Shown here piece by piece: positions 1-64,000 of a stretch of DNA of 64,000 nucleotides. The stretch is taken from assembly GCF_039539005.1 (NCBI RefSeq), contig NZ_BAABCP010000001.1, positions 1,426,001 through 1,490,000 of the forward strand. The letters are read 5' to 3'. Both the position numbers and the translations under genes were made by a program. Within the stretch, counting starts at the first letter, position 1. The number at the start of each line of letters is the position of its first letter. The notes below the pieces were generated by a model. It had not been told where the DNA came from. It saw nothing but the letters and a program-made list of their open reading frames with translations, and ran no database searches. The DNA comes from Microbacterium soli. Lineage in GTDB: Bacteria; Actinomycetota; Actinomycetes; Actinomycetales; Microbacteriaceae.

Positions 1-589
1 GTCCTGGGCGATCGGGATGCTGATCGCTTCGGGGGTGGGGGTGGCTCTGGGGCTGATGATCGGCGCGAGCCCGCTGCTGACCCGTGTCACGGGCGGCATG
101 ATCGACTTCCTGCGGACAGTCCCGGCCATCATGCTGGTCCCGCTGGTGGTCCTCGTCCTCGGCGCCACGGCGGAGATGAAGATCCTGCTGATCGCGCTCT
201 CGGCCCTGTGGCCCATCCTGGTGCAGTCCACGTACGCCATCGGCCACGTGGATCCGGTCTCGCGCGATACCGCGACCGTGTTCCGCCTGGGCAGAGTGCA
301 GCGGATCCTCCGGCTGTACCTGCCCAGCGCTCTCCCGCTGATCGCGACGGGCATCCGGGTCGCCGCGACGGTGGCGCTTCTGATCTCCGTCGGCGCCGAG
401 ATCATCACCAGCGCACCGGGGATAGGCCACGAGATCCTGCTGAGCCAGGCGAACGGGAGCCCTGCCCGCGCGTTCGTCTACGTGCTGCTGAGCGGTGCCC
501 TCGGCGTGGCGATCAACCTGACGTTCCTGTTCGTCGAGCGGCGGGTCATCTTCTGGCACGGCATCCAGCAGCGGAAGGCCGCCTCATGA
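1..589 (+). CDS. ABC transporter permease, SsuC/TauC-like (5' partial)
   Basis: The frame is open from base 2 to the stop at 587-589, so the first internal ATG at 17 is not the true start and the gene begins outside the window. The 195 visible residues are hydrophobic, with several membrane segments. A binding-protein-dependent permease loop (DTATVFRLGRVQRILRLYLP, followed by SALP) lies near the middle; this loop contacts the ATPase. Known members of this family (SsuC, TauC, NMT1-linked permeases) import sulfonates, nitrate, taurine or pyrimidine precursors. The stop overlaps the ATG of a second permease at 586, so the two probably form a heterodimeric channel. The substrate cannot be read from the sequence. 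Confidence 0.9.
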   Translation, partial: SWAIGMLIASGVGVALGLMIGASPLLTRVTGGMIDFLRTVPAIMLVPLVVLVLGATAEMKILLIALSALWPILVQSTYAIGHVDPVSRDTATVFRLGRVQRILRLYLPSALPLIATGIRVAATVALLISVGAEIITSAPGIGHEILLSQANGSPARAFVYVLLSGALGVAINLTFLFVERRVIFWHGIQQRKAAS

Positions 590-1353
590 AGCTCAGGACC
601 GTGGTCGCGCTCGAACTGGCCCTGCCCCTTGCGGTGGTGGCCGTGTGGTGGATCGTGTCCGATGACAGCTCTTCACCGTACTTCCCGCCGCTGCGCGAGA
701 TCCTCACCGCATTCGTCGACACCTGGATGCGGGGTCGGAACCTCGATGTGCTGGGGATGACACTGCTGACCTTCGGCGTCGGGTACGCCATCGCGATCGC
801 TCTGGGGATCACGGCAGGCGTGCTGCTGGCGGCGAGCCGCGCAGCCGCCGACTTCATCGCACCGCTGTTGGAGTTCCTGCGGGCGCTTCCCGCCATCGCG
901 CTCGTCCCGGCGTTCATCTCCGCCCTGGGCACGGACATGAGGATGCGGGTGAGCATCGTCGTCTTCGCGTCGGTGTGGCCGGTGCTGCTGAACACCATCG
1001 ACGGCGTCCGCGGGCTGGATCCCGTGATCAGGGACGGCGTACAGGTCTTCCGCGTGCCGCGTCTCCAGGATCTGCTGTTCGTCACACTGCCCGGTGCGTC
1101 GCCGCAGATCTTCGCAGGGCTCCGCGTCGGGCTCGCGCTGTCGCTGATCGCCGTGATCGTCACCGAGATGGTCGCCTCCGCGGAGGGCGTCGGGGCGTTC
1201 GCGCGGGCCGCGCAATTCAGCTTCGACATTCCCGGAATGTGGACGGCGATCATCCTGATGGGAGTCGTCGGATTCGCGCTCAACAAATCGTTCGCACTCA
1301 TCGAGAAGAGGATTCTGAGATGGCACTACCGGATGCGCGCGGTGGCGTCGTGA
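586..1353 (+). CDS. ABC transporter permease, SsuC/TauC-like
   Basis: This is a 255-residue membrane protein starting MKLRTVVALELALP at the ATG that overlaps the previous stop. It has about six hydrophobic segments and a permease loop (RDGVQVFRVPRLQDLLFVTLP) that docks on the ATPase. A much longer open frame extends upstream, but that part runs antisense to the sense of the first permease's reading frame and is Arg/Pro-rich, so the ATGA start is preferred. It pairs with the preceding permease as the inner-membrane channel of an importer of the sulfonate/nitrate/NMT1 class. Two different permeases in place of the usual homodimer is a mild oddity. Its 3' end overlaps the ATPase gene. Confidence 0.9.
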   Translation: MKLRTVVALELALPLAVVAVWWIVSDDSSSPYFPPLREILTAFVDTWMRGRNLDVLGMTLLTFGVGYAIAIALGITAGVLLAASRAAADFIAPLLEFLRALPAIALVPAFISALGTDMRMRVSIVVFASVWPVLLNTIDGVRGLDPVIRDGVQVFRVPRLQDLLFVTLPGASPQIFAGLRVGLALSLIAVIVTEMVASAEGVGAFARAAQFSFDIPGMWTAIILMGVVGFALNKSFALIEKRILRWHYRMRAVAS

Positions 1354-2153
1354 CCCTGGCACGCTCCGTGGAGGTCCACGAGGCGGCGAGCAGCATGGTC
1401 CGCTGCGTCGGGCTTCACCATGTCTTCGGAGCCGGGGCGACGGAGCGGGTCGTCCTCCACTCGGTGGACATCGACATCGCCGCCGGCGAGTACGTCTCGA
1501 TCGTCGGGCCCTCCGGGTCCGGCAAGACGACCATGCTGCGTTGCCTCGCCGGACTGCTCGCACCCAGCGCGGGTGAAGTCCGCATCGGCGGCCGGGTCGT
1601 GGCGGGCAGCACACCCGAGAACCTCGCGGTCGTCTTCCAGGACTACAGCAGGTCGCTGCTGCCCTGGCTGTCCATCACGTCCAACGTCACTCTGCCGCTG
1701 CGGGGCAAGGGCGTTCCGAAGGAGGAGCGTCTGCGCCGTGCCCAGGAGGCGCTGACGGCCGTCGGGCTCGCGAGGAGTCATCGACAGTACCCGTGGCAGC
1801 TGTCGGGCGGGATGCAGCAGCGGGTCGCGATCGCACGGGCACTGGCGTACCGCCCGCAGGTTCTGCTGATGGACGAGCCCTTCGCGTCTGTGGATGCACA
1901 GACCCGCGCCGACCTCGAGGATCTGGTGCTCTCGCTGCGGAAGCAGTACGACATGACCGTCGTCAGCGTCACCCATGACATCGACGAGGCGATCTACATG
2001 TCCGACCGCGTGATCGTGCTGGGCGGATCCCCGGCCACGATCATGCGGGCCATCGACGTCGAACTGGGTGCCGACCGCGATCAGATCACCACGAAGGCCG
2101 ATCCCCGGTTCGCCGAACTGCGCGGTCAGGTGCTTCGGGAAGTCCGGCACTGA
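1320..2153 (+). CDS. ABC transporter ATP-binding protein, SsuB/TauB-like
   Basis: This 277-residue nucleotide-binding subunit energises the two upstream permeases. Visible motifs are Walker A (GPSGSGKTT), Q-loop (VFQDYSRSLLPW), signature (LSGGMQQR), Walker B (VLLMDEPFAS) and the H-loop (VTHDIDEA). The QDYSRSLLPWLS region is typical of nitrate/sulfonate/taurine importers. ATG 1320 is chosen because an AGAGGA ribosome site sits 7 bases upstream. A GTG at 1350 that overlaps the permease stop is the alternative. The gene lies between the permeases and the solute-binding lipoprotein, so the four genes form one complete importer. Confidence 0.92.
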   Translation: MALPDARGGVVTLARSVEVHEAASSMVRCVGLHHVFGAGATERVVLHSVDIDIAAGEYVSIVGPSGSGKTTMLRCLAGLLAPSAGEVRIGGRVVAGSTPENLAVVFQDYSRSLLPWLSITSNVTLPLRGKGVPKEERLRRAQEALTAVGLARSHRQYPWQLSGGMQQRVAIARALAYRPQVLLMDEPFASVDAQTRADLEDLVLSLRKQYDMTVVSVTHDIDEAIYMSDRVIVLGGSPATIMRAIDVELGADRDQITTKADPRFAELRGQVLREVRH

Positions 2154-2198
2154 CCACCTCCCGCTCCGGCGCCGCACCCACCACACCCGAAGGAGAAC

Positions 2199-3182
2199 AT
2201 GATGTTCAACAGACGAATCCGCGCCACCACGGCGCTGCTGGCGATGCTGCCGCTCGCGGTCCTGGCTGCGGCGTGCAGTGCAGAGGAGACCGTCCCCGAG
2301 AATGACGCCGCGGGCGGGCCGACTCCGCTCACCGTCGCGGTCAGCCCCGGCGCCGAGACCTCTGCCCCGATGTATCTCGCGATCGAGCGCGGGGTCTTCG
2401 AGGATCTCGGCCTCGACCTGACCCTCACCGTTCTCAACGACGGATCGATCGCGATCCCCAACACGCTGAATGGGCAGACGCAGTTCAGCATGTCCGGATT
2501 CGGCCCCGCCGCGCAGGCGATCGAGAAGGGCCTCGCGATCAAGATGATCGGCGCGGCGAACGTGATCCCCACCGATCCCGACAGCGTCTACCAGGCCATC
2601 GTCGTCGGCAAGGACAGCGGGATCGATTCGATGGCGGACGTGTCGACCTGGGCGGCCGACTCCACCGAGGTCGATCCGTCGCAGGCTTTCGCGGTCGATG
2701 CGCTGGGCGGCGACTACGCCGCTCTCCAGAAGGTGGCCGTGCCGTTCCCCTCGATCGGCGACGCCGTGGCCGACGGCACCGTCGATGCCGCGCTGCTCAA
2801 CGAGCCGTTCCTCACCGCTGCGCTGGAGACCGGCAAGGTCGACGTCCTCTCCTACATCGCCGGCGAGCTGACCATACCGGGTGCCCCGGGCGCGGTGTTC
2901 ATCGGATCCGACGAGTACATGGCCGCGAACCCGGACGTGACGGCGGCCTTCATCGACGGCGTGGAGGAAGCGTACCGGTACGCCAGTGAGAACATGCAGG
3001 AGGTCGCGGACTTCATCCCCGAGACCGGGCTGAGCGAGCGCATCCCGAAGGTCGAGGAGATGAGCGAATACCAGGTCGGCCCGTTGCAGGCATCCGCCGT
3101 CCAGCCGCTGCTCGACGTGTACGCCGACTACGGCGCCATCTCCGGCACGGTGTCTGCCGAAGAGATGATCCACCGCTCCTGA
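2199..3182 (+). CDS. ABC transporter substrate-binding lipoprotein, NMT1/THI5-like
   Basis: This 327-residue protein has a basic, hydrophobic N-terminus ending in a lipobox (LAAAC, Cys26), so it should be anchored outside the membrane by lipid. The mature part has the features of NMT1/SsuA periplasmic-type proteins: AIERGVFEDLGLDLTLT near the start and a mid-domain with VAVPFPSIGDAVADGTVDAA. This family binds pyrimidine precursors, sulfonates, nitrate or phthalate-type acids. An AGGAG site lies directly upstream of the ATGATG start. Because enzyme genes follow in the same direction, it probably captures the substrate of that pathway. The ligand is unknown. Confidence 0.9.
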   Translation: MMFNRRIRATTALLAMLPLAVLAAACSAEETVPENDAAGGPTPLTVAVSPGAETSAPMYLAIERGVFEDLGLDLTLTVLNDGSIAIPNTLNGQTQFSMSGFGPAAQAIEKGLAIKMIGAANVIPTDPDSVYQAIVVGKDSGIDSMADVSTWAADSTEVDPSQAFAVDALGGDYAALQKVAVPFPSIGDAVADGTVDAALLNEPFLTAALETGKVDVLSYIAGELTIPGAPGAVFIGSDEYMAANPDVTAAFIDGVEEAYRYASENMQEVADFIPETGLSERIPKVEEMSEYQVGPLQASAVQPLLDVYADYGAISGTVSAEEMIHRS

Positions 3183-3238
3183 GGCGCATTCCCGCCGGGC
3201 GATGTCCGGTTCCTTCGACGAGTGATTGGAGCAATGAC

Positions 3239-4633
3239 ATGACATCTCGGAACTCCCGCCGCGTCATCGACGCCTTCGGACCGGCTGATGCCGATCTGCC
3301 GTGGAGCGAGGCGATCCTCGCCGGCGATTGGCTGTTCGCGGGTGCGCAACTGGCATCCGACGGCATCCACGGGCTGGATCCGGCCGCACGACCCGACGCT
3401 CGCTCACCGTGGACCCAGAGCCCGCTGGGGCTGGAATCCGCGCTCGTGCTCGAGCGGGTCCTCCGCATCCTCAGCGCCGCGGGCGGGGACGCCAGGCAGG
3501 ATCTGCTGCGCGTCTGGCAGTGGATCCGTGCGCGCTACCCCGATGACGACCTCTATCGGGGCTTCGATCAGGGGTGGCCGTCGCTCCCGGACGGTTCACC
3601 GTACGCCCGGAACTTCGCCCGCACCATCGGCGACCGACTGCGTGCATCGACCGGGATCGGGGTGCGTCAGCTCCCTGTTCCGGACGCCATGCTCTCGGTC
3701 GACTTCCTCGCCGTGCCCGGTCGGGGGCGCACCAAGGAGGAGATCGCTCTTCCGCCTGAGGTCCCCGCACCCAAGGCCGGGTACGCACCCGCCGTCCGCT
3801 ACGGCGACTGGGTGTTCCTCTCCGGATTCGGCGCGACGGACTTCGTCGGCGATTGGATGTCCGACCGGCACATGGGGGAGCCGTCGATGCTCGCGCCGGA
3901 GGCACGGGTCAACCCGTACATCTGGCTGGGATCTCCCATCGAGGCGCAGACCCGCTACACCCTGGAGAAGCTCGCGCTGATCGCCGAGGCGGCCGGTTCG
4001 TCGCTGGATCGCTGCGTGAAGGCCGATGTCACGCTGAGCCATCCCGCCGACTATCCGGCGCTGGATGCCGTGTGGAGGGAGTTCTTCCCGCAGAACCCGC
4101 CGGCGCGCAATGTCGTCACGGGAACTCAACTGGTCATCAAGGGCGTCCGGGTGGAGATCGCCCTCGTCCTGCTGGCCGATGACTCCGAGTCGACGCTGGA
4201 GTGCGTCCAGGTCGAGGGACCGTCAGCGGCGCTCGGCCATGCCAGTGAAGCGGTGCGAGCCGGCGACCTGCTCTTCACCAGCACCCTGCTGCCCATCGAC
4301 GAGCACGGTGTCGTCCCGCAGGACATCCGCGCGTCGCGGTCGGCGCCGTATCACCGCGACACGGCGGCGCAGCAGACGGATGCGATCATCGGCCGTCTCT
4401 CCGCCCTGTGCGACGCCGCCGGGACCGATCTGAGCCAGGTGTGCCGGGTGCAGACGGTGCTGTCGGATCTGACTCATCTGCCGGCCATGTCCCGATCCTG
4501 GCGGGACGCCTTCCCGACGGAGCCGCCGACGCTCAGCGCGGTCGGTACGGGCGGCCCGGATCCGCTCCTGCTGCCCGGGGCCGTCGTGCAGTGGGACGCG
4601 ATCGCGTACGCCCCGCAGGGAGCTCATCGCTGA
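3239..4633 (+). CDS. Protein with three RidA/YjgF-like modules
   Basis: This 464-residue cytoplasmic protein is unusual for the RidA family, whose members are normally about 130 residues and trimeric. Three RidA-like modules can be read. The first is degenerate (WSEAILAGDWLFAGAQLASDG, residues about 22-165). The second is clear (VRYGDWVFLSGFGATD through YPALDAVWREFF, about 180-305). The third is also clear (AVRAGDLLFTSTLLPIDEHG through MSRSWRDAFP, about 325-455). RidA proteins hydrolyse reactive enamine/imine intermediates or act in oxidation and deamination steps. A fused trimer could form one asymmetric barrel. A GGAG lies 8 bases before the ATG. The gene follows the importer and precedes the dehydratase, implying a role in the same pathway. 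Confidence 0.8.
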   Translation: MTSRNSRRVIDAFGPADADLPWSEAILAGDWLFAGAQLASDGIHGLDPAARPDARSPWTQSPLGLESALVLERVLRILSAAGGDARQDLLRVWQWIRARYPDDDLYRGFDQGWPSLPDGSPYARNFARTIGDRLRASTGIGVRQLPVPDAMLSVDFLAVPGRGRTKEEIALPPEVPAPKAGYAPAVRYGDWVFLSGFGATDFVGDWMSDRHMGEPSMLAPEARVNPYIWLGSPIEAQTRYTLEKLALIAEAAGSSLDRCVKADVTLSHPADYPALDAVWREFFPQNPPARNVVTGTQLVIKGVRVEIALVLLADDSESTLECVQVEGPSAALGHASEAVRAGDLLFTSTLLPIDEHGVVPQDIRASRSAPYHRDTAAQQTDAIIGRLSALCDAAGTDLSQVCRVQTVLSDLTHLPAMSRSWRDAFPTEPPTLSAVGTGGPDPLLLPGAVVQWDAIAYAPQGAHR

Positions 4634-4679
4634 TCGGATGACGGTCACCGGCGGCGCGAGAGCATAGAGAAGGAGCGAC

Positions 4680-6368
4680 ATGTCGCAAGAGGGCATCCGA
4701 CGGGCGCGAGGCGAGCTGCTGCAGGACCCCGGACCCGATGGACTGATCACGCGGGGGTTCCTGCGCGGTCTCGGCATCGGCGGTGAGACTGTGCGGCGAC
4801 GGCCGGTGATCGGGATCGCCAACACGTGGAGCGAACTCAATCCGTGCAATGCCGGACTGCGCGATCTGGCCGAGCATGTGAAGCGCGGCGTCACGGCGAG
4901 CGGTGGACTGGCGTTGGAGTTCCCGACCATTTCCCTGGCCGAGGCGTTCACCAGGCCGTCGAGCATGTACCTGCGCAACCTGCTCGCCATGGACACGGAG
5001 GAGATGATCCGCGCCACGCCGATCGACGGTGTCGTCCTGCTGGGGGGCTGCGACAAGACCATTCCCGCTCAGCTGATGGGGGCGTTGAGCGCAGGGAAGC
5101 CCGCGCTGGTGCTCGCCGCCGGTCCACGGCCGCTGTCCCGCTGGCGGGGCGAGGACATGACGGTGGAGCGGCTGTGGCCGCTCATCGACGAGAGACGCTC
5201 GGGCGCTCTCGACGATGAGGGCTGGGCAACGCTCGAGGCATGCCTGAGCTGCGGTGTCGGCACCTGCAATGTCATGGGAACCGCGGTCACGATGGCGGTG
5301 ATCGCCGAGGTGCTGGGAATGGCGCTGCCCGGCAGTGCGCTCCTGCCCGCGGCATCGGCTCAACGCGGCGCCATGGCGGAGCGGACCGGGCGGGCGATCG
5401 TCGCGCGCACCCGCGCGGACATCGCCCCGGAACAGGTCGTCACCCCGTCCGCTGTCGAGAACGCGTTCCGCGCCGTATGCGCGGTGGGCGGATCGACCAA
5501 CACACTGCTGCATCTGCAGGCGATCGCCGGCCGCCTCGACATCCGCCTCGGCGACGATCGGCTGCGCGACATCAGCGCGTCCACTCCGCTTCTCGCCGAC
5601 GTGCTCCCCTCAGGGAGACGGTTCCTGCATGAGTTCGAGGCCGATGGCGGGGTTCCTGCGCTGATGCACGAACTGCGGGACCTCGCCGACCTGGATGCGC
5701 TCGCCGGCGACGACCGTCCCTGGCGGGAGGCGACCGCCCTGCCTCCTGCCGACGCACGATGCCTGCACAGCGTCGCCGACCCGGCGGGCCCCTCGAACTC
5801 CCTGTCCATCCTGGCCGGGAACCTCGCGCCCGCCGGCGCGATCCTCAAGCGCTCCGCTGCTGACCCCGCGCTGTGCCATCACATCGGGCGCGCCGTGGTG
5901 TTCGACGGTGTGGAGGATCTGAATTCCCGCATCGACGATCCCGATCTGGATGTGGATGCCGATTCCGTGCTGGTGCTTCGCGGCGTCGGCCCGATCGGCG
6001 GGCCCGGTATGCCGGAGGTCGGCCACCTCCCCATCCCCGCGAAGCTGCTCCGCGAAGGCGTGACCGACATGGTGCGCATCTCGGATGCGAGGATGAGCGG
6101 CACCGCGTCCGGTGCCGTGGTCCTCCACATCGCCCCGGAGGCGGCCGTGGGCGGCCCGCTCGCCCTCGTCGAGCAGGGCGATCTCATCGAACTGGATGCG
6201 GACCACGGCAGCTTGACCCTGCTGGTGGCGGAGGCCGAGCTCGAGCGTCGGGCCGACGCGCTGCGGCTGCCCGAGCCCGACCTCCGTGGGTACGATCGTC
6301 TCTACCGAGACCATGTCCAGCAGGCCGACGTCGGCTGCGACTTCGACTTTCTCGCGGGGCGACGATGA
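4680..6368 (+). CDS. IlvD/Edd-family dehydratase (sugar acid or dihydroxy acid)
   Basis: This is a 562-residue iron-sulfur dehydratase. It has the family cysteines C56 (NPCN), C124 (GGCDKT) and C196 within a CLSCGVGTC block, and the VGGSTNTLLH and ARMSGTASGAVVLHI segments. Members convert dihydroxy acids or aldonic acids to 2-oxo acids. The length and HIAPEAAVGGPLALV region match the family. Its company (a 3-hydroxyisobutyrate dehydrogenase-like enzyme and an FAH-type hydrolase) resembles aldonate pathways through diketo acids better than branched-chain amino-acid synthesis. The substrate is inferred only. An AAGGAGCGAC ribosome site precedes the ATG. The stop overlaps the next start. Confidence 0.9.
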   Translation: MSQEGIRRARGELLQDPGPDGLITRGFLRGLGIGGETVRRRPVIGIANTWSELNPCNAGLRDLAEHVKRGVTASGGLALEFPTISLAEAFTRPSSMYLRNLLAMDTEEMIRATPIDGVVLLGGCDKTIPAQLMGALSAGKPALVLAAGPRPLSRWRGEDMTVERLWPLIDERRSGALDDEGWATLEACLSCGVGTCNVMGTAVTMAVIAEVLGMALPGSALLPAASAQRGAMAERTGRAIVARTRADIAPEQVVTPSAVENAFRAVCAVGGSTNTLLHLQAIAGRLDIRLGDDRLRDISASTPLLADVLPSGRRFLHEFEADGGVPALMHELRDLADLDALAGDDRPWREATALPPADARCLHSVADPAGPSNSLSILAGNLAPAGAILKRSAADPALCHHIGRAVVFDGVEDLNSRIDDPDLDVDADSVLVLRGVGPIGGPGMPEVGHLPIPAKLLREGVTDMVRISDARMSGTASGAVVLHIAPEAAVGGPLALVEQGDLIELDADHGSLTLLVAEAELERRADALRLPEPDLRGYDRLYRDHVQQADVGCDFDFLAGRR

Positions 6369-7246
6369 GTGCGCAGGTGGGCTTCATCGGACTGGGCGCC
6401 ATGGGGGCGCCCATGGCCGAGCGTCTGCTCGACCGTGGGCGGTCCCTCATCGTGCACAACCGCACGCGAACGCGTGCCGCCGGGTTCGACGGCGCCGGCG
6501 TGGTCGTGGCCGACAGCCCGGCGGAGGTCGCGTCGAGCGGGGCGACCGTGCTCAGCTGCCTCCGAGACACCGGCGCGGTGGAGGCGGTCTATCTGGGAGA
6601 CCGGGGTGTGCTCCGCGCGGTGTCGGCGGGGCAGGTGCTCGTCGAGCTCGGAACCTTCTCGCCGGACCTCGCGCGGCGGATCGCGCAGGATGCCGCCGAC
6701 GCGGGAGCCGCTTTCCTCGCCGCACCCGTCAGCGGCGGACCGCCGCGCGCCAGGGCGGGGACTCTGGTGATGATGGCGGGCGGGGACGCCGGTGCCTTCC
6801 AGCGTGTTCGACAGGTGCTCGAAGATCTCGGTCAGACCGTCGAGCACGTCGGCGATGCGGGAGCGGGTCTTGAACTGAAGCTGGTCAATCAGCTGCTCAC
6901 CGGCACTCATATGGCGGTCGCCGCCGAGGCGGTCGCCGCGCTGAACGCCCTCGACATCGACCTCGGCCTGGCCGAGCGGCTGCTCGACCAGGGGTGGGGT
7001 CAGAGCGCGATGCTCGCCCGCGCACTCGCCGTCGCCCGGCAGGAGGCGCCCGAAGCGCGGGGCACGGGGGTCACCGTCGTCGGAATGTCGGAGGTGCTGG
7101 AACTCGTCGCCAGGCTGCTGCGGGCCTGCGGCGTCTCCGCAGAGGTGTTCGACGCAGGTCGGCGAGCCCTGCTCGATGCCGGTCGTCTCGGATACGGGGA
7201 TCATGACCCCGCAGGGTTGTTTCACGTCAAGGAAGTGCACAGATGA
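6365..7246 (+). CDS. 3-hydroxyisobutyrate dehydrogenase-family oxidoreductase
   Basis: This 293-residue NAD(P)-dependent beta-hydroxyacid dehydrogenase begins VGFIGLGAMGAPMAERLL, the Rossmann fingerprint of the family. It has the substrate-binding segment APVSGGPPRARAGTLVMMAGG and the catalytic lysine in ELKLVNQLL (K172). Members oxidise 3-hydroxyisobutyrate or tartronate semialdehyde, or reduce sugar-acid intermediates. A longer open frame upstream overlaps the dehydratase and is rejected; ATG 6365 gives the family length and overlaps the previous stop as ATGA. The precise substrate is unknown. It presumably acts on the product of the dehydratase or of the TIM-barrel isomerase in this operon. 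Confidence 0.88.
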   Translation: MSAQVGFIGLGAMGAPMAERLLDRGRSLIVHNRTRTRAAGFDGAGVVVADSPAEVASSGATVLSCLRDTGAVEAVYLGDRGVLRAVSAGQVLVELGTFSPDLARRIAQDAADAGAAFLAAPVSGGPPRARAGTLVMMAGGDAGAFQRVRQVLEDLGQTVEHVGDAGAGLELKLVNQLLTGTHMAVAAEAVAALNALDIDLGLAERLLDQGWGQSAMLARALAVARQEAPEARGTGVTVVGMSEVLELVARLLRACGVSAEVFDAGRRALLDAGRLGYGDHDPAGLFHVKEVHR

Positions 7247-8775
7247 GTACGTATGAGAAGCCGCACGTCGCCGTGATCGGGGCGGGCCCGGTCGGACTCG
7301 CAGCGGGCCTGCTGCTGAGCCGGTTCGGCATTCGCGCCACCATCCTGGAGAAGGAGACGCGGATGAGCGGGCACCCCAAGGCCCGTGGAGTCCGTCCGCG
7401 CACCATGGAGCTGTTCGCGCGCTGGGGGCTGGCGGACGCGATCATCCGGCAGGGGCTGCCGCCCGAGGCGAATCGCTTCATCTATTGCGACTCGCTCGTC
7501 GGGGAGGAGGTCGGACGCAGCCCGGCTTCCGAGGAGTCGGACGATCCGGTCAGTCCGATGGGGATCTGCCGCATCGCGCAGGACACGATCGAGCGCATGC
7601 TGCGCGACCATGTGGAGAACCTCGACGGGGTGGATCTGCTGCTGGGAGCCGAGGCGGTCGCGATCGAGCAGGATCCGGAGTCCGTGACCGTCACCACCGC
7701 CGACGGCAGGGAGATCACCGCGGACTTCCTGATCGCCGCCGACGGCGCGCACAGCGCGACCCGCAGCCGGCTCGGCATCGACATGGAAGGTGACGCACTG
7801 CTGGGGTACGGCCAGAGCATCTACTGGCGCGGCGACCTGTCGCAGTGGGTCGAGGGGCGGCTCTGCATCCAGTTCATCACAGGGAATCGAACGGGCAGGC
7901 CCGCGAGCATCGCGCCGGTGGACGGCGTGGATCGATGGGTCACGATGCTGATGAGACCCGGTGCCCACGCGCGACCGGAACCGCCCACGCGACGGGAGGC
8001 GCTCGACGCGATCCGTGCGGCTGTGGGTGCGGACATCGACCCGGAGATCATCGACATCGCGACCTGGCGTCTCAGTGCTCAGGTGGCGAGGAGATGGCGG
8101 GTGGGCCGGGTTTTCCTGGCGGGGGATGCCGCGCACTCCTTCCCTCCCACCGGGGGGTTCGGGATGAACACCGGTGTGCAGGACGTCGACAACCTGATCT
8201 GGAAGATGGCCGAGGTGCTGGGCGGCCGTGCCGGCGACTCCCTCCTCGACACCTACGAGCAGGAACGAGCCGACATCGCGCGGAGCAATGCGGCCTGGAG
8301 CGTCAGGAACGGTGATCGGATCCGCGACATCGGCAGGGCGATCGCCGCCGGGGACGGGGCGGAGCTCGAGCGTCTGCTCGAGGAGCAGCGGAGCCATGTC
8401 GATGCCGCGGATCAGGATCTCGGATACGGCTATCCGGCGGGGGCGCTCGCGGGCGAGGACGGCCCCGATGTCGACGCGCTGCGGGTTGCGCGGCGTGGTC
8501 ACCGTTTCCCCGAGGCGCCTGTGATCGTGGATGACGAGCTGCACTCGAGTGTGCTGACCCTCTCGGATGAATTCACCCTGATGACCGCGGACCCGCAGTT
8601 CTGGCAGCGCTCGGGGCGGACGGACTCTCTGCGCGTTCTCGAATCCGCAGGGGGCCTCCCGGACGGATCCCCGGGTGCTCTCGTCCGCCCGGACGGCATC
8701 GTCGCATGGGTGGCGCGCCCTGGAGACGGGCCCGCGGAGCTCGTGGCGGCACGCGCGCAGGTCCTGCGACCATGA
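7243..8775 (+). CDS. FAD-dependent monooxygenase, PheA/TfdB family
   Basis: This 510-residue flavoprotein hydroxylase has the N-terminal dinucleotide fold (VAVIGAGPVGLAAGLLLSRFG), a central FADFLIAADGAHS-type segment with the DG motif, and the second FAD motif VFLAGDAAHSFPPTGGFGMN. The C-terminal third is the thioredoxin-like extension seen in phenol and chlorophenol hydroxylases. Relatives hydroxylate aromatic or enolic rings with NAD(P)H and oxygen. Its presence in a sugar-acid-like operon is unusual. It could open a ring substrate before the dehydratase and hydrolase act; that is inference. ATG 7243 overlaps the preceding stop by four bases. Confidence 0.9.
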   Translation: MSTYEKPHVAVIGAGPVGLAAGLLLSRFGIRATILEKETRMSGHPKARGVRPRTMELFARWGLADAIIRQGLPPEANRFIYCDSLVGEEVGRSPASEESDDPVSPMGICRIAQDTIERMLRDHVENLDGVDLLLGAEAVAIEQDPESVTVTTADGREITADFLIAADGAHSATRSRLGIDMEGDALLGYGQSIYWRGDLSQWVEGRLCIQFITGNRTGRPASIAPVDGVDRWVTMLMRPGAHARPEPPTRREALDAIRAAVGADIDPEIIDIATWRLSAQVARRWRVGRVFLAGDAAHSFPPTGGFGMNTGVQDVDNLIWKMAEVLGGRAGDSLLDTYEQERADIARSNAAWSVRNGDRIRDIGRAIAAGDGAELERLLEEQRSHVDAADQDLGYGYPAGALAGEDGPDVDALRVARRGHRFPEAPVIVDDELHSSVLTLSDEFTLMTADPQFWQRSGRTDSLRVLESAGGLPDGSPGALVRPDGIVAWVARPGDGPAELVAARAQVLRP

Positions 8776-9578
8776 GCTCGAGGTTTCCGATCAGCGCGAA
8801 CCTCTCGATGCTGTACGCGAGCATGGACCGTGACGAGCGTCCGGGAGCGGCCGCAGCCGACGGGTACCGCTTCGTCGAGTCATGGTGGCCGTTCCGCGGC
8901 CCGGCGGCCGAGCCCGCGGAACTGGAGTCGTTCTGCAGCGGGCTGGACCGGGCGGGCGTGCGATTGGTCGCTCTCAACCTCGACGCCGGTGACGTCGCCC
9001 ACGGCGACCGCGGCCTGCTGTCGATCCCCACCCACCACGAGCGGGTGGTCGCGAATCTCGACTCGGTCGCAGAGATCCTCGCGCGCACCGGATGCCGGAC
9101 GGTCAACGCCCTGTACGGCAACCGTGCACCGGCCTTCGACCCCGAGCAGCAGGATCGGTTGGCGCTGGAGCAGATCGTGGCCGTCGCCGATCGGTTGGGT
9201 GAGAACGGTGCGACCGTGGTGGTCGAGACGCTCAACAGCGTGGACAGCCCGGCCTTCCCCCTCACGGACATCGGAGACTCGGCCGCGTTCGTCCGACGCG
9301 CCAATGAGCTCGGCCGGTACCGGAACGTCCGTCTGCTGCTGGACACGTATCATCTTGCGGCCATGGGGGTGGATCCGTCCCACGCGGTCCGCGAGTACGG
9401 TGCCCTCATCGGTCACGTGCAGTTCGCCGATTTCCCCGGTCGTGGTCGACCGGGGACGGGTCGGGTGGACTTCGCCGCCGTCGAGACGCAGCTCACGGCC
9501 ATCGCGTATCGCGGGTACATCGCGTTCGAGTTCGACCCGGCAGTGACGTCGGAACAAGGAGAAGAGGGATTCGCATGA
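8772..9578 (+). CDS. Xylose isomerase-like TIM barrel (hydroxypyruvate isomerase-like)
   Basis: This 268-residue AP-endonuclease-2/xylose-isomerase TIM barrel starts at the ATG that overlaps the monooxygenase stop (ATGA); an earlier in-frame start overlaps the previous gene and adds non-family sequence. Likely metal ligands can be seen as Glu in VVVETLNS, Asp in LLLDTYHLA, the GHVQFADFPGRGRPG segment with its His, and Glu in IAFEFDP. The PGRGRPGTGRVDF stretch is characteristic of hydroxypyruvate isomerase and OtnI/Hyi-like enzymes. It would isomerise an aldehyde/keto pair such as hydroxypyruvate and tartronate semialdehyde, which fits the neighbouring 3-hydroxyisobutyrate dehydrogenase-like enzyme. 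Confidence 0.85.
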   Translation: MSSRFPISANLSMLYASMDRDERPGAAAADGYRFVESWWPFRGPAAEPAELESFCSGLDRAGVRLVALNLDAGDVAHGDRGLLSIPTHHERVVANLDSVAEILARTGCRTVNALYGNRAPAFDPEQQDRLALEQIVAVADRLGENGATVVVETLNSVDSPAFPLTDIGDSAAFVRRANELGRYRNVRLLLDTYHLAAMGVDPSHAVREYGALIGHVQFADFPGRGRPGTGRVDFAAVETQLTAIAYRGYIAFEFDPAVTSEQGEEGFA

Positions 9579-10483
9579 AGATCGTCAGCTATGGAGCCAA
9601 GCGCGCGGAACGGCCGGGCGTGTTCGAGCCGGGTCGTGGGATCGCCCCGCTGGATCCGCTCCTGCGATCCATGGGGATGTGCGCGTTGGACACCAACCAG
9701 GTACTCGGAATGCTGGACCTGCTTCAACCCCTCATCGAGGGTGCGCTGGACGGGCCGGGGGTCGAGTGGATCGCGGAAGGAGCCGTGCGGCTGGGCCCGC
9801 CGGTCCCCGCTCCGGAGAAGGTGCTCGTCGCCGGGGGCAACTACCAGTCGCACGTGGACGAGGCGATGGGACGCAAGAACGCGCCGTCTCCGTCCGAGCC
9901 CATCATCATCCTGAAGCCCTCGAACACCGTCATCGGTCCGCATGACGACCTGATCGTTCCGAGGCAGACGGAGCAGTTCGACTACGAGACGGAGATCGGT
10001 GTGGTGGTCGGTCGCGGAGGCCGGTACATAGGCGTCGAGGATGCTTATGAGCACGTGGCGGGCTACCTCATCGCCAACGACGTCACGGCGCGCGACCTGG
10101 CCTTCAAGGATGTGCACATCTCGCCGGTGTTCTCGCAGATGACCCGTGCCAAGGGCATTCCGACCGGGGCGCCGCTGGGGCCCTGGCTGGCCACCAAGGA
10201 TGAGATCCCCGACCCGCATCGACTGGAACTGCGCTGTTGGATCAACGGCGAGCTTCGCCAGGCGGGCAGGAGCGACGAGATGATCGTCGACATCCCGCAC
10301 CTCATCGCGGACTTCAGCAAGATCATCGAACTCTCACCGGGCGACGTGATCATGACGGGCACCACCACCGGCTGCGGGGCGTTCCAGGATCCGCCGAGCT
10401 TCCTGACCGGAGGCGATGTCGTGAAGATGGAGATCACGGGTCTCGGCACCATGCAGACGCCCGTCGTGGACGAGGTCGTCTGA
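9575..10483 (+). CDS. Fumarylacetoacetate hydrolase-family protein
   Basis: This is a 302-residue FAH-fold enzyme. The metal site is visible as DYETEIGVVVGRGGR (the ExE motif) plus Asp in YLIANDVTARDL. The C-terminal catalytic core shows LSPGDVIMTGTTTGCG and GDVVKMEITGLGTM. Family members cleave C-C bonds of diketo acids, decarboxylate or isomerise ring-fission products, or hydrolyse 2,4-diketo-3-deoxy sugar acids. In this operon, a hydrolase that splits a diketo acid into pyruvate plus a second acid would complete a dehydratase-dehydrogenase route. Substrate assignment is inference. It is the last gene of the operon, starting at an ATGA overlap and facing the TetR gene convergently. Confidence 0.88.
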   Translation: MKIVSYGAKRAERPGVFEPGRGIAPLDPLLRSMGMCALDTNQVLGMLDLLQPLIEGALDGPGVEWIAEGAVRLGPPVPAPEKVLVAGGNYQSHVDEAMGRKNAPSPSEPIIILKPSNTVIGPHDDLIVPRQTEQFDYETEIGVVVGRGGRYIGVEDAYEHVAGYLIANDVTARDLAFKDVHISPVFSQMTRAKGIPTGAPLGPWLATKDEIPDPHRLELRCWINGELRQAGRSDEMIVDIPHLIADFSKIIELSPGDVIMTGTTTGCGAFQDPPSFLTGGDVVKMEITGLGTMQTPVVDEVV

Positions 10484-10522
10484 TCGGGGCATCCTCTGAA
10501 CGCCACGGGCGCCTCGCCCCGA
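10484..10522. terminator. Weak stem-loop between convergent genes
   Basis: TCGGGGC at 10484-10490 pairs with GCCCCGA at 10516-10522 around a 25-base loop. It sits between the ends of the FAH gene and the convergent TetR gene. There is no T-tract on either strand, so a terminator role is only suggested by position. Confidence 0.3.
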
Positions 10523-10528
10523 GTCGGC

Positions 10529-11182
10529 TCAGCGGCCTCCGCCGAGGAGGATGCCCGAGATCAGCGCCTGCACGAGCTCTGAAGCCTGGTACCTCCTGTC
10601 GGTCTCGGCTCCGATGCAGAGGTTGCCGACTGCCCGGAGCACGCTGTAGGCGTCGATCTCGAGCACGGTCGCGCTCGCCGCGCGCGCGGCGTCCAGGAGA
10701 CCGCCGCAGACCGGCACGAGCCGATCGACGAAGTATGCATGCAGGGCGTCGGATTCCGCGGTGTGCCCTCGCAGGGCGCCGGCCAGCCCGTGCTTGGTGA
10801 CGAGGAAGTCCACGAACATCGCGATCCATGCGCGCAGTGCGGCCTCCGGAGAGGCGCTCTCCGCCAGCAGCCGGGGCGCTGCGTCGGCGCAGGCCTCGAC
10901 CTGATGCCGGTACACCGCGACGACCAGTTCGGGGCGGGTCGGGAAGTGCCGGTAGATCGTGCCCACACCGACCCCGGCCCTCTCCGCGATCACCCGCACC
11001 GGGGCGTCCACGCCCGAGACCGCGAACACCGCCGCCGCCGCATCCAGCAGTGCGCGCCGGCTTCGACGGGGCCTCCCCACGGATGCCGGCTGCTTCGCCG
11101 AAGGTGCTTCGGCCTGCGTGCGCACCGTCTCGTCCGGCTCGTCCGTCTTGTCCTCGGGCACGCGCCCCTCCTCGTCTCCCAT
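10529..11182 (-). CDS. TetR-family transcriptional repressor
   Basis: This 217-residue regulator has a charged N-terminal tail of about 40 residues, then a TetR helix-turn-helix (RRALLDAAAAVFAVSGVDAPVRVIAERAGVGVGTIYRHFPTRPELV) and an all-helical C-terminal ligand domain of the SbtR type (LVVAVYRHQVEACADAA onward). It is divergent from an alpha/beta hydrolase gene. A 23-bp palindrome sits between them, so it most likely represses that hydrolase and itself, with a small molecule relieving repression. It is convergent with, and so probably not part of, the preceding catabolic operon. Confidence 0.92.
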   Translation of the reverse strand: MGDEEGRVPEDKTDEPDETVRTQAEAPSAKQPASVGRPRRSRRALLDAAAAVFAVSGVDAPVRVIAERAGVGVGTIYRHFPTRPELVVAVYRHQVEACADAAPRLLAESASPEAALRAWIAMFVDFLVTKHGLAGALRGHTAESDALHAYFVDRLVPVCGGLLDAARAASATVLEIDAYSVLRAVGNLCIGAETDRRYQASELVQALISGILLGGGR

Positions 11183-11189
11183 ACGGCAC

Positions 11190-11218
11190 TTGCATTACGG
11201 AACAATGTTCCGTAATGT
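11190..11218 (+). promoter_or_regulatory. TetR operator overlapping the hydrolase promoter
   Basis: An 11-base arm ATTACGGAACA (11194-11204) is followed by one base and its exact complement TGTTCCGTAAT (11206-11216). The palindrome lies between the divergent TetR and alpha/beta hydrolase genes. On the plus strand a possible -35 TTGCAT (11190-11195) and a weak -10 TAATGT (11213-11218), 17 bases apart, flank it, so bound repressor would block RNA polymerase. The operator is well supported by symmetry; the promoter boxes are a weaker call. Confidence 0.75.
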
Positions 11219-11276
11219 TATGGATCAACGTTCCGATATCAGTATCGCAGAGCGCACTCAGAGAGAGGAACTCACC

Positions 11277-12221
11277 ATGCATCCGTCTTCGCCCGACGGC
11301 CGGGACCGCGTCGCCGACGCCGGTTCCCCCGTCGTCTCCGTCGCCCCCGTCCAGTTGTCCGCACCCGGCCGCGCCCGGCCGCTGGAGGTGCGGGTGTCCG
11401 CGCCGGCATCGGGCGCCGCCCTCCCCGTGGTGCTCTTCTCGCACGGCAACGGCTGGCACCTCGACGGATACCAGCCGCTGGTCTCCCGGTGGGCTGCGCA
11501 CGGCTTCGTGGTGATCCAGCCGACCCACCTCGACTCGCGTCGGTACGGGATCGGGCTGGACCACCCGGCCTTCCCCACGATCTGGACGGAGAGGATCGCG
11601 GATCTGAGGCGGACTCTCGACCAGCTCGATGTCATCGAGGCGGCGGCCCCTGGCCTGGCCGGGAGGATCGACCGGACGCGGGTCGCCGTCGCGGGCCACT
11701 CCTGGGGTGCGCAGACCGCGCAGACCCTGCTCGGAGCGCGCGTTCTCGACGAGTCCGGAAACCCGGGAGCGGACATGTCCGATGATCGCGTCGCGGCGGG
11801 CATCCTCTTCTCCGCGACCGGTGTCGCCGGCGACGACCTGGTGCCGTTCGCGCAGCAGCACTTCCCGTTCATGCGCCCGTCCTTCGCGGAGCTGACGACT
11901 CCGACCCTCGTCGTCGCCGGCGACCGTGACCAGTCGCAGCTGTCCCGGCGCGGACCGGACTGGTTCACGGATGCCTACCATCACAGCCCCGGCGCCACCG
12001 ATCTGCTGACTCTCCACGGGGCGGAGCACTCACTCGGCGGGATCGTCGGGTACGAGGTGGCCGAGACCACGGACGAGAGCCCGGAGCGCGTCGCCGTCAT
12101 CCAGGACGCCAGCACCGCCTACCTGCGCGCCGCACTGCGGGGTGAGGAGGAGGCGTGGCAGGCGGCCACGGAGAGGATCCGCCGCCATTCGAACGCCATC
12201 GCTCGCGTCGACAGCAGGTGA
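11277..12221 (+). CDS. Alpha/beta hydrolase (PAF-acetylhydrolase/dienelactone hydrolase-like)
   Basis: This 314-residue serine hydrolase has an oxyanion segment PVVLFSHGNGWHLDGY, the nucleophile elbow VAGHSWGAQ (Ser142), a likely acid in LVVAGDRDQSQ and the catalytic His in LHGAEHSLGG (His251). There is no signal peptide, so it is cytoplasmic. The ATG at 11277 follows GAGAGAGGAA; an in-frame ATG at 11220 lies inside the operator region and is less likely. The family hydrolyses small esters, lactones or short acyl lipids. The divergent TetR gene and shared palindrome suggest the enzyme is induced by an ester or xenobiotic; the natural substrate is unknown. Confidence 0.85.
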   Translation: MHPSSPDGRDRVADAGSPVVSVAPVQLSAPGRARPLEVRVSAPASGAALPVVLFSHGNGWHLDGYQPLVSRWAAHGFVVIQPTHLDSRRYGIGLDHPAFPTIWTERIADLRRTLDQLDVIEAAAPGLAGRIDRTRVAVAGHSWGAQTAQTLLGARVLDESGNPGADMSDDRVAAGILFSATGVAGDDLVPFAQQHFPFMRPSFAELTTPTLVVAGDRDQSQLSRRGPDWFTDAYHHSPGATDLLTLHGAEHSLGGIVGYEVAETTDESPERVAVIQDASTAYLRAALRGEEEAWQAATERIRRHSNAIARVDSR

Positions 12222-12422
12222 TGCCTCCGCGCATCCGTCGTGCGGAGAGACGGTGACGCGGACTGCTCCGCCGGGAATCGCGCAGAACGCGGCGCCGTCC
12301 GCCGACATGCGACATCCGGGGCCACCGGGCCTCTCGCGCTGGTACTTTGCTGTTGGCGTCCATCCCCGCTCCACCGATCCTGCGCCGGTTCGCCGACCAG
12401 AGCACCACCGAGGAGTGCTGAT

Positions 12423-13734
12423 ATGGGTTCGCAGAGGTTCCCGGTCGCCGTGATGTCCCCTCTCCGTCCCGGGAGGGCACGTCGTCAGCGATGGATCGCC
12501 GGTGGTGCTGCCGTGGTGCTCTCGCTCGTCGGTCTGGCCGCGGGGTCGACCCCGGCGGGTGCGGTGGAGGTGCCGGACTTCTCCCTGTCGGTGAGTTCGG
12601 GACCGACGACCGGCGGCACGGAGACGGTGGTGACGCCACCGCCGGACGTGACCTTCACGAGCGTGTCCGCCGGTGGCGACTACTCGCTGGCCGTGGGGTC
12701 GAACGGCCGGATCTATTCGTGGGGCTACAACGCCGACGGTGAGCTCGGCCGCAGTGGTTCAGGCATCCGACAGTTGACTCCCGGAGAAGTGGAGTTCTCC
12801 GCGAGTGCGACCTTCACACGGGCATCCGCGGGCTATACGCATTCAGTGGCGGATCTACTCCTGGGGCTACAACGGCTTCGGCGAGATCGGCGACGGGTCG
12901 AACGTCACTCGGGCGGAGCCTGTGGAGGTGGCGCTCCCCGGCGGTGTGGCGGTCACGGGCGTGTCCGCCGGCGACCACCACTCGCTGGCACTGGGGGCGG
13001 ACGAGGCGACGTACGCGTGGGGCTCCGGAGGGTTCGGCGCGCTCGGCACCGGTGAGATCTCGTCCCCCTCATCGCCTGTTCAGGTGCTCTCACTCGACGT
13101 GTCCGTGACGTCGGTGCTCTTCGGGGAGGATCCGGGAGTCGGCCTGGTTCGGACAGGCGGTGTGTGGACGGTGATTGCTCCACCGCACTCGGCGGGAGCG
13201 GTGGACGTGGTGCTGGGGTGGACGCTCGGGGGCGTCGCACAGTCTCCTCTGACTCTGTCCGACGGGTTCGCGTTCCTCGATCCCGTGACGGTGCCCGGCG
13301 TTCCGGGTGATGTGGTGGCTGTCCCCGGTGATGGTGAGGCGGCGCTCTCGTGGATGGCGCCCGGTGACGACGGCGGTGCCGCGATCACGGGGTATCAGGT
13401 CGAGTGCTCCACCGATGGCGGTGCGACGTGGATGCCGTTCGCGGATGCCGTGTCGGAATCGGCAGCCGTGACGGTGACGGGCCTGGAGAACGGCACGGCA
13501 TATGTGTTCCGGGTGCGTGCGGTGAACTCGGTGGGTGCGGGCGTCTGGAGCGGAGCATCCGCTCCGATCACGCCGTCCGCCGCTCCCGTCCCGACGGAGC
13601 CGCCATCCGGTGATGGCGAACTGGCGGGCACCGGGGGCGCCGGGTCCCCGTGGCTGCCGATGGCGGGCGGGGCCCTGCTGCTCGGCGGCATCCTGCTCCT
13701 CGGCGTGCTCTCCCGCAGGAACCACGTCCGGTAG
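12423..13734 (+). pseudogene. RCC1-repeat/fibronectin-III LAxTG surface protein, frameshifted
   Basis: The 5' frame from ATG 12423 encodes a signal peptide (RWIAGGAAVVLSLVGLAAGS, then TPAGA) and an RCC1 repeat (SAGGDYSLAVGSNGRIYSWG). It loses register near 12853 and stops at 13055 after 210 codons. The next frame picks up at the same point with RIYSWGYNGFGEIGDG, more RCC1 repeats, a fibronectin type III domain (PGVPGDVVAVPGDGEAALSW to TPSAA), and a wall-sorting signal: LAGTG, a hydrophobic stretch and SRRNHVR. Aligning repeat 2 with repeat 1 shows about 17 bases missing between the codons for SVA and RIY. As read, the protein is cut before its anchor. An assembly collapse of the near-identical repeats is the alternative. 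Confidence 0.8.
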
Positions 13735-13742
13735 CAGGTGGG

Positions 13743-15314
13743 TTACTCTTCGGCGGCTGCGGGGGGGAGTCCAGCGGCGACATAGCGATCGACCATGGCG
13801 CCCCAGGGCAGAACTCCGACCCGATCGGCCCAGTTCTGCCATTGCTGGGCGAGGCGCTCGCAGACCTCCGGATGGCTGCCGGCGAGGTCATGCGTCTCGG
13901 CACGATCCGCGTGGAGATCGTAGAGCTCCCACACGCCGGGATAGGCGCGGACCAGCTTCCACTTGCCCACACGGATCGCCGAGTTGCCGATGTGCTCCCA
14001 GTACAGGGGCACGGCATCGAGCTCGGCGCCGGTCAGTGCCGGCAGCAGGGAGCGTCCCTCTGTCTCATGGGCGGGGAGACCGGCAGCGTCGAGGATCGTC
14101 GGTACGATATCGACGAGCTGAGCCGGCAGGTCCACGATCGCGCCCGGTTCGAGCCCGCCCGCCGGCCAATGCATGATGAGCGGCGTGGAGATACCGCCCT
14201 CATGCACCCACCGCTTGTAACGGCGGAATGGGGTGTTCGAGAGGTTCGCCCACGCTACGCCATAGCTGGAATACGTGTCTTCGGGGCCCGGCACGATCTC
14301 GGGAGTGTTGCCGAACGACACCGGTCTGCCGTCGCGGGTCCCTTCGCGCAGCACGCGATCCTTCTTCACGAACGTCGCATCGTCACCGATCGGAAGCTCC
14401 TCGGCGGACGCACCGTTGTCCGAGAGGAAGAGCACGATGGTGTTGTCAAGAGCATCTTGCCGCGTGAGTTCACCGAGTATCTCGCCGACCGCACGGTCGA
14501 GTGCGACCACCTGGGCGGCATATGCCTCCATCCGCGTGAGCTGCCACTCCGCATCGTCGACGTTCGCCCAGGCGGGCTGGGTGGGATCCCGCTCGGTGAG
14601 CGTGGTGACCACGGGGAGGATGCCGCTTCCGCGCAGTGCGTCGAGCCGTCGTTCTCGCAAGGCGTCCCACCCGTCGTCGAAGAGTCCGCGCACGGCTGCG
14701 ATGTCTTCGGGGCGGGCGTGCAGCGGCCAGTGGGGCGCAGTGAAGGCTGCGTACAGGAAGAACGGATCGGTCGAGTCCTCGCGAGCGGCCAGCCATTTCG
14801 TGGCCTCAGCACCGATCGCATCGGTGTAGTAGAACTCCTCGTCGTCGAGGGCGTCGCTTGCGGGGCTCTCTCCGCGGGTCAGCGTCTGCGGCGAGTAATA
14901 GCTGGAGCAGCCTGCCAGCGTCCCGAAGAAGTCGCCGAACCCTTTTCGCGTCGGCCATGACGCGTTCGGCGTGTGGGGGTCGGCGGCGAGATGCCATTTG
15001 CCGAACAGTGCGGAGTCCCAGCCCGCCGCTGAGAGTGTCTCGGCGACGGTAGGGACATCGGGATTCAGGTTGCCCGGGTATCCAGCGGGGAGGTCGGGAC
15101 GGGTGAGGACGCCGATTCCAGTCTGGTGCGGATGCAGTCCGGTGAGCAGTGATGCACGGGACGGACTGCACCGGGCGGTGTTGTAGAACTGTGAGAGCCG
15201 GACTCCGCCGTGCGCCAAGCTGTCGAGATTCGGCGTGGGGATCTCGCCGCCGTAGCAACCGAGATCCGAGAAGCCCATATCATCGGCGACGATGAGCAGG
15301 ATGCTCGGTTTCAC
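13743..15314 (-). CDS. Sulfatase, formylglycine type (arylsulfatase family)
   Basis: This 523-residue type I sulfatase has metal ligands at the start (LLIVADDMGFSDLGCYGG, Asp11/Asp12), the activation motif CSPSR at Cys49 whose Cys is converted to formylglycine, and the second metal pair in VLFLSDNGAS. No signal peptide is visible, so it is probably cytoplasmic and acts on imported sulfated oligosaccharides. It starts at GTG 15314 behind a strong GAAGGAGG. It is divergent from the ROK regulator, and their shared intergenic region carries the ROK-type operator. No formylglycine-generating enzyme lies in the window. The substrate, likely a sulfated sugar given the beta-helix protein and importer nearby, is inferred. 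Confidence 0.92.
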   Translation of the reverse strand: MKPSILLIVADDMGFSDLGCYGGEIPTPNLDSLAHGGVRLSQFYNTARCSPSRASLLTGLHPHQTGIGVLTRPDLPAGYPGNLNPDVPTVAETLSAAGWDSALFGKWHLAADPHTPNASWPTRKGFGDFFGTLAGCSSYYSPQTLTRGESPASDALDDEEFYYTDAIGAEATKWLAAREDSTDPFFLYAAFTAPHWPLHARPEDIAAVRGLFDDGWDALRERRLDALRGSGILPVVTTLTERDPTQPAWANVDDAEWQLTRMEAYAAQVVALDRAVGEILGELTRQDALDNTIVLFLSDNGASAEELPIGDDATFVKKDRVLREGTRDGRPVSFGNTPEIVPGPEDTYSSYGVAWANLSNTPFRRYKRWVHEGGISTPLIMHWPAGGLEPGAIVDLPAQLVDIVPTILDAAGLPAHETEGRSLLPALTGAELDAVPLYWEHIGNSAIRVGKWKLVRAYPGVWELYDLHADRAETHDLAGSHPEVCERLAQQWQNWADRVGVLPWGAMVDRYVAAGLPPAAAEE

Positions 15315-15322
15315 GCAACCTC

Positions 15323-15351
15323 CTTCATTAATTGATGAGTGTAACTATATA
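15323..15351 (+). promoter_or_regulatory. ROK-type operator and promoter, copy A (sulfatase/ROK divergent)
   Basis: The 20-bp sequence TTAATTG-N6-GTAACTA occupies 15328-15347. It matches copies upstream of the beta-helix gene and the substrate-binding protein gene. Phased as in the other two copies, a -35-like CTTCAT (15323-15328) and a -10-like TATATA (15346-15351) flank it on the plus strand, pointing at the ROK gene. Its position also covers the sulfatase 5' region. Autoregulation by the ROK protein is the natural inference. Confidence 0.65.
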
Positions 15352-15395
15352 CCTTACCCCGTGGAAAGCACGAGTTTGCGCAAGGATGGCAGATA

Positions 15396-16598
15396 GTGGC
15401 TCACACAGATTTCCGCACCAATGACCGGCGCTCGCTGGCGATATCCGATGATCTCCGGCGGGGGAACATCGCCGCGATCGCGCGCGCATTGCTGCTTGAG
15501 GGACCGCTTGCCCGCGCTGAACTGGCGCAGAAGCTCTCACTGACGCGCGCCACCGTGACGCGTGCCGCCGCGCAGCTGATCGATGTCGGGTTGGTTCGCG
15601 AAGGTGAGGCACGGCGAGCGACGAGCGGACGCCCCATGGTTCCGCTGGAACTGGATGGATCTCGACGCGTCGTGATCGCCGTGCATCTGGGGGCCGTCGA
15701 GTTGCGGGCGGGGATCATCGACATCGAGGGGCGCATCATCACCCATGACGTCCTGCGATATGAAGGAACTTCACCCGCCGCCGTCTCGATGCTCGTGCGG
15801 CGTGCGGTCGCCGGGCTGACGGAGGGCATGTCCCCGCAGATGACGATCCTCGGAATGGGGGCCACGATCGGAGGGTGGGTCGATCCGCACAGTCAGACGA
15901 TCATCCGCTTCGATCCACTCGGTTGGCGCGACGTGAACTTCGTCGATGCGATTCCTGATCTCGGCTATCCGCGCTGGTTCGACCAGATCGTTCGAGGCAT
16001 CGCGGTCGCCGAGAGCCTCTTCGGCGTCGCACGAGGGCATCAGGACTTCGTCGTTCTCTGGTCGGGGCACATTCTCGGCTCGGCGTCAGTGTGGGGCGGT
16101 AGCGTGCAACGCGGTGTTCGCGGTGGTGCAGGCATGATCGATCACCTTCCCACCGGTAGGGATCATCCGTCGTGCGTGTGCGGACAGTCTGGATGCCTCG
16201 GCATGGTTGCGACCGACCAGGCGATTCTGGACGCGGCGCGAGCGGGGGGTATACCGAACGGCGGTGTGGACTCGCTGCGCAGTCTCTTTCGCGAGTCGGG
16301 TGAGGATGCGCGACTGTCCGCGCTGATTCGTGAACGTGCTGCTGATTTCGGACGGGCCGCGCGGGTGATCGCGCAGCTGCGAGCACCCGAGTTGTTCGTC
16401 ATCGCAGGTCTGATCACGACGCACTCCGAGTATGAACGAGAGTTCCGCCGCGCACTTCATACCGGTGCAGGAGTGGCTGCCGACGTGGAGGTCCGCCGCT
16501 CGGAATTCGGCGGGCTCGCAACGATCGAAGCCAGCGCCGCTCTCGTGATCGATGACTACTATCGCGATCCGATGGCCTTCGAAGCATCGTCGGTCTGA
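15396..16598 (+). CDS. ROK-family transcriptional repressor
   Basis: This 400-residue NagC/XylR-type regulator has an N-terminal winged helix-turn-helix (NIAAIARALLLEGPLARAELAQKLSLTRATVTRAAAQLI, about residues 25-70) followed by a ROK sugar-kinase-like domain. The zinc-binding cluster C260-x-C262-G-x-x-G-C267 is intact, as expected for sugar-sensing repressors. The kinase phosphate-binding consensus is weak, consistent with a regulator rather than a kinase. It starts at GTG 15396, nine bases after AAGGA. The gene is divergent from the sulfatase, and the same operator recurs at three promoters around it, so it should control the sulfatase, the beta-helix protein and the Opp-type importer in response to a sugar. 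Confidence 0.9.
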   Translation: MAHTDFRTNDRRSLAISDDLRRGNIAAIARALLLEGPLARAELAQKLSLTRATVTRAAAQLIDVGLVREGEARRATSGRPMVPLELDGSRRVVIAVHLGAVELRAGIIDIEGRIITHDVLRYEGTSPAAVSMLVRRAVAGLTEGMSPQMTILGMGATIGGWVDPHSQTIIRFDPLGWRDVNFVDAIPDLGYPRWFDQIVRGIAVAESLFGVARGHQDFVVLWSGHILGSASVWGGSVQRGVRGGAGMIDHLPTGRDHPSCVCGQSGCLGMVATDQAILDAARAGGIPNGGVDSLRSLFRESGEDARLSALIRERAADFGRAARVIAQLRAPELFVIAGLITTHSEYEREFRRALHTGAGVAADVEVRRSEFGGLATIEASAALVIDDYYRDPMAFEASSV

Positions 16599-16709
16599 CA
16601 TCGCGCGGCGTACCTCGTGCGACGCGATCGTGCAGCTCTCCTCGAGGCCGTCGTCACGGGGAGAAGGAGGACTTCCCACGCGCGGACAAAAGCTGTCGGC
16701 AAATAGTCG

Positions 16710-16738
16710 TTGACTTAATTGTCGCATGTAACTAATCT
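16710..16738 (+). promoter_or_regulatory. ROK-type operator and promoter, copy B (beta-helix gene)
   Basis: A -35 TTGACT (16710-16715) and a -10-like TAATCT (16733-16738) are spaced by 17 bases. The 20-bp operator TTAATTG-N6-GTAACTA fills the spacer (16715-16734), sharing the last base of the -35 box. Bound repressor would block polymerase directly. It lies about 80 bases before the beta-helix coding start. Confidence 0.7.
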
Positions 16739-16818
16739 TTCTCCGAGATGCGCGGCACGTGGCGGGGTGAGGGAGCCCAGCCGAAAGCGATGGACCGCAA
16801 TCGGAGGAAGGTCGGAGC

Positions 16819-19800
16819 ATGTCTCTTCGAAAGCACGCGCGCGGCGCGGCGATCACAGCGGTCACGATTCTCACCGCTGCGGCATCCGTGACATTCGGTC
16901 TGTCGTCGGCGGCGATGGCGGCTGATGACGCGACGACGTACTACATCGACTGTTCGGCCGAGGGCGATGGCAACGGCTCAGAAGCGTCGCCGTTCACGTC
17001 GTTGGACCAGATCAATGCGATCATGCTGACAGCAGGCGATAGAGCATTGTTCCGCCGAGGGGCCACCTGCAACGGAGAGTTCGCCCCTCAAGGCGGCGGT
17101 TCACAGGCGGCTCCGGTCGTGATCGCCGATTACGGCGATGCGGCGACGCGCGCGGTCATCGACGCGGACGGCGCGGAGAACGGCGTGCTGCTGAAGAACA
17201 ACAGCTTTCTGCATCTGACCGACCTCGAGGTCGTGGCTCCGGGGGACAACATCCAGAAGCGCAGGGGGGTCGCCATCACGGGCGAGGACGGCGGTGCGCT
17301 GAAGGGGATCCGCGTTGAAGGCATGTACATCCACGACGTACGAGGCACACTCCCGGCGGTTGCCGATCCCGGCTCTGTCGGAAGTTTCAAGGGCAAGACC
17401 GACACCGCGACCGGAGGCATCATCGTCGATGCCGAGGGAGACAAGACGCCGACGTGGTTCGAGGGACTTCAGATCCTCAACAACCGCATCGAAGATGTGG
17501 ACCGGCAGGGCATCTATTTCTGGTCGAATTGGTGTCAGCGGCCGATGCTCAATCGCTGGGGCAACTTCTGCGATCAGCCTTGGGCGCCGAGCACGGACGT
17601 CTTGGTGGCGGGCAATGAACTCCGCAGTATCGGCGGAGACGGGCTCGTCCTCCACAACGTGGATGGTGGCGTGGTCGAGCACAACACGCTCGACGGCTTC
17701 AACCGCCGGTCCAAGTCGAACAATGCCGGGCTGTGGACGGCGAACGCCGACAACGTGACGTTCCAGTACAACCGCGTGATGAACGGGCTGAGCACGTACG
17801 ACACACAAGCGTTCGACATCGACCACGCGACGAACGACATCACCATTCGCTACAACTTCTCTCGTGACAACGAGGGAGGATTTCTGCTCCTGTGTCCGGA
17901 CAACAGTGGAACGATCAACGCGAGGGTCCACGACAACATCTCGGTGAACGAGGGCGCCCGTGTCGTTCAGAACGGGTGCGGCGGACCGGTCAAGGACGCG
18001 CAGATCTACAACAACACGATCTACTCCGACTCGACGGCTCAGCAGTTCTGGCTGGGCAGTGGGACCAATGCGACGGTCGATGTGTTCAACAACCTCATCG
18101 TCGCCGAGGGCGAGGGCAGGATCACGTACGGCGTGCCGACCGGCGTGAACGTGCATGACAACCTTTTCCAAGGGGTCGACATCGGGGACGCCGAGTCCGA
18201 CAACATCGTCACCGATGACGCTGCCCTCAGCGACCCGCGCAGCTACGAGCCAGACGGATACCGGTTGCTCTCCGATAGTCCGGCGATCGGTGCGGGCATC
18301 CCGCGGCCGGAGGAGGGGACGACGGACTTCTTCGATACGCCCGCTCCCGGAGGCGATGCGGAACCGGTCAACATCGGCGCTTATCAGGGTGACGGGTTCC
18401 CGGCCCCCGACAGCGTGGAATGCACCGCGAGACTGCGTGCGGAGGGCGGCACAGTGGTGGATGGCATCGCCGCTTTCACACTCACATCGACGAATCCCTG
18501 TGCGCACGATGTGCCTGGTGGGCCTGTCACGGTCAGCGTCTCTCCGGACTTCGAGATCGTCGGGGTCCCCGGTCTGCCCGAGGTGCCGTCGGGCGAGTCC
18601 GCGAAGACGGAGGTGCGGATAGCCGTCCCCGCGGAGACTGCGTCGGGGAGATATCCTGTGGCCTTCTCGCAGGACGGAGTGCGTCCCGTGACCGGTGTGA
18701 TCACCGTGCCACAGAGGTATTCCGAGATCGCCGCGGAGGACTTCGACGATGTCATCGAGGGAGACGTCCCTGTGGGATGGACGCGGACGGACGCGAACGG
18801 CTCGGGTGTCGCCGACCTTGACGGTGACCGTTCCCTGAGGATCGAACGAATCGAATCCACCACGAATGTCGCTCGTTGGGACTTCGGGGAGGATGAGTCG
18901 CCGGACCGTGTCGCCTTCGCAGTGCGCGCCGCACAGACCGACAGCGCACTCGGGGTGCACCTGCTCGATGCGGACGGTGGTGCTGTGGCGAGGATCTCGC
19001 TCGCCGATATCGGCGTGTGGTCGTATTCGGACAATGCGTACTTCACCGACACCGATGAGTCGTATGCTGCGGACACCTGGTACGACGTGGTCATCGAGCG
19101 CAGCGGCGACAGGTTCACGGTGGCCGTGGATGGAGAGCTGCTCGGTACCGGCGCCGTGGGCAGCGTGAAGCCGATCGCTGCGCTGCGGGTTCAGGTTCCC
19201 AGCAGTGCGCGCAATGATGGTTCCTTCGCCGTCGACGACATCGTGCTCGAGCAGGAGTCGGAGGGCGGTCTTGTGCCGGCCGATCCGAAGCCGGCCGACA
19301 CGGTGAAGACGGAGCCCGTTGAGCGCGAAGCGGCGGATGCGGGGGAGTCCGCAAGCGAGGGTCCTTCGATCGTTCCGCAACGCCCGGCCGTGGTCGAAGC
19401 GGGGAACAGCGCGGCGTTCGAGGTTCGTGGGTTCCGCGCGAATGAGCCGGTGACGGTCACCGTCGGTGAGAGCTCCGGTACGGCGTACACGGATGAGTCG
19501 GGACGCACCGTCGTCGCCGTGCCGCTCGGAGAGCGCACGGTCATCTCGGATGCCGAGGTCCGTGCCGAACAGGATCGTTTGGGTGACGGGATCCTGGTCG
19601 GATGGCCGTCGGACACCGACGAGGAGCAGAACGGCGGCGGATCATCGCCGTCGGGGCAGCCGACTGCATCGGTGGGTGCGGATGACGGGGCCCCCGCCGC
19701 GACGGTGTCCTTCGGATCGGATGAACTCGCGGAGACCGGGCAGGAGCTTCCCTGGGCGCCCGTCGGCGCGGCCGTGATTCTGCTGGCGCTCGCTGCCGGC

Positions 19801-19830
19801 CTGATGGTGAGGAGGCGTCGCTTGCATTAG
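16819..19830 (+). CDS. Secreted right-handed beta-helix (pectin lyase-fold) protein, LAxTG-anchored
   Basis: This 1003-residue surface protein has a signal peptide ending in AMA-AD near residue 34, then a right-handed beta-helix of roughly residues 40-530 with repeated NN.I and HDN turns (DLEVVAPGDNI, QILNNRIEDVDRQG, VHDNISVNEGARVVQNGCGG). Next come an Ig-like domain (about 535-630), a LamG-like jelly roll (about 640-815), a second Ig-like domain (PAVVEAGNSAAFEVRG), a Ser/Gly linker and a sortase signal (LAETG at about 970, hydrophobic stretch, RRRRLH). Pectin-lyase-fold proteins cleave or bind acidic polysaccharides; no catalytic residues can be assigned here. The shared operator links it to the sulfatase and importer, so it likely handles polysaccharide at the cell surface. 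Confidence 0.88.
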   Translation: MSLRKHARGAAITAVTILTAAASVTFGLSSAAMAADDATTYYIDCSAEGDGNGSEASPFTSLDQINAIMLTAGDRALFRRGATCNGEFAPQGGGSQAAPVVIADYGDAATRAVIDADGAENGVLLKNNSFLHLTDLEVVAPGDNIQKRRGVAITGEDGGALKGIRVEGMYIHDVRGTLPAVADPGSVGSFKGKTDTATGGIIVDAEGDKTPTWFEGLQILNNRIEDVDRQGIYFWSNWCQRPMLNRWGNFCDQPWAPSTDVLVAGNELRSIGGDGLVLHNVDGGVVEHNTLDGFNRRSKSNNAGLWTANADNVTFQYNRVMNGLSTYDTQAFDIDHATNDITIRYNFSRDNEGGFLLLCPDNSGTINARVHDNISVNEGARVVQNGCGGPVKDAQIYNNTIYSDSTAQQFWLGSGTNATVDVFNNLIVAEGEGRITYGVPTGVNVHDNLFQGVDIGDAESDNIVTDDAALSDPRSYEPDGYRLLSDSPAIGAGIPRPEEGTTDFFDTPAPGGDAEPVNIGAYQGDGFPAPDSVECTARLRAEGGTVVDGIAAFTLTSTNPCAHDVPGGPVTVSVSPDFEIVGVPGLPEVPSGESAKTEVRIAVPAETASGRYPVAFSQDGVRPVTGVITVPQRYSEIAAEDFDDVIEGDVPVGWTRTDANGSGVADLDGDRSLRIERIESTTNVARWDFGEDESPDRVAFAVRAAQTDSALGVHLLDADGGAVARISLADIGVWSYSDNAYFTDTDESYAADTWYDVVIERSGDRFTVAVDGELLGTGAVGSVKPIAALRVQVPSSARNDGSFAVDDIVLEQESEGGLVPADPKPADTVKTEPVEREAADAGESASEGPSIVPQRPAVVEAGNSAAFEVRGFRANEPVTVTVGESSGTAYTDESGRTVVAVPLGERTVISDAEVRAEQDRLGDGILVGWPSDTDEEQNGGGSSPSGQPTASVGADDGAPAATVSFGSDELAETGQELPWAPVGAAVILLALAAGLMVRRRRLH

Positions 19831-19850
19831 TTGCTGGTAGTAATTATTAT
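19822..19850 (+). promoter_or_regulatory. ROK-type operator and promoter, copy C (Opp-type importer)
   Basis: A -35 TTGCAT (19822-19827) and a good -10 TATTAT (19845-19850) are 17 bases apart. The operator TTAGTTG-N6-GTAATTA occupies 19827-19846, in exactly the same phase as copy B. The motif overlaps the TAG stop codon of the beta-helix gene, so this promoter begins inside the end of the upstream gene. Confidence 0.7.
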
Positions 19851-19889
19851 GACAAGAGTCAAGACGGTTTATCGACGAAGGAGTCACAG

Positions 19890-21443
19890 GTGAAAGACAA
19901 TCGCCGCCGAACGGCAGCTCTCGCAATAGCAACCTTGACCGCTGTGCTCCTGGCAGGGTGCGCCTCGGCAGTGGAGCAGGCCGAGTCATCGGGCGACGGT
20001 GAGGCCACGGACGGCGGGACGCTCACCATCGTCCAGTCGGCCGACATCTCGCCGAACACGATGTTCTCCCAGAACAATCCGAACATGAGTGTGGAGCGCG
20101 CGATCTTCAATTCGCTCGTGCAGTACGACCACAAGACGCTGGAGCCGTTGCCCGAGCTCGCGACGTCGTGGACGCTCTCCGACGACGGCACGCAGATCAC
20201 TTTCGCCCTCCGCGACGATGTGACCTTCCATGACGGGCGGGCGTTCACCGCCGACGATGTCCTCGCGAGCATCGATACGCTTCTTCGTCCCGAAGTGCCC
20301 TCTCAGACCAAACACATCGCCGCGGAGATCACCGAGAAGAAGGCCGTCGACGATCACACGGTGCAGATCACGTTCGGCAAAGCGATGAGCAACTACATGG
20401 ACCTGTTCCTCATGATGCCGATCATCGACGGCACCGATCCGGACGGAATGCTGTCGGGGAAGAACATGAACGGGACGGGCCCCTTCAAGGTCGAGTCCTA
20501 TTCCCCCGGGCAAGGCGCCGATCTGGTCAAGAACGATGACTACTGGGTGAAGGGGGCCCCGCATCTCGACGGGGTGAGATTCACCGTGGTGCGGGACTCG
20601 CAGTCGATGCTCTCATCGCTGAAGGCCGGACAGAGTCAGCTCGCGCTGGATCTGTCTCCGCTGGATGCCGCCAGCATCGAGGACCAGCCCGGCTTCGATC
20701 TGGTGAGATCCGACGCGAACGACTCTGCGCAGTACATCGGATCCAGCGTGTCGGTGCCGGTCCTGAAAGACAAGCGGGTCCGGCAGGCGATCTCCTACGC
20801 CATCGACCGTGAACGCATCCTCGAACAGGTCGACGGCGGAATCGGGACGGTAACAGCTCTCCCCTGGGCGGAGAGCTCGCCGGCCTACGACGCAGACAAG
20901 GCGAACCACTTCGAGCGCGACATCGACAAGGCCAAGAGCCTGCTCAGCGAGGCGGGCGCCGATGGCGAGAGCGTGAAGATCTACTTCAATTCGGGCTTCC
21001 CCCCCTCGGCGGGTATGGCTGAAGTGATCGAATACGACCTCCAGGAAGCCGGCCTCAAGCCGGTGCTGATGCCGCTTCAAGCCAGCGACTTCACCTCTCG
21101 GCTGCAAGGGGCGAAGTTCGACGGCCTGTTCCTCGCCGGGCACGGCTTCGGGCAACTGCACCCAGCCACCCTGATCAAGGGCGCCTTCCCGTTCAATGCC
21201 GATAAGAACGCATCCGGCTTCGACAGCGACGAGTACCGGGCCTTGGCTGACAAGATCTGGCAGAGCAGCGGCGACATCGATCAGGCGACCTATGATCAGG
21301 TCAACGAATTCCTGCTCGACCAGCAGTTCGTCAGCGACTTGGTGCTCTCTACGCACACCTACGCGATCAGTGACTCGCTGAAGGGTCTGGACGAGACGAT
21401 GCTCGACTACTTGATCCTGGACGAAGCGTACCTGCAGAAGTAG
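19890..21443 (+). CDS. ABC transporter substrate-binding lipoprotein, family 5 (Opp/Dpp-like)
   Basis: This 517-residue extracytoplasmic binding protein starts at GTG 19890 after GAAGGAG and has a lipobox LAGC (Cys24). The mature part shows family 5 signatures: YDHKTLEPLPELATSWTLSDDG, FTADDVLASIDTLL, TGPFKVESYSPGQGADLVKNDDYW and VRQAISYAIDRERI. Proteins of this family bind peptides, but in Actinobacteria many bind oligosaccharides. With a sulfatase, ROK repressor and beta-helix protein under the same operator, an oligosaccharide ligand is the better guess. It heads an importer operon running to the fused ATPase at 25441. Confidence 0.92.
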   Translation: MKDNRRRTAALAIATLTAVLLAGCASAVEQAESSGDGEATDGGTLTIVQSADISPNTMFSQNNPNMSVERAIFNSLVQYDHKTLEPLPELATSWTLSDDGTQITFALRDDVTFHDGRAFTADDVLASIDTLLRPEVPSQTKHIAAEITEKKAVDDHTVQITFGKAMSNYMDLFLMMPIIDGTDPDGMLSGKNMNGTGPFKVESYSPGQGADLVKNDDYWVKGAPHLDGVRFTVVRDSQSMLSSLKAGQSQLALDLSPLDAASIEDQPGFDLVRSDANDSAQYIGSSVSVPVLKDKRVRQAISYAIDRERILEQVDGGIGTVTALPWAESSPAYDADKANHFERDIDKAKSLLSEAGADGESVKIYFNSGFPPSAGMAEVIEYDLQEAGLKPVLMPLQASDFTSRLQGAKFDGLFLAGHGFGQLHPATLIKGAFPFNADKNASGFDSDEYRALADKIWQSSGDIDQATYDQVNEFLLDQQFVSDLVLSTHTYAISDSLKGLDETMLDYLILDEAYLQK

Positions 21444-21457
21444 TAGGTGATCGCCGG

Positions 21458-21489
21458 CCGGTGGTGCGGGCTTCGGCGCGCACCACCGG
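21458..21489 (+). terminator. GC-rich stem-loop between binding protein and permease
   Basis: CCGGTGGTGCG (21458-21468) pairs perfectly with CGCACCACCGG (21479-21489) around a 10-base loop. There is no T-tract and the permease genes follow directly. It more likely stabilises or partly terminates the message, giving more binding protein than membrane subunits, as known for malE-malF-like operons. Confidence 0.65.
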
Positions 21490-21516
21490 GCTGTTCAGGG
21501 TATTCAGGGAGCTGTG

Positions 21517-22467
21517 ATGCTGCGTTACATCCTTCGTCGCCTGCCGGCGACGATCGTCGTCCTTCTGATCTCGTCGGTCGCCATCTTCGTGATCATCCGT
21601 CTCGCACCGGGCGATCCGGCGACACTGGTCGCGGGGCCGGATGCCGACGACCAGACGATTGCCGCGATCCGTTCCGAACTCGGCCTCGACAAACCGCTGG
21701 TCGTGCAGTACTTGACCTGGCTCGGTGGCGTATTGACCGGGAACCTCGGTACCTCCTATCTTCTGCAGGCGCCGATCTCGGAACTCATAGGTCAGAGCCT
21801 CGGCAACACGATCATGCTGGCCACCGCTGCGACGATCATCGCTGTCATCGGTGGCGGCATCGTCGGCTACATCATGGGGACCACTCGTTCGTCGTTCCTC
21901 CGCACAGCGCTCTCCGGCGTCAATTCGCTCGGAATCGCGGTGCCCACGTACGTCACCGGTGTTCTGCTGGTCCTCGTCTTCGCCGTCACCTGGCGCATCC
22001 TGCCCCCCGGCGGCATGGGCCCCGGCCTGCGGGACTTCTCCCTGGGCTGGCAGTACCTGCTGATGCCGGCGATCGCTCTGAGCTTGCCGACCGCGGCCAC
22101 ACTGGCACGGTTCCTGGCGGCGTCGCTGCGGCAGACGCTCGGCCAGGACTTCGTTCAGACCGGCATCGCGAAGGGGCTTCGCAACCGCCGTCTGATCGGC
22201 GCGCACGTTCTTCCCAATTCTCTGCCTCCGGTGATCACCGTGCTCGGTCTGCAGATCGGTCAGATGCTCGGCGGTGCGATCATCATCGAGACCATCTTCG
22301 CGTGGCCGGGCATCGGGCAGCTTCTGCTGCAGGCGGTGAACGGCAACGACTACCTCCTCACGCAGGCGTTGCTCCTCATCGCCGTCGCCGTCTTCATCAT
22401 CGTCCAACTGGTCAACGACGTCGTCGACGCGGCGATGGACCCGCGCATCCGATTGGAACTGAAATGA
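21517..22467 (+). CDS. ABC transporter permease, DppB/OppB-like
   Basis: This 316-residue membrane protein begins MLRYILRRLPATIVVLLISS, the usual start of OppB/DppB subunits. It carries LAPGDPATLVAGPDA and the conserved C-terminal coupling loop with RQTLGQDFVQTGIAKGL and HVLPNSLPPVITVLG. ATG 21517 is chosen over GTG 21514 because AGGGAG sits five bases before the ATG. It forms the channel with the next gene, whose ATG overlaps its stop. Confidence 0.93.
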   Translation: MLRYILRRLPATIVVLLISSVAIFVIIRLAPGDPATLVAGPDADDQTIAAIRSELGLDKPLVVQYLTWLGGVLTGNLGTSYLLQAPISELIGQSLGNTIMLATAATIIAVIGGGIVGYIMGTTRSSFLRTALSGVNSLGIAVPTYVTGVLLVLVFAVTWRILPPGGMGPGLRDFSLGWQYLLMPAIALSLPTAATLARFLAASLRQTLGQDFVQTGIAKGLRNRRLIGAHVLPNSLPPVITVLGLQIGQMLGGAIIIETIFAWPGIGQLLLQAVNGNDYLLTQALLLIAVAVFIIVQLVNDVVDAAMDPRIRLELK

Positions 22468-23333
22468 CCGCCGTCACTGACACCGTCGCCATGGCAACCG
22501 CACCCGCGAAGCGCTCACGGCGTCGCTCGCTCCTGCGCGGGCTCCGCAGCCCTGAAGCGATCGTCGGGATCGTGATCATCGTGGTCGCGGCTGCGGTCGG
22601 CATCGCCGCGCCGCTTTTCACACCGTACTCACCGGTCGACCAGGGGCCGGATGCGTTTCTCCCGCCCGGTGCCGCACACCTGCTGGGAACCGATGAGTTC
22701 GGGCGTGACCTCATGACACGCGTGCTCTACGGAATTCGTCAGGATCTGATAGTCGGTGCGATCGCGGTACCGATCGGTGCCGTCATAGGGACGATCCTCG
22801 GTGCGGTGAGCACGATGCACAAAGTGCTCGACATGCTCGTCCAGCGCGCCTTCGACGTCTCCTTGGCCTTCACAGGCCTTGTGATGGGCGTGACGGTGGC
22901 CGCGCTCATCGGGCCAGGACTCGTTGCAGTGCTCGTGACGGTGTCATTGGTCAACATCCCGTTGTTCGGGCGGCTCTCACGCAACGCCATCCGGGGCCTT
23001 CGTTCGCGGGAGTACGTGCTGGCGGCGCGCATCGTCGGTGTGCTTCCGCTGCGCGTACTGTTCCGCCATGTCCTGCCCAATGCGCTCGATGCGCTGATCG
23101 TCCAGGCGGCGGTGAGCCTCTCGCTCGCTGTCTTCCTCGAAGGCGCGATGAGCTTCGTCGGCATTGGTGTCCGACCGCCCGAGCCGTCGTTGGGCTCGTT
23201 GCTTCGCACGAGCATCAGCTTTCTCGACCGTGCGCCGATGTACGCGATCGCTCCCATGATCGTCGTGACCGCACTCGTTCTCGCATTCAATCTGGTCGGG
23301 GATGGGTTGAACAAGGGACTGCTCAAGCGATGA
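22464..23333 (+). CDS. ABC transporter permease, DppC/OppC-like
   Basis: This 289-residue OppC/DppC-type subunit has a short cytoplasmic N-terminus with a basic stretch (KRSRRRSLLRGLRS), a first membrane helix, the segment HLLGTDEFGRDLMTRVLYG that is diagnostic of the family, and the ATPase-coupling loop REYVLAARIVGVLPLRVLFRH. A longer open frame upstream is out of register with the first permease and is rejected. ATG 22464 overlaps the previous stop as ATGA, and its own stop overlaps the ATPase gene in the same way. Confidence 0.93.
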   Translation: MTAVTDTVAMATAPAKRSRRRSLLRGLRSPEAIVGIVIIVVAAAVGIAAPLFTPYSPVDQGPDAFLPPGAAHLLGTDEFGRDLMTRVLYGIRQDLIVGAIAVPIGAVIGTILGAVSTMHKVLDMLVQRAFDVSLAFTGLVMGVTVAALIGPGLVAVLVTVSLVNIPLFGRLSRNAIRGLRSREYVLAARIVGVLPLRVLFRHVLPNALDALIVQAAVSLSLAVFLEGAMSFVGIGVRPPEPSLGSLLRTSISFLDRAPMYAIAPMIVVTALVLAFNLVGDGLNKGLLKR

Positions 23334-25441
23334 CTGAGATGAAATCCGTCGCCCCCGTGCTGCGTGTTCGGGATCTTCACACGACATTCGACACCGACGA
23401 CGGGCCGGTTTCAGCGGTCCGCGGGGTCGACTTCGACATCGCACATGGAGAGGTCCTTGCTCTCGTCGGGGAGTCGGGTTCCGGCAAGTCCGTCACCGCG
23501 ACGTCGATTCTGAACATGGTGCGCGCACCGGGACGCGTGGAGTCCGGGTCCGTGGAGTTCGACGGGACCGACTTCCTCTCGCTGTCGGATGCGGAGCAGC
23601 GGGAGATCCGTGGGCAGGGGATCGGCATGATCTTCCAGGATCCGATCGGCTCGTTGAATCCGCTGATGAAGGTGCGGGACCAGCTCGTCGAGACGATACG
23701 CGCGCACGGTTCGATCGGGCGGCGGGAGGCGGAGCGCCGCAGCATCCAACTGCTCGCCGACGTGGGCATCCCCGACCCTGAGGCTCGCATGGCCGATTAT
23801 CCCCTGGCGTTCTCCGGCGGCATGTCGCAGCGCGTCATGATCGCGATGGCGCTCGCCAATCGGCCGAAGCTCATCATCGCCGACGAACCGACGACGGCAC
23901 TGGATGTGACCATCCAAGCGCAGATCCTCGAGCTGCTGATCGAACTCGGCAGAGCGCAGGGGACGGCGGTGCTCCTGATCACCCACAACCTCGGGGTCGT
24001 GGCCAGGGCGTGCAATCGTGTTGCGGTCATGTATGCGGGCAAGATCGTCGAGACGGGACCGGTCGGTGAGGTGTTCGCCGCACCGCAGCATCCGTACACT
24101 CGTGATCTGCTCAGTGCGACGCCGTCGTTGGAGCGATCGAAGGGTTTGCCGCTCGTCGCGATCGACGGCCGGCCGCCGCTGTTGAGCAAGCCGCCGAAAG
24201 GGTGCGCCTATGCGGACCGTGATCCGCGCGCATTCGACCGCTGCTGGGTGGAAGATCCCGCGCTCGTGGGCGGAGATCGCAGACGGGCGTGCTGGCTGCC
24301 GTTGACGGACGGCACAGTGCCGCCTCGCGATGCAGCACCTGAACAGGTCGCTGAGTCTCGGAACGCAGCCGGGGGCGTGGTGCTCGATATCGAGGATGTG
24401 CGACGAACCTACCCGGTGGGTCCGAAGACGCTGTTCGGGAGGCAGAAGCAGACTCTGCATGCCGTCGACGGCGTGAGTTTCGCTGTTCGTCGTGGCGAGA
24501 CGGTGGGGCTGATCGGTGAATCAGGATGCGGCAAGTCGACCCTCGGACGCCTCATCCTCGGTATCGAGGAACCGGTCGAAGGCGACATTCGCTTCGAAGG
24601 GCGGTCGATTCTGGGTATGCGAGGCGCACAGCGACGCGCATACAACCAGCAGGTTCAGCTGGTCTTCCAGAACCCCATGGGGGCGCTCAACCCCCGGATG
24701 ACGGTGGGACAGTCCATTGCGGAAGCGCTGCGAAACGGCGTTCTCGATGCGGAGCAGCGCGCGGCACGGGTGGTGGAATTGCTCTCGCTCGTCGGGATGG
24801 ATGCAGCAGCTGCGGAACGCTATCCACACGAGTTCTCCGGAGGCCAACGCCAACGCGTCGTGATAGCGAGAGCACTCGCGGTCGACCCGACGCTGATCGT
24901 GCTCGATGAGGCAGTGGCCGCGCTCGATGTCTCCCTTCAGGCGCAGGTGATCAATCTGCTGCGCCGGTTGCAGGAGCAGATTGGGCTGGCGTACGTGTTC
25001 ATCGGACATGACCTGGCGACGGTGCGGTACATCTCAGACCGTATTCTGGTGATGTACCTGGGGGAGATCGTCGAGGAGGGCGATGCTGCGTCGCTGACTG
25101 CTTCGCCGTTGCATCCGTATACGGCGAGCCTCGTGTCGGCGGTGCCGGAGCCCGACCCGGACAGCGCGAAGAGCGTCGAACGGATCATTCTGCGCGGTGA
25201 GGTACCGACGCCGATCGATCCGCCGCAGGCCTGTCGATTCCATACCCGCTGTCCGATCGGTCCCCGATACCGAGAGGATCGCGGCATCTGCGCCACCGAG
25301 AAGCCGGTGCTCGAAGATGTGGGTGACGGGCGTCGGGTGGCCTGCCACTTCCCCGGGGAGCTGGTCTCCGCCGGGCGGACTGCGGATGCGGCAGATCTCG
25401 GGCCCGTTCGCGAGACCGGATCCAGGTATCGCAACGCATAG
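23330..25441 (+). CDS. ABC transporter ATP-binding protein, fused DppD-DppF type
   Basis: This 703-residue protein fuses the two ATPase subunits that are separate in most Opp/Dpp systems. Domain 1 (about 1-330) has [24 protein letters not shown] and [12 protein letters not shown], followed by an oligopeptide-type C-terminal extension with Cys residues ([14 protein letters not shown]). Domain 2 (about 340-690) has [36 protein letters not shown] and a second extension ([20 protein letters not shown]). Such fusions are common in Actinobacteria. The cysteine-rich tails resemble those that hold an iron-sulfur cluster in Dpp ATPases; that is an analogy. It is coupled by an ATGA overlap to the permease. 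Confidence 0.93.
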
Positions 25442-25584
25442 TGCAGAAGGGACAGGGAGCCGCGTCCGAGGAGTGCGGTTCGTGCACCGCGAAGGTGCAC
25501 GAAGAACGTGTGCAGCGGTTGCTGCGCGAGCAGCTGCTCGCCCCAGGGCTGAGCCTGGGCGATGTGCCACGCGACTCCTCCTAA
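25441..25584 (+). CDS. Possible 47-residue small protein with CxxC motif
   Basis: A GTG at 25441 overlaps the TAG stop of the fused ATPase gene (TAGTG) and opens 47 codons before TAA at 25582-25584. The product reads [20 protein letters not shown], then EERVQRLLREQLLAPGLSLG and DVPRDSS. It has one CGSC motif, an amphipathic helix-like middle and no membrane segment. About 80% of third codon positions are G or C, like real genes nearby. There is no clear ribosome site; translation would rely on coupling to the ATPase stop. I do not recognise a family. It could be spurious, because the same stretch also holds several inverted repeats. Confidence 0.35.
   Translation: MQKGQGAASEECGSCTAKVHEERVQRLLREQLLAPGLSLGDVPRDSS
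25479..25503 (+). repeat. Perfect 10-bp stem-loop upstream of the LacI gene
   Basis: TTCGTGCACC (25479-25488) and GGTGCACGAA (25494-25503) are exact complements around a five-base GCGAA loop. Shorter palindromes follow: GAGCAGCTGCTC at 25528-25539 and CCCAGG-N6-CCTGGG at 25542-25559. There is no T-tract. The arms GTGCACC and GGTGCAC resemble the half-sites of the LacI operators downstream, but with five extra bases between them. Confidence 0.6.
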
Positions 25585-25604
25585 GATCGACCCAGGAGGA
25601 CTGG

Positions 25605-26609
25605 ATGGCAGCGACGATGGCAGACGTCGCCCGTATCGCGGGCGTCTCGAAGAAGACCGTCTCGAACTTCTTCAACGGCTACCCGTACATGCGGGACGAG
25701 ACGCGCCAGCGGATCGAGGCGGCCATCGAGCAGCTGAACTACAAGGTCAACATCTCCGCGCGCAACCTCAGCTCAGGGCGCACGGGGTCGATCGGACTGG
25801 CGGTTCCGGAACTGGCTCACCCGTACTTCGCCGAACTGTCGCAGGCCGTCGTGAGCGCGGCACAGCGGCGCGGACTCAATGTGCTGGTCGAGGTCACCGA
25901 CGGCAAGCGGACACGCGAACTCGACGTGCTGAACGGCACGGGCGGGCGCAGTGTGGACGGGATCATCTTCGAGCCGATCGCACTCTCGCCCGATGACATC
26001 CGCGACGCGACGACGGCCATTCCTCTGATCCTGATCGGCGATCGAGTGCATGAGGGGCGCTTCGACTTCGTCGCCGTCGCCAACGAGGCAGGAGCCCATG
26101 ACGCGACCGCGCACCTGCTCAGTTCGGGGCGCAGACGCATCGTCGCGCTGGGGATGGAGGACTCTGAGGAGCCGACGGCGGCCGCCGGTCGCTATCGCGG
26201 GTACCTGCGCGCTCTCGAAGAGGCGGGGGTGCGATGCGACCCACGGCTTCTCGTGGGCCCGATCCCGTGGAATCGGACTGCGGGTGCCGATGCCGTGGCA
26301 CGGCTCATCGACGAAGGAGTCGAGTTCGATGCCGTGTTCGGACTGAACGATGCACTTGCGCTGGGCGCCATGAGCCAGCTTCAGAGGCGGGGGCTGGGGG
26401 TGCCGCAGGATGTCGCGGTCGTGGGATTCGACAACGTCGATGAGGGACGATTCAGCAGTCCGGCACTGACGACGATCGAATCCGGGCGTGAGTGGATCGC
26501 GCAGAAGGCAGTCGAACTGCTGGCGCAGCGGCTTGCGAGTCCTGAGGAGAGCATGGGCACCACGCTGCTCATGGCGGGCCACCGGCTGGTCGAACGCGAC
26601 TCCGTCTGA
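25605..26609 (+). CDS. LacI-family transcriptional repressor
   Basis: This 334-residue regulator has the N-terminal LacI helix-turn-helix (MADVARIAGVSKKTVSNFFN, preceded by four residues) and hinge (NYKVNISARNLSSGRTGSIG), then a periplasmic-binding-protein-like sensor domain ending VAVVGFDNVDEGRFSSPALTTIE. The start ATG 25605 follows AGGAGG by six bases. It is immediately upstream of, and co-directional with, the GH127/sugar importer/GH2 operon. Two near-palindromic CACCGGTG-centred sites lie between them and are its probable operators. The inducer is probably a sugar released by those hydrolases. Confidence 0.93.
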   Translation: MAATMADVARIAGVSKKTVSNFFNGYPYMRDETRQRIEAAIEQLNYKVNISARNLSSGRTGSIGLAVPELAHPYFAELSQAVVSAAQRRGLNVLVEVTDGKRTRELDVLNGTGGRSVDGIIFEPIALSPDDIRDATTAIPLILIGDRVHEGRFDFVAVANEAGAHDATAHLLSSGRRRIVALGMEDSEEPTAAAGRYRGYLRALEEAGVRCDPRLLVGPIPWNRTAGADAVARLIDEGVEFDAVFGLNDALALGAMSQLQRRGLGVPQDVAVVGFDNVDEGRFSSPALTTIESGREWIAQKAVELLAQRLASPEESMGTTLLMAGHRLVERDSV

Positions 26610-26636
26610 TCCTTCGAGCCGGATGTGAGATTTCTC

Positions 26637-26691
26637 TTGACATTGCAGTAGTACACCGGTGTAGGTTTGGCGTAGTGCACCGGTGTACTAC
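26637..26691 (+). promoter_or_regulatory. Promoter with two tandem LacI-type operators
   Basis: A perfect -35 TTGACA stands at 26637-26642. The first operator TACACCGGTGTA (26652-26663) is a perfect 12-bp palindrome in the expected -10 region. The second, GTAGTGCACCGGTGTACTAC (26672-26691), is palindromic except for one base pair. Their centres are 24 bases apart and both contain the CG centre typical of LacI-family sites. The -10 box itself is unclear (TGTAGG or TAGGTT). The pair lies between the LacI gene and the GH127 gene. Confidence 0.8.
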
Positions 26692-26716
26692 CGTTCAATG
26701 AAGAAGAGGAAGCCCT

Positions 26717-28588
26717 GTGGAAAGTCAGTCTCGAGTGACCGTCGCCCCCGCCGTCCCCGCATCCCGCACGGCCCGTCGCCCCTTCGATCTGCGCGATGTC
26801 CGCCTCGGAGGTCAGCTGCTGGGCGAGTGGCAGAGGCTCAATCGCGAGGCGACCATTCCGCACTGCATCGACCGACTGGAGACGTCCGGCGTGCTGGACA
26901 ACTTCCGACGCCTCGCAGGTACCAGCACCGCTCCGTTCCGCGGTCCGTTGTTCTCCGACTCCGACATGTTCAAGACGCTGGAGGCCATCGGATGGGAGGC
27001 GGTTCGTGGAGACGTCTCGGATTTCATGGGTTTCGTCGACGAGGCCATCGAGCTGATCCGCGCCGTGCAGGAGCCGGATGGGTATGTCAACACATACTTC
27101 CAGGGCCCGCGTGCGGGTCGAAGGTTCACTGATCTCGCGCAAGGGCATGAGCTCTACTGCCTCGGACACCTGATCCAGGCCGCCATCGCGTGGGCGTATG
27201 CCGGGCGGACGGATCTGATCGACCTCGCTCTTCGGTACGTGGAGCTCGTCCATGAGACTTTCGGAGAAGGCGGCCGCGATGACATCGACGGGCACCCCGA
27301 GATCGAGACCGCTCTGGTCGAGCTCGCACGGTTCACCGGCGACCAGCGTCACCGCGAGCTCGCGCGCCGCATGGTCGAGCTGCGAGGCCATCGCACGATC
27401 GGAGAGGGCCAGTTCGGCGGCGCCTACTACCAGGATCTGGTGCCGGTGCGAGAGGCGCGCGAGGTGACGGGGCATGCGGTCCGCCAGCTCTACCTTCTGG
27501 CCGGTGTCACCGATCTGCAGCTCGACGACCCCGGATCCGGGTACCAGGACGCGCTGGATGCTCTGTGGCGCAGCGAGCACGAGCAGCGGATGTACATCAC
27601 CGGTGGCGTCGGTTCACGCCATCGGGGTGAGGCGTTCGGCGATGCCTATGAACTTCCCGCCGACCGCGCGTACTCCGAGACGTGCGCCGCCATCGCCAAT
27701 CTGCACTGGAACTGGCGGATGCTGCTGCTCCATGGCGACTCGCGCTTCGCGGATGAGATGGAGCGCGGCCTCTACAATGCGATCGCGGTGTCCACGGCGA
27801 TCGACGGACGCTCGTTCTTCTACTCCAATCCACTCCAGCTGCGGACCGGGCACGACCATGAGGAGGACGCTCCGTCTGCGAGACTCGACTGGTACGCCTG
27901 CGCCTGCTGTCCGCCCAATCTTGCTCGCCTTCTGGCCAGCATCGGGGGCTACCTTCTGACTCGCTCCGACGACGCGGTGCAGTTCCAGCTCTACGCCGAC
28001 GGTGAATACGACCTCGGTGAGGGCGTGCGCGCCGCGGTGCGGACGGCATATCCCTGGGACGGGACGATCCGCATCGAACTGTCGGCCCCGTCGACGACCA
28101 GGATCGAGCTCCGCATCCCCTCCTGGGCGACGGACGTCGGGCTCACTGTCGACGGAGTCGACCATCCGGTGCCGGGCGTCGGCTATGCCGACGTTCAGCC
28201 GGGCGCGCGTGTCATCGAGCTGGCGCTCGGGATGCAGGGCGAGGTTCAAGCCGCGCATCCGTGGGTCGATGCGGTCCGCGGGTCGCTCGCCGTGCGTCGC
28301 GGCCCGGTGCTGTACGCGCTGGAGCAAGCCGATCTCCCCGAGGGCGTCGCGGTCGAGGACGTCGTCGTCCCGATCGACCCGAGGATCGAGGACGCCGGCT
28401 GGGATGATGAACTCGGTGCGCCCGTGCTCAGCATCCCCGGCTCCGCGCGCCGCTCGAGGAACACCGGGCTGTACTCCGCGACGGCATCGACAGCGCTCGA
28501 CGACCTCGGCTCGATCACCGTCATCCCCTACTTCCGCTGGGCCAACAGGTCCCGCGGGGCAATGCGCGTCTGGTTGCCCACCAGCTGA
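26717..28588 (+). CDS. Glycoside hydrolase family 127-type enzyme (beta-L-arabinofuranosidase-like)
   Basis: This 623-residue protein begins at GTG 26717, six bases after AGAGGA. It has the family's (alpha/alpha)6-barrel features and residues matching the known active site of beta-L-arabinofuranosidase: a Glu and Cys in YSETCAAIANLHWNWRM (Glu321, Cys323) and a Cys pair in CACCPPNLARL (Cys397, Cys398). In characterised members these bind zinc and one Cys is the nucleophile. No signal peptide is visible, so it acts inside the cell on imported oligosaccharides. The following sugar importer and beta-mannosidase-type gene share the operon. Substrates other than arabinofuranosides occur in related families. 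Confidence 0.88.
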   Translation: MESQSRVTVAPAVPASRTARRPFDLRDVRLGGQLLGEWQRLNREATIPHCIDRLETSGVLDNFRRLAGTSTAPFRGPLFSDSDMFKTLEAIGWEAVRGDVSDFMGFVDEAIELIRAVQEPDGYVNTYFQGPRAGRRFTDLAQGHELYCLGHLIQAAIAWAYAGRTDLIDLALRYVELVHETFGEGGRDDIDGHPEIETALVELARFTGDQRHRELARRMVELRGHRTIGEGQFGGAYYQDLVPVREAREVTGHAVRQLYLLAGVTDLQLDDPGSGYQDALDALWRSEHEQRMYITGGVGSRHRGEAFGDAYELPADRAYSETCAAIANLHWNWRMLLLHGDSRFADEMERGLYNAIAVSTAIDGRSFFYSNPLQLRTGHDHEEDAPSARLDWYACACCPPNLARLLASIGGYLLTRSDDAVQFQLYADGEYDLGEGVRAAVRTAYPWDGTIRIELSAPSTTRIELRIPSWATDVGLTVDGVDHPVPGVGYADVQPGARVIELALGMQGEVQAAHPWVDAVRGSLAVRRGPVLYALEQADLPEGVAVEDVVVPIDPRIEDAGWDDELGAPVLSIPGSARRSRNTGLYSATASTALDDLGSITVIPYFRWANRSRGAMRVWLPTS

Positions 28589-28644
28589 GACACCGGACGG
28601 CCCGCCGGTCCGCCGGCAACCACCATGAAGAGAGGAAACACGCA

Positions 28645-29934
28645 ATGAGGCGTCACATCACACCCCTCGCCGCCGTTGTCGCGCTCGCGACCGCAGCGGT
28701 GGCGCTGTCCGGATGCTCGGGGGGAGGAACCGACGGCGGAAGCGGGAACGGGACTGTCAGCGTCTGGGTTCGCGACTCGCAGTCGGGCTTCATCAACAAG
28801 CTCGCCGACGAGTTCAACAAGACCCACCCGGACATCGAAGTCGAGGTCACGATCGTCCCCTCCGCGGACTTCGTGCAGAAGTTCGGCACCGCTGCAGCCG
28901 GTGGCAGCGCACCGGACGTCGCCTCGATGGATCTCGTCTACGCGCCGTACTTCGCGTCTGCCGGTGCTCTCACGGACATCAGCGACAAGGTGGACAGCCT
29001 GCCCTGGAAGGACGACATGAGTCCCGCGCACGTCTCCCAGGGGCAGTACGACGGCAAGACCTATGCGCTGCCCTTCACCGGCGACGTCTCCGTCATGTAC
29101 TACAACAAGGATCTCTTCACGAAGGCCGGACTCGATCCGGAGAAGCCGCCGACGACGATGGACGAGGTCCAGGCGGCTGCCGAGAAGATCACGGCACTGG
29201 GCGACGGCGTCTACGGGTTCGCCTTCTCGGGAGCCTGCGGCGGCTGCAACATCTTCTCGATGGGGCCGTCCGTCTGGGCGCAGGGAGGGAACGTGCTCTC
29301 CGAGGACGGGCAGACGGCTCAATTCGACAGCCCCGAGGTCACCCGGACGCTGACGATGTACCGCGACATGTGGGACAGCGGTGCGATGCCGCAGCTGGTG
29401 AAGTCCGACGGCGGCTCCAATGCCGGCGACGCCTTCAAGCAGGGAAAGGTCGGCATCTTCAACTGGGGCGACTTCTACCTGACCTCTCTCACGGACCCCG
29501 CCTCAGGGGCCACGTTCGACTGGGGAGTCGCTCTGATCCCGGGTGCGGAATCCGGTCAGACCGCATCCTTCGCCGGTGGCGATGACATCGCCATCCCTTC
29601 CGGGGCGAAGAACCCCGAGGGGGCCTGGCAGTTCCTCAAGTGGGTCACCGACGAGAAGGCGCAGTCGATCATGGCCGACAACGGGGTCATGCCGATCCGG
29701 CTGGATCTGGCGGACAAGGTGTACACGAACAAGGACCCGCGAAACAAGGTCTTCGCGGAGGCTCTCGCTCAGGGCCACGTGCCCTACAGCGTCGTCGAGA
29801 ACGAACTGATCAATGACTCGAACGGTGTCTGGTCGACGCTCATTCAGGATGCCGTCTTCGGCTCCGGCTCGGTGCAGGATGCCCAGGCCAAGGCGCAGAA
29901 GGACGGTCAAGCGATCCTGGACAAGAACAAGTAG
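28645..29934 (+). CDS. Sugar ABC transporter substrate-binding lipoprotein (family 1)
   Basis: This 429-residue lipoprotein has a lipobox LSGC (Cys24) followed by a Gly/Ser-rich linker. The mature domain shows family 1 features: FINKLADEFNKTHPDIEVEV, TYALPFTGDVSVMYYNKDLF and GDDIAIPSGAKNPEGAWQF. Such proteins bind oligosaccharides for CUT1 importers. It is the first gene of the importer, preceded by GAAGAGAGGAAAC. There is no ATPase gene in the operon, so a shared MsiK-type ATPase is expected, as is usual for actinobacterial CUT1 systems. Confidence 0.93.
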   Translation: MRRHITPLAAVVALATAAVALSGCSGGGTDGGSGNGTVSVWVRDSQSGFINKLADEFNKTHPDIEVEVTIVPSADFVQKFGTAAAGGSAPDVASMDLVYAPYFASAGALTDISDKVDSLPWKDDMSPAHVSQGQYDGKTYALPFTGDVSVMYYNKDLFTKAGLDPEKPPTTMDEVQAAAEKITALGDGVYGFAFSGACGGCNIFSMGPSVWAQGGNVLSEDGQTAQFDSPEVTRTLTMYRDMWDSGAMPQLVKSDGGSNAGDAFKQGKVGIFNWGDFYLTSLTDPASGATFDWGVALIPGAESGQTASFAGGDDIAIPSGAKNPEGAWQFLKWVTDEKAQSIMADNGVMPIRLDLADKVYTNKDPRNKVFAEALAQGHVPYSVVENELINDSNGVWSTLIQDAVFGSGSVQDAQAKAQKDGQAILDKNK

Positions 29935-29942
29935 ATCCGCAC

Positions 29943-29973
29943 GAGGGGGCGGGGCCGTCGCGCCCGCCCCCTC
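29943..29973 (+). terminator. GC-rich stem-loop between binding protein and permease
   Basis: GAGGGGGCGGG (29943-29953) pairs perfectly with CCCGCCCCCTC (29963-29973) around a nine-base loop. No T-tract follows, and the permease genes lie just downstream. Like the hairpin at 21458, it probably stabilises the binding-protein message or lowers read-through into the permeases. Confidence 0.7.
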
Positions 29974-29991
29974 GACTACCTGGAGCTCGCA

Positions 29992-30912
29992 ATGACCGCA
30001 CTTCAGCAGGCAGCACCGCCGACTCGGCCCGGCAGGAACAGGATCGGTCGCCGGAGGAGGATGCTCGGACTCGCCTTCAGTCTTCCCGCCTTCGCGCTTC
30101 TCGTCCTCTTCTTCATCTGGCCGCTGCTCCGCACCATCTGGATGTCCCTCAGCGACTGGCCTCTGCTGGGAAGCTCGCACTTCACCGGCTTCGACAACTA
30201 CGTGCAGGCCTTCCAGGATGAGCAGTTCCTGCACGCGGTCGGTTTCACTCTGCTCTACACCGTGGTGATCACTCCGATCCTGCTGATCCTGGCATTCGGG
30301 CTGGCCTTTCTGGTGCGCCGTGGAACTCGAGCTGCTCGTGCGTTCCAGACGGTCTACTTCCTGCCCGTCGTCATCGGACTCGCCTCGGGAAGCTACATCT
30401 GGCAGTTCATGTGGCAGTCCGATATCGGGCCGACGACGACGCTGCTCGGCAAGTTCGGCATCCTGGATCCGACCAGGAACTTCTTCGCGGAGTTCGGCTC
30501 CGCCTTCCTCATCGTCGTCGGGATGGTCACCTGGAAGGTCGTCGGGCTTCAGATGCTCCTCGTGCTGTCGGGAATGCAGGCGATCCCGGAGGAGGTCGAT
30601 GAAGCGGCCAAGATCGACGGGGCCGGCCAATGGCAGAGCTTCTGGCACATCACCGTGCCGCTGCTGCGCCCGACGCTCGCCCTCGTGCTGGTCTTCTCCG
30701 TGGCGGGCTCCCTGCTGGCGTTCGACCAGTTCTACATCATGACCGTCGGCGGGCCGTCCGGATCAACGCTCACGGCGGTCTATGAGATCTATCGCGCCGG
30801 CTTCGTGCAGTTCCGTGTCGGCTACGCGTCGGCGCTCTCCATCCTCCTCATGCTCGTGCTCGGCCTCGTCAGCGCCGGGCAGATGCTCCTGCTTCGGAAC
30901 TCGGACAACTGA
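29992..30912 (+). CDS. Sugar ABC transporter permease, MalF/UgpA-like
   Basis: This 306-residue CUT1 permease has an N-terminal basic tail (RPGRNRIGRRRRML), a first helix GLAFSLPAFALLVLFFIWPLL, the YTVVITPILLILAFGLAF segment and the coupling loop EEVDEAAKIDGAGQWQSFWH, which contacts the ATPase. It is coupled to the next permease, whose ATG overlaps its TGA. The operon also holds GH127 and GH2 enzymes, so the cargo is probably an oligosaccharide carrying arabinose- or mannose-type residues. Confidence 0.93.
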   Translation: MTALQQAAPPTRPGRNRIGRRRRMLGLAFSLPAFALLVLFFIWPLLRTIWMSLSDWPLLGSSHFTGFDNYVQAFQDEQFLHAVGFTLLYTVVITPILLILAFGLAFLVRRGTRAARAFQTVYFLPVVIGLASGSYIWQFMWQSDIGPTTTLLGKFGILDPTRNFFAEFGSAFLIVVGMVTWKVVGLQMLLVLSGMQAIPEEVDEAAKIDGAGQWQSFWHITVPLLRPTLALVLVFSVAGSLLAFDQFYIMTVGGPSGSTLTAVYEIYRAGFVQFRVGYASALSILLMLVLGLVSAGQMLLLRNSDN

Positions 30913-31763
30913 TGACCAGCACAATGCCGCGACTGACCGCACCTGCTTCGCTCCACCCGTCCGCACGCGCACCGCGGAGGCGGACACCGATACTGCCTCG
31001 GGCCGTGTGGTGGGCGATCTCCCTGTGCCTCGCCGTGCTCTTCCTGTACCCGATCGGTGTCATGCTCTCGCAGGTCACCCCCCAGAATCTCGCGAAGATC
31101 ACGGACTCCAGTCGAGGCATCTCCGTGCTCGAGAGCACCGGGAATTCGCTGATCGTCTCGGTCACGGCGACCGTCGTCACGGTCGCCGTGAGCGTGCTCG
31201 CCGGCTACGCCTTCTCGAAGCTGCCCTTCCCCGGAAGCCGCGCCGCCTTCTTCGTGATCCTCGTCACATTCATGGTGCCGTTCCAGGCGATCATCACACC
31301 GCTCTACATCGTGCTGCGTGACATCGGACTCCAGAACAACCTGATCGGGGTCGCGCTCGTGTTGGCCACCTTCAATCTCCCGCTCGGCATCTTCCTGATG
31401 CGCAACTCGTTCGCCGCTGTGCCCTCCTCGCTGGAGGAGGCGGCGCAGCTGGACGGCGCGTCCGCGCTCAGCGCCATGTGGCGGGTGATGCTCCCCGTCG
31501 CCCTTCCCGGTGTCGTGTCGACAGCGCTGCTGACTTTCTTCGCAGCCTGGAACGACTTCTTCGCCGCACTCATCCTGATCACGGATCAGCACCTGTACAC
31601 GTTGCCGGTGAGCATCGGGATCCTCTCGACGGACAGTCAGTTCGGCGTCAACTTCGGGCTCATGCAGACGGGAGTCACCGTCACGGTGGTCCCCTGCGTG
31701 ATCGTCTACCTGTTGCTTCAGCGCTACTACGTCGCGGGTCTGATCGGGGGTGCGCTCAAGTGA
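30912..31763 (+). CDS. Sugar ABC transporter permease, MalG/UgpE-like
   Basis: This 283-residue CUT1 permease has a first helix AVWWAISLCLAVLFLYPIGV, the motif TVAVSVLAGYAFSKLPFPG and the coupling loop SSLEEAAQLDGASALSAMWR. The last part ends YYVAGLIGGALK, the typical MalG-like C-terminus. It overlaps the preceding permease (TGATG) and the following GH2 gene (GTGA), so all these genes are translated as one coupled unit. Confidence 0.93.
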   Translation: MTSTMPRLTAPASLHPSARAPRRRTPILPRAVWWAISLCLAVLFLYPIGVMLSQVTPQNLAKITDSSRGISVLESTGNSLIVSVTATVVTVAVSVLAGYAFSKLPFPGSRAAFFVILVTFMVPFQAIITPLYIVLRDIGLQNNLIGVALVLATFNLPLGIFLMRNSFAAVPSSLEEAAQLDGASALSAMWRVMLPVALPGVVSTALLTFFAAWNDFFAALILITDQHLYTLPVSIGILSTDSQFGVNFGLMQTGVTVTVVPCVIVYLLLQRYYVAGLIGGALK

Positions 31764-34303
31764 CCTCCGATGACACCCAGCACGGCGAAGAGGATCAGCG
31801 CCCGGTACCGGTGTCGCGCGTCATCCTCTCCGACGGATGGACGCTCGTGCCGCTCGCGGGCGACGTCCCCGACCCTGTTCTCGCCTTCGGACCGATTCCC
31901 GCCGCGGTTCCGGGAAGTGTTCACACCGACCTGATGGGCGCGGGTCTGATTCCGGATCCGTATCTGGATCGGAATGAGCTGACCCAGGGATGGATCGGGT
32001 TGTCGGATTGGTCGTACCGCGTCATCATCCCGTGGACGCCGGACGGATCAGACTTCCAGGAGCTCGTCTTCGAGGGGCTCGACACCGTGAGCGAGATTCG
32101 GCTGAACGGCGAGACTCTGGCGACGACGCGAAACATGCATCGCACCTACCGGGTCGATATCACCGGCAGGCTGCATCACGGAGACAATGAACTGACGGTG
32201 CGATTCAGCTCGGCGATCCGCGCCGCCGATGCAGCCAGCCTCCAGCTCGGCTATCGCCCGCACGCCAACCACCATCCGTACAACGCGTTGCGGAAGATGG
32301 CGTGCAGCTTCGGCTGGGACTGGGGCATCGACACGGCCACGGCCGGCATCTGGCGTCCCGTCAGGCTCGAGACATGGAGCATCGGACGGCTTCGTGAGAC
32401 GCGGATATCCGCCGACGTCGTCGACGGAGTCCCCACTGCCGATGTCGAACTGCTCCTGGATGCAGCCGGCGGGCGGAGCCTGGAGATCGAGCTGCGCCTG
32501 GGCGATGCTCTGGAGCAGATCACCCTGCCCGCCGGTGCGACGAGCATCCGCGCGGTGATTCGGATCCCCGATGCCGCCCTGTGGTATCCCATCGGCCATG
32601 GCGATCCGGTCCTGCACGACCTTGAGATCACGGTTCGTGCCGGCGGCGTCGTGATCGACGGCGCTCACCGCCGGATCGGGTTCCGCTCGGTCTCCGTCGT
32701 CACCGAAACCGATGCGGCGGGTACGGGATTCCGGCTCGAGGTCAACGGCGAGAGCGTCCTGGTCCGGGGTGCGAACTGGATTCCCGATGATTCCTTTCCT
32801 CATCGCGTCGATCGAGCGCGCTATGCCCGGCGCATGGATCAGGCGCAGTTCGCCGGCGTCAATCTTCTCCGAGTGTGGGGTGGTGGCATCTTCGAATCCG
32901 ATGACTTCTACGCGGAATGCGATGAACGCGGGATTCTCGTATGGCAGGACTTCCTCTTCGCATGCGCCGCGTACGCCGAGGAGGAACCCCTCTGGTCGGA
33001 GGTCGAGGCGGAGGCTCGTGACAACGTCGTGCGGCTCGGTGCGCATCCGTCTCTCGTCGTCCTCAACGGAAACAACGAGAATGCGTGGGGCCGACAGGAC
33101 TGGGGGTGGGAGAAGCGACTCGACGGCCGGACATGGGGAGCAGGGTATTACTACGACCTGCTCCCGCGCACCGTCGCCGAGTTGGCTCCGCAGGTCTGCT
33201 ACACGCCGGCCAGCCCGTTCAGCCCCGACCCCGGTGCTCCCCAGAACGATGAGGCTCAGGGCACGGTCCATATCTGGGATCTGTGGAACGAGAAGGACTG
33301 GCCGCACTATCGTGACCACCGCCCGCGGTTCGTCGCCGAGTTCGGCTGGCAGGGCCCTCCGACCTGGGCGACGCTCACCGAGAGCCTCCACGATGCCCCG
33401 CTGACCCCTGAGTCACCGGGCATGCTCGTGCACCAGAAAGCGATCAAGGGCAACGACAAGCTGACCGACGGATTGATCGCTCACTTCCCGCTTCCGAACC
33501 GCATGGAGGACTGGCACTGGGCGATGTCCCTGAATCAGGCGATCGCCGTGCGCACGGCAATCGAATGGTTCCGATCGTTGACTCCGCACTGCACGGGCGC
33601 GATCGTGTGGCAGCTCAACGACTCCTGGCCGGTGACGTCGTGGTCCGCGATAGACGGCTACGGGCGTGAGAAGCCGCTTCTGCATGCACTCCGTGCGGCG
33701 CACCAGGACAGGCTCCTCACGGTTCAGCCCGACGGGGACGATGTCCTGTCCGTCGCGATGGTCAACGATACCGGGGCCCCGTGGACGGGCCGACTCAGAG
33801 TCGAACGACATCGCTATGACGGCCATCTTCTCGCTCGGACCGTTCTGGACGTCGAAGTCGCCGCGCGGTCGTCGGAGCACGTGCGTCTGGGGTCCGAGCT
33901 GACGACCCCGTTCTCGGCGGCGGGGGAGTTGCTCACGGTCACGTACGCGGGGAGGCGCGCCCACTGGTTCTTCGCGGAGTACCGCGACAGCGACCTCGTC
34001 GATCCGGAGCTGAGAACCGTCGCGCATCCGACCCAGGACGGCTGGGTCATCGACGTCACGGCACGCAGACTCGCTCGTGAGGTCACGCTTCTCGTGGATC
34101 GCATCGATCCTGATGCGCGCACGGACGCGGCCCTGCTGACTCTGCTTCCGGGGGAGACCGCACGCTTCACCGTCTTCGGTGCTCAGGGCGCGGATCCGGC
34201 GGCGTTCTCAGGATCCGACGTCCTTCGGACGGCGAACGACCTCGTGATAGGCGGAACCGGCGGCTCCCCGAAGCGTGGTCGGGGCGAGTCGTCCGGGCGG
34301 TAG
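31760..34303 (+). CDS. Glycoside hydrolase family 2 enzyme, beta-mannosidase-like
   Basis: This 847-residue enzyme starts at GTG 31760, overlapping the permease stop. It has a GH2 jelly-roll (LVFEGLDTVSEIRLNGETLA), then the barrel with beta-mannosidase landmarks: LLRVWGGGIFESDDFYAECD, GILVWQDFLFACAAY, the acid/base Glu in LNGNNENAWG (about 440) and the nucleophile Glu in RFVAEFGWQG (about 527). There is no signal peptide. The extreme C-terminus (GGTGGSPKRGRGESSGR) is basic and low in hydrophobic residues, unlike the family, and may be a recent extension near the tRNA boundary. Its place after the importer suggests it trims exo-linked beta-mannosyl residues from imported oligosaccharides. Confidence 0.9.
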   Translation: MTSDDTQHGEEDQRPVPVSRVILSDGWTLVPLAGDVPDPVLAFGPIPAAVPGSVHTDLMGAGLIPDPYLDRNELTQGWIGLSDWSYRVIIPWTPDGSDFQELVFEGLDTVSEIRLNGETLATTRNMHRTYRVDITGRLHHGDNELTVRFSSAIRAADAASLQLGYRPHANHHPYNALRKMACSFGWDWGIDTATAGIWRPVRLETWSIGRLRETRISADVVDGVPTADVELLLDAAGGRSLEIELRLGDALEQITLPAGATSIRAVIRIPDAALWYPIGHGDPVLHDLEITVRAGGVVIDGAHRRIGFRSVSVVTETDAAGTGFRLEVNGESVLVRGANWIPDDSFPHRVDRARYARRMDQAQFAGVNLLRVWGGGIFESDDFYAECDERGILVWQDFLFACAAYAEEEPLWSEVEAEARDNVVRLGAHPSLVVLNGNNENAWGRQDWGWEKRLDGRTWGAGYYYDLLPRTVAELAPQVCYTPASPFSPDPGAPQNDEAQGTVHIWDLWNEKDWPHYRDHRPRFVAEFGWQGPPTWATLTESLHDAPLTPESPGMLVHQKAIKGNDKLTDGLIAHFPLPNRMEDWHWAMSLNQAIAVRTAIEWFRSLTPHCTGAIVWQLNDSWPVTSWSAIDGYGREKPLLHALRAAHQDRLLTVQPDGDDVLSVAMVNDTGAPWTGRLRVERHRYDGHLLARTVLDVEVAARSSEHVRLGSELTTPFSAAGELLTVTYAGRRAHWFFAEYRDSDLVDPELRTVAHPTQDGWVIDVTARRLAREVTLLVDRIDPDARTDAALLTLLPGETARFTVFGAQGADPAAFSGSDVLRTANDLVIGGTGGSPKRGRGESSGR

Positions 34304-34450
34304 CCGGCGCGGCCAGAGCGGGTCGTAGCGCTGGGTTCGCCGGGTTCGCGGGTCCTGGACGGTGGCCCACCTGGGTGGGGAGAGCGCCGCGTGGAACTCG
34401 CGAGGCACCGGGACGAGGCCCGATCGTTCAGGATGACCGGAGATTCGACA

Positions 34451-34524
34451 TGGAGGGGCTGACGGGAATCGAACCCGCGCTGTCTGCTTGGGAAGCAGAA
34501 GTTCTACCATTGAACTACAGCCCC
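34451..34524 (-). tRNA. tRNA-Gly (anticodon CCC)
   Basis: Read on the minus strand, a 7-bp acceptor stem GGGGCTG/CAGCCCC is perfect. The anticodon arm is TCTGC-TTCCCAA-GCAGA with anticodon CCC. The T arm contains GGTTCGATTCC and a CCA end is encoded after the discriminator T. Its 3' end points toward the accessory region on the left. The flanking stretches 34304-34450 and 34525-34732 hold no gene I can support; open frames there include translated tRNA sequence and are ignored. Confidence 0.97.
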
Positions 34525-34568
34525 GCACCGAACCTTCCGCGTGATTCCGCGGCTGGATCGACCATGCC

Positions 34569-34597
34569 ACTCTACAGGTTGGATGATGGACGGCCAA
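34569..34597 (-). promoter_or_regulatory. Likely promoter of tRNA-Gly
   Basis: On the minus strand TTGGCC (plus-strand 34592-34597) and TAGAGT (plus-strand 34569-34574) are separated by exactly 17 bases. They lie about 45 bases upstream of the tRNA 5' end. The -10 box is good; the -35 box matches in its TTG. Confidence 0.5.
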
Positions 34598-34732
34598 ACG
34601 CCGAAGAGGCGGCGGAGCGGATGCCGAACGCGGGATGCGGCACGGATATCGTCCCCGGGGACCACTTCCTCGCCGTCGTCTCATCCTTGAGGATGACGCG
34701 CGCACGGCATCCGCCCCCGTAGCGTCGAAGGC

Positions 34733-35677
34733 ATGATCACCGCAGAGGGCCTGACCAAGAGGTACGGAGACAAGGTCGCCGTCGACGACGTGTCGTTCAC
34801 CGTGCGTCCGGGAAGCGTGACCGGCTTCCTCGGACCGAACGGGGCTGGCAAATCGACCACGATGCGCCTGATCGTCGGCCTGGACCGTCCCACCGCGGGA
34901 CGGGTCACGGTCGACGGCACGAGCTACGGCAGACTGGGCGCCCCGCTGAGCCAGGTGGGCGTGCTCCTGGACGCCAAGGCCGTGCACACCGGCCGCTCCG
35001 CGCGCAACCACCTGCGCGCCATGGCCGCCACGCACGGCATCCCCGACTCCCGCGTCGACGAGGTCATCGACATCACCGGCATCGGCTCGGTCGCGCGCAA
35101 GCGCGCCGGTGGCTTCTCGCTCGGCATGGGGCAGCGTCTCGGCATCGCCGCCGCGCTGCTCGGCGACCCGCACACACTCATCCTCGACGAGCCCGTCAAC
35201 GGTCTCGACCCCGAGGGCGTGCGCTGGGTGCGCCAGTTCGTCCGGCACGCCGCCGCCGAGGGACGCACCGTCCTGCTCTCCAGTCACCTGATGAGCGAGA
35301 TGGCGCAGACCGCCGATCACGTGATCGTGCTCGGTCGGGGCAGAGTGCTCGCCGACGCGGCCCTGCCGGACCTCGTCCGGGCCTGGACCACCTCGCGGGT
35401 GCACGTGCGCAGTCCGCGCGCCGCCGAACTCGCGGATGCCGTGGCCGGGCGCGACGTCGAGATCGTCGCCTCCGACCCCTTCACCCTCGACGTGACGGGC
35501 CTGCCGGCATCGCGCATCGGCGACATCGCCGCCGAACGCGGCATCCCCGTCCATGAGCTGACTCCCACCAGCGGCTCGCTCGAGGACGCCTACCTCGCCC
35601 TCACCGGGGAGGCCGTCGAATACCGCACCCGTGCCGTGCCCCAGGAGGGGCGCACTCTGGAAGGAGCACGCGCATGA
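34733..35677 (+). CDS. ABC transporter ATP-binding protein (exporter, DrrA/BcrA-like)
   Basis: This 314-residue ATPase has Walker [12 protein letters not shown]-loop [10 protein letters not shown], signature [10 protein letters not shown], Walker [15 protein letters not shown] and H-loop [10 protein letters not shown]. The C-terminal 80 residues form the accessory domain found in drug- and bacteriocin-type exporters. It overlaps the next gene, a six-helix permease, by an ATGA. A TAGCGT 7 bases before the ATG and little room for a ribosome site suggest a leaderless transcript. The substrate is unknown; self-resistance or membrane-stress export is typical of the family. Confidence 0.92.
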
Positions 35678-36483
35678 CCGCCGTTCAGACCCGTGCCGCG
35701 TACAACACCGCTCCCGCGTACCGGCGGACGTTCCTCCGCCAGCTGCGCAGCGAGCTCATCAAGCTGATGACCGTCCGCAGCACCTGGTGGTCGGTGGGCA
35801 TCGTCGGCGTGATCACCGTCGGCATCGCCTGGATCGGAGCCACGGCGATCACGATGTCGGCGGGGGACCCGATCATGCTCGTCGTCTCGCCCGTGCAGTT
35901 CACGATGATGCTTGCCGGCATCCTCGGCGTGATCGCCGTGACCGGGGAGTACTCCACGGGCATGGTGCGCTCCACCTTCACGGCCAACCCGGTGCGCGGG
36001 GCCGTTGTCGCCGCGAAGGCCGTCGTTCTCGCCGCCTTCATGTTCGTCGTGTCGCTGGTCATCTTCGTCGCGGCGGCGGCGGTCATCAGCCCCATCGCCG
36101 CTTCGAAGGACATGGCGCTGGCCTGGGCGAACCCCGATGCCGTCATCCTGCCGATCGCGGCGGCGTCCGCCGCCATGGCGCTGTTCGCGCTGCTCGGGGT
36201 GGGGCTGGGGTTCCTGCTGCGTTCAGGCGCCGGAGCGATCGCGATCACCGTCGGCATCCTGTTCGTCCTGCCGATCGTGATGACCATCCTGGGGGCGCTG
36301 CTGTACGACGTCGAGTGGGTGGCGCGCCTCGCCGACTACCTGCCCGCATCCGCCGCCCCTTCCGCGATCCTGCCGTCCGAGGGCTCCGCGCTCAGCGTGC
36401 CCGCGGCATGGGCGACGCTCGCCGCTTGGCCCGCCGCCGCGCTGCTGGGCGGCTGGGCCGTGGTGCGCGGGCGGGACGTGTGA
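35674..36483 (+). CDS. ABC transporter permease (ABC-2 type)
   Basis: This 269-residue protein has six predicted membrane helices and the ABC-2 hallmarks [20 protein letters not shown] (a cytoplasmic loop following the second helix) and a long extracytoplasmic stretch [20 protein letters not shown]. Permeases of this kind pair with DrrA-like ATPases for export. It overlaps the ATPase gene, so the two form one exporter. Nothing in the sequence points to a particular cargo. Confidence 0.88.
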
Positions 36484-36569
36484 CGGTTCCCGTCGCATGC
36501 GCGGATCGGCCGTTTCCGGGACCCGGGCGCGGCGCTGTGGAGGGGCGGAAGCACCGTTACGCTGAAGAC

Positions 36570-37175
36570 GTGCTTCTCAGCGACCGCGACATTAAGGCAG
36601 AAATCGCATCGGGCCGCATCGGCCTGTCCCCGTTCGACGGCGAGATGGTGCAGCCGTCCAGCGTGGACGTGCGGCTGGACCGGTACTTCCGGCTGTTCGA
36701 CAACCACAAGTACCCGTTCATCGACCCGTCCGTCGAACAGCCCGAGCTGACCCGGCTCATCGAGGTGGCGCCCGACGAGCCGTTCATCCTCCACCCGGGG
36801 GAGTTCGTGCTGGGATCCACCTTCGAGCAGGTGGCGCTTCCCGACGATATCGCCGCGCGCCTGGAGGGGAAGTCGTCGTTGGGGCGGCTGGGGCTGATCA
36901 CCCACTCGACGGCCGGGTTCGTCGATCCGGGCTTCACCGGGCACGTCACCCTCGAGCTCGCCAACGTCGCGACCCTGCCGATCAAGCTGTGGCCGGGCAT
37001 GAAGATCGGCCAATTCTGCTTCTTCCGACTGACCTCGCCGACCGAGAACGCCTACGGCACCGGCCCCTACGGCAACCGCTATCAGGGCCAGCGCGGCCCG
37101 ACCGCATCCCGCTCCTATCTCAACTTCCACCGCACGGATGTCGGTGGCAGCGCTGCGGGCGCGATCGGGGGCTGA
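36570..37175 (+). CDS. dcd: dCTP deaminase
   Basis: This 201-residue enzyme converts dCTP to dUTP (or dUMP in the bifunctional form) for thymidylate synthesis. It starts at GTG with [23 protein letters not shown], has the substrate-binding segment [16 protein letters not shown], the core [24 protein letters not shown] and the catalytic Glu in HVTLELAN (Glu129), and ends [22 protein letters not shown] longer frame starting upstream overlaps the permease and is rejected. There is no ribosome site; a TACGCT -10 hexamer at 36558-36563 sits seven bases before the GTG, consistent with a leaderless message. It is a housekeeping gene that anchors this part of the chromosome. Confidence 0.95.
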
Positions 37176-37234
37176 CAGGGCCGACCCCGCCCGCCGCGCA
37201 GGCGCCCCGCCGTCCGGGTTCCGCATGAACGATG

Positions 37235-37315
37235 CCGAGCCACCATGCGAGCGCCGAGCCACCACGCAAGATGAGGACATCCGCATGGTGGCTCGGGGAT
37301 TCGATGGTGGCTCGG
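37235..37315. repeat. Nested inverted repeats (CCGAGCCACCA family)
   Basis: CCGAGCCACCATGCG (37235-37249) is the exact complement of CGCATGGTGGCTCGG (37282-37296), a 15-bp arm. A second, shorter pair, CCGAGCCACCA (37254-37264) and TGGTGGCTCGG (37305-37315), is nested with it, so either arm can pair with either partner. The element sits between the convergent dcd gene and the MarR-like gene at 37346. It may act as a two-way terminator or be a mobile or dispersed repeat. Confidence 0.85.
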
Positions 37316-37345
37316 CGGGGTGTGGGGCGCGGCGCGGGCGCGGGG

Positions 37346-37867
37346 TCAGGCGTGCGTGTGGATGTGGATGTGGGTGGCGTGGCCGTGACGACGTCCGGCG
37401 CCGTGCTGGTGGGCGCCGCGCCGGTGGGCGGTGTGCGGGCGGCCGCCACCGGGGCGGGGGAGCCTGCGTCCCTCGGTCCACCCGAACTCGCGGGCGACCT
37501 TCTCGAGCGAGGCGGTCATGGCCTCGTACTCCTCGGGAGTGAGGGCGTCGGAGACGCGGGAGCGGATCTCGTCGACGGCCGTGCGCAGACGCTGCACGGC
37601 GAGCTCGCCGGCTTCGGTGAGGGTCCAGCCCTCCTTCGTGCGTGCGATCCAGCCGTGCTCGAAGAGCCGGTGCAGTCGGCGCGGCTTGAGGGGCCGGTCG
37701 GTGGATCCGGGCCGCGAGGCGAGGCCGCCGATGCGGTTCAGCATCCGCCAGTCGCGACGGGTGATGCCCTCGTCGGCGAAGACCGTGGCGAACTCGGCGC
37801 GCATCAGGCGGTCCGCCGCTGTGATCCAGTAGCCGAAGGGGTGGGTGTTCATGTCCGTGGTGTTCAT
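37346..37867 (-). CDS. MarR-like winged-helix regulator with His-rich tail
   Basis: This 173-residue protein shows a MarR-like plan: helix (FGYWITAADRLMRAEFATVFADEGITRRDWRMLNRIGG), DNA-recognition region and wing (RRLHRLFEHGWIARTKEGWTLTEAGELA), and a C-terminal dimerisation helix (DEIRSRVSDALTPEEYEAMTASLEKV). The last 40 residues are very rich in His and Arg and end HIHIHTHA, which could bind a metal ion. It is divergent from another MarR-type gene with a His-rich N-terminus; their 86-base gap carries inverted repeats. Metal or oxidant sensing is a guess. Confidence 0.8.
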   Translation of the reverse strand: MNTTDMNTHPFGYWITAADRLMRAEFATVFADEGITRRDWRMLNRIGGLASRPGSTDRPLKPRRLHRLFEHGWIARTKEGWTLTEAGELAVQRLRTAVDEIRSRVSDALTPEEYEAMTASLEKVAREFGWTEGRRLPRPGGGRPHTAHRRGAHQHGAGRRHGHATHIHIHTHA

Positions 37868-37879
37868 GGATGTTCCTTA

Positions 37880-37954
37880 CATGTCATTGTGCATATACAT
37901 GCAGTATGACATGGAAATGAAGTGCATGTCAAATCACATGTAAAGTCGTGTGCA
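37880..37954. promoter_or_regulatory. Divergent promoter region with CATGTCAT palindrome
   Basis: CATGTCAT (37880-37887) and ATGACATG (37906-37913) form an 8-bp inverted repeat with an 18-base spacer. A minus-strand -35 TTGACA reads at plus 37927-37932, with CATACT 18 bases on. On the plus strand TAAAGT (37941-37946) ends seven bases before ATG 37954, suggesting a leaderless start for the rightward gene. Further ACATG/CATGT half-sites overlap both promoters. Confidence 0.55.
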
Positions 37955-38472
37955 TGACCGCCGACTCCGCCGACCCCGTCGATGTCATCGCGTCCGCGCT
38001 CTCACGACTGCGGGGGAGTCGGCGTCGCGCGCACGAGCACGGCCCTCACGAGCACGGCCCTCACGAGGGCAGCCGACACGGCAGTCGTCCGGGCGACGGG
38101 CGACGAGCCTGGGGTGCCGACGGCGGGATGCGGCACGGCGCTCCCGCGGTGATCCGCATGGTGGAGGCTCTGGCCTCGGCATCCGTTCCGCTCAGCGTCA
38201 GCGGGCTGGCCGAGGCGATCGGCGTCGACCAGCCGCGCGCCTCCCGACTCGTGCAGCAGGGCGTCGATCGCGGGTGGGTGCGCCGCGAGGCCGACCCGGA
38301 CGACGCGCGGCGCACGCGCATCGCGCTGACGGATGACGGGTCACGCCTGCTGCGCGGCGTGCGCGGTCGGCGTCGAGAGGCGCTGGGGCGCGCCCTGGAG
38401 GCCTTCACCGACGAGGAGAGCGCCGAGCTCGCGCGGCTGCTCACCAAGCTCGCCGACAACTGGGAGGCGTGA
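37954..38472 (+). CDS. MarR-family regulator with His-rich N-terminal segment
   Basis: Residues 25-50 hold an unusual linker with repeated HEHGPHEHGPHE and further His. Then comes a MarR winged helix (VIRMVEALASASVPLSVSGLAEAIGVDQPRASRLVQQGVDRGWVRRE) with wing DPDDARRTRIALTDDG and a dimerisation helix ending AELARLLTKLADNWEA. ATG 37954 is preferred over the GTG two codons upstream. The product is 172 residues. The His repeats recall metal-binding loops and match the His-rich tail of the divergent partner, so the two may share a ligand or form a pair. Confidence 0.85.
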   Translation: MTADSADPVDVIASALSRLRGSRRRAHEHGPHEHGPHEGSRHGSRPGDGRRAWGADGGMRHGAPAVIRMVEALASASVPLSVSGLAEAIGVDQPRASRLVQQGVDRGWVRREADPDDARRTRIALTDDGSRLLRGVRGRRREALGRALEAFTDEESAELARLLTKLADNWEA

Positions 38473-39906
38473 TCAGACCCCGACGTCCTTCGGGAAGCGG
38501 ACGAGCAGCAGCAGGACCAGGCCGATCGCCAGCACCAGGCCGATGCCCAGCACGCCGTAGATGATCCCGCCGAACCAGGCGAGGAACAGCGACCATGCCA
38601 GCGGTGAGAGGAACGAGGCGACCCGCCCCGTCGTCGCGTACAGGCCGAAGATCTCGCCCTGCTGGCTCGGCGGGGTCAGGCGTGTGAGCAGACTGCGGCT
38701 GGCGGCCTGCGTCGGCCCCACGAACGCGCACAGCAGCAGACCGCAGATCCAGAACACGATCGTGCCGAGGTCCTTCAGGAGGAAGACGGCGAAGGCCATC
38801 ACGACCAGGCCGACGAGCGCGACCACGATGAGTCGGCGGGGACCGATCGCATCGTCCAGGCGCCCGGCGAGCAGTGTCGAGACCCCCGCGACGAGGTTGG
38901 CGGCGAGCCCGAAGACGATCACCTCGATGAACGAGAAGCCGAAGCCCTGCGCGGCCAGCACCGCGCCGAACGCGAAGACGCCCGCCAGGCCGTCACGGTA
39001 GACGGCGGCGGCGAGCATGAACCAGAACGTCGGGCGGTTGGTGCGGAACAGCGCCGCGATGTTCTTCGCCAGCACGACGTAGGACCGGAGGAAGCCCACC
39101 CGCTGCGAGGTGTCGTAGGCCGGCGACTCCGGCACGTTGCGGAACATCGGGATGGCGAAGACGATCGTCCACACGCCGCAGATGACGGCGACGAGCTTGA
39201 ACGAGAGCGGCTCATCCTGGCCGACCAGGAACAGCACAGGGATGCAGGCGATGAGCGCCACGACGCCGCCGAGGTAGCCCATGCCCCAGCCGAGCCCCGA
39301 CACGCGTCCGACGTTCTTCGGCGTCGACACCTCGGAGAGCATCGCGTAGTAGCTGACGTTGCCGATCTCGTTGACGACCGAGCCGATGGCGACGGCGAAG
39401 GCGCCGAACCAGAAGTGCTTCGGGTCGGCGTCGACGAAGAACAGCGCGAACTGGAACAGCGCGACGGCGATGGTCGACCCGACGACCCACTTCTTCTTGC
39501 TGCCGCGGGCGTCAGCCTGCTGGCCGAGCACCGGCGCCAGGATGAGGATGAGGATGCCCGCGGCGAAGTTCGCCCAGCCCCACCACTCCGACAGGTCGGT
39601 GAGCCCCTGGCAGTAGTCCGATGCCATGAACTCGTCGCTGTTGCAGTTCATGTACGACCCGTCGGCGAGCAGACCCGACTCGCGCACCTGGGGATCGAGG
39701 AACATCCGCGAGGTGAGGTACAGCGCGATCCACACGAAGGTGAGGATGACGGTGTTGAAGGGCTGCAGCGCCCAGTCCCACATCGCCCACGAGATCACCC
39801 GCTTCCGGGGCGGCTCCGGCCCATCGCCGCCGCCGTGGCCGAAGGCGGTCAGTGCGGCCGTGGTGATCGGTGTGTCGGGCACGGATGCCGACTGCTCATC
39901 GCTCAT
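38473..39906 (-). CDS. MFS transporter, UMF1 type
   Basis: This 477-residue membrane protein has about 12 helices. The segment KRVISWAMWDWALQPFNTVILTFV in the first helix is typical of the UMF1 (Atg22-like) branch of the major facilitator superfamily. The cytoplasmic loops carry GRVSGLGWGMGYLGGVVALI and LLAGRLDDAIGPRRL. It is convergent with the MarR gene (no gap) and separated from the AsnC regulator by 85 bases. UMF1 proteins are linked to efflux or recycling of small metabolites; the substrate here is unknown. Confidence 0.85.
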   Translation of the reverse strand: MSDEQSASVPDTPITTAALTAFGHGGGDGPEPPRKRVISWAMWDWALQPFNTVILTFVWIALYLTSRMFLDPQVRESGLLADGSYMNCNSDEFMASDYCQGLTDLSEWWGWANFAAGILILILAPVLGQQADARGSKKKWVVGSTIAVALFQFALFFVDADPKHFWFGAFAVAIGSVVNEIGNVSYYAMLSEVSTPKNVGRVSGLGWGMGYLGGVVALIACIPVLFLVGQDEPLSFKLVAVICGVWTIVFAIPMFRNVPESPAYDTSQRVGFLRSYVVLAKNIAALFRTNRPTFWFMLAAAVYRDGLAGVFAFGAVLAAQGFGFSFIEVIVFGLAANLVAGVSTLLAGRLDDAIGPRRLIVVALVGLVVMAFAVFLLKDLGTIVFWICGLLLCAFVGPTQAASRSLLTRLTPPSQQGEIFGLYATTGRVASFLSPLAWSLFLAWFGGIIYGVLGIGLVLAIGLVLLLLVRFPKDVGV

Positions 39907-39991
39907 GCTCGCAGTCTGGCGGGGACAGGTGAACGGGTGGTGATGGCGCGCCGCGGGCGGGATTGTGCGGATGCCGTCGCTGCTGCGGCCG

Positions 39992-40879
39992 TCATGTCCG
40001 CTGCAGTGTGCGCGCGTAGTCCTCCTTCAGCACGGCCAGGTGCAGCCAGCTCTCCGTCGCGGTGACGCCGGGCAGGCGGCGGATGTGCTCGAGCGTGTCG
40101 TGGAGGGTGCCGGTGGAGGGCTCCACGAGGGTGGCGATCGCGTCGAAGCGGCCCAGCGTGCGCGCGGCGAAGTCGATGCCGCGGTGCGCGCGCAGCGCGT
40201 CGAGGACCGCGTCGTCGTCACCGCTGAGAGTCATCCCGACGCCCATCGAGAGCTGCCGATGCTCGAGACCCCTGGCCTCGACGGTGCTGATGGTGATCAC
40301 CCCGGCATCGAGCAGCTTCTGAAGGCGGGTGGACACGGCGCTGGCCGACAGGCGCACGGACTCCCCGAGGGCCCGGAGCGTCATCCGTCCGTCCTGCTGG
40401 AGCAGCTCGATGATCGCCGTGTCGATCTCGTCGGGGCGCAGCTGCCCGCGGTATGCGGAGACGAAGAAGCCCTTCAGCACGGACGTGTAGATGAGGGTGT
40501 TGATGTCGCGGATCTCGGGGAGGGTCCGGATGCGACCGAGCAGATCATGCAGCTCCGCGACGGTCCCCACCCGCACCTCGATCACCATGTCGTACCGACC
40601 GCCCACCGCCGAGACGAGTACGGTCTCCGGCATCGCACCCAGGCGGGCGGCGACCCGATCGACCGCCCCGTCGATGCGCAGTGAGACGTGGGCGAGCACA
40701 TGCTGGCCCAGCAGCGCCGGGTCGACGGCGGCGACGACCCGGACGGTCCGCTCGCTCAGCATCTCCCGCAGACGCCGGGCGACGACGGCGCGCGGCCGGC
40801 CGACGCGGACCGCGAGGGAGCGGATGCTGGCGCGGCCGTCCTCCTGGAGCGCACGGATCAGTTCTGCGTCGAAATCCAT
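39992..40879 (-). CDS. Lrp/AsnC-type regulator with two fused modules
   Basis: This 295-residue protein is twice the usual Lrp length. Residues 1-140 form one AsnC unit (DAELIRALQEDGRASIRSLAVRVGRPRAVVARRLREM plus the RAM domain ending NTLIYTSVLKGFF). Residues 150-295 form a second (DTAIIELLQQDGRMTLRALGESVRLSASAVSTRLQKL plus a RAM domain ending SWLHLAVLKEDYARTL). Lrp proteins respond to amino acids. The gene is divergent from the guanidino/amino-acid-like operon at 41088, which it probably regulates. Such tandem AsnC proteins are known in Actinobacteria. Confidence 0.9.
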   Translation of the reverse strand: MDFDAELIRALQEDGRASIRSLAVRVGRPRAVVARRLREMLSERTVRVVAAVDPALLGQHVLAHVSLRIDGAVDRVAARLGAMPETVLVSAVGGRYDMVIEVRVGTVAELHDLLGRIRTLPEIRDINTLIYTSVLKGFFVSAYRGQLRPDEIDTAIIELLQQDGRMTLRALGESVRLSASAVSTRLQKLLDAGVITISTVEARGLEHRQLSMGVGMTLSGDDDAVLDALRAHRGIDFAARTLGRFDAIATLVEPSTGTLHDTLEHIRRLPGVTATESWLHLAVLKEDYARTLQRT

Positions 40880-40930
40880 GTGTTCTCCTTCACCGCGGAC
40901 TTTCCCGATTCGGTGTCGTGTGCGTGCAGG

Positions 40931-40993
40931 ATCTCATGAGATTCCCTCCGACAACTGATGTTCCAATGCCTTTCTGTCGCATTATCACATCAG
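40931..40993. promoter_or_regulatory. Divergent intergenic palindromes, candidate AsnC sites
   Basis: ATCTCATGAGAT (40931-40942) is a perfect 12-bp palindrome. CTGATGT (40955-40961) and ACATCAG (40987-40993) form a second inverted repeat. Both lie in the 208-base gap between the AsnC-type gene and the MHS transporter and are natural binding sites for a dimeric regulator. No convincing -35/-10 pair was identified. Confidence 0.5.
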
Positions 40994-41087
40994 AACAGCG
41001 GTTTGGAGCCTTCAGAGCCGGTGATGTGCGCATGGAGGAGCGAGTAGCATCCTGGCTGCACACCTTCCCCGCCGCAAAGGAGCGGAC

Positions 41088-42410
41088 ATGACCACCATCC
41101 AGAGCCGAGCGCGCCGCGCCGGCATCGCCGCCTTCGTCGGCACCATGATCGAGTGGTACGACTTCTACGTCTACGCCACCGCCGCCGCCCTCGTCTTCGG
41201 GCCGTTGTTCTTCCCCAGCGATGATCCACTGGCCGAGACCGCCGCCGCGTTCGCCACCTTCGCCGTGGCGTTCCTCGTGCGACCGCTGGGCGGCATCATC
41301 TTCGGCCACATCGGCGACAAGCTCGGCCGGCGGGTGTCGTTGGTGATCACCCTGCTCATGATGGGTGTCGCGACGGTGCTCGTGGGCTGTCTGCCCACCT
41401 ACGCCGACATCGGGTTCCTCGCCCCGATCCTGCTCATCGCGCTGCGGGCGCTGCAGGGGCTCGCCGTCGGAGGCGAATGGGGCGGCGCCGTGCTGATGAG
41501 CGTCGAGCACGCCCCGGCGGGCAAGAAGACCTTCTACGGCGGGTTCACACAGCTGGGCAACCCGGCCGGCGCGCTGCTGGCATCCGGCATCTTCGCCGCC
41601 ATGTCGCGCGGCGGTGACGACTTCATCAAGAACGGCGGATGGCGCATCCCGTTCATCCTCTCCATCGTGCTGATCGCCGTCGGGCTGTGGGTGCGGTACC
41701 GCGTCGAGGAGACTCCGGTCTTCGAGGGCAAGGTGGAGGGCCGCAAGCAGTCGATGCCCCTCGCCTTCGCCCTGCGCGCCAACTGGTGGCCGATCCTGCT
41801 GGGCATCGGGCTGCTGCCCATCTCCACCGGCGGCTACTACCTGGCCACCACCTATGCGACCGCCTACGCGGTCGGCGCACCGGTCGGGCTGGACGAGCAG
41901 TTGATCCTGGATGCCATGACGATCGCCTCCCTCGTCGAATTCCTCGTGACCCTGCCGGTGGCATGGCTGGGCGACAAGTGGGGCCGCAAGAACATCATGT
42001 ACATCGGGCTGGTCACATCGGTGCTGGTGTTCGCGCCGTTCCTGCTGGTGATGCCGAGCAAGGTCGAACCGCTGATCTTCCTCCTCGCCTCCCTCGTGCG
42101 CGTCACCATGAGCGCGACCTACGCGCCGATCGCGGCGATCCTCGCGCAGATGTTCCGCCCGCAGGCGCGATACACCTCCATCGCCCTGTCCTACGGCGTC
42201 GGCGCGGCGATCTGGGCGGGCCTCTCCCCGTGGTTCGCCACGCAGCTGGTGGCCTGGACGGGAAGCGTGTGGTCGGTGATCGCGATGTTCACCGGCATGG
42301 CCATCCTCGCCGCCATCTGCACACGGCTGGCCCCGCAGCACTCCGATGAGGCGCCCGTGACGGCATCGTTCGCGGCACGCACCGACACGACGGCCACCCC
42401 GCTGCCATGA
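41088..42410 (+). CDS. MHS-family (MFS) metabolite:H+ symporter
   Basis: This 440-residue transporter starts with AGIAAFVGTMIEWYDFYVYATAAAL, the signature first helix of MHS-family carriers (shikimate, alpha-ketoglutarate, proline/betaine). It also has the loop GHIGDKLGRRVSLVITLLMMG and about 12 membrane helices. AAAGGAG precedes the ATG. Its stop overlaps the amidohydrolase start, so it is the uptake partner of the four-gene operon. The AsnC-type regulator is divergent. An amino acid or guanidino acid is the probable cargo. Confidence 0.92.
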   Translation: MTTIQSRARRAGIAAFVGTMIEWYDFYVYATAAALVFGPLFFPSDDPLAETAAAFATFAVAFLVRPLGGIIFGHIGDKLGRRVSLVITLLMMGVATVLVGCLPTYADIGFLAPILLIALRALQGLAVGGEWGGAVLMSVEHAPAGKKTFYGGFTQLGNPAGALLASGIFAAMSRGGDDFIKNGGWRIPFILSIVLIAVGLWVRYRVEETPVFEGKVEGRKQSMPLAFALRANWWPILLGIGLLPISTGGYYLATTYATAYAVGAPVGLDEQLILDAMTIASLVEFLVTLPVAWLGDKWGRKNIMYIGLVTSVLVFAPFLLVMPSKVEPLIFLLASLVRVTMSATYAPIAAILAQMFRPQARYTSIALSYGVGAAIWAGLSPWFATQLVAWTGSVWSVIAMFTGMAILAAICTRLAPQHSDEAPVTASFAARTDTTATPLP

Positions 42411-44101
42411 GGAAGCTCTCCGCCTTCGACGGGTCCGTGCAGGCCGCGCCCCGCGTCCTCACCGCACGTCTCATCCGCACGGTGGACGCCGCCGGCAGCA
42501 CCGCGACGGCCATGCTCACCGACCACGGCAGGATCCTCGCCCTGGGCACTCCCGCCCACTGCGAGGAGGTCGCTCAGGCGGCAGGGCTGCACGCAGAGCG
42601 CGTCGACCTCGGCGACGCGGTCGTCGTGCCGGGGTTCGTCGACCCGCACGCGCATCCGCTCATGTACGGGCAGATGATGACGTGGGTCGACTGCGGCCCG
42701 GAGAAGGCGCAGAGCATCCCGGAGATCATCGTGCTGCTGAAGCAGGCCGCGGCGGCCCTGCCCGCTGACCGTCCGGTGCGCGGGTACGGCTATGAGCACC
42801 GCAACCTCGCCGAACGGCGGCACCCCACCCGGTTCGAGCTCGACGAGGTCGCCACGGACCGCGAGGTGTACCTGATGAACGCCTCCGGCCACGGCGGGGT
42901 CGTCAACTCGTACACGCTCGAGGTCAACGGCGTGGACCGCACCACGCCCGACCCGCCCGGCGGCGAGTTCTTCCGCGACGCCGACGGCGAACTCACCGGC
43001 GAGCTGTCGGATGCGGCGTGCAACATCCTCACGGGCGTGCACGGCGTGAAGATCGGCCACCACGGCCCGAACTTCCACCTCGGCGATGAACCGGAGGAGC
43101 ACCTGCGTCAGCTGGACGCCGCCACCGAGCGGTTCCTCGCCGGAGGGGTGACGACCATCGGCGACGCGCAGGTGTCGCGCCGCGAGTTCGACATGTACCT
43201 GCGCCTGGCCGAAGCGGGCCGTCTCGACGTGCGCGTGTCGATGTACCTGCTGTCCCACCTGCTCGACGAGGCCCTCGAGATGGGGCTGGTCGGGCAGTTC
43301 GGCAACGCGCACCTCAGCTTCGCGGGCATCAAGCTGTACGCCGACGGGACCCTCGGCGGCTGGACGGCCTACTTCCCGGACGGATACGTGGGGGACCCGT
43401 GCCGCACCGGCCAGCTTTACCATGAGCCCGCCGAGTACGCCGAGCTCATCCGTCGCGCGCACGCCGCGGGACTGCAGACCGCCACGCACGCGCAGTCGCC
43501 GACGGCGATCGAGATGGTGGTGTCGGCGATCGAGGCCGCGCAGGCCGAGCGCCCCGACGCCGACGCCCGGCATCGCATCGAGCACTGCGGCCTGCCCACG
43601 CCCGAGCAGATCACGCGGATGGCCGCCGCCGGCATCCGCCCGGTGAACCAGACTCAGCACTACTTCAACTGGGGCGAGGGCGTCGAGCAGGCCATCGGCA
43701 CGCCCGGCGAGCGCTTCAACCCGCTCGGCGAGTTCCAGACGGCGGGCGTCCCCATCACGCTGTCGTCCGACGCACCGGTCGCCGAGCCGATCCCGCTCGA
43801 GGCCATCCGGACCGCGGTGACCCGGGTCACCCGGCGCGGGCACCGGCTCGGCCCGGACGGCCTGCGCATCCCCGCGGATGCCGCGCTGCGCGCGCACACC
43901 TACGAGGGCGCCGTCTCGCTCGGCCGTGAGGACGACCTCGGCTCGCTGGAGGTCGGCAAGTACGCCGACTTCGCCGTGCTGTCGGACGACCCGCTGACCG
44001 TGGCCGCCGAGGAGATCTCCGCGATCGTCGTGCGGGAGACGTGGATCGACGGGGAGCGCAGGTACGCGCGCGGCGCGCGCGAGCAGAGGAGGGCATCATG
44101 A
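42407..44101 (+). CDS. YtcJ-like amidohydrolase
   Basis: This 564-residue metal-dependent hydrolase of the amidohydrolase superfamily has the metal ligand motif VVPGFVDPHAHPLMYGQMM, a barrel with further His residues (ATHAQSPTAIEM, RIEHCGLP) and the C-terminal Asp in TLSSDAPVAEP. The last part (GREDDLGSLEVGKYADFAVLSDDPL) is the small beta-sandwich typical of YtcJ and cytosine-deaminase-like enzymes. Relatives hydrolyse N-acyl or amide bonds. It overlaps the symporter upstream and the ThDP enzyme downstream. It may release the substrate of the decarboxylase from an amide-linked precursor; that is inference. Confidence 0.9.
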   Translation: MRKLSAFDGSVQAAPRVLTARLIRTVDAAGSTATAMLTDHGRILALGTPAHCEEVAQAAGLHAERVDLGDAVVVPGFVDPHAHPLMYGQMMTWVDCGPEKAQSIPEIIVLLKQAAAALPADRPVRGYGYEHRNLAERRHPTRFELDEVATDREVYLMNASGHGGVVNSYTLEVNGVDRTTPDPPGGEFFRDADGELTGELSDAACNILTGVHGVKIGHHGPNFHLGDEPEEHLRQLDAATERFLAGGVTTIGDAQVSRREFDMYLRLAEAGRLDVRVSMYLLSHLLDEALEMGLVGQFGNAHLSFAGIKLYADGTLGGWTAYFPDGYVGDPCRTGQLYHEPAEYAELIRRAHAAGLQTATHAQSPTAIEMVVSAIEAAQAERPDADARHRIEHCGLPTPEQITRMAAAGIRPVNQTQHYFNWGEGVEQAIGTPGERFNPLGEFQTAGVPITLSSDAPVAEPIPLEAIRTAVTRVTRRGHRLGPDGLRIPADAALRAHTYEGAVSLGREDDLGSLEVGKYADFAVLSDDPLTVAAEEISAIVVRETWIDGERRYARGAREQRRAS

Positions 44102-45708
44102 GCGACGAGTACGCCGACACCGCTGGACGGGCCGTGCTGGAGACCATTCGCGGCTACGGTGTGACGACCGTGTTCGGCATCCCCGGCACTCACAACCTCG
44201 AGCTGTATCGACCGCTGTCGGAGCTCGGCATCCGCGCCGTCACGAACAGGCACGAGCAGGGCGCGGGATACGGCGCCGACGGATGGGCGCAGCAGACCGG
44301 CCTGCCCGGCGTCGTGATCACCACCTCCGGACCCGGGCTGCAGAACGCGATGAGCGCCATCGGCACGGCCTTCTGCGAGTCCCGCCCGCTCATCGTGCTC
44401 TCCCCGGGCGTGCCGCTGGGCGCCGAGTTCCAGGACGTGGGCACCCTGCACGAGACGAAGGACTCCACCGCGATGGCCGGGGCGATCGCCCAGTGGTCGC
44501 GGCGCGTGTCATCCGCGGCGGAGGCCGTGGAGGCCGTGCACGACGCCTTCGAGCTGTTCCGCACCGGCCGCCCTCGTCCGGTGCACATCGAGATCCCCCT
44601 CGACATACTTGAGTCTCCCGCCGCCGTGCCCGCCGAAGCCCGGCGTGCTCGTCCCGCACCTGCCCCCGCCGCGGGTGAGGCCACGGCCGTCGCCGAGGCC
44701 GCGCGGCTGCTCGCCGCCGCTCGCAATCCCGTCATCGTCGCCGGCGGCGGAGCCACCCGCGCCGCGACGGAGCTCGCCGAGGTGGCCGAGCGTCTCGGGG
44801 CGCCGGTGCTGACCACGCTCAACGGCAAGGGGACGCTCAGCGAACGGCATCCGCTCTCCCTCGGTGCGAACCTGCGCCTCGCGGCGGCCCGCACCGTCGC
44901 CGAGAGCGCCGACGTGCTGCTCGTGGTCGGCTCCAAGCTCGGCGAGGCCGAGCTGTGGGCTCCGCGGCTGGAGGCTCGCGGCGCCGTGATCCGGGTCGAC
45001 GTCTCCGCCGCACAGTTGCACAAGAACCTCGACGCGACCGTGGGGATCACCGGCGACGCGACCGCGGTGCTCGCCGGCATCCGGGACGCCCTGTCCGCAG
45101 GCTCGGCGCCCGCGCCCGACCTCGCACCGGTGCGCGCCGCGATCGCGGACGAGATCTCCGGCATCGCCCCGCACCTCGCCACCCTCGCCGAGCGCATCGC
45201 GGAGGGCCTCCCCGACGACGCGATCGTCGCCGGGGACTCCTCGCAGATCATCTACCTCGCGCTGGCCAACGTGTTGCGCCAGGGGCGCCCGCATTCGCTG
45301 CTGTACACGCCGACCTACGCCACACTCGGCTACGGGCTGCCCGCCGGCATCGGCGCCGCCGTCGCGCAGACCGAGCGGCCCGTCGTGACCGTCACCGGCG
45401 ACGGCGCCCTGATGTTCTGCATGAACGAGCTGCTCACCGCCGTCGAGCAGCGGCTGGACCTGACCGTGGTGTGCGTCGACAACGGCGGGTACGCCGAGAT
45501 CAGACAGAACGAGCTCGACCGCGGGATCGCCCCCATCGGGGTCGATCTCGTGCAGCCCGACTGGGTCGCGCTCGCCGCGGCGTTGGGCGCCGGAGCCCGC
45601 AGCGTGGATGCCGTCGGCGACGTCGCCGACGCGCTCCGATCCGCCGTCGCATCCGGCGGTGTGCAGTTCGTTCACGTGCGACAGACCGCGCACGCACAGG
45701 AGAGGTGA
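44098..45708 (+). CDS. ThDP-dependent decarboxylase, AruI/acetolactate synthase-like
   Basis: This 536-residue thiamine-diphosphate enzyme starts at ATG 44098 after GAGGAGGG. It has the N-terminal PYR domain with the catalytic Glu in [16 protein letters not shown], a central Rossmann-like domain ([17 protein letters not shown]) and the C-terminal PP domain with [18 protein letters not shown] and [14 protein letters not shown]. The N-terminal [20 protein letters not shown] and the agmatinase gene that follows match 5-guanidino-2-oxopentanoate decarboxylase (AruI) clusters of arginine catabolism. If so, it turns 2-ketoarginine into 4-guanidinobutanal. Acetolactate synthase-like activity cannot be excluded. 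Confidence 0.85.
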
Positions 45709-45713
45709 CAGAG

Positions 45714-46664
45714 ATGACTGAGAACGTGGGTCCCATCGACTCGTCCGCCGTCCCGCGCTATGCCGGGATCGCGACCTTCGCGCGGCTGCCGCGCATCGAG
45801 GACGTGCCGCGCGCCGACATCGCCGTGGTCGGCGTGCCCTTCGACTCCGGCGTCAGCTTCCGTCCCGGCGCCCGGTTCGGCCCCTCGCACGTGCGGGAGG
45901 CGTCCCGACTGCTGCGACCGTACAACCCCGCGCAGGACGTGTCGCCGTTCGCGATCGCCCAGGTGGTGGATGCCGGCGACATCGTCGCCAACCCCTTCGA
46001 CCTCGGCGAGGCCGTGACCGACATCGAGAGGGCCGCCACCGCGCTCGGCGAGAAGGTGCAGCGGATCGTGACGATCGGCGGGGACCACACGATCGCACTG
46101 CCGCTGCTGCGCGCCGTCGCCGCGAAGCACGGTCCCGTCGCCGTGCTGCACTTCGATGCGCACCTGGACACCTGGGACACCTACTTCGGGGCGCCGATCA
46201 CGCACGGCACACCCTTCCGCCGGGCCAGCGAGGAGGGGCTCATCGACCTCGAGGCGAGTTGTCATGTCGGCACGCGCGGCCCGCTCTACTCGAAGCAGGA
46301 CCTGGAGGACGACACCCGACTCGGCTTCTCCATCGTGACGAGCGAGTACATCGAGGAGCACGGGGTGGCCGCCGCCATCGAACGCGTGCGGAACCGCATC
46401 GACGACCGCCCGCTGTACATCTCGATCGACATCGACGTGCTCGACCCGGCGCATGCACCCGGCACCGGCACCCCCGAGGCGGGTGGGATGACCAGCCGTG
46501 AGCTGCTGCGGATGCTGCGGGCGCTGGGCGGACACCGCATCGTGGGAGCGGATGTCGTGGAGGTGGCCCCCGCGTACGATCACGCGCAGGTCACCGGGGT
46601 GGCCGCGAGCCACGTCGTGTACGAGCTGGTGACGCTGCTGGCGGCGCAGGTCGCCCGCGAGTGA
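45714..46664 (+). CDS. speB: Agmatinase/guanidinobutyrase-family ureohydrolase
   Basis: This 316-residue manganese ureohydrolase carries [15 protein letters not shown], the metal motif [11 protein letters not shown], the His of THGTPFRRA and the metal motif [20 protein letters not shown]. Family members remove urea from agmatine, guanidinobutyrate or related guanidino acids. Following an AruI-like decarboxylase, guanidinobutyrase activity is as likely as agmatinase, so the symbol is tentative. A longer in-frame stretch upstream lies over the preceding gene and is rejected; ATG 45714 follows AGGAGAGG and a stop. It is the last gene of the operon. Confidence 0.9.
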
Positions 46665-46728
46665 GTTCGGGGTGGGTGGCGAGTGACATCGAGTGTCGAA
46701 TGTTCTCGCTGAATCGTCGAATGATGCT

Positions 46729-46745
46729 TGAGTTGCATCAACTCA
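46729..46745. promoter_or_regulatory. Operator-like palindrome upstream of kdgD
   Basis: TGAGTTG-CAT-CAACTCA is a perfect 7+3+7 palindrome in the 177-base gap between the ureohydrolase gene and kdgD. It is followed by AT-rich sequence (CTATTAGTTAGTTTGTAAG) that can serve as a promoter region. It is a likely operator for the uronate genes; the cognate regulator is not identified and may be the LysR protein or a GntR-type protein elsewhere. Confidence 0.55.
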
Positions 46746-46841
46746 TCTATTAGTTAGTTTGTAAGAGCATCATTTGCGGCTTAGCGTTGCAGTGTCGATA
46801 CCAGCGCCGGTTCGTCCGGCGACGATGTACAGGAGCACTCC

Positions 46842-47780
46842 GTGACCCGATTCACTCCGGCAGAGCTTGCCGAGCACCTCAAGGATGGACTGCTGTCGTT
46901 CCCCGCGACGGCGTTCGCCCCCGATCTGTCGTTCGACGAGGCGACCTATCGTGAGCACGTGTCCTGGCAGGCGAGCTACGGGGTCGGCGGCCTGTTCGCT
47001 GCCGGAGGGACCGGTGAGGGCTTCAGCCTGACCCCGGAGGAGAACGCCAGGGTCGTGCGCGCGGCCGTCGAGTCCTCGCGGCCGGAGGTCCCCGTGCTCG
47101 GCTCCGCGGGAGGATGGACGGCGAACGCCGTGGCCAATGCGCAGGCGGCGGAGGCCGCGGGAGCGGAAGGCGTGCTCGTCCTGCCGCCGTATCTGACCGA
47201 GTGCGAGCAGGACGGCCTGTTCGCTCACGTCTCCACCATCGCCGATGCGACACGATTGCCGATCATCGTGTACAACCGCGCCAACGCGAAGTACTCCGCG
47301 GAGACCGTCGCCCGCCTCGCCGACACCCATGAGAACTTCATCGGCTTCAAGGACGCGACAGGAGACATCGAGCATCTCGCGAAGGTGTACGCCCGGAACG
47401 GAGAACGACTCTTCTACCTGGGCGGACTGCCCACGGCCGAGACCTTCGCGCTGCCCCTGCTGCAGATGGGTATGAGCACATACTCCTCGGCGATGTTCAA
47501 CTTCGTACCGGAGTTCGCGCTCTCCTTCTACCGCGATGTCCGGGCGCAGGACCGCGCTGCGGTCACGGAGAAGCTGTCGCGCTTCGTCCTTCCCTACCTC
47601 GAGATCCGGGATCGCGGGAAAGGATACGGCGTCTCCATCGTCAAGGCCGGACTCAGGGCGATCGGTCGCCCTGTCGGTGGCGTGCGCCCGCCCCTGCGCG
47701 ACCTCGACGAGAAGGATCTCGCCGATCTCTCCGCGCTCATCGAACGCGCGGGCGTGGCTGCCTCCTTCGCCGTACGCTGA
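46842..47780 (+). CDS. kdgD: 5-dehydro-4-deoxyglucarate dehydratase
   Basis: This 312-residue DapA-fold enzyme decarboxylates and dehydrates 5-keto-4-deoxyglucarate to 2-oxoglutarate semialdehyde in the oxidative uronate pathway. The start is GTG (TRFTPAELAEHLKDGLLSFP), typical of KdgD. Schiff-base Lys is in FIGFKDATGDI (K170) and the Tyr in IIVYNRANAKYS (Y144). KdgD-specific features include GLFAAGGTGEGFSLTPEE and MSTYSSAMFNFVPEF. It is followed after 22 bases by the ketoglutarate semialdehyde dehydrogenase that uses its product. Confidence 0.92.
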   Translation: MTRFTPAELAEHLKDGLLSFPATAFAPDLSFDEATYREHVSWQASYGVGGLFAAGGTGEGFSLTPEENARVVRAAVESSRPEVPVLGSAGGWTANAVANAQAAEAAGAEGVLVLPPYLTECEQDGLFAHVSTIADATRLPIIVYNRANAKYSAETVARLADTHENFIGFKDATGDIEHLAKVYARNGERLFYLGGLPTAETFALPLLQMGMSTYSSAMFNFVPEFALSFYRDVRAQDRAAVTEKLSRFVLPYLEIRDRGKGYGVSIVKAGLRAIGRPVGGVRPPLRDLDEKDLADLSALIERAGVAASFAVR

Positions 47781-47802
47781 CCCACCGAAAGGACACTCAA
47801 GG

Positions 47803-49386
47803 ATGACGATCGACACCCTCACGGGTCACTCGTCCATCGCGGGGCGCACCGTCGTCGGAACGGGGGCTCCGTCGCGCGCGATCTCGCCGGCCACGGGCGA
47901 GGAGCTGGAGCCGGCGTACTCGCAGATCGATGTCGACCAGCTGCGTGAGGCGACCGCGGCGGCCGAAACGGCCTTCGACTCCTTCTCGAGGCTGTCTCCG
48001 GAGCGGCACGCGGCCTTCCTCGAGACGATCGCCGACGAGATGGAGGCCGCAGGTGGCGCGATCGTCGCCCGTGCGGAGCAGGAGACGGGACTCCCGAACA
48101 CGCGTCTGACGGGCGAGCTCGGCCGCACGACCGGGCAGCTGCGCATGTTCGCCGGCGTCGTGCGAGCAGGGCTGTTCCGCGGGGTGCGCGTCGACCCCGC
48201 GATCCCCGACCGCGTGCCGGCACCGCGCGCGGACATCCGGCAGCGCAAAGCGGCCGTCGGTCCCGTGGCGGTCTTCGGTGCATCGAACTTCCCGCTGGCG
48301 TTCTCGACGGCGGGTGGGGACACGGCGTCCGCCCTGGCTGCGGGATGTCCTGTCGTCTTCAAGGCGCACAGTTCGCACCCGGGGACGAGCGAGCTCGTCG
48401 CCGCGGCGATCGCTCGTGCGATCGCCGCGCACGACCTGCACCCCGGAGTCTTCTCGCACGTCTTCGGGCCCGGGCGCACCGTGGGCCGGGCTCTCGTGAC
48501 GGACCCGGCCATCCAGGCCGTGGGGTTCACCGGGTCGCGCTCCGGGGGGCTCTCGCTCGTGCAGGCGGCGCAGTCGCGTCCGGTGCCGATCCCGGTGTAC
48601 GCCGAGATGAGCTCCGTGAATCCGGTGTTCCTGCTCCCGGGGTCTCTGGACGGCGATCTCGATGCGCTGGTCACGGGGTTCGTGGGAAGCATGCTGGGCT
48701 CCAGCGGGCAGCTGTGCACGAAGCCGGGCAGCGTCTTCGTCCCTGCCGGAGAGAGAGGCGATGCGTTCGTCGCCGCCGTGCAGCGCGCGGTCGACGGCGC
48801 GGTCGGGCAGACGATGCTCTCGCCGTCGATCGCCGATGCGTGGCGCTCGGGTGTGCGAACTCGCGCCGGGCACGCGGACGTCATGGCTCGAGGGGCGGAC
48901 GGGGTCGGGCCGCATGCGCCGGGCCCCGTCGTGCACGTCACCGGGCTGGACAGCTTCCTCGAGGACGAGGTGCTCCAGGCCGAGATCTTCGGTGCGGCCT
49001 CGTTGATCGTGCGCTACGTCGACGCCGCCGATCTCCCCGCTGCTGCAGCACGGCTGGAGGGGCAGCTGACCGCGACCATCCACCTGACGGATTCCGATGT
49101 GGAAGCCGCGGCCGCGCTGCTGCCGGTTCTGGAGCGCAAGGCGGGACGCATCCTCGCGAACGGCTGGCCGACGGGAGTCGAGGTCGGCCACGCCGTCGTC
49201 CACGGCGGGCCGTTCCCGGCGACTTCGGACTCGCGCGCGACGAGCGTCGGCTCCCTCGCGATCGAGCGGTTCCTTCGCCCCATCGCGTACCAGAACATCC
49301 CCGACGCGCTCCTGCCCGAACCGCTGCGGCAGGGCAATCCGTGGAATGTGCCGCGGCTCGTGGACGGGGTGATGGAGCAGGTCTGA
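47803..49386 (+). CDS. 2,5-dioxovalerate (alpha-ketoglutarate semialdehyde) dehydrogenase
   Basis: This 527-residue aldehyde dehydrogenase has the shape of the KGSADH-III group: AVGPVAVFGASNFPLAFSTA for NADP binding, GFTGSRSGGLSLVQAA, the general-base Glu in YAEMSSVNPVFL and the catalytic Cys in SSGQLCTKPG (Cys305). It oxidises 2-oxoglutarate semialdehyde to 2-oxoglutarate, the last step after KdgD. The start ATG 47803 follows CAAGGATG; an extended upstream frame overlaps kdgD and is not used. Confidence 0.9.
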   Translation: MTIDTLTGHSSIAGRTVVGTGAPSRAISPATGEELEPAYSQIDVDQLREATAAAETAFDSFSRLSPERHAAFLETIADEMEAAGGAIVARAEQETGLPNTRLTGELGRTTGQLRMFAGVVRAGLFRGVRVDPAIPDRVPAPRADIRQRKAAVGPVAVFGASNFPLAFSTAGGDTASALAAGCPVVFKAHSSHPGTSELVAAAIARAIAAHDLHPGVFSHVFGPGRTVGRALVTDPAIQAVGFTGSRSGGLSLVQAAQSRPVPIPVYAEMSSVNPVFLLPGSLDGDLDALVTGFVGSMLGSSGQLCTKPGSVFVPAGERGDAFVAAVQRAVDGAVGQTMLSPSIADAWRSGVRTRAGHADVMARGADGVGPHAPGPVVHVTGLDSFLEDEVLQAEIFGAASLIVRYVDAADLPAAAARLEGQLTATIHLTDSDVEAAAALLPVLERKAGRILANGWPTGVEVGHAVVHGGPFPATSDSRATSVGSLAIERFLRPIAYQNIPDALLPEPLRQGNPWNVPRLVDGVMEQV

Positions 49387-49425
49387 CGAACCGCCCCGAC
49401 GGTACCGCCGCGCTACAGTCGAGGG

Positions 49426-50325
49426 ATGTACACCCTGGAGCAGCTGCGCGGTTTCGTCGCGGTCGCCGAGTACCTGCATTTCGGTCGTGCGGCAGAGTCC
49501 CTGCAGATGACGCAGCCACCGCTGAGCCGGCAGATCCAGAAGCTCGAGGCGGACCTCGGCGTGGAGCTGTTCGCACGCACGAACCGTCAGGTGGCTCTGA
49601 CCGCGGCCGGCGCGGAGCTGCTGGAGCGGGCACGTCATATCCTGACGCTCAGCGATCTCTCGCGCGCCGCCGTGCGCAGCGTCGCGCACGGTGAGCGCGG
49701 GACGCTGACCATCGGCTTCACGGCGACGTCCGCGCTGTCCGTCCTCGGACCTGTGCTGGAGCGCATCCACGGCGCGCTGCCCGACGTCGACATCGACCTG
49801 CGGGAGGGAGTGACATCCGCTCAACTCGCCGAGATCGATCGCGGGCGCATCGACCTCGGTCTGCTCCGATCGGCCCCTGCGGACGAGTACGGCGTGCGTG
49901 AGCTGCTCCGTGAGGATCTCGTCGTCGTGGTGCCGGTCGATCATCCCCTCGCCAAGCGCGGGAAGCCGTGCACGGTGGACCAGATCGCCGAGTATCCCAT
50001 GATCGGATACACCCAGCGCGACTCCGGCTACTTCCACCGCAAGATCGAATGGCTCATGGGGGAGCGCCCGGTTCACGTCGCCTACAGGGTCACCCAGATC
50101 CTGAGCATGCTCTCCCTGGTCCGACGTGGTCTGGGCATCGCGCTCGTGCCGCAGTCCACATACGTGATGCGCCCGGAGGGCATCCGCTTCCTCGAGCTGG
50201 CGGTGCCGGCGAGGATGGCGGCGGAGGCGCAGGTGTCGCTCTCCGCGGTGTGGTCGAAGGAATCGCGCAATCCTGCGCTGCGACGTGCGCTGGAGGTTCT
50301 CGACGGCGTCCTCGACGCGTTCTGA
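49426..50325 (+). CDS. LysR-family transcriptional regulator
   Basis: This 299-residue regulator starts MYTLEQLRGFVAVAEYLHFGRAAESLQMTQPPLSRQIQKLE, the LysR winged helix, followed by a two-lobed ligand-binding domain (TIGFTATSALSVLGPVLERI, VVVPVDHPLAKRGKPCTV). A TACAGT hexamer (49414-49419) lies six bases before the ATG with a GAGGG, so the message may be leaderless. It is embedded in the uronate gene set and probably senses an aldarate or keto-deoxy acid to activate these operons. Confidence 0.9.
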   Translation: MYTLEQLRGFVAVAEYLHFGRAAESLQMTQPPLSRQIQKLEADLGVELFARTNRQVALTAAGAELLERARHILTLSDLSRAAVRSVAHGERGTLTIGFTATSALSVLGPVLERIHGALPDVDIDLREGVTSAQLAEIDRGRIDLGLLRSAPADEYGVRELLREDLVVVVPVDHPLAKRGKPCTVDQIAEYPMIGYTQRDSGYFHRKIEWLMGERPVHVAYRVTQILSMLSLVRRGLGIALVPQSTYVMRPEGIRFLELAVPARMAAEAQVSLSAVWSKESRNPALRRALEVLDGVLDAF

Positions 50326-50450
50326 AGTCCCTGATTCCGATGCGCAAAAGGTATTGATTAATGACCTAAGTGAATTGTATCGGCATTACAGTCGCTCTAT
50401 CGTGGGATCGAGCGGGCGGCGTCCGCGTGACGAGGAGGGAGAAGGCGGCG

Positions 50451-51494
50451 ATGTCGATGCATCGCGAAGTCCGCGTGCTCGTCGGTGGATTCACCGACGG
50501 TGCTCGCGCTGACATTCCGCTCGGGCTCGCCGTGCATCGTGTCGGTGCCGATGGCGAGGCCGTGGCGGAGGGCCGGCTGGTGATCGACAACCCCACCTGG
50601 ATCTCGCCGGGATCCGCGCCGGACCTGTTCTACGTGAGTCAGAGCGCGCGCCGGTCACTGAGCCTGGTCGGGGTCGATGCGGACGGGCGGATCTCCCTGG
50701 TCGATCAGATCGACATCGACGCGCTCAACCCGGCGCACGTCGCCGTCGATCCTCAGGGATCGCATGTGATCGCGTCGTGCTTCAGCGAGGGTGTGATCGT
50801 CAAGGTCCGGCTGAGGGACGACGGGGGATTCGCCGGAGTGGAGTGGACCCGCGACATGAATCGCGCGCTGGCGTCGGCGACCCGCCGCAACAGCCTGCAG
50901 AGCGACGCGGAACCGCATCAGGCGGTGCCGATCGGCGCGGGCGAGTACTTCGTGCCCGACCGCGCACAGGATGTCGTCTGGCATCTCGGTCCCGACGGCG
51001 CGGCCGCTCCTGCGGCAGAAGTGCGGCCCGGTGCGGGTCCGCGCCACCTCGCACTGCATCCGGCCGCGCCGGTGGCCTACCTCGTCGGCGAGCTCGACTC
51101 CACGCTGATCACCTTCCGTCGAGAGGGGCGCGCACTCGTCCCCGTCGATGTGCGCACGACGCTTCCCGCGGACTGGTTCGGGGACTCGGCGGCTGCGGCG
51201 ATCGTGGTGGATGCCGTGCGCGAGCGCGTATACGTCACGAATCGTGGACATGACTCCGTCGCCGTCTTCGACATCCGTGCGCCGGAGCGGCCGACGTCCA
51301 TCGGGTGGATTCCCCTGCGGGGGAGGACTCCGCGATTCGCGGGCCTGCTCGCCGACGCCGGTCTCCTCGCGGTCGCCGCCCAGGGCGACGACCACGTCGA
51401 CCTGTTCCGCGCGGAGGCCGCGGCCCGTCTGCAGGGGAGCGATGTCCGTCTCGTCCACGCCGCCCCCGCGTGCGTGGTTCAGGTGCAGCTGTGA
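50451..51494 (+). CDS. Lactonase, seven-bladed beta-propeller family
   Basis: This 347-residue cytoplasmic protein belongs to the 6-phosphogluconolactonase/YbhE beta-propeller family, with repeated blades such as DLFYVSQSARRSLSLVGVDADG, AHVAVDPQGSHVIASCFSEG and RVYVTNRGHDSVAVFDIR, and the GAGPRHLALHPAAPVAYLVGE segment. It has no signal peptide. In uronate oxidation the dehydrogenase makes an aldarolactone, and a lactonase opens it; the neighbours make this its likely job. ATG 50451 after GAAGGCGGCG is used; an in-frame GTG at 50427 is possible. Its stop overlaps the next gene. Confidence 0.85.
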   Translation: MSMHREVRVLVGGFTDGARADIPLGLAVHRVGADGEAVAEGRLVIDNPTWISPGSAPDLFYVSQSARRSLSLVGVDADGRISLVDQIDIDALNPAHVAVDPQGSHVIASCFSEGVIVKVRLRDDGGFAGVEWTRDMNRALASATRRNSLQSDAEPHQAVPIGAGEYFVPDRAQDVVWHLGPDGAAAPAAEVRPGAGPRHLALHPAAPVAYLVGELDSTLITFRREGRALVPVDVRTTLPADWFGDSAAAAIVVDAVRERVYVTNRGHDSVAVFDIRAPERPTSIGWIPLRGRTPRFAGLLADAGLLAVAAQGDDHVDLFRAEAAARLQGSDVRLVHAAPACVVQVQL

Positions 51495-52660
51495 CTGCGA
51501 GGGTCGAGGTCGCCCGAGTCAGGGTCATCCGCGCGTCCAGTCGCCTCGCGCGCAGCGAGATCACGGCACCGATGGATCGATTCGCCGAGTATCGGGGCAG
51601 GAGGGCCGGCTGGTACGGCGGCATGGACTCCGTTCTCGTCGAGCTGGGTGTGGATGGTCTGGGCAGTGGGGCGCCCGTCGGCCTGGCCGTGACGCAGGGC
51701 GGAGGAGCCGTCGCTGCGCTGCTGACGGAGCACCTGCTTCCCCTCACGCTCGGCAGACGCCTTGAGGCGGTGGCGGACATCGAACTGCTCGCCGAACAGC
51801 TGCGGCTCGCGACACATCCCTACGGCAGCGCGGGCATCGCGGCCATGGCGCGCTCGGCGATCGACATCGCGCTCTGGGACCTTCTCGGCAGACTGCGCTC
51901 CGAGCCGGTCTACCGGATGCTGGGAGGCGATCCGTCACCGATGCCCGTCTATGCGACGGGGAATGACATCGAGCATCACCGAGATCTCGGTTTCACTGCG
52001 TCCAAGGTCGGTCTTCAGTACGGGCCGTGGCACGAGAACGGTCGCGCCCGCGCGAGTGATCAGATCATCGGGGCGCGAGCGCGTGCAGGGGCCGACCACA
52101 CACTGATGGCCGACGGCTGGATGGGACTGGATGTGCCGTTCGTCCGAAGCGTCTCCGCCGCGCTGCGAGAGGCCGCGTTCGAATGGCTCGAGGAACCTCT
52201 TCCTCCCGATGACCAGTCCGGGCTCGCTCTCGTCGCGGAGGTGCTCGGCGACGTGGCGCTCGCCACGGGGGAGCACGCGACCACCCACGCCGAACTTCTC
52301 CTGACCGCGCGCTCCGGAGCGCGCGTGCTGCAGCCCGACATCGCGTGGTGCGGGGGGATCACCGCCATTCGGCGCCTGGCTGCACAGTTGCCCCCCGGCG
52401 TCGAACTCACCCCTCATCTCTCCGGCACGCCCTGGGGGCTACACGTCGCTGCGGCCCTGCCGCTGGTCCGGCGCGTGGAGTGGTACGTCGAGTCCGAGCC
52501 GGGGGAGCCTCTGGAGGCGGTGCAGGGGCCGTTGACCGGCGGCCCGCTCCCGTCAGCAGGCATGATCTCACCGCGGGAGGAGCCGGGCCTCGGCATCGGC
52601 GTCCATGCGGAGTTCATCGACCGATGGGCGGGGCGCGCGCATACTATTAATGCTCGCTGA
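51491..52660 (+). CDS. Mandelate racemase/muconate lactonizing enzyme family protein (a)
   Basis: This 389-residue enolase-superfamily enzyme has metal ligands in LMADGWMGLD, EWLEEPLPPDD and LATGEHATT, a candidate base Lys in TASKVGLQYG and a His in LTPHLSGTPWGLH. The N-terminal capping domain includes SRLARSEITAPMDRFAEYRG. Members include glucarate, galactarate and talarate dehydratases and galactarolactone cycloisomerase. Next to the lactonase and with KdgD and Udh in the region, an aldarate dehydratase or lactone cycloisomerase is likely. It starts at GTG 51491, overlapping the lactonase stop. Confidence 0.82.
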   Translation: MTARVEVARVRVIRASSRLARSEITAPMDRFAEYRGRRAGWYGGMDSVLVELGVDGLGSGAPVGLAVTQGGGAVAALLTEHLLPLTLGRRLEAVADIELLAEQLRLATHPYGSAGIAAMARSAIDIALWDLLGRLRSEPVYRMLGGDPSPMPVYATGNDIEHHRDLGFTASKVGLQYGPWHENGRARASDQIIGARARAGADHTLMADGWMGLDVPFVRSVSAALREAAFEWLEEPLPPDDQSGLALVAEVLGDVALATGEHATTHAELLLTARSGARVLQPDIAWCGGITAIRRLAAQLPPGVELTPHLSGTPWGLHVAAALPLVRRVEWYVESEPGEPLEAVQGPLTGGPLPSAGMISPREEPGLGIGVHAEFIDRWAGRAHTINAR

Positions 52661-52665
52661 GCATT
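52649..52665. promoter_or_regulatory. Operator-like palindrome overlapping a stop codon
   Basis: AATGCTC-GCT-GAGCATT is a perfect 7+3+7 palindrome covering the TGA stop (52658-52660) of the preceding gene. A TTGACA -35 box follows at 52686-52691 (with a weak -10 TGGGAT at 52709), plus TATTG-A-CAATA symmetry around it. This looks like the control region of the downstream importer operon. Confidence 0.55.
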
Positions 52666-52757
52666 ACTCAATGCAAAACAATGTATTGACAATATTGTTC
52701 GCTCGGCCTGGGATGGGAGAGAACCCCGACGAGCGACCGATGACAAAGGTGCACTCA

Positions 52758-53735
52758 ATGACGAGAATGATCGACGAGATCCCCCGTTCCGCGACGGAAC
52801 TGGTGACCGTCTATGGCAAGGAGAGCGACGAGCCCCGCCGCCGGAGCAGGACGCGGCCGCTGCGCGGGTCCCTTCGCCCGTGGCTGCTGCTGTCGCCGAT
52901 GCTCATCCTCATCGCGGTGTTCATCGCGTTCCCGGTGGCGAACGTCTTTTACAACAGCGTGTTCGAGAAGAACATCACCCAGCCGTGGAACGACGGCTTC
53001 ATCGGCCTCGAGCACTTCCGGTACATGTTCTTCGAGGACCCGACCTTCTGGCCCTCGCTCGTCTTCTCGGCCAAATGGGTCGTCGTCGAAGTCATCGGAC
53101 AGCTCATCCTCGGCCTCATCATCGCCCTGGTCGTCAACGAGGCCTTCCGCGGGCGCGGCCTCTGGCGTGCGGTGGTCTTCTCGCCGTGGGCGATCTCCGG
53201 CGTGCTCACGACGGCGATCTGGATCCTCGTCTACAACCCCGGCACGGGCATCTTCCGTCTGCTGGCCGAGATGGGGATCGGCGACGGCACCCAGGCGGTT
53301 CTGGTCAATCCCGATACGGTGTTCTGGGCCGTCGTCGTCGCCGAGCTGTGGCGCGGGGTGCCGTTCTTCGCGATCATGCTCCTTGCGGAGTTGCAGAGCG
53401 CTCCGCAGGACCTGTACGAGGCTGCGGCCATGGACGGCGCCGGGCGCATCAAGCGGTTCATGAACGTCACGCTTCCCCATCTGAAGACCGCGATCATCCT
53501 CACGACACTGCTCCGCGGCGTCTGGGAGTTCAACAACGTGGACCTGCTGCTGACCATGACCAACGGCGGTCCCGCCGGCATGACCACGACGCTGCCGCTG
53601 TACGTGGCCAAGCAGGCCACGCAGGCGCACGACTTCGGGTACGGCTCCGCCCTCACCGTGGTGGCGTTCGTGATCCTACTGATCGTGTCGATCGTGTACC
53701 TCAAGCTGACGGCGTTCGCGAAGGAGGAGGACTGA
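52758..53735 (+). CDS. Sugar ABC transporter permease, MalF/UgpA-like (uronate locus)
   Basis: This 325-residue CUT1 permease has a cytoplasmic Arg-rich start (EPRRRSRTRPLRGSLRPW), about six helices and the coupling loop QDLYEAAAMDGAGRIKRFMN followed by VTLPHLKTAI. ATG 52758 after AAAGGTG is preferred; ATG 52740 is the alternative. The stop is one base before the next permease. Because uronate dehydrogenase, lactonase and KdgD genes surround it, the importer probably takes up a uronate or an oligouronide. Confidence 0.9.
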   Translation: MTRMIDEIPRSATELVTVYGKESDEPRRRSRTRPLRGSLRPWLLLSPMLILIAVFIAFPVANVFYNSVFEKNITQPWNDGFIGLEHFRYMFFEDPTFWPSLVFSAKWVVVEVIGQLILGLIIALVVNEAFRGRGLWRAVVFSPWAISGVLTTAIWILVYNPGTGIFRLLAEMGIGDGTQAVLVNPDTVFWAVVVAELWRGVPFFAIMLLAELQSAPQDLYEAAAMDGAGRIKRFMNVTLPHLKTAIILTTLLRGVWEFNNVDLLLTMTNGGPAGMTTTLPLYVAKQATQAHDFGYGSALTVVAFVILLIVSIVYLKLTAFAKEED

Positions 53736-53736
53736 G

Positions 53737-54606
53737 ATGGCAACGGCCGGTCTGATGATCCCGACGCGGCGGCTGCCCGCGCCGATCCGCGTCAAGCGCA
53801 CACTGAGCTTCCAGGGGCGGATCACCCTGCCGCTCGTGCTCTACTGCCTGTTCACGCTGCTGCCGTTCTACTGGATCGTGCTCTTCGCGTTCCGGGAGAA
53901 GGGATCCACGAGCTGGGCGCCGACTCCGTTCACGTTCGACAACTTCGTCTTCGTCTGGAAGAACGTCGGCTATGAGTACTTCTTCTGGAACAGCGTCATC
54001 GTCGGTGTACTGGTCACCGCGGGCACCCTCCTGCTGGCGTTGCCGGCGGGGTATGCGATGGCGAGGTTCCGGTTCAAGGGGAAGCAGGGCGTGAACCTGG
54101 TGCTGCTGTGCACGCAGTTCGTGCCGGGGGCGATGCTGCTGATCCCGCTGTTCCAGATCTTCAACGCGATGGGTCTGATCAACAATCTGCTCAGCCTCGC
54201 GATCGCCGACACCGTCTTCCACCTCCCTCTCGCGGTGATGTTCATGACCTCGTTCATCTCGAAGATCCCCTTCGAGCTCGAGGAGGCCGCGATGATCGAC
54301 GGATGCAGTCGCTTCCACGCGTTCCGCCTGGCCGTACTCCCGGTGCTGGGGCCCGCCACGATCGCGATCGGTTCGTTCAGCTTCATCGGGGCGTGGAACA
54401 ACTTCCTCTTCAGCCTCATGTTCATCTCGACGCAGCAGCGCTTCACGCTGCCTGTCGGACTGAGCTACACGATGGGCGAGTACGGCGTGGACTTCGGCGT
54501 TCTGGCGGCCGGAGGACTGGTCGCGGCCCTCCCCGTCATCGTCATCTTCGCGTTCATCCAGAAGTTCCTCGTTCAGGGCCTCGGTGCCGGCGCCGTCAAG
54601 GGCTGA
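53737..54606 (+). CDS. Sugar ABC transporter permease, MalG/UgpE-like (uronate locus)
   Basis: This 289-residue permease has the MalG-type helices FTLLPFYWIVLFAFREKG and LLLALPAGYAMARFRFKGKQ and the coupling loop FELEEAAMIDGCSRFHAFRL, and ends FLVQGLGAGAVKG. It starts one base after the previous stop behind AAGGAGGAGG. It pairs with the preceding permease; the binding protein follows. No ATPase is encoded, which again suggests a shared ATPase. Confidence 0.92.
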   Translation: MATAGLMIPTRRLPAPIRVKRTLSFQGRITLPLVLYCLFTLLPFYWIVLFAFREKGSTSWAPTPFTFDNFVFVWKNVGYEYFFWNSVIVGVLVTAGTLLLALPAGYAMARFRFKGKQGVNLVLLCTQFVPGAMLLIPLFQIFNAMGLINNLLSLAIADTVFHLPLAVMFMTSFISKIPFELEEAAMIDGCSRFHAFRLAVLPVLGPATIAIGSFSFIGAWNNFLFSLMFISTQQRFTLPVGLSYTMGEYGVDFGVLAAGGLVAALPVIVIFAFIQKFLVQGLGAGAVKG

Positions 54607-54635
54607 CGCTGCGCATAAACAAGAAGGAGAATCCC

Positions 54636-55952
54636 ATGCAATCACGAATGACGAAGCGTCTCGTCGCAGTGTCGATGGCGACTGCGCTCGCCGCCGGCCT
54701 CGTCGGCTGCTCCGGACCGGACGGAGGGGGAGACGGCGGCGAGGGCGGCGTCACGATCACCTTCTGGGACCACAGCGGAAACCCCACGCGCGCGGAGACG
54801 TATGAGGCGCTGATCGAGGAGTTCGAGAAGACCCACGAGGGGATCACCGTCGACTTCCTGACGCTTCCCTCGGACTCCGCGTTCGAGAAGATCCAGACCA
54901 GTCTCGCGTCGAGTGATGCCCCGGACATCGCCTCACTGAGTGGCACGTTCGTCGCACCCTTCACCGGTCAGGATGCGCTGCTGAACCTCGACGACAGGTT
55001 CGCCGACTCGCCGCTCGCGGATGAGCTGGAGCCCGGCCTCGTCGACGTCATGCGCAACGACTCCCGCGACGGAGGCCTCTACGCCCTGCCGTACACGCTC
55101 ACATACGGCATCATGTGGTACCGCACCGACCTCTGGGCCGAAGCCGGATACCCGGACGGACCTGCGACGTGGGATGACTTCTACGCCGGCGCGGAGAAGC
55201 TGACCAGTCCGAAGGACGGCCAGTACGGCTTCGCGATGCGCGGCGGTGCGGGCGGTGTGTTCCAGTTCCTGCAGGCCATGTACGCGCAGTCCGGTGTGGA
55301 GACCCTCTTCGATGACGACGGAGTGTCGACCATCGACGATCCGGCCAACCTCGAGGCGTTCACCCAGTACGTCGGACTGTACAAGAACGCGACCAGCGAG
55401 GCCGACCTCGGCTACGGCTACCCCGACATGGTCGCCGCGTTCGACAGCGGCGCCGCCGCCTCGCTGCAGCACAACCTCGGCTCCTACGGCGAGCACGCCG
55501 CGACGCTCGGCGAGAACTTCGCCGGCATCCCCCTCCCGGAATCGGCGGACGGCAAGCGCGTGGTCATCACCGACCCGATCCCGTCCTTCGCGATCTTCAA
55601 GGAGACGGAGCACCCGGACGAGACCTGGGAGTTCCTGGAGTTCATGTTGAGCGAGTCGAGCAACGGCGCGCTGAACGAGACGATCGGACAGATCCCGTCC
55701 AACATCGAGTCCCGCAGCGAGGCCTGGGTGTCCGACCTGCAGTCGGTGAGCGCGGCGAGCGAATGGATGAACGGAGACGTCACGCTGATGTCCGCGCCCA
55801 CGTACCTGCCCGACTACGGCACGATCATGCGCAATGAAATGGAGCCCGAGCTGCAGCGCGTCCTCCTGGGCGAGCTCGACCCGGCGGACTTCCTGCACTC
55901 CTGGGCCGACAGGATGACGGAGGCTCAGCAGGCGTATCTGGGAGACAAGTGA
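54636..55952 (+). CDS. Sugar ABC transporter substrate-binding lipoprotein (uronate locus)
   Basis: This 438-residue lipoprotein has a lipobox LVGC (Cys25) and a Gly/Asp-rich linker. The mature domain shows family 1 features (ITFWDHSGNPTRAETYEALI, LPYTLTYGIMWYRTDLWAEA, WEFLEFMLSESSNGALNE). ATG 54636 follows AAGAAGGAGA. It lies last in the importer, after both permeases, which is the reverse of the order in the other importers of this window. The stop overlaps the next enzyme gene (TGATG). Confidence 0.92.
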   Translation: MQSRMTKRLVAVSMATALAAGLVGCSGPDGGGDGGEGGVTITFWDHSGNPTRAETYEALIEEFEKTHEGITVDFLTLPSDSAFEKIQTSLASSDAPDIASLSGTFVAPFTGQDALLNLDDRFADSPLADELEPGLVDVMRNDSRDGGLYALPYTLTYGIMWYRTDLWAEAGYPDGPATWDDFYAGAEKLTSPKDGQYGFAMRGGAGGVFQFLQAMYAQSGVETLFDDDGVSTIDDPANLEAFTQYVGLYKNATSEADLGYGYPDMVAAFDSGAAASLQHNLGSYGEHAATLGENFAGIPLPESADGKRVVITDPIPSFAIFKETEHPDETWEFLEFMLSESSNGALNETIGQIPSNIESRSEAWVSDLQSVSAASEWMNGDVTLMSAPTYLPDYGTIMRNEMEPELQRVLLGELDPADFLHSWADRMTEAQQAYLGDK

Positions 55953-57124
55953 TGACAGCGACGATCGCCTCCTTCGAAGTGCGGGTCTTCGAGACGGAGA
56001 CCCGATCGTCCCGCGACTCGAACGGGCATCGTCATCCGGGACCGCTCGCCGCGGCGTCGGAGGCGCTCCTCACGGTACGCGACTCCGACGGCGCCGAGGG
56101 GCACGTGCTCACGCCGGTGCGCAATGCGCGCCGGGATGCGATCGAGGGGCCGCTGCTGCGGCCCCTCGTGGGCAAGCCGGTCCTCGGCGTCGAAGCGCTG
56201 CAGCGGCAGCTGACCATCGCGCAGCGCGGGAATCCGGTCGACATCGCCGAGCGCCGACTCGCCGTGGTCGATGAGATGCTGTGGGATCTCATCGGCCGCC
56301 GTACCGGTGAGCCGGTGTGGCGGCTGCTCGGCGGTGCGCGGGATCGTGTTCCCGCGTACGCGAGCACCATGTGTGGCGATGACATCCCGGGAGGGCTTGC
56401 GACGCCCGAGGACTATGCGGCCTTCGCCGTGCAGTTGGTCGAGCAGGGCTATCGTGCGATCAAGCTGCACACCTGGTTCCCCCCGCTGGAGTTCGCACCC
56501 AGTGTGAAGCAGGACCTCGCTGCCTGCGCGGCCGTGCGAGACGCCGTCGGGCCCGATATCGGACTCATGCTCGACGGCTACCACTGGTACGACCGCCAGG
56601 ACGCCCTCGCCATAGGACGGGGCATCCAGGAGCTTGGATTCCTGTGGTTCGAGGAGCCGATGGAGGAGGTGTCGGTCAACGCCTACCGCTGGTTGAGCGA
56701 TCAGTTGGAGATCCCGGTCATCGGGCCGGAGACGACCTCCGGCCGGAACCTGGCACGCGGTGACTGGGCGCTCGCCGGCGCCGTCGACATCCTCCGCGCC
56801 GGCCCGCAGAACGCCGGAGGGATCACATCGGCGATCAAGTCGCTGCACCTGGCGGAGAGCCTCGGGATGACGTGCGAGATCCACGGCAACGGCGCCCCGA
56901 GCCTCGCACTGGTCGGCGCGACGCACACGTCCAAGTGGTACGAGCGGGGACTACTCCATCCGCATTCCGACTACGACTGGCTTCCTCCGCACCTCGCGGG
57001 GCAGGTGGATCCGCTCGACGCCGACGGCTTCGTGCCCCTCCCGGAGGCACCGGGGCTCGGAGTGGAGCTGGATCTCGAGTACATCGCCTCACACACCGTC
57101 GAGCGCTTCGAGGTGACGCTGTGA
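55952..57124 (+). CDS. Mandelate racemase/muconate lactonizing enzyme family protein (b)
   Basis: This 390-residue enolase-superfamily enzyme has a candidate base in YRAIKLHTWFPP, metal ligands in LMLDGYHWYD, WFEEPMEEVS and VIGPETTSGRN, and a His in CEIHGNGAPS. It is quite different from the enzyme at 51491, so the two probably act on different aldarates or on successive steps. ATG 55952 overlaps the binding-protein stop; a GTG one codon upstream is the alternative. The uronate dehydrogenase follows with a four-base overlap, which makes an aldarolactone cycloisomerase or aldarate dehydratase the best guess. Confidence 0.83.
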   Translation: MTATIASFEVRVFETETRSSRDSNGHRHPGPLAAASEALLTVRDSDGAEGHVLTPVRNARRDAIEGPLLRPLVGKPVLGVEALQRQLTIAQRGNPVDIAERRLAVVDEMLWDLIGRRTGEPVWRLLGGARDRVPAYASTMCGDDIPGGLATPEDYAAFAVQLVEQGYRAIKLHTWFPPLEFAPSVKQDLAACAAVRDAVGPDIGLMLDGYHWYDRQDALAIGRGIQELGFLWFEEPMEEVSVNAYRWLSDQLEIPVIGPETTSGRNLARGDWALAGAVDILRAGPQNAGGITSAIKSLHLAESLGMTCEIHGNGAPSLALVGATHTSKWYERGLLHPHSDYDWLPPHLAGQVDPLDADGFVPLPEAPGLGVELDLEYIASHTVERFEVTL

Positions 57125-57957
57125 GCGCGCGGATCGTGATGGTCACCGGCGGTTCAGGAGCGGTCGGGCGCATCCTGCTCGACCGGGAGCCCCGTGCTGG
57201 CTGGAGCTATCGCGTGCTCGATCCGGTTCGGCTTCCCGAGCATCTCCTCGATCGCGCTGACGTCTCGCAGATCGTCGGGAGCGTCACCGATGCGGAGGCG
57301 GTCGGGCGCGCGATGGACGGCGCGACCGACGTGGTGCACCTGGGTGCGCTGAGCGTCGAGAACACCTGGGAGTCGATTCTCGAGGTGAACATCACCGGCA
57401 CGCGCACCGTGCTCGAGGCGGCCGTCCGCAACGGCGTCGGGCGTTTCGTGTTCGCCTCGAGCAACCACGCGGTGGGCTTCTATGCCCCACGGGATGCCGT
57501 GGGCGACCTCGCCGACGCCTCCGGCGCGCTCGTCGACGACGCCCCGGCGCGCCCGGACACGTACTACGGCTGGAGCAAGGCGGCCGGGGAGGAACTGGTG
57601 CGGCTGTACTGCGAGCGGGGGGCCATGCGCGGTGTCGCCGTTCGCATCGGGCACTGCTTCCCGGAGCCCCTGACGGGTCCGCGCCTGCCCGTCTGGCTCT
57701 CGCCGCGGGATGCGGTGGCGCTCGTGGATGCCGCTCTCGAGAACGACATCGCGCCGTTCCAGATCGTCTGGGGGGTCTCCGCCAACCGGCGCAGCTGGTG
57801 CTCACGCGAGGGCGGCCGGAGGATCGGTTTCGAGCCGCAGGACGACTCCGAGATCTTCGCGGGGCGGTTCCCCGAGCACACGACGGTGGATCCGACGTCG
57901 CCGCTGGGGGCGCACTTCGTGTCCGTTCCTCTGGGGGAGCCCATGGGCGTGCGCTGA
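57121..57957 (+). CDS. udh: Uronate dehydrogenase
   Basis: This 278-residue short-chain/epimerase-type enzyme has the NAD motif MVTGGSGAVGRILL, a FASSNHAVGFYAPRD segment with the catalytic Ser, and the active-site pair in YYGWSKAAGEELVRLY (Tyr149, Lys153). These are features of uronate dehydrogenase, which oxidises galacturonate or glucuronate to the aldarolactone. The GTG start overlaps the previous stop by four bases. It feeds the lactonase, an aldarate-converting enzyme, KdgD and the semialdehyde dehydrogenase, so the locus covers the whole route to 2-oxoglutarate. Confidence 0.88.
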   Translation: MSARIVMVTGGSGAVGRILLDREPRAGWSYRVLDPVRLPEHLLDRADVSQIVGSVTDAEAVGRAMDGATDVVHLGALSVENTWESILEVNITGTRTVLEAAVRNGVGRFVFASSNHAVGFYAPRDAVGDLADASGALVDDAPARPDTYYGWSKAAGEELVRLYCERGAMRGVAVRIGHCFPEPLTGPRLPVWLSPRDAVALVDAALENDIAPFQIVWGVSANRRSWCSREGGRRIGFEPQDDSEIFAGRFPEHTTVDPTSPLGAHFVSVPLGEPMGVR

Positions 57958-57999
57958 GGTGCGGACGTTCGCTCGCGACCACCGGACCGCGCTCGACTA

Positions 58000-58026
58000 A
58001 AAGTTGAGTCAACCCATATCAACTTT
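58000..58026. repeat. Inverted repeat between udh and the dnaK promoter
   Basis: AAAGTTGA (58000-58007) and TCAACTTT (58019-58026) are exact complements with an 11-base spacer, 42 bases after the udh stop and directly before the dnaK -35 box. It could end the udh transcript or be an extra regulator site. It is AT-rich and lacks a T-tract, so neither role is certain. Confidence 0.5.
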
Positions 58027-58027
58027 C

Positions 58028-58056
58028 TTGACAGCGGTCGTTCCCGTGTTTACACT
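58028..58056 (+). promoter_or_regulatory. SigA-type promoter of the dnaK operon
   Basis: A perfect -35 TTGACA (58028-58033) and a good -10 TACACT (58051-58056) are separated by exactly 17 bases. The -10 box overlaps the first base pairs of the HAIR element that follows, so HspR binding would block polymerase. Transcription would start about 75 bases before the dnaK ATG. Confidence 0.85.
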
Positions 58057-58075
58057 TGAGTCATCGCGACTCAGG
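58055..58075. promoter_or_regulatory. HAIR element (HspR operator)
   Basis: CTTGAGT-N7-ACTCAGG occupies 58055-58075 and differs from the known HAIR consensus CTTGAGT-N7-ACTCAAG at one base. It overlaps the dnaK -10 box. The HspR repressor gene is the last gene of the same operon, giving a feedback loop typical of Actinobacteria. Confidence 0.92.
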
Positions 58076-58083
58076 TTTACTGA

Positions 58084-59994
<1,911 letters not shown>

Positions 59995-59996
59995 CG

Positions 59997-60638
59997 ATGA
60001 CGGACAAGAACTTCGACGACAACAGCGCCGAGGTTCCGGGCGAGGGGTCGGATGCGCAGGCATCCGGCCCCGAGTCGCAGAACCCGGATGTTCCGCAGGA
60101 CTCCGCCGAGGCGGCCGCGGCCGAGGGGTCGGACGACGACTTCACCGTCGACGACATCCTGGGCACCGAGCAGATCGACGAGGCGGCCAGCGAGGACGGC
60201 TCGGACGCCGGTGTGGTGGATGCCGAGCACGCGCTGCTCAACGACCTCAAGCGGCTGACCGCCGAGTATGCGAACTACCGCCGGCGCACCGAGGAGCAGC
60301 GGCACATCGAGATCGCCCGCGCCAAGGGCGAGGCGGCCAAGGGCATGCTGCCCGTGCTGGACGACCTCGACCGCGCCCAGCAGCACGGTGACCTCGTCGA
60401 GGGCTCCGCCTTCGCGGTCATCGCCGAGAAGATCCGCGGCGTCGTCGAGCGGCTGGGAGTGGTGGCCTATGGAGCGGCGGGCGAGGAGTTCGACCCGCAG
60501 CAGCACGAGGCGATCTTCCAGCAGCCCACCCCCGGGGCGACCACGTCGACGATCGTCGAGGTCGTCGAGGTCGGCTACCGGTTGGGCGATGTCGAACTGC
60601 GTCCGGCGAAGGTCGTCGTCGCGGTTCCGGCCGAATAG
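59997..60638 (+). CDS. grpE: Nucleotide exchange factor GrpE
   Basis: This 213-residue protein has a long acidic N-terminal tail of low complexity (PEDSAEAAAAEGSDDDFTVD-like), a coiled-coil helix (LLNDLKRLTAEYANYRRRTEEQRHIEIARAKG) and the beta-wing (YGAAGEEFDPQQHEAIFQQPTPG). GrpE releases ADP from DnaK. It starts two bases after dnaK and is followed ten bases later by the DnaJ gene, so translation is probably coupled. Confidence 0.96.
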   Translation: MTDKNFDDNSAEVPGEGSDAQASGPESQNPDVPQDSAEAAAAEGSDDDFTVDDILGTEQIDEAASEDGSDAGVVDAEHALLNDLKRLTAEYANYRRRTEEQRHIEIARAKGEAAKGMLPVLDDLDRAQQHGDLVEGSAFAVIAEKIRGVVERLGVVAYGAAGEEFDPQQHEAIFQQPTPGATTSTIVEVVEVGYRLGDVELRPAKVVVAVPAE

Positions 60639-60648
60639 GCGGTGGTGG

Positions 60649-61626
60649 ATGGCAAGCCAGGATTGGTTCGACAAGGACTTCTACAAGACGCTCGGCGTCT
60701 CCAAGGACGTCTCCGACGCGGAGCTGAAGAAGACGTACCGCAAGCTCGCCCGCAAGTATCACCCGGACTCCAACCCGGGCGATGCCAAGGCGGAGGCGAG
60801 GTTCAAGGAGATCAGCGAGGCGTACGCCGTGCTCAGCGACGCCGAGCAGCGCCGTGAGTACGACGAGATCCGCGCGATGGGGTCGGGGGCGCGCTTCACC
60901 GCGCCCGGCGGTGGTGCGGGCGGGTTCGAGGACGTGTTCAGCCGATTCGGCCAGGGCGGCGGCCGGGCCGATTTCGACGACATCTTCGCCATGTTCAACC
61001 AGGGTGGCGGCTCCTTCGGCAGCGGCCGGTTCGGCCAGTCGACCGGGGGGTTCCGCGGCTTCGGCGGCCCGCAGAAGGGCGCGGACGTCACCGCCCGCAC
61101 GACCCTGGACTTCGCCACCGCCGCGCAGGGCGAGACGATCACCCTGCAGGCCGGCGACGGGAAGCCGTTCAAGATCAAGGTGCCCGCGGGCGTCGCGGAC
61201 GGGCAGAAGATCCGCCTGCGCGGTCGCGGTCGCCCGTCGCCGGACGGCGGCGAGCCGGGGGACATCGTCGTGCAGGTCACCGTCCGGCCGCACCCGGTGT
61301 TCACCCGTGACGGGCTGAACCTGCGGTTGACCGTGCCGGTGACCTTCGCCGAGGCGGCGCTGGGCGCGACCATCGAGGTGCCCACCCTCGGCGGCGACCC
61401 GGTGAAGCTGCGTGTCGCTCCCGGCACGCCGTCGGGACGCGTGCTCCGGGTGAAGGGCCGCGGCATCGCATCCGCGAAGAAGGGCACCGGCGATCTGCTG
61501 GCCGAGCTGCAGGTGGCCGTCCCCTCGCATCTCGACGCCGCCGCCCGCGAGGCGCTGCTGGCGTTCCAGGCGGTGGGTCCTGCGGAGAACCCGCGCGCCG
61601 AGATGATGGCCAAGGCGCAGGATTAG
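60649..61626 (+). CDS. dnaJ: DnaJ/CbpA-type co-chaperone without zinc fingers
   Basis: This 325-residue protein begins ASQDWFDKDFYKTLGVSKDV and has a J domain with the HPD motif (KYHPDSNPGDAK), a Gly/Phe-rich segment (RFGQGGGRADFDDIF) and a C-terminal peptide-binding domain (VKGRGIASAKKGTGDL). The CxxCxGxG zinc-finger repeats of classical DnaJ are absent, so it is closer to CbpA in form. It stimulates DnaK ATPase. A longer upstream frame that overlaps grpE is rejected in favour of ATG 60649. HspR follows four bases downstream. Confidence 0.94.
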   Translation: MASQDWFDKDFYKTLGVSKDVSDAELKKTYRKLARKYHPDSNPGDAKAEARFKEISEAYAVLSDAEQRREYDEIRAMGSGARFTAPGGGAGGFEDVFSRFGQGGGRADFDDIFAMFNQGGGSFGSGRFGQSTGGFRGFGGPQKGADVTARTTLDFATAAQGETITLQAGDGKPFKIKVPAGVADGQKIRLRGRGRPSPDGGEPGDIVVQVTVRPHPVFTRDGLNLRLTVPVTFAEAALGATIEVPTLGGDPVKLRVAPGTPSGRVLRVKGRGIASAKKGTGDLLAELQVAVPSHLDAAAREALLAFQAVGPAENPRAEMMAKAQD

Positions 61627-61630
61627 TCCC

Positions 61631-62056
61631 ATGGATGCCGAGTCCCCCCTCTTCGCGATCGCCGTCGCGGCGGAGCTGTCCGGTCTTCACCCGCAGACGC
61701 TGCGGCAGTACGACCGCATCGGGCTGGTGGTGCCCGGGCGTACACGCGGGGGCTCGCGGCGCTACTCGATGCGCGACATCGAGCAGCTCCGGGAGGTCGC
61801 GCAGCTGAGCAGCGAGGGAGTGAGCCTGCCCGCCATCGCTCGGCTGCTGGACATGGAGGACGAGGTGCGGATGCTGCGCCGACGTGTCGTCGAGCTGGAG
61901 AACGAGCTGCGCACGGAGCGGGAGAACCGCCCCGGCGTGCGTGTGTTCGCGGCGGGCGCCTCGGGGCAGGTGTTCTCCGTCGGCGCCGGTCGCCGCATCC
62001 GGCGCTCCACCGAGGTCGTCCTGTGGCGGCCGGGCGCGCGCGACGAGGCGGAGTAG
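61631..62056 (+). CDS. hspR: Heat-shock repressor HspR (MerR family)
   Basis: This 141-residue MerR-type regulator has the winged helix VAAELSGLHPQTLRQYDRIGLV with wing TRGGSRRYSMRDIEQLREV and a coiled-coil (DEVRMLRRRVVELENELRTERENR). The C-terminal tail binds DnaK in known HspR proteins, giving feedback. It is the last gene of the dnaK operon and should repress it through the HAIR box at 58055-58075. Confidence 0.95.
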   Translation: MDAESPLFAIAVAAELSGLHPQTLRQYDRIGLVVPGRTRGGSRRYSMRDIEQLREVAQLSSEGVSLPAIARLLDMEDEVRMLRRRVVELENELRTERENRPGVRVFAAGASGQVFSVGAGRRIRRSTEVVLWRPGARDEAE

Positions 62057-62074
62057 CCGCGCGGCCCCGACATC

Positions 62075-63679
62075 TCAGCCCGACTCGACCTCGACCGACA
62101 CGGGGCCGTCGGCCCCTGTTCCGTCGCTCGTGAGCGCTTCGTCCACCGGCCCACCCGGTCGCTCCCACGGCGCGCGGATGGGGAACATCCGCTCCAGGAC
62201 GTCCTGCACCGCGCGTCTGCGCAGCTGTTCGGGGATGTCGGTCTCCGGGCCGTCGTTGAGGCAGAACAGGTCCACGTTCCGACGCTCGGCGAGCTCGTCC
62301 ATGCGCTGCAGAGCCCCCGCCGCGGTCGTCTGCACGTACGCGATGCGCGGCCGGGTGGTGGGAGACGCCCGGCCGGTCAGCTGCGCGTAGTGGTGGTACA
62401 GGCTGTTGGTCACCGAGATGTCGGTCATCGAGCGGAAGCGCGCGGCGGCGGTGCGCGCGAACTCCGCGGGGAACTCGCGCTCCAGCTCGAACAGCACGCT
62501 GCGACGCAACGGAGTCGCGCAGTGCGACAGGTCGCGCAGGATCGTGCGGCCGAAGCGCTCGCGCAGCAGCGCGCGGTTGACGCGCAGCGCGTTGTCGTGC
62601 CCGCTGCGGTGCGCGGCGGGCTCGCCCGGTCCGATGCGCACCGGGCTCGAGACGAACAGCGTGTGCCCGGCGGGCGTGAAGAACATCTCCGGCTCGACGG
62701 GGCGGCCGAAGAACATGTCGTCGTTGGAGTAGAGGAAGTGCTCCGACAGCCCCGGGATGCGGTGCAGCTGCGCCTCGATGGCGTGGGAGTTGTGGGTGGG
62801 CAGCACGGCGGGGTCGGCGAAGAACTCCTCGCTGCGGACGATCGTGACCTTCGGATGCTCGGCCAGCCAGGTCGGCGCGGGGGAGTCGGTGGCGATGAAG
62901 ATGCGTCGGATCCACGGCGCATGCATGTGCACGCTGCGCAGGGCGTAGCGCAGCTCGTCGACATGCCGGTACCGGTGCGGACCTCCGTCGCCCGTGCCGA
63001 CCGCATTCCGCGCCAGCCGCGCGGCCCGCTGCCGCTGGAACGCGGGGGAGGAGCCGTCCACCCAGGAGAAGACGATGTCGACATCGCCGTGGAACTCGTC
63101 GGGATGTGGATCGAACATGCCCGCGAGGGTGCGCCAGCGGCGTCCGTACTGCTCCACCTCGTCGAACGCCACATCCGAGGCGGGCGTCTGCCGCCGGGTG
63201 AGCAGATTCTCCCTGGGGGCTTCGATGACGTCGACGCCGAAGCGCCAGAACTCCACGCGCGCCGCCCAGTGCGCACCATATCGCAGGTTCCCGCGCGAGG
63301 TGACCCGAGGGCGGAAGACCCGCAGCGCCAGCGGCGCGCTCCCCGGCAGCCTCACGCGGTCGATCGGGACCGCGGGGGCGCCCTTGATCTTGATGTGGAA
63401 CGGTCCGTCGGGCAGGCGCTCACGCAACGCCAGGAGGGCATCCGCCCGTCGGTCGGCATCCACCACGAGCGCTGGGGTGGAGCGGTCGTGACGGATCAGC
63501 AGCACCGGCACGCCGCCGGCCTCCAGGGCCGCGGCGACGGACAGCAGGTCGCCCAACAGGGCGCCCAGGGGGGTGATGTCGTCGTGCACGAGGTGCGGCA
63601 GCTCGGCATCCGGCACGAGGCCCTGCCGGACCGGGGAGTCGTGGCGGCGCTGCTCGGGCTCCGCGGGGCGTGTCGCCAT
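62075..63679 (-). CDS. Stealth-family sugar-phosphate transferase
   Basis: This 534-residue protein matches the Stealth family, whose members include GlcNAc-phosphotransferase and bacterial capsule hexose-1-phosphoryltransferases. Conserved blocks are visible: CR1 with DIVFSWVDGSSPAF, CR2 with RYRHVDELRYALRSVHMHAPWI, CR3 with EHFLYSNDDMFFGRPV and a CR4-like C-terminal block. It has no signal peptide or membrane helix. It probably builds a phosphodiester-linked wall polysaccharide or capsule. It is convergent with hspR, with only 18 bases between the stops. Confidence 0.9.
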   Translation of the reverse strand: MATRPAEPEQRRHDSPVRQGLVPDAELPHLVHDDITPLGALLGDLLSVAAALEAGGVPVLLIRHDRSTPALVVDADRRADALLALRERLPDGPFHIKIKGAPAVPIDRVRLPGSAPLALRVFRPRVTSRGNLRYGAHWAARVEFWRFGVDVIEAPRENLLTRRQTPASDVAFDEVEQYGRRWRTLAGMFDPHPDEFHGDVDIVFSWVDGSSPAFQRQRAARLARNAVGTGDGGPHRYRHVDELRYALRSVHMHAPWIRRIFIATDSPAPTWLAEHPKVTIVRSEEFFADPAVLPTHNSHAIEAQLHRIPGLSEHFLYSNDDMFFGRPVEPEMFFTPAGHTLFVSSPVRIGPGEPAAHRSGHDNALRVNRALLRERFGRTILRDLSHCATPLRRSVLFELEREFPAEFARTAAARFRSMTDISVTNSLYHHYAQLTGRASPTTRPRIAYVQTTAAGALQRMDELAERRNVDLFCLNDGPETDIPEQLRRRAVQDVLERMFPIRAPWERPGGPVDEALTSDGTGADGPVSVEVESG

Positions 63680-63736
63680 GTCCTTCCTCTCTCCCGTGTC
63701 GATGTCGCCGGGTTCTTCCGCGCCGTGATGGTCGGC

Positions 63737-64000
63737 TCAGATCCCCAGCACGGCCTTCGCGATGAGGAAGTAGATGATCAATCCTGTCGCGTCGACGAAG
63801 GTCGTGATGAACGGGTTGGAGAACACGGCCGGGTCGACGCGGATGGCGCGGGCCGCCAGCGGCATGATGCCGCCGATGGAGGCCGCGACCGTGCACACGG
63901 CCACGAGGGTGAGGCCGATGACCGCCCCGATGTGCCATTGGTAGACCAGGCCCGCCAGCACGAAGCCGAGCGCGCCCAGCAGCAGACCCAGGAAGAACCC
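63737..64000 (-). CDS. mgtE: Magnesium transporter MgtE, C-terminal part (5' partial)
   Basis: The reading frame enters at the window end on the minus strand and stops at 63737. The visible 87 residues (GFFLGLLLGALGF, AGLVYQWHIGAVIGLTL, VAASIGGIMPLAARAIRVDP, FSNPFITTFVDATGLIIYFL) are the last membrane helices of MgtE, including the conserved PLAARAIRVDPAVFSNPFITTF. MgtE is a Mg2+ channel gated by cytoplasmic Mg2+. The N and CBS domains lie outside the window. Confidence 0.93.
   Translation of the reverse strand, partial: GFFLGLLLGALGFVLAGLVYQWHIGAVIGLTLVAVCTVAASIGGIMPLAARAIRVDPAVFSNPFITTFVDATGLIIYFLIAKAVLGI

What the first reader, a model, noticed from the sequence alone, without database searches (positions are those of the whole stretch)
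15323..19850. Three identically phased operators define a small ROK regulon
The motif TTA(A/G)TTG-N6-GTAA(C/T)TA occurs at 15328, 16715 and 19827, always before a gene of one carbohydrate locus. In each copy it sits between a -35-like and a -10-like box with the same offset: the operator's first base is the last base of the -35 box and the -10 starts 18 bases on. The ROK repressor gene is itself downstream of copy A. The match in sequence, spacing and promoter phase is far beyond chance for a high-GC genome, yet ROK operators in this group are poorly described. Sulfatase, beta-helix protein and importer would be induced together.
Basis: partly seen in the sequence, partly recalled or inferred. 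Interest (0 to 1): 0.75.

Follow-up and report, generated by a model that had tools for sequence, protein, structure and literature searches.

The report
Three-site ROK repressor regulon beside sulfatase
One sugar-type repressor gene and three matching DNA switches probably turn a sulfatase, a surface beta-helix enzyme and a nutrient importer on and off together; the same arrangement recurs in a related genus, so it looks real, but it is a familiar kind of local bacterial regulation.

Summary
They are the only exact copies in the 3.1-Mb genome and in 366 genomes of the genus. They form a near-palindrome, TARTTG-N7-TAAYTA, whose final TA opens the -10 box in all three. The -35 box is clear at B, partial at C and missing at A.

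The decisive test is phylogenetic. The closest orthologue found in another genus (48% identical ROK, G373) keeps the block sulfatase / ROK / SBP5-OppB-OppC-OppDF and carries the dyad at the two equivalent places with the same -10 phase. ROK is the only regulator seen in both blocks. A more distant ROK (40-41%, G472) again sits beside an importer and a sulfatase, with a weak similar site. The geometry RTTR-N7-YAAY matches the published XylR (ROK) site GTTT-N7-AAAC.

Best explanation: an autoregulated ROK repressor controlling sulfatase, rok, a GH136-like beta-helix gene and an Opp importer. Binding, sign and inducer are untested. New member of a known kind. Mildly unusual: four of five canonical ROK sugar contacts are replaced and a sulfatase is the constant neighbour, so the inducer may not be a plain hexose.

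The parts
13743..15314 (-). Sulfatase (S1 type, no signal peptide, CSPSR maturation motif), divergent from rok
   Evidence: PF00884 3.5e-57; motif; PDB 7all 9e-99, 1hdh 7e-78
15328..15347 (+). Operator copy A TTAATTGATGAGTGTAACTA, between sulfatase and rok
   Evidence: equivalent site in L032 10056-10075
15346..15351 (+). -10-like box TATATA of the rok promoter; no real -35
15396..16598 (+). ROK-family regulator, 400 aa, wHTH plus ROK domain
   Evidence: PF00480 1e-23; NagC model 6e-29 below its cut-off; PDB 1z05, 5f7p, Mlc
16710..16715 (+). -35 box TTGACT of the beta-helix promoter
   Evidence: 5/6
16715..16734 (+). Operator copy B TTAATTGTCGCATGTAACTA
16733..16738 (+). -10-like box TAATCT
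   Evidence: 3/6
16819..19830 (+). Surface-anchored GH136-like beta-helix protein, 1003 aa
   Evidence: PF13229; LAVTG sorting domain NF058582, 28 bits vs cut-off 27; GH136 structures 3e-21 to 3e-13
19822..19827 (+). -35-like box TTGCAT of the importer promoter
   Evidence: 3/6
19827..19846 (+). Operator copy C TTAGTTGCTGGTAGTAATTA, overlapping the stop codon of the beta-helix gene
   Evidence: equivalent site in L032 8752-8771
19845..19850 (+). -10 box TATTAT
   Evidence: 5/6
19890..21443 (+). Family-5 solute-binding protein of the importer
   Evidence: PF00496 3e-83
21514..22467 (+). OppB-type permease
   Evidence: PF00528 1.8e-34
22464..23333 (+). OppC-type permease
   Evidence: PF00528 2e-18, PF12911
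23330..25441 (+). OppD-OppF fused ATPase
   Evidence: two ABC_tran stretches

Best explanation
A local, autoregulated ROK repressor regulon. A ROK dimer binds the near-palindrome TARTTG-N7-TAAYTA, which overlaps the -10 box at three promoter regions, and keeps RNA polymerase off (binding and sign inferred). Copy A serves the divergent sulfatase and rok itself, copy B the surface-anchored GH136-like protein, copy C the SBP5-OppBCDF importer. An imported compound or a breakdown product of it binds the ROK domain and releases the operators, so surface enzyme, importer and cytosolic sulfatase are made together (inferred; inducer unknown, probably a sulfated glycan fragment or its desulfated product).
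For: Exact motif only here in 366 genomes. Conserved block in another genus with sites at both equivalent places: 1 mismatch before SBP5; 3 mismatches to the 20-mer but a perfect relaxed dyad between sulfatase and rok, both with -10 (TATACT, TATAGT) at +18. Among seven genomes, 5 of the 7 perfect relaxed dyads lie at the two ROK loci. No LacI hit in L032 or L033 and ROK the only regulator among 8 ORFs tested in L032. Shared recognition segment LTRAT(V/I)TR in the window, L032 and L033 ROKs. Geometry equals XylR GTTT-N7-AAAC (PMC9104551 passages). Ten of 11 NagR (ROK) operators overlap -10 or -35 (PMC9599254 passages).
Against: No binding data. G472 site has 3 mismatches, a level reached in 15 of 200 shuffles, and its -10 is not at +18. 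None of 30 distant ROK loci (30-35% identity) has a 12/12 dyad. L032 lacks the beta-helix gene near the block, so copy B has no comparative support. Perfect relaxed dyads also occur at a TetR promoter (own genome) and beside an MFS gene in G373. With one mismatch allowed, relaxed-dyad counts are at control level in all seven genomes.
Confidence: 0.82

Rival explanations
1. The dyad is bound by another regulator (the LacI protein at 25605-26609 or a MarR/TetR-type protein encoded elsewhere) and the ROK gene is only a neighbour.
For: Similar dyads occur at a TetR gene promoter and beside an MFS gene; a LacI gene follows the importer.
Against: LacI has no tblastn hit in the conserved loci L032 or L033; ROK is the one regulator kept with the sites; the geometry is that of XylR.
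Confidence: 0.08
2. ROK binds the sites but acts as an activator or dual regulator, not a plain repressor.
For: ROK proteins can activate: CysR mostly activates, with sites upstream of -35 (PMC2580772 passages).
Against: All three sites overlap the -10 and the -35/-10 spacer, the position seen for repressed genes (cg2810; NagR).
Confidence: 0.06
3. Same regulon, but the signal is sulfur supply: the locus scavenges sulfate esters and the ROK answers to a sulfur metabolite as CysR does. (This concerns the inducer only and overlaps with the best explanation.)
For: A sulfatase accompanies this ROK in 3 of 3 contexts examined while the importer type changes; non-canonical effector pocket; CysR uses O-acetylserine/O-acetylhomoserine.
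Against: A GH136-like surface enzyme is in the regulon; GH130-type genes flank the L032 block; the CysR site is different (TGAAtnnAAt).
Confidence: 0.15
4. The motif is only a constrained promoter (sigma-factor) sequence, no operator.
For: It lies between -35 and -10 positions and its last TA is part of the -10.
Against: The conserved ARTTG and GTAAY parts are no sigma-70 element, and the exact motif is absent from the 365 other genus genomes.
Confidence: 0.03

Closest known systems
NagR (ROK) regulon of Bifidobacterium (PMC9599254; passages seen)
   Same: Actinobacterial ROK repressor with palindromic operators overlapping -10/-35; controls ABC importers and glycan-degrading genes; autoregulated nag cluster
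   Different: Global regulon (11 sites, 29 genes) answering to GlcNAc and its phosphates; no sulfatase mentioned in the passages; operator letters not seen by me
XylR (ROK) of Bacillus/Paenibacillus (PMC9104551; passages)
   Same: Divergent promoter region with rok gene; site geometry GTTT-N7-AAAC equals RTTR-N7-YAAY
   Different: Different target genes and inducer (xylose); outer and inner bases differ
RokB of Streptomyces coelicolor (PMC4856308; passages)
   Same: Actinobacterial ROK regulator; one site is an inverted repeat TTTGTTC-11X-GAACAAA
   Different: Other spacing and sequence; linked to amino-acid metabolism
CysR of Corynebacterium glutamicum (PMC2580772; passages)
   Same: ROK-type regulator with a non-sugar effector, tied to sulfur
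   Different: Mostly an activator; operator TGAAtnnAAt inverted repeat
GH136 lacto-N-biosidase LnbX (PMC8106489, PMC7335108; passages)
   Same: Beta-helix with the two catalytic Asp aligned (D328, D335, seven apart)
   Different: Remote similarity only; the second subunit/domain that GH136 needs was not looked for

Membership tests
ROK-family transcriptional regulator | N-terminal winged HTH plus ROK domain | tested here: met
   PF00480 84.8 bits over cut-off 22.9; HTH models weak, MarR_2 25.6 bits under its cut-off 27; PDB ROK repressors aligned from residue 18 or 28 on, HTH included
ROK-family transcriptional regulator | Zinc motif GHx9-11CxCGx2G(C/H)xE (PMC2742894) | tested here: inconclusive
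   H-x9-CxCGx2GC present, but the G before H is D and the final E is G
ROK-family sugar kinase | Catalytic Asp and DxGxT ATP motif | tested here: not met
   Catalytic D is I in the window ROK; no DxGxT at the start of the ROK domain
ROK repressor with sugar effector | Five sugar contacts N, D, E, H, E | tested here: not met
   Window ROK reads Q, I, M, H, G; other ROK regulators of the genome (L024, L025) also lose some
ROK operator | Inverted repeat with geometry GTTT-N7-AAAC, as for XylR | tested here: met
   RTTR-N7-YAAY at all three window sites and both L032 sites
ROK operator | Specific binding by the ROK protein | not testable with these tools
   needs gel shift or footprint
NagR-type HMO regulon | Orthology to NagR and nag/lnp target genes | not tested
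   No comparison with the NagR sequence was made; no nag/lnp-type genes were recognised among the regulon genes
GH136 lacto-N-biosidase (beta-helix protein) | Beta-helix domain with the two catalytic Asp | tested here: met
   D328 and D335 align with DGQAWDAD of LnbX 5gqc, seven apart as D568/D575 of ErLnb136; which LnbX Asp are catalytic is recalled
GH136 lacto-N-biosidase (beta-helix protein) | Second subunit or domain (GH136I/LnbY) | not tested
   not searched for; none of the window proteins scanned was named so
S1 sulfatase | PF00884 and C-x-P-x-R motif, with a formylglycine-generating enzyme in the genome | tested here: met
   PF03781 in 3 of 3 genomes searched

The most novel reading that the evidence does not exclude
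This ROK belongs to a separate branch (shared LTRAT(V/I)TR recognition helix, effector pocket with four of five canonical sugar contacts replaced) that is dedicated to sulfatase loci and senses a sulfated glycan fragment or another non-standard ligand rather than a plain hexose.
Probability: 0.3. Interest if true: 0.5.

Novelty: new member of a known kind. Interest (0 to 1): 0.34.

Why it matters
It gives a sharply bounded operator set for a ROK regulator and ties a sulfatase, a GH136-like surface enzyme and an Opp importer into one presumably inducible unit, so finding the inducer would name the substrate of the whole locus. The replaced sugar contacts raise the question of what this branch of ROK proteins senses. 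As regulation it is otherwise of a familiar type.

Tried and rejected
1) Other near matches in the own genome: 1207589 lies at the promoter of a TetR gene (PF00440 2.8e-10) and by eye is part of a different palindrome; rejected as a regulon member. 1862513 (TTAGTTTTGTAGAGTAACAA, 2 mismatches) precedes another SBP5/Opp locus with its own ROK gene about 6 kb on; taken as the possible site of that paralogue. 2) G373 C1:142308, a perfect relaxed dyad outside the ROK locus: it precedes an MFS gene (PF07690 2.5e-49) and by eye stands beside a second TAGTTG...CAACTA dyad; read as another regulator's site, not tested further. 3) Distant ROKs: 30 loci (L040-L069) scanned within about 300 bp of the gene; 7 further matches had no locus and were not scanned. 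None has a 12/12 dyad; L042 and L043 have 11/12 with a different centre, and L045 has the same kind of site. In one search the gene was taken as the longest ORF over the centre and is on the wrong strand or too long in some rows, so flank limits and the 'inside-gene control' are approximate. 5) Plasmids: two 34% Pseudonocardia hits. 6) Literature: no held paper has ROK, Microbacterium, sulfatase and regulon together (a narrow search). A sulfatase subfamily (S1_4, from the hits 7all and 1hdh) is recalled, not tested; one search gave passages on BT4683 but not the PDB code.

Full report
Observation. The motif TTARTTG-N6-GTAAYTA is at 15328, 16715 and 19827, + strand, as stated. At up to 3 mismatches the window holds five hits (two are reverse-strand readings of copies B and C) against 0.30 expected from shuffles. 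In the whole genome (3,116,214 bases) the three are the only exact copies, and in 366 genomes of the genus, this one included, the exact motif occurs three times, all here; the reversed-pattern control gives none. It is better described as a 19-bp near-palindrome TARTTG-N7-TAAYTA. Against WARTTR-N7-YAAYTW the three score 12 of 12; the next best in the window score 10.

Promoter phase. The -10 hexamer starts at operator +18 in all three: TATATA (4/6 of TATAAT), TAATCT (3/6), TATTAT (5/6). The operator's last TA is the start of that hexamer, so part of the phase follows from the motif itself. For scale, 5 of 592 TA positions in the window open a hexamer matching TATAAT at 5 or 6 places; copy C and both L032 sites do. 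The -35 at the stated place is TTGACT at B (5/6), TTGCAT at C (3/6) and CTTCAT at A (1/6). Copy A lies 13 bp upstream of the sulfatase start codon on the other strand, and a TATAGT on that strand overlaps its rok-side end in this genome and in L032 (sequences), so one site could cover both divergent promoters (inference).

Genes. Sulfatase (13743-15314, -), ROK (15396-16598, +), surface-anchored beta-helix protein (16819-19830), SBP5, OppB, OppC and an OppDF fusion (19890-25441). A LacI gene (25605-26609) and a GH127 / sugar ABC / GH2 group follow and hold no copy of the motif. The sulfatase begins directly with its catalytic domain and has CSPSR; formylglycine-generating-enzyme genes exist in 3 of 3 genomes checked. 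The beta-helix protein is related to GH136 lacto-N-biosidases (7v6m 3e-21, LnbX 5gqc 2e-19) and keeps both catalytic Asp by alignment (which Asp of LnbX are catalytic is recalled, supported by the seven-residue spacing of D568/D575 in ErLnb136). GH136 needs a second subunit or domain (passages) that I did not look for, so its activity is open. The genus is probably Microbacterium, judged only from the closest named protein.

Comparative test. Close relatives of this ROK are rare: 1 of 366 genus genomes (this one) at E<=1e-60, 3 of 398 family genomes at 1e-50 (this one, G373, G472), 2 of 396 order genomes at 1e-45 (this one and G941 at 34%), and 34 of 374 class genomes at 1e-40, the 33 others at 30-35%. 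The sets overlap, and only the best few candidates per genome were scored. The protein database adds one from Microbacterium panaciterrae at 57% and five at 53-56%, whose DNA did not turn up in my searches. In G373 (another genus, same family; L032) the block sulfatase / ROK / SBP5 / OppB / OppC / OppDF is kept (69, 48, 63, 69, 78, 68% identity), without a beta-helix hit. The dyad lies between sulfatase and ROK (AAAGTTACTGGCAGTAACTA, 3 mismatches to the 20-mer, a perfect relaxed dyad) and between ROK and SBP5 (TAAGTTGTAGGCGGTAACTA, 1 mismatch), with TATACT and TATAGT at the same +18. L032 as a whole gives 3 hits at up to 3 mismatches (two are one site on both strands) against 0.27 expected; 1 of 200 shuffles reaches 3. 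At the second site the -35-like TTGCGT is one base further off than in copy C.

Specificity. A relaxed-dyad search of seven genomes found seven perfect sites: 4 in the own genome (3 here, 1 at a TetR promoter), 3 in G373 (2 at the locus, 1 before an MFS gene), none in G472, G456, G528, G398 or G578. With one mismatch allowed the counts are at control level. In G472 (L033, ROK 40-41%) the next transcription unit (SBP_1, permease, sulfatase of 30% identity) has TTATTTGCATAGTGTAAACA, 3 mismatches, a level that 15 of 200 shuffles reach, and its -10 is not at +18: suggestive only. None of 30 distant ROK loci has a 12/12 dyad.

Assignment to ROK. ROK is the only regulator seen in both conserved blocks: LacI gave no tblastn hit in L032 or L033, and of 8 L032 ORFs scanned only the ROK is a regulator (not every ORF of L032 was scanned). 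The recognition segment LTRAT(V/I)TR is common to the window, L032 and L033 ROKs and to 15 of 16 aligned relatives of 38-57% identity (P0012 has LRRATVTR). That alignment used 24 of the 42 proteins. The geometry RTTR-N7-YAAY equals that of XylR, GTTT-N7-AAAC (PMC9104551, passages). NagR of bifidobacteria, a ROK repressor, has operators overlapping -10 or -35 at 10 of 11 sites (PMC9599254, passages).

Mechanism. Steric repression by ROK at three sites, lifted by an inducer, is the simplest reading (binding, sign and inducer inferred). The effector is open. Of the five sugar contacts named for ROK kinases (N, D, E, H, E; PMC2742894, passages) the window ROK reads Q, I, M, H, G. In the 19 rows of this group (window, L032, L033, 16 proteins) the catalytic Asp is absent in all, the first Glu is kept only in P0004 and the last only in P0023. 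Other ROK regulators of the same genome (L024, L025) also lose some of these residues, so this is unusual in degree, not unique. With a sulfatase beside the ROK in 3 of 3 contexts examined, an unusual, perhaps sulfated, ligand is possible; a sulfur signal, as for CysR (PMC2580772, passages), is a rival for the inducer.

Verdict. It is a new, well-delimited member of a familiar kind.

Noticed in passing
G000:C1:1862513-1862532 (L005 1501-1520; L034 2514-2533): TTAGTTTTGTAGAGTAACAA behind a TTGACG box and next to TTTGTTC-N6-GAACAAA, before a second SBP5/Opp locus that has its own ROK gene downstream: a likely second ROK-Opp regulon in the same genome.
   Followed up: partly
   Followed up: partly
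window 16819-19830: GH136-like beta-helix protein with sortase signal in what is probably a soil actinobacterium, beside a sulfatase; its substrate is unknown.
   Followed up: partly
window 25605-34303: LacI regulator with GH127 (closest NCBIfam model aceric acid hydrolase, below cut-off), a sugar ABC importer and a GH2-type enzyme: a second glycan locus directly downstream, without the ROK motif.
   Followed up: no
window 21447-23330: The 628-aa ORF is a false fusion: its first half is an out-of-frame reading over OppB (21514-22467); OppC starts at 22464.
   Followed up: yes
L032 13469-14536: A DUF4420 (putative PD-(D/E)XK family) gene lies beyond the sulfatase in G373.
   Followed up: no
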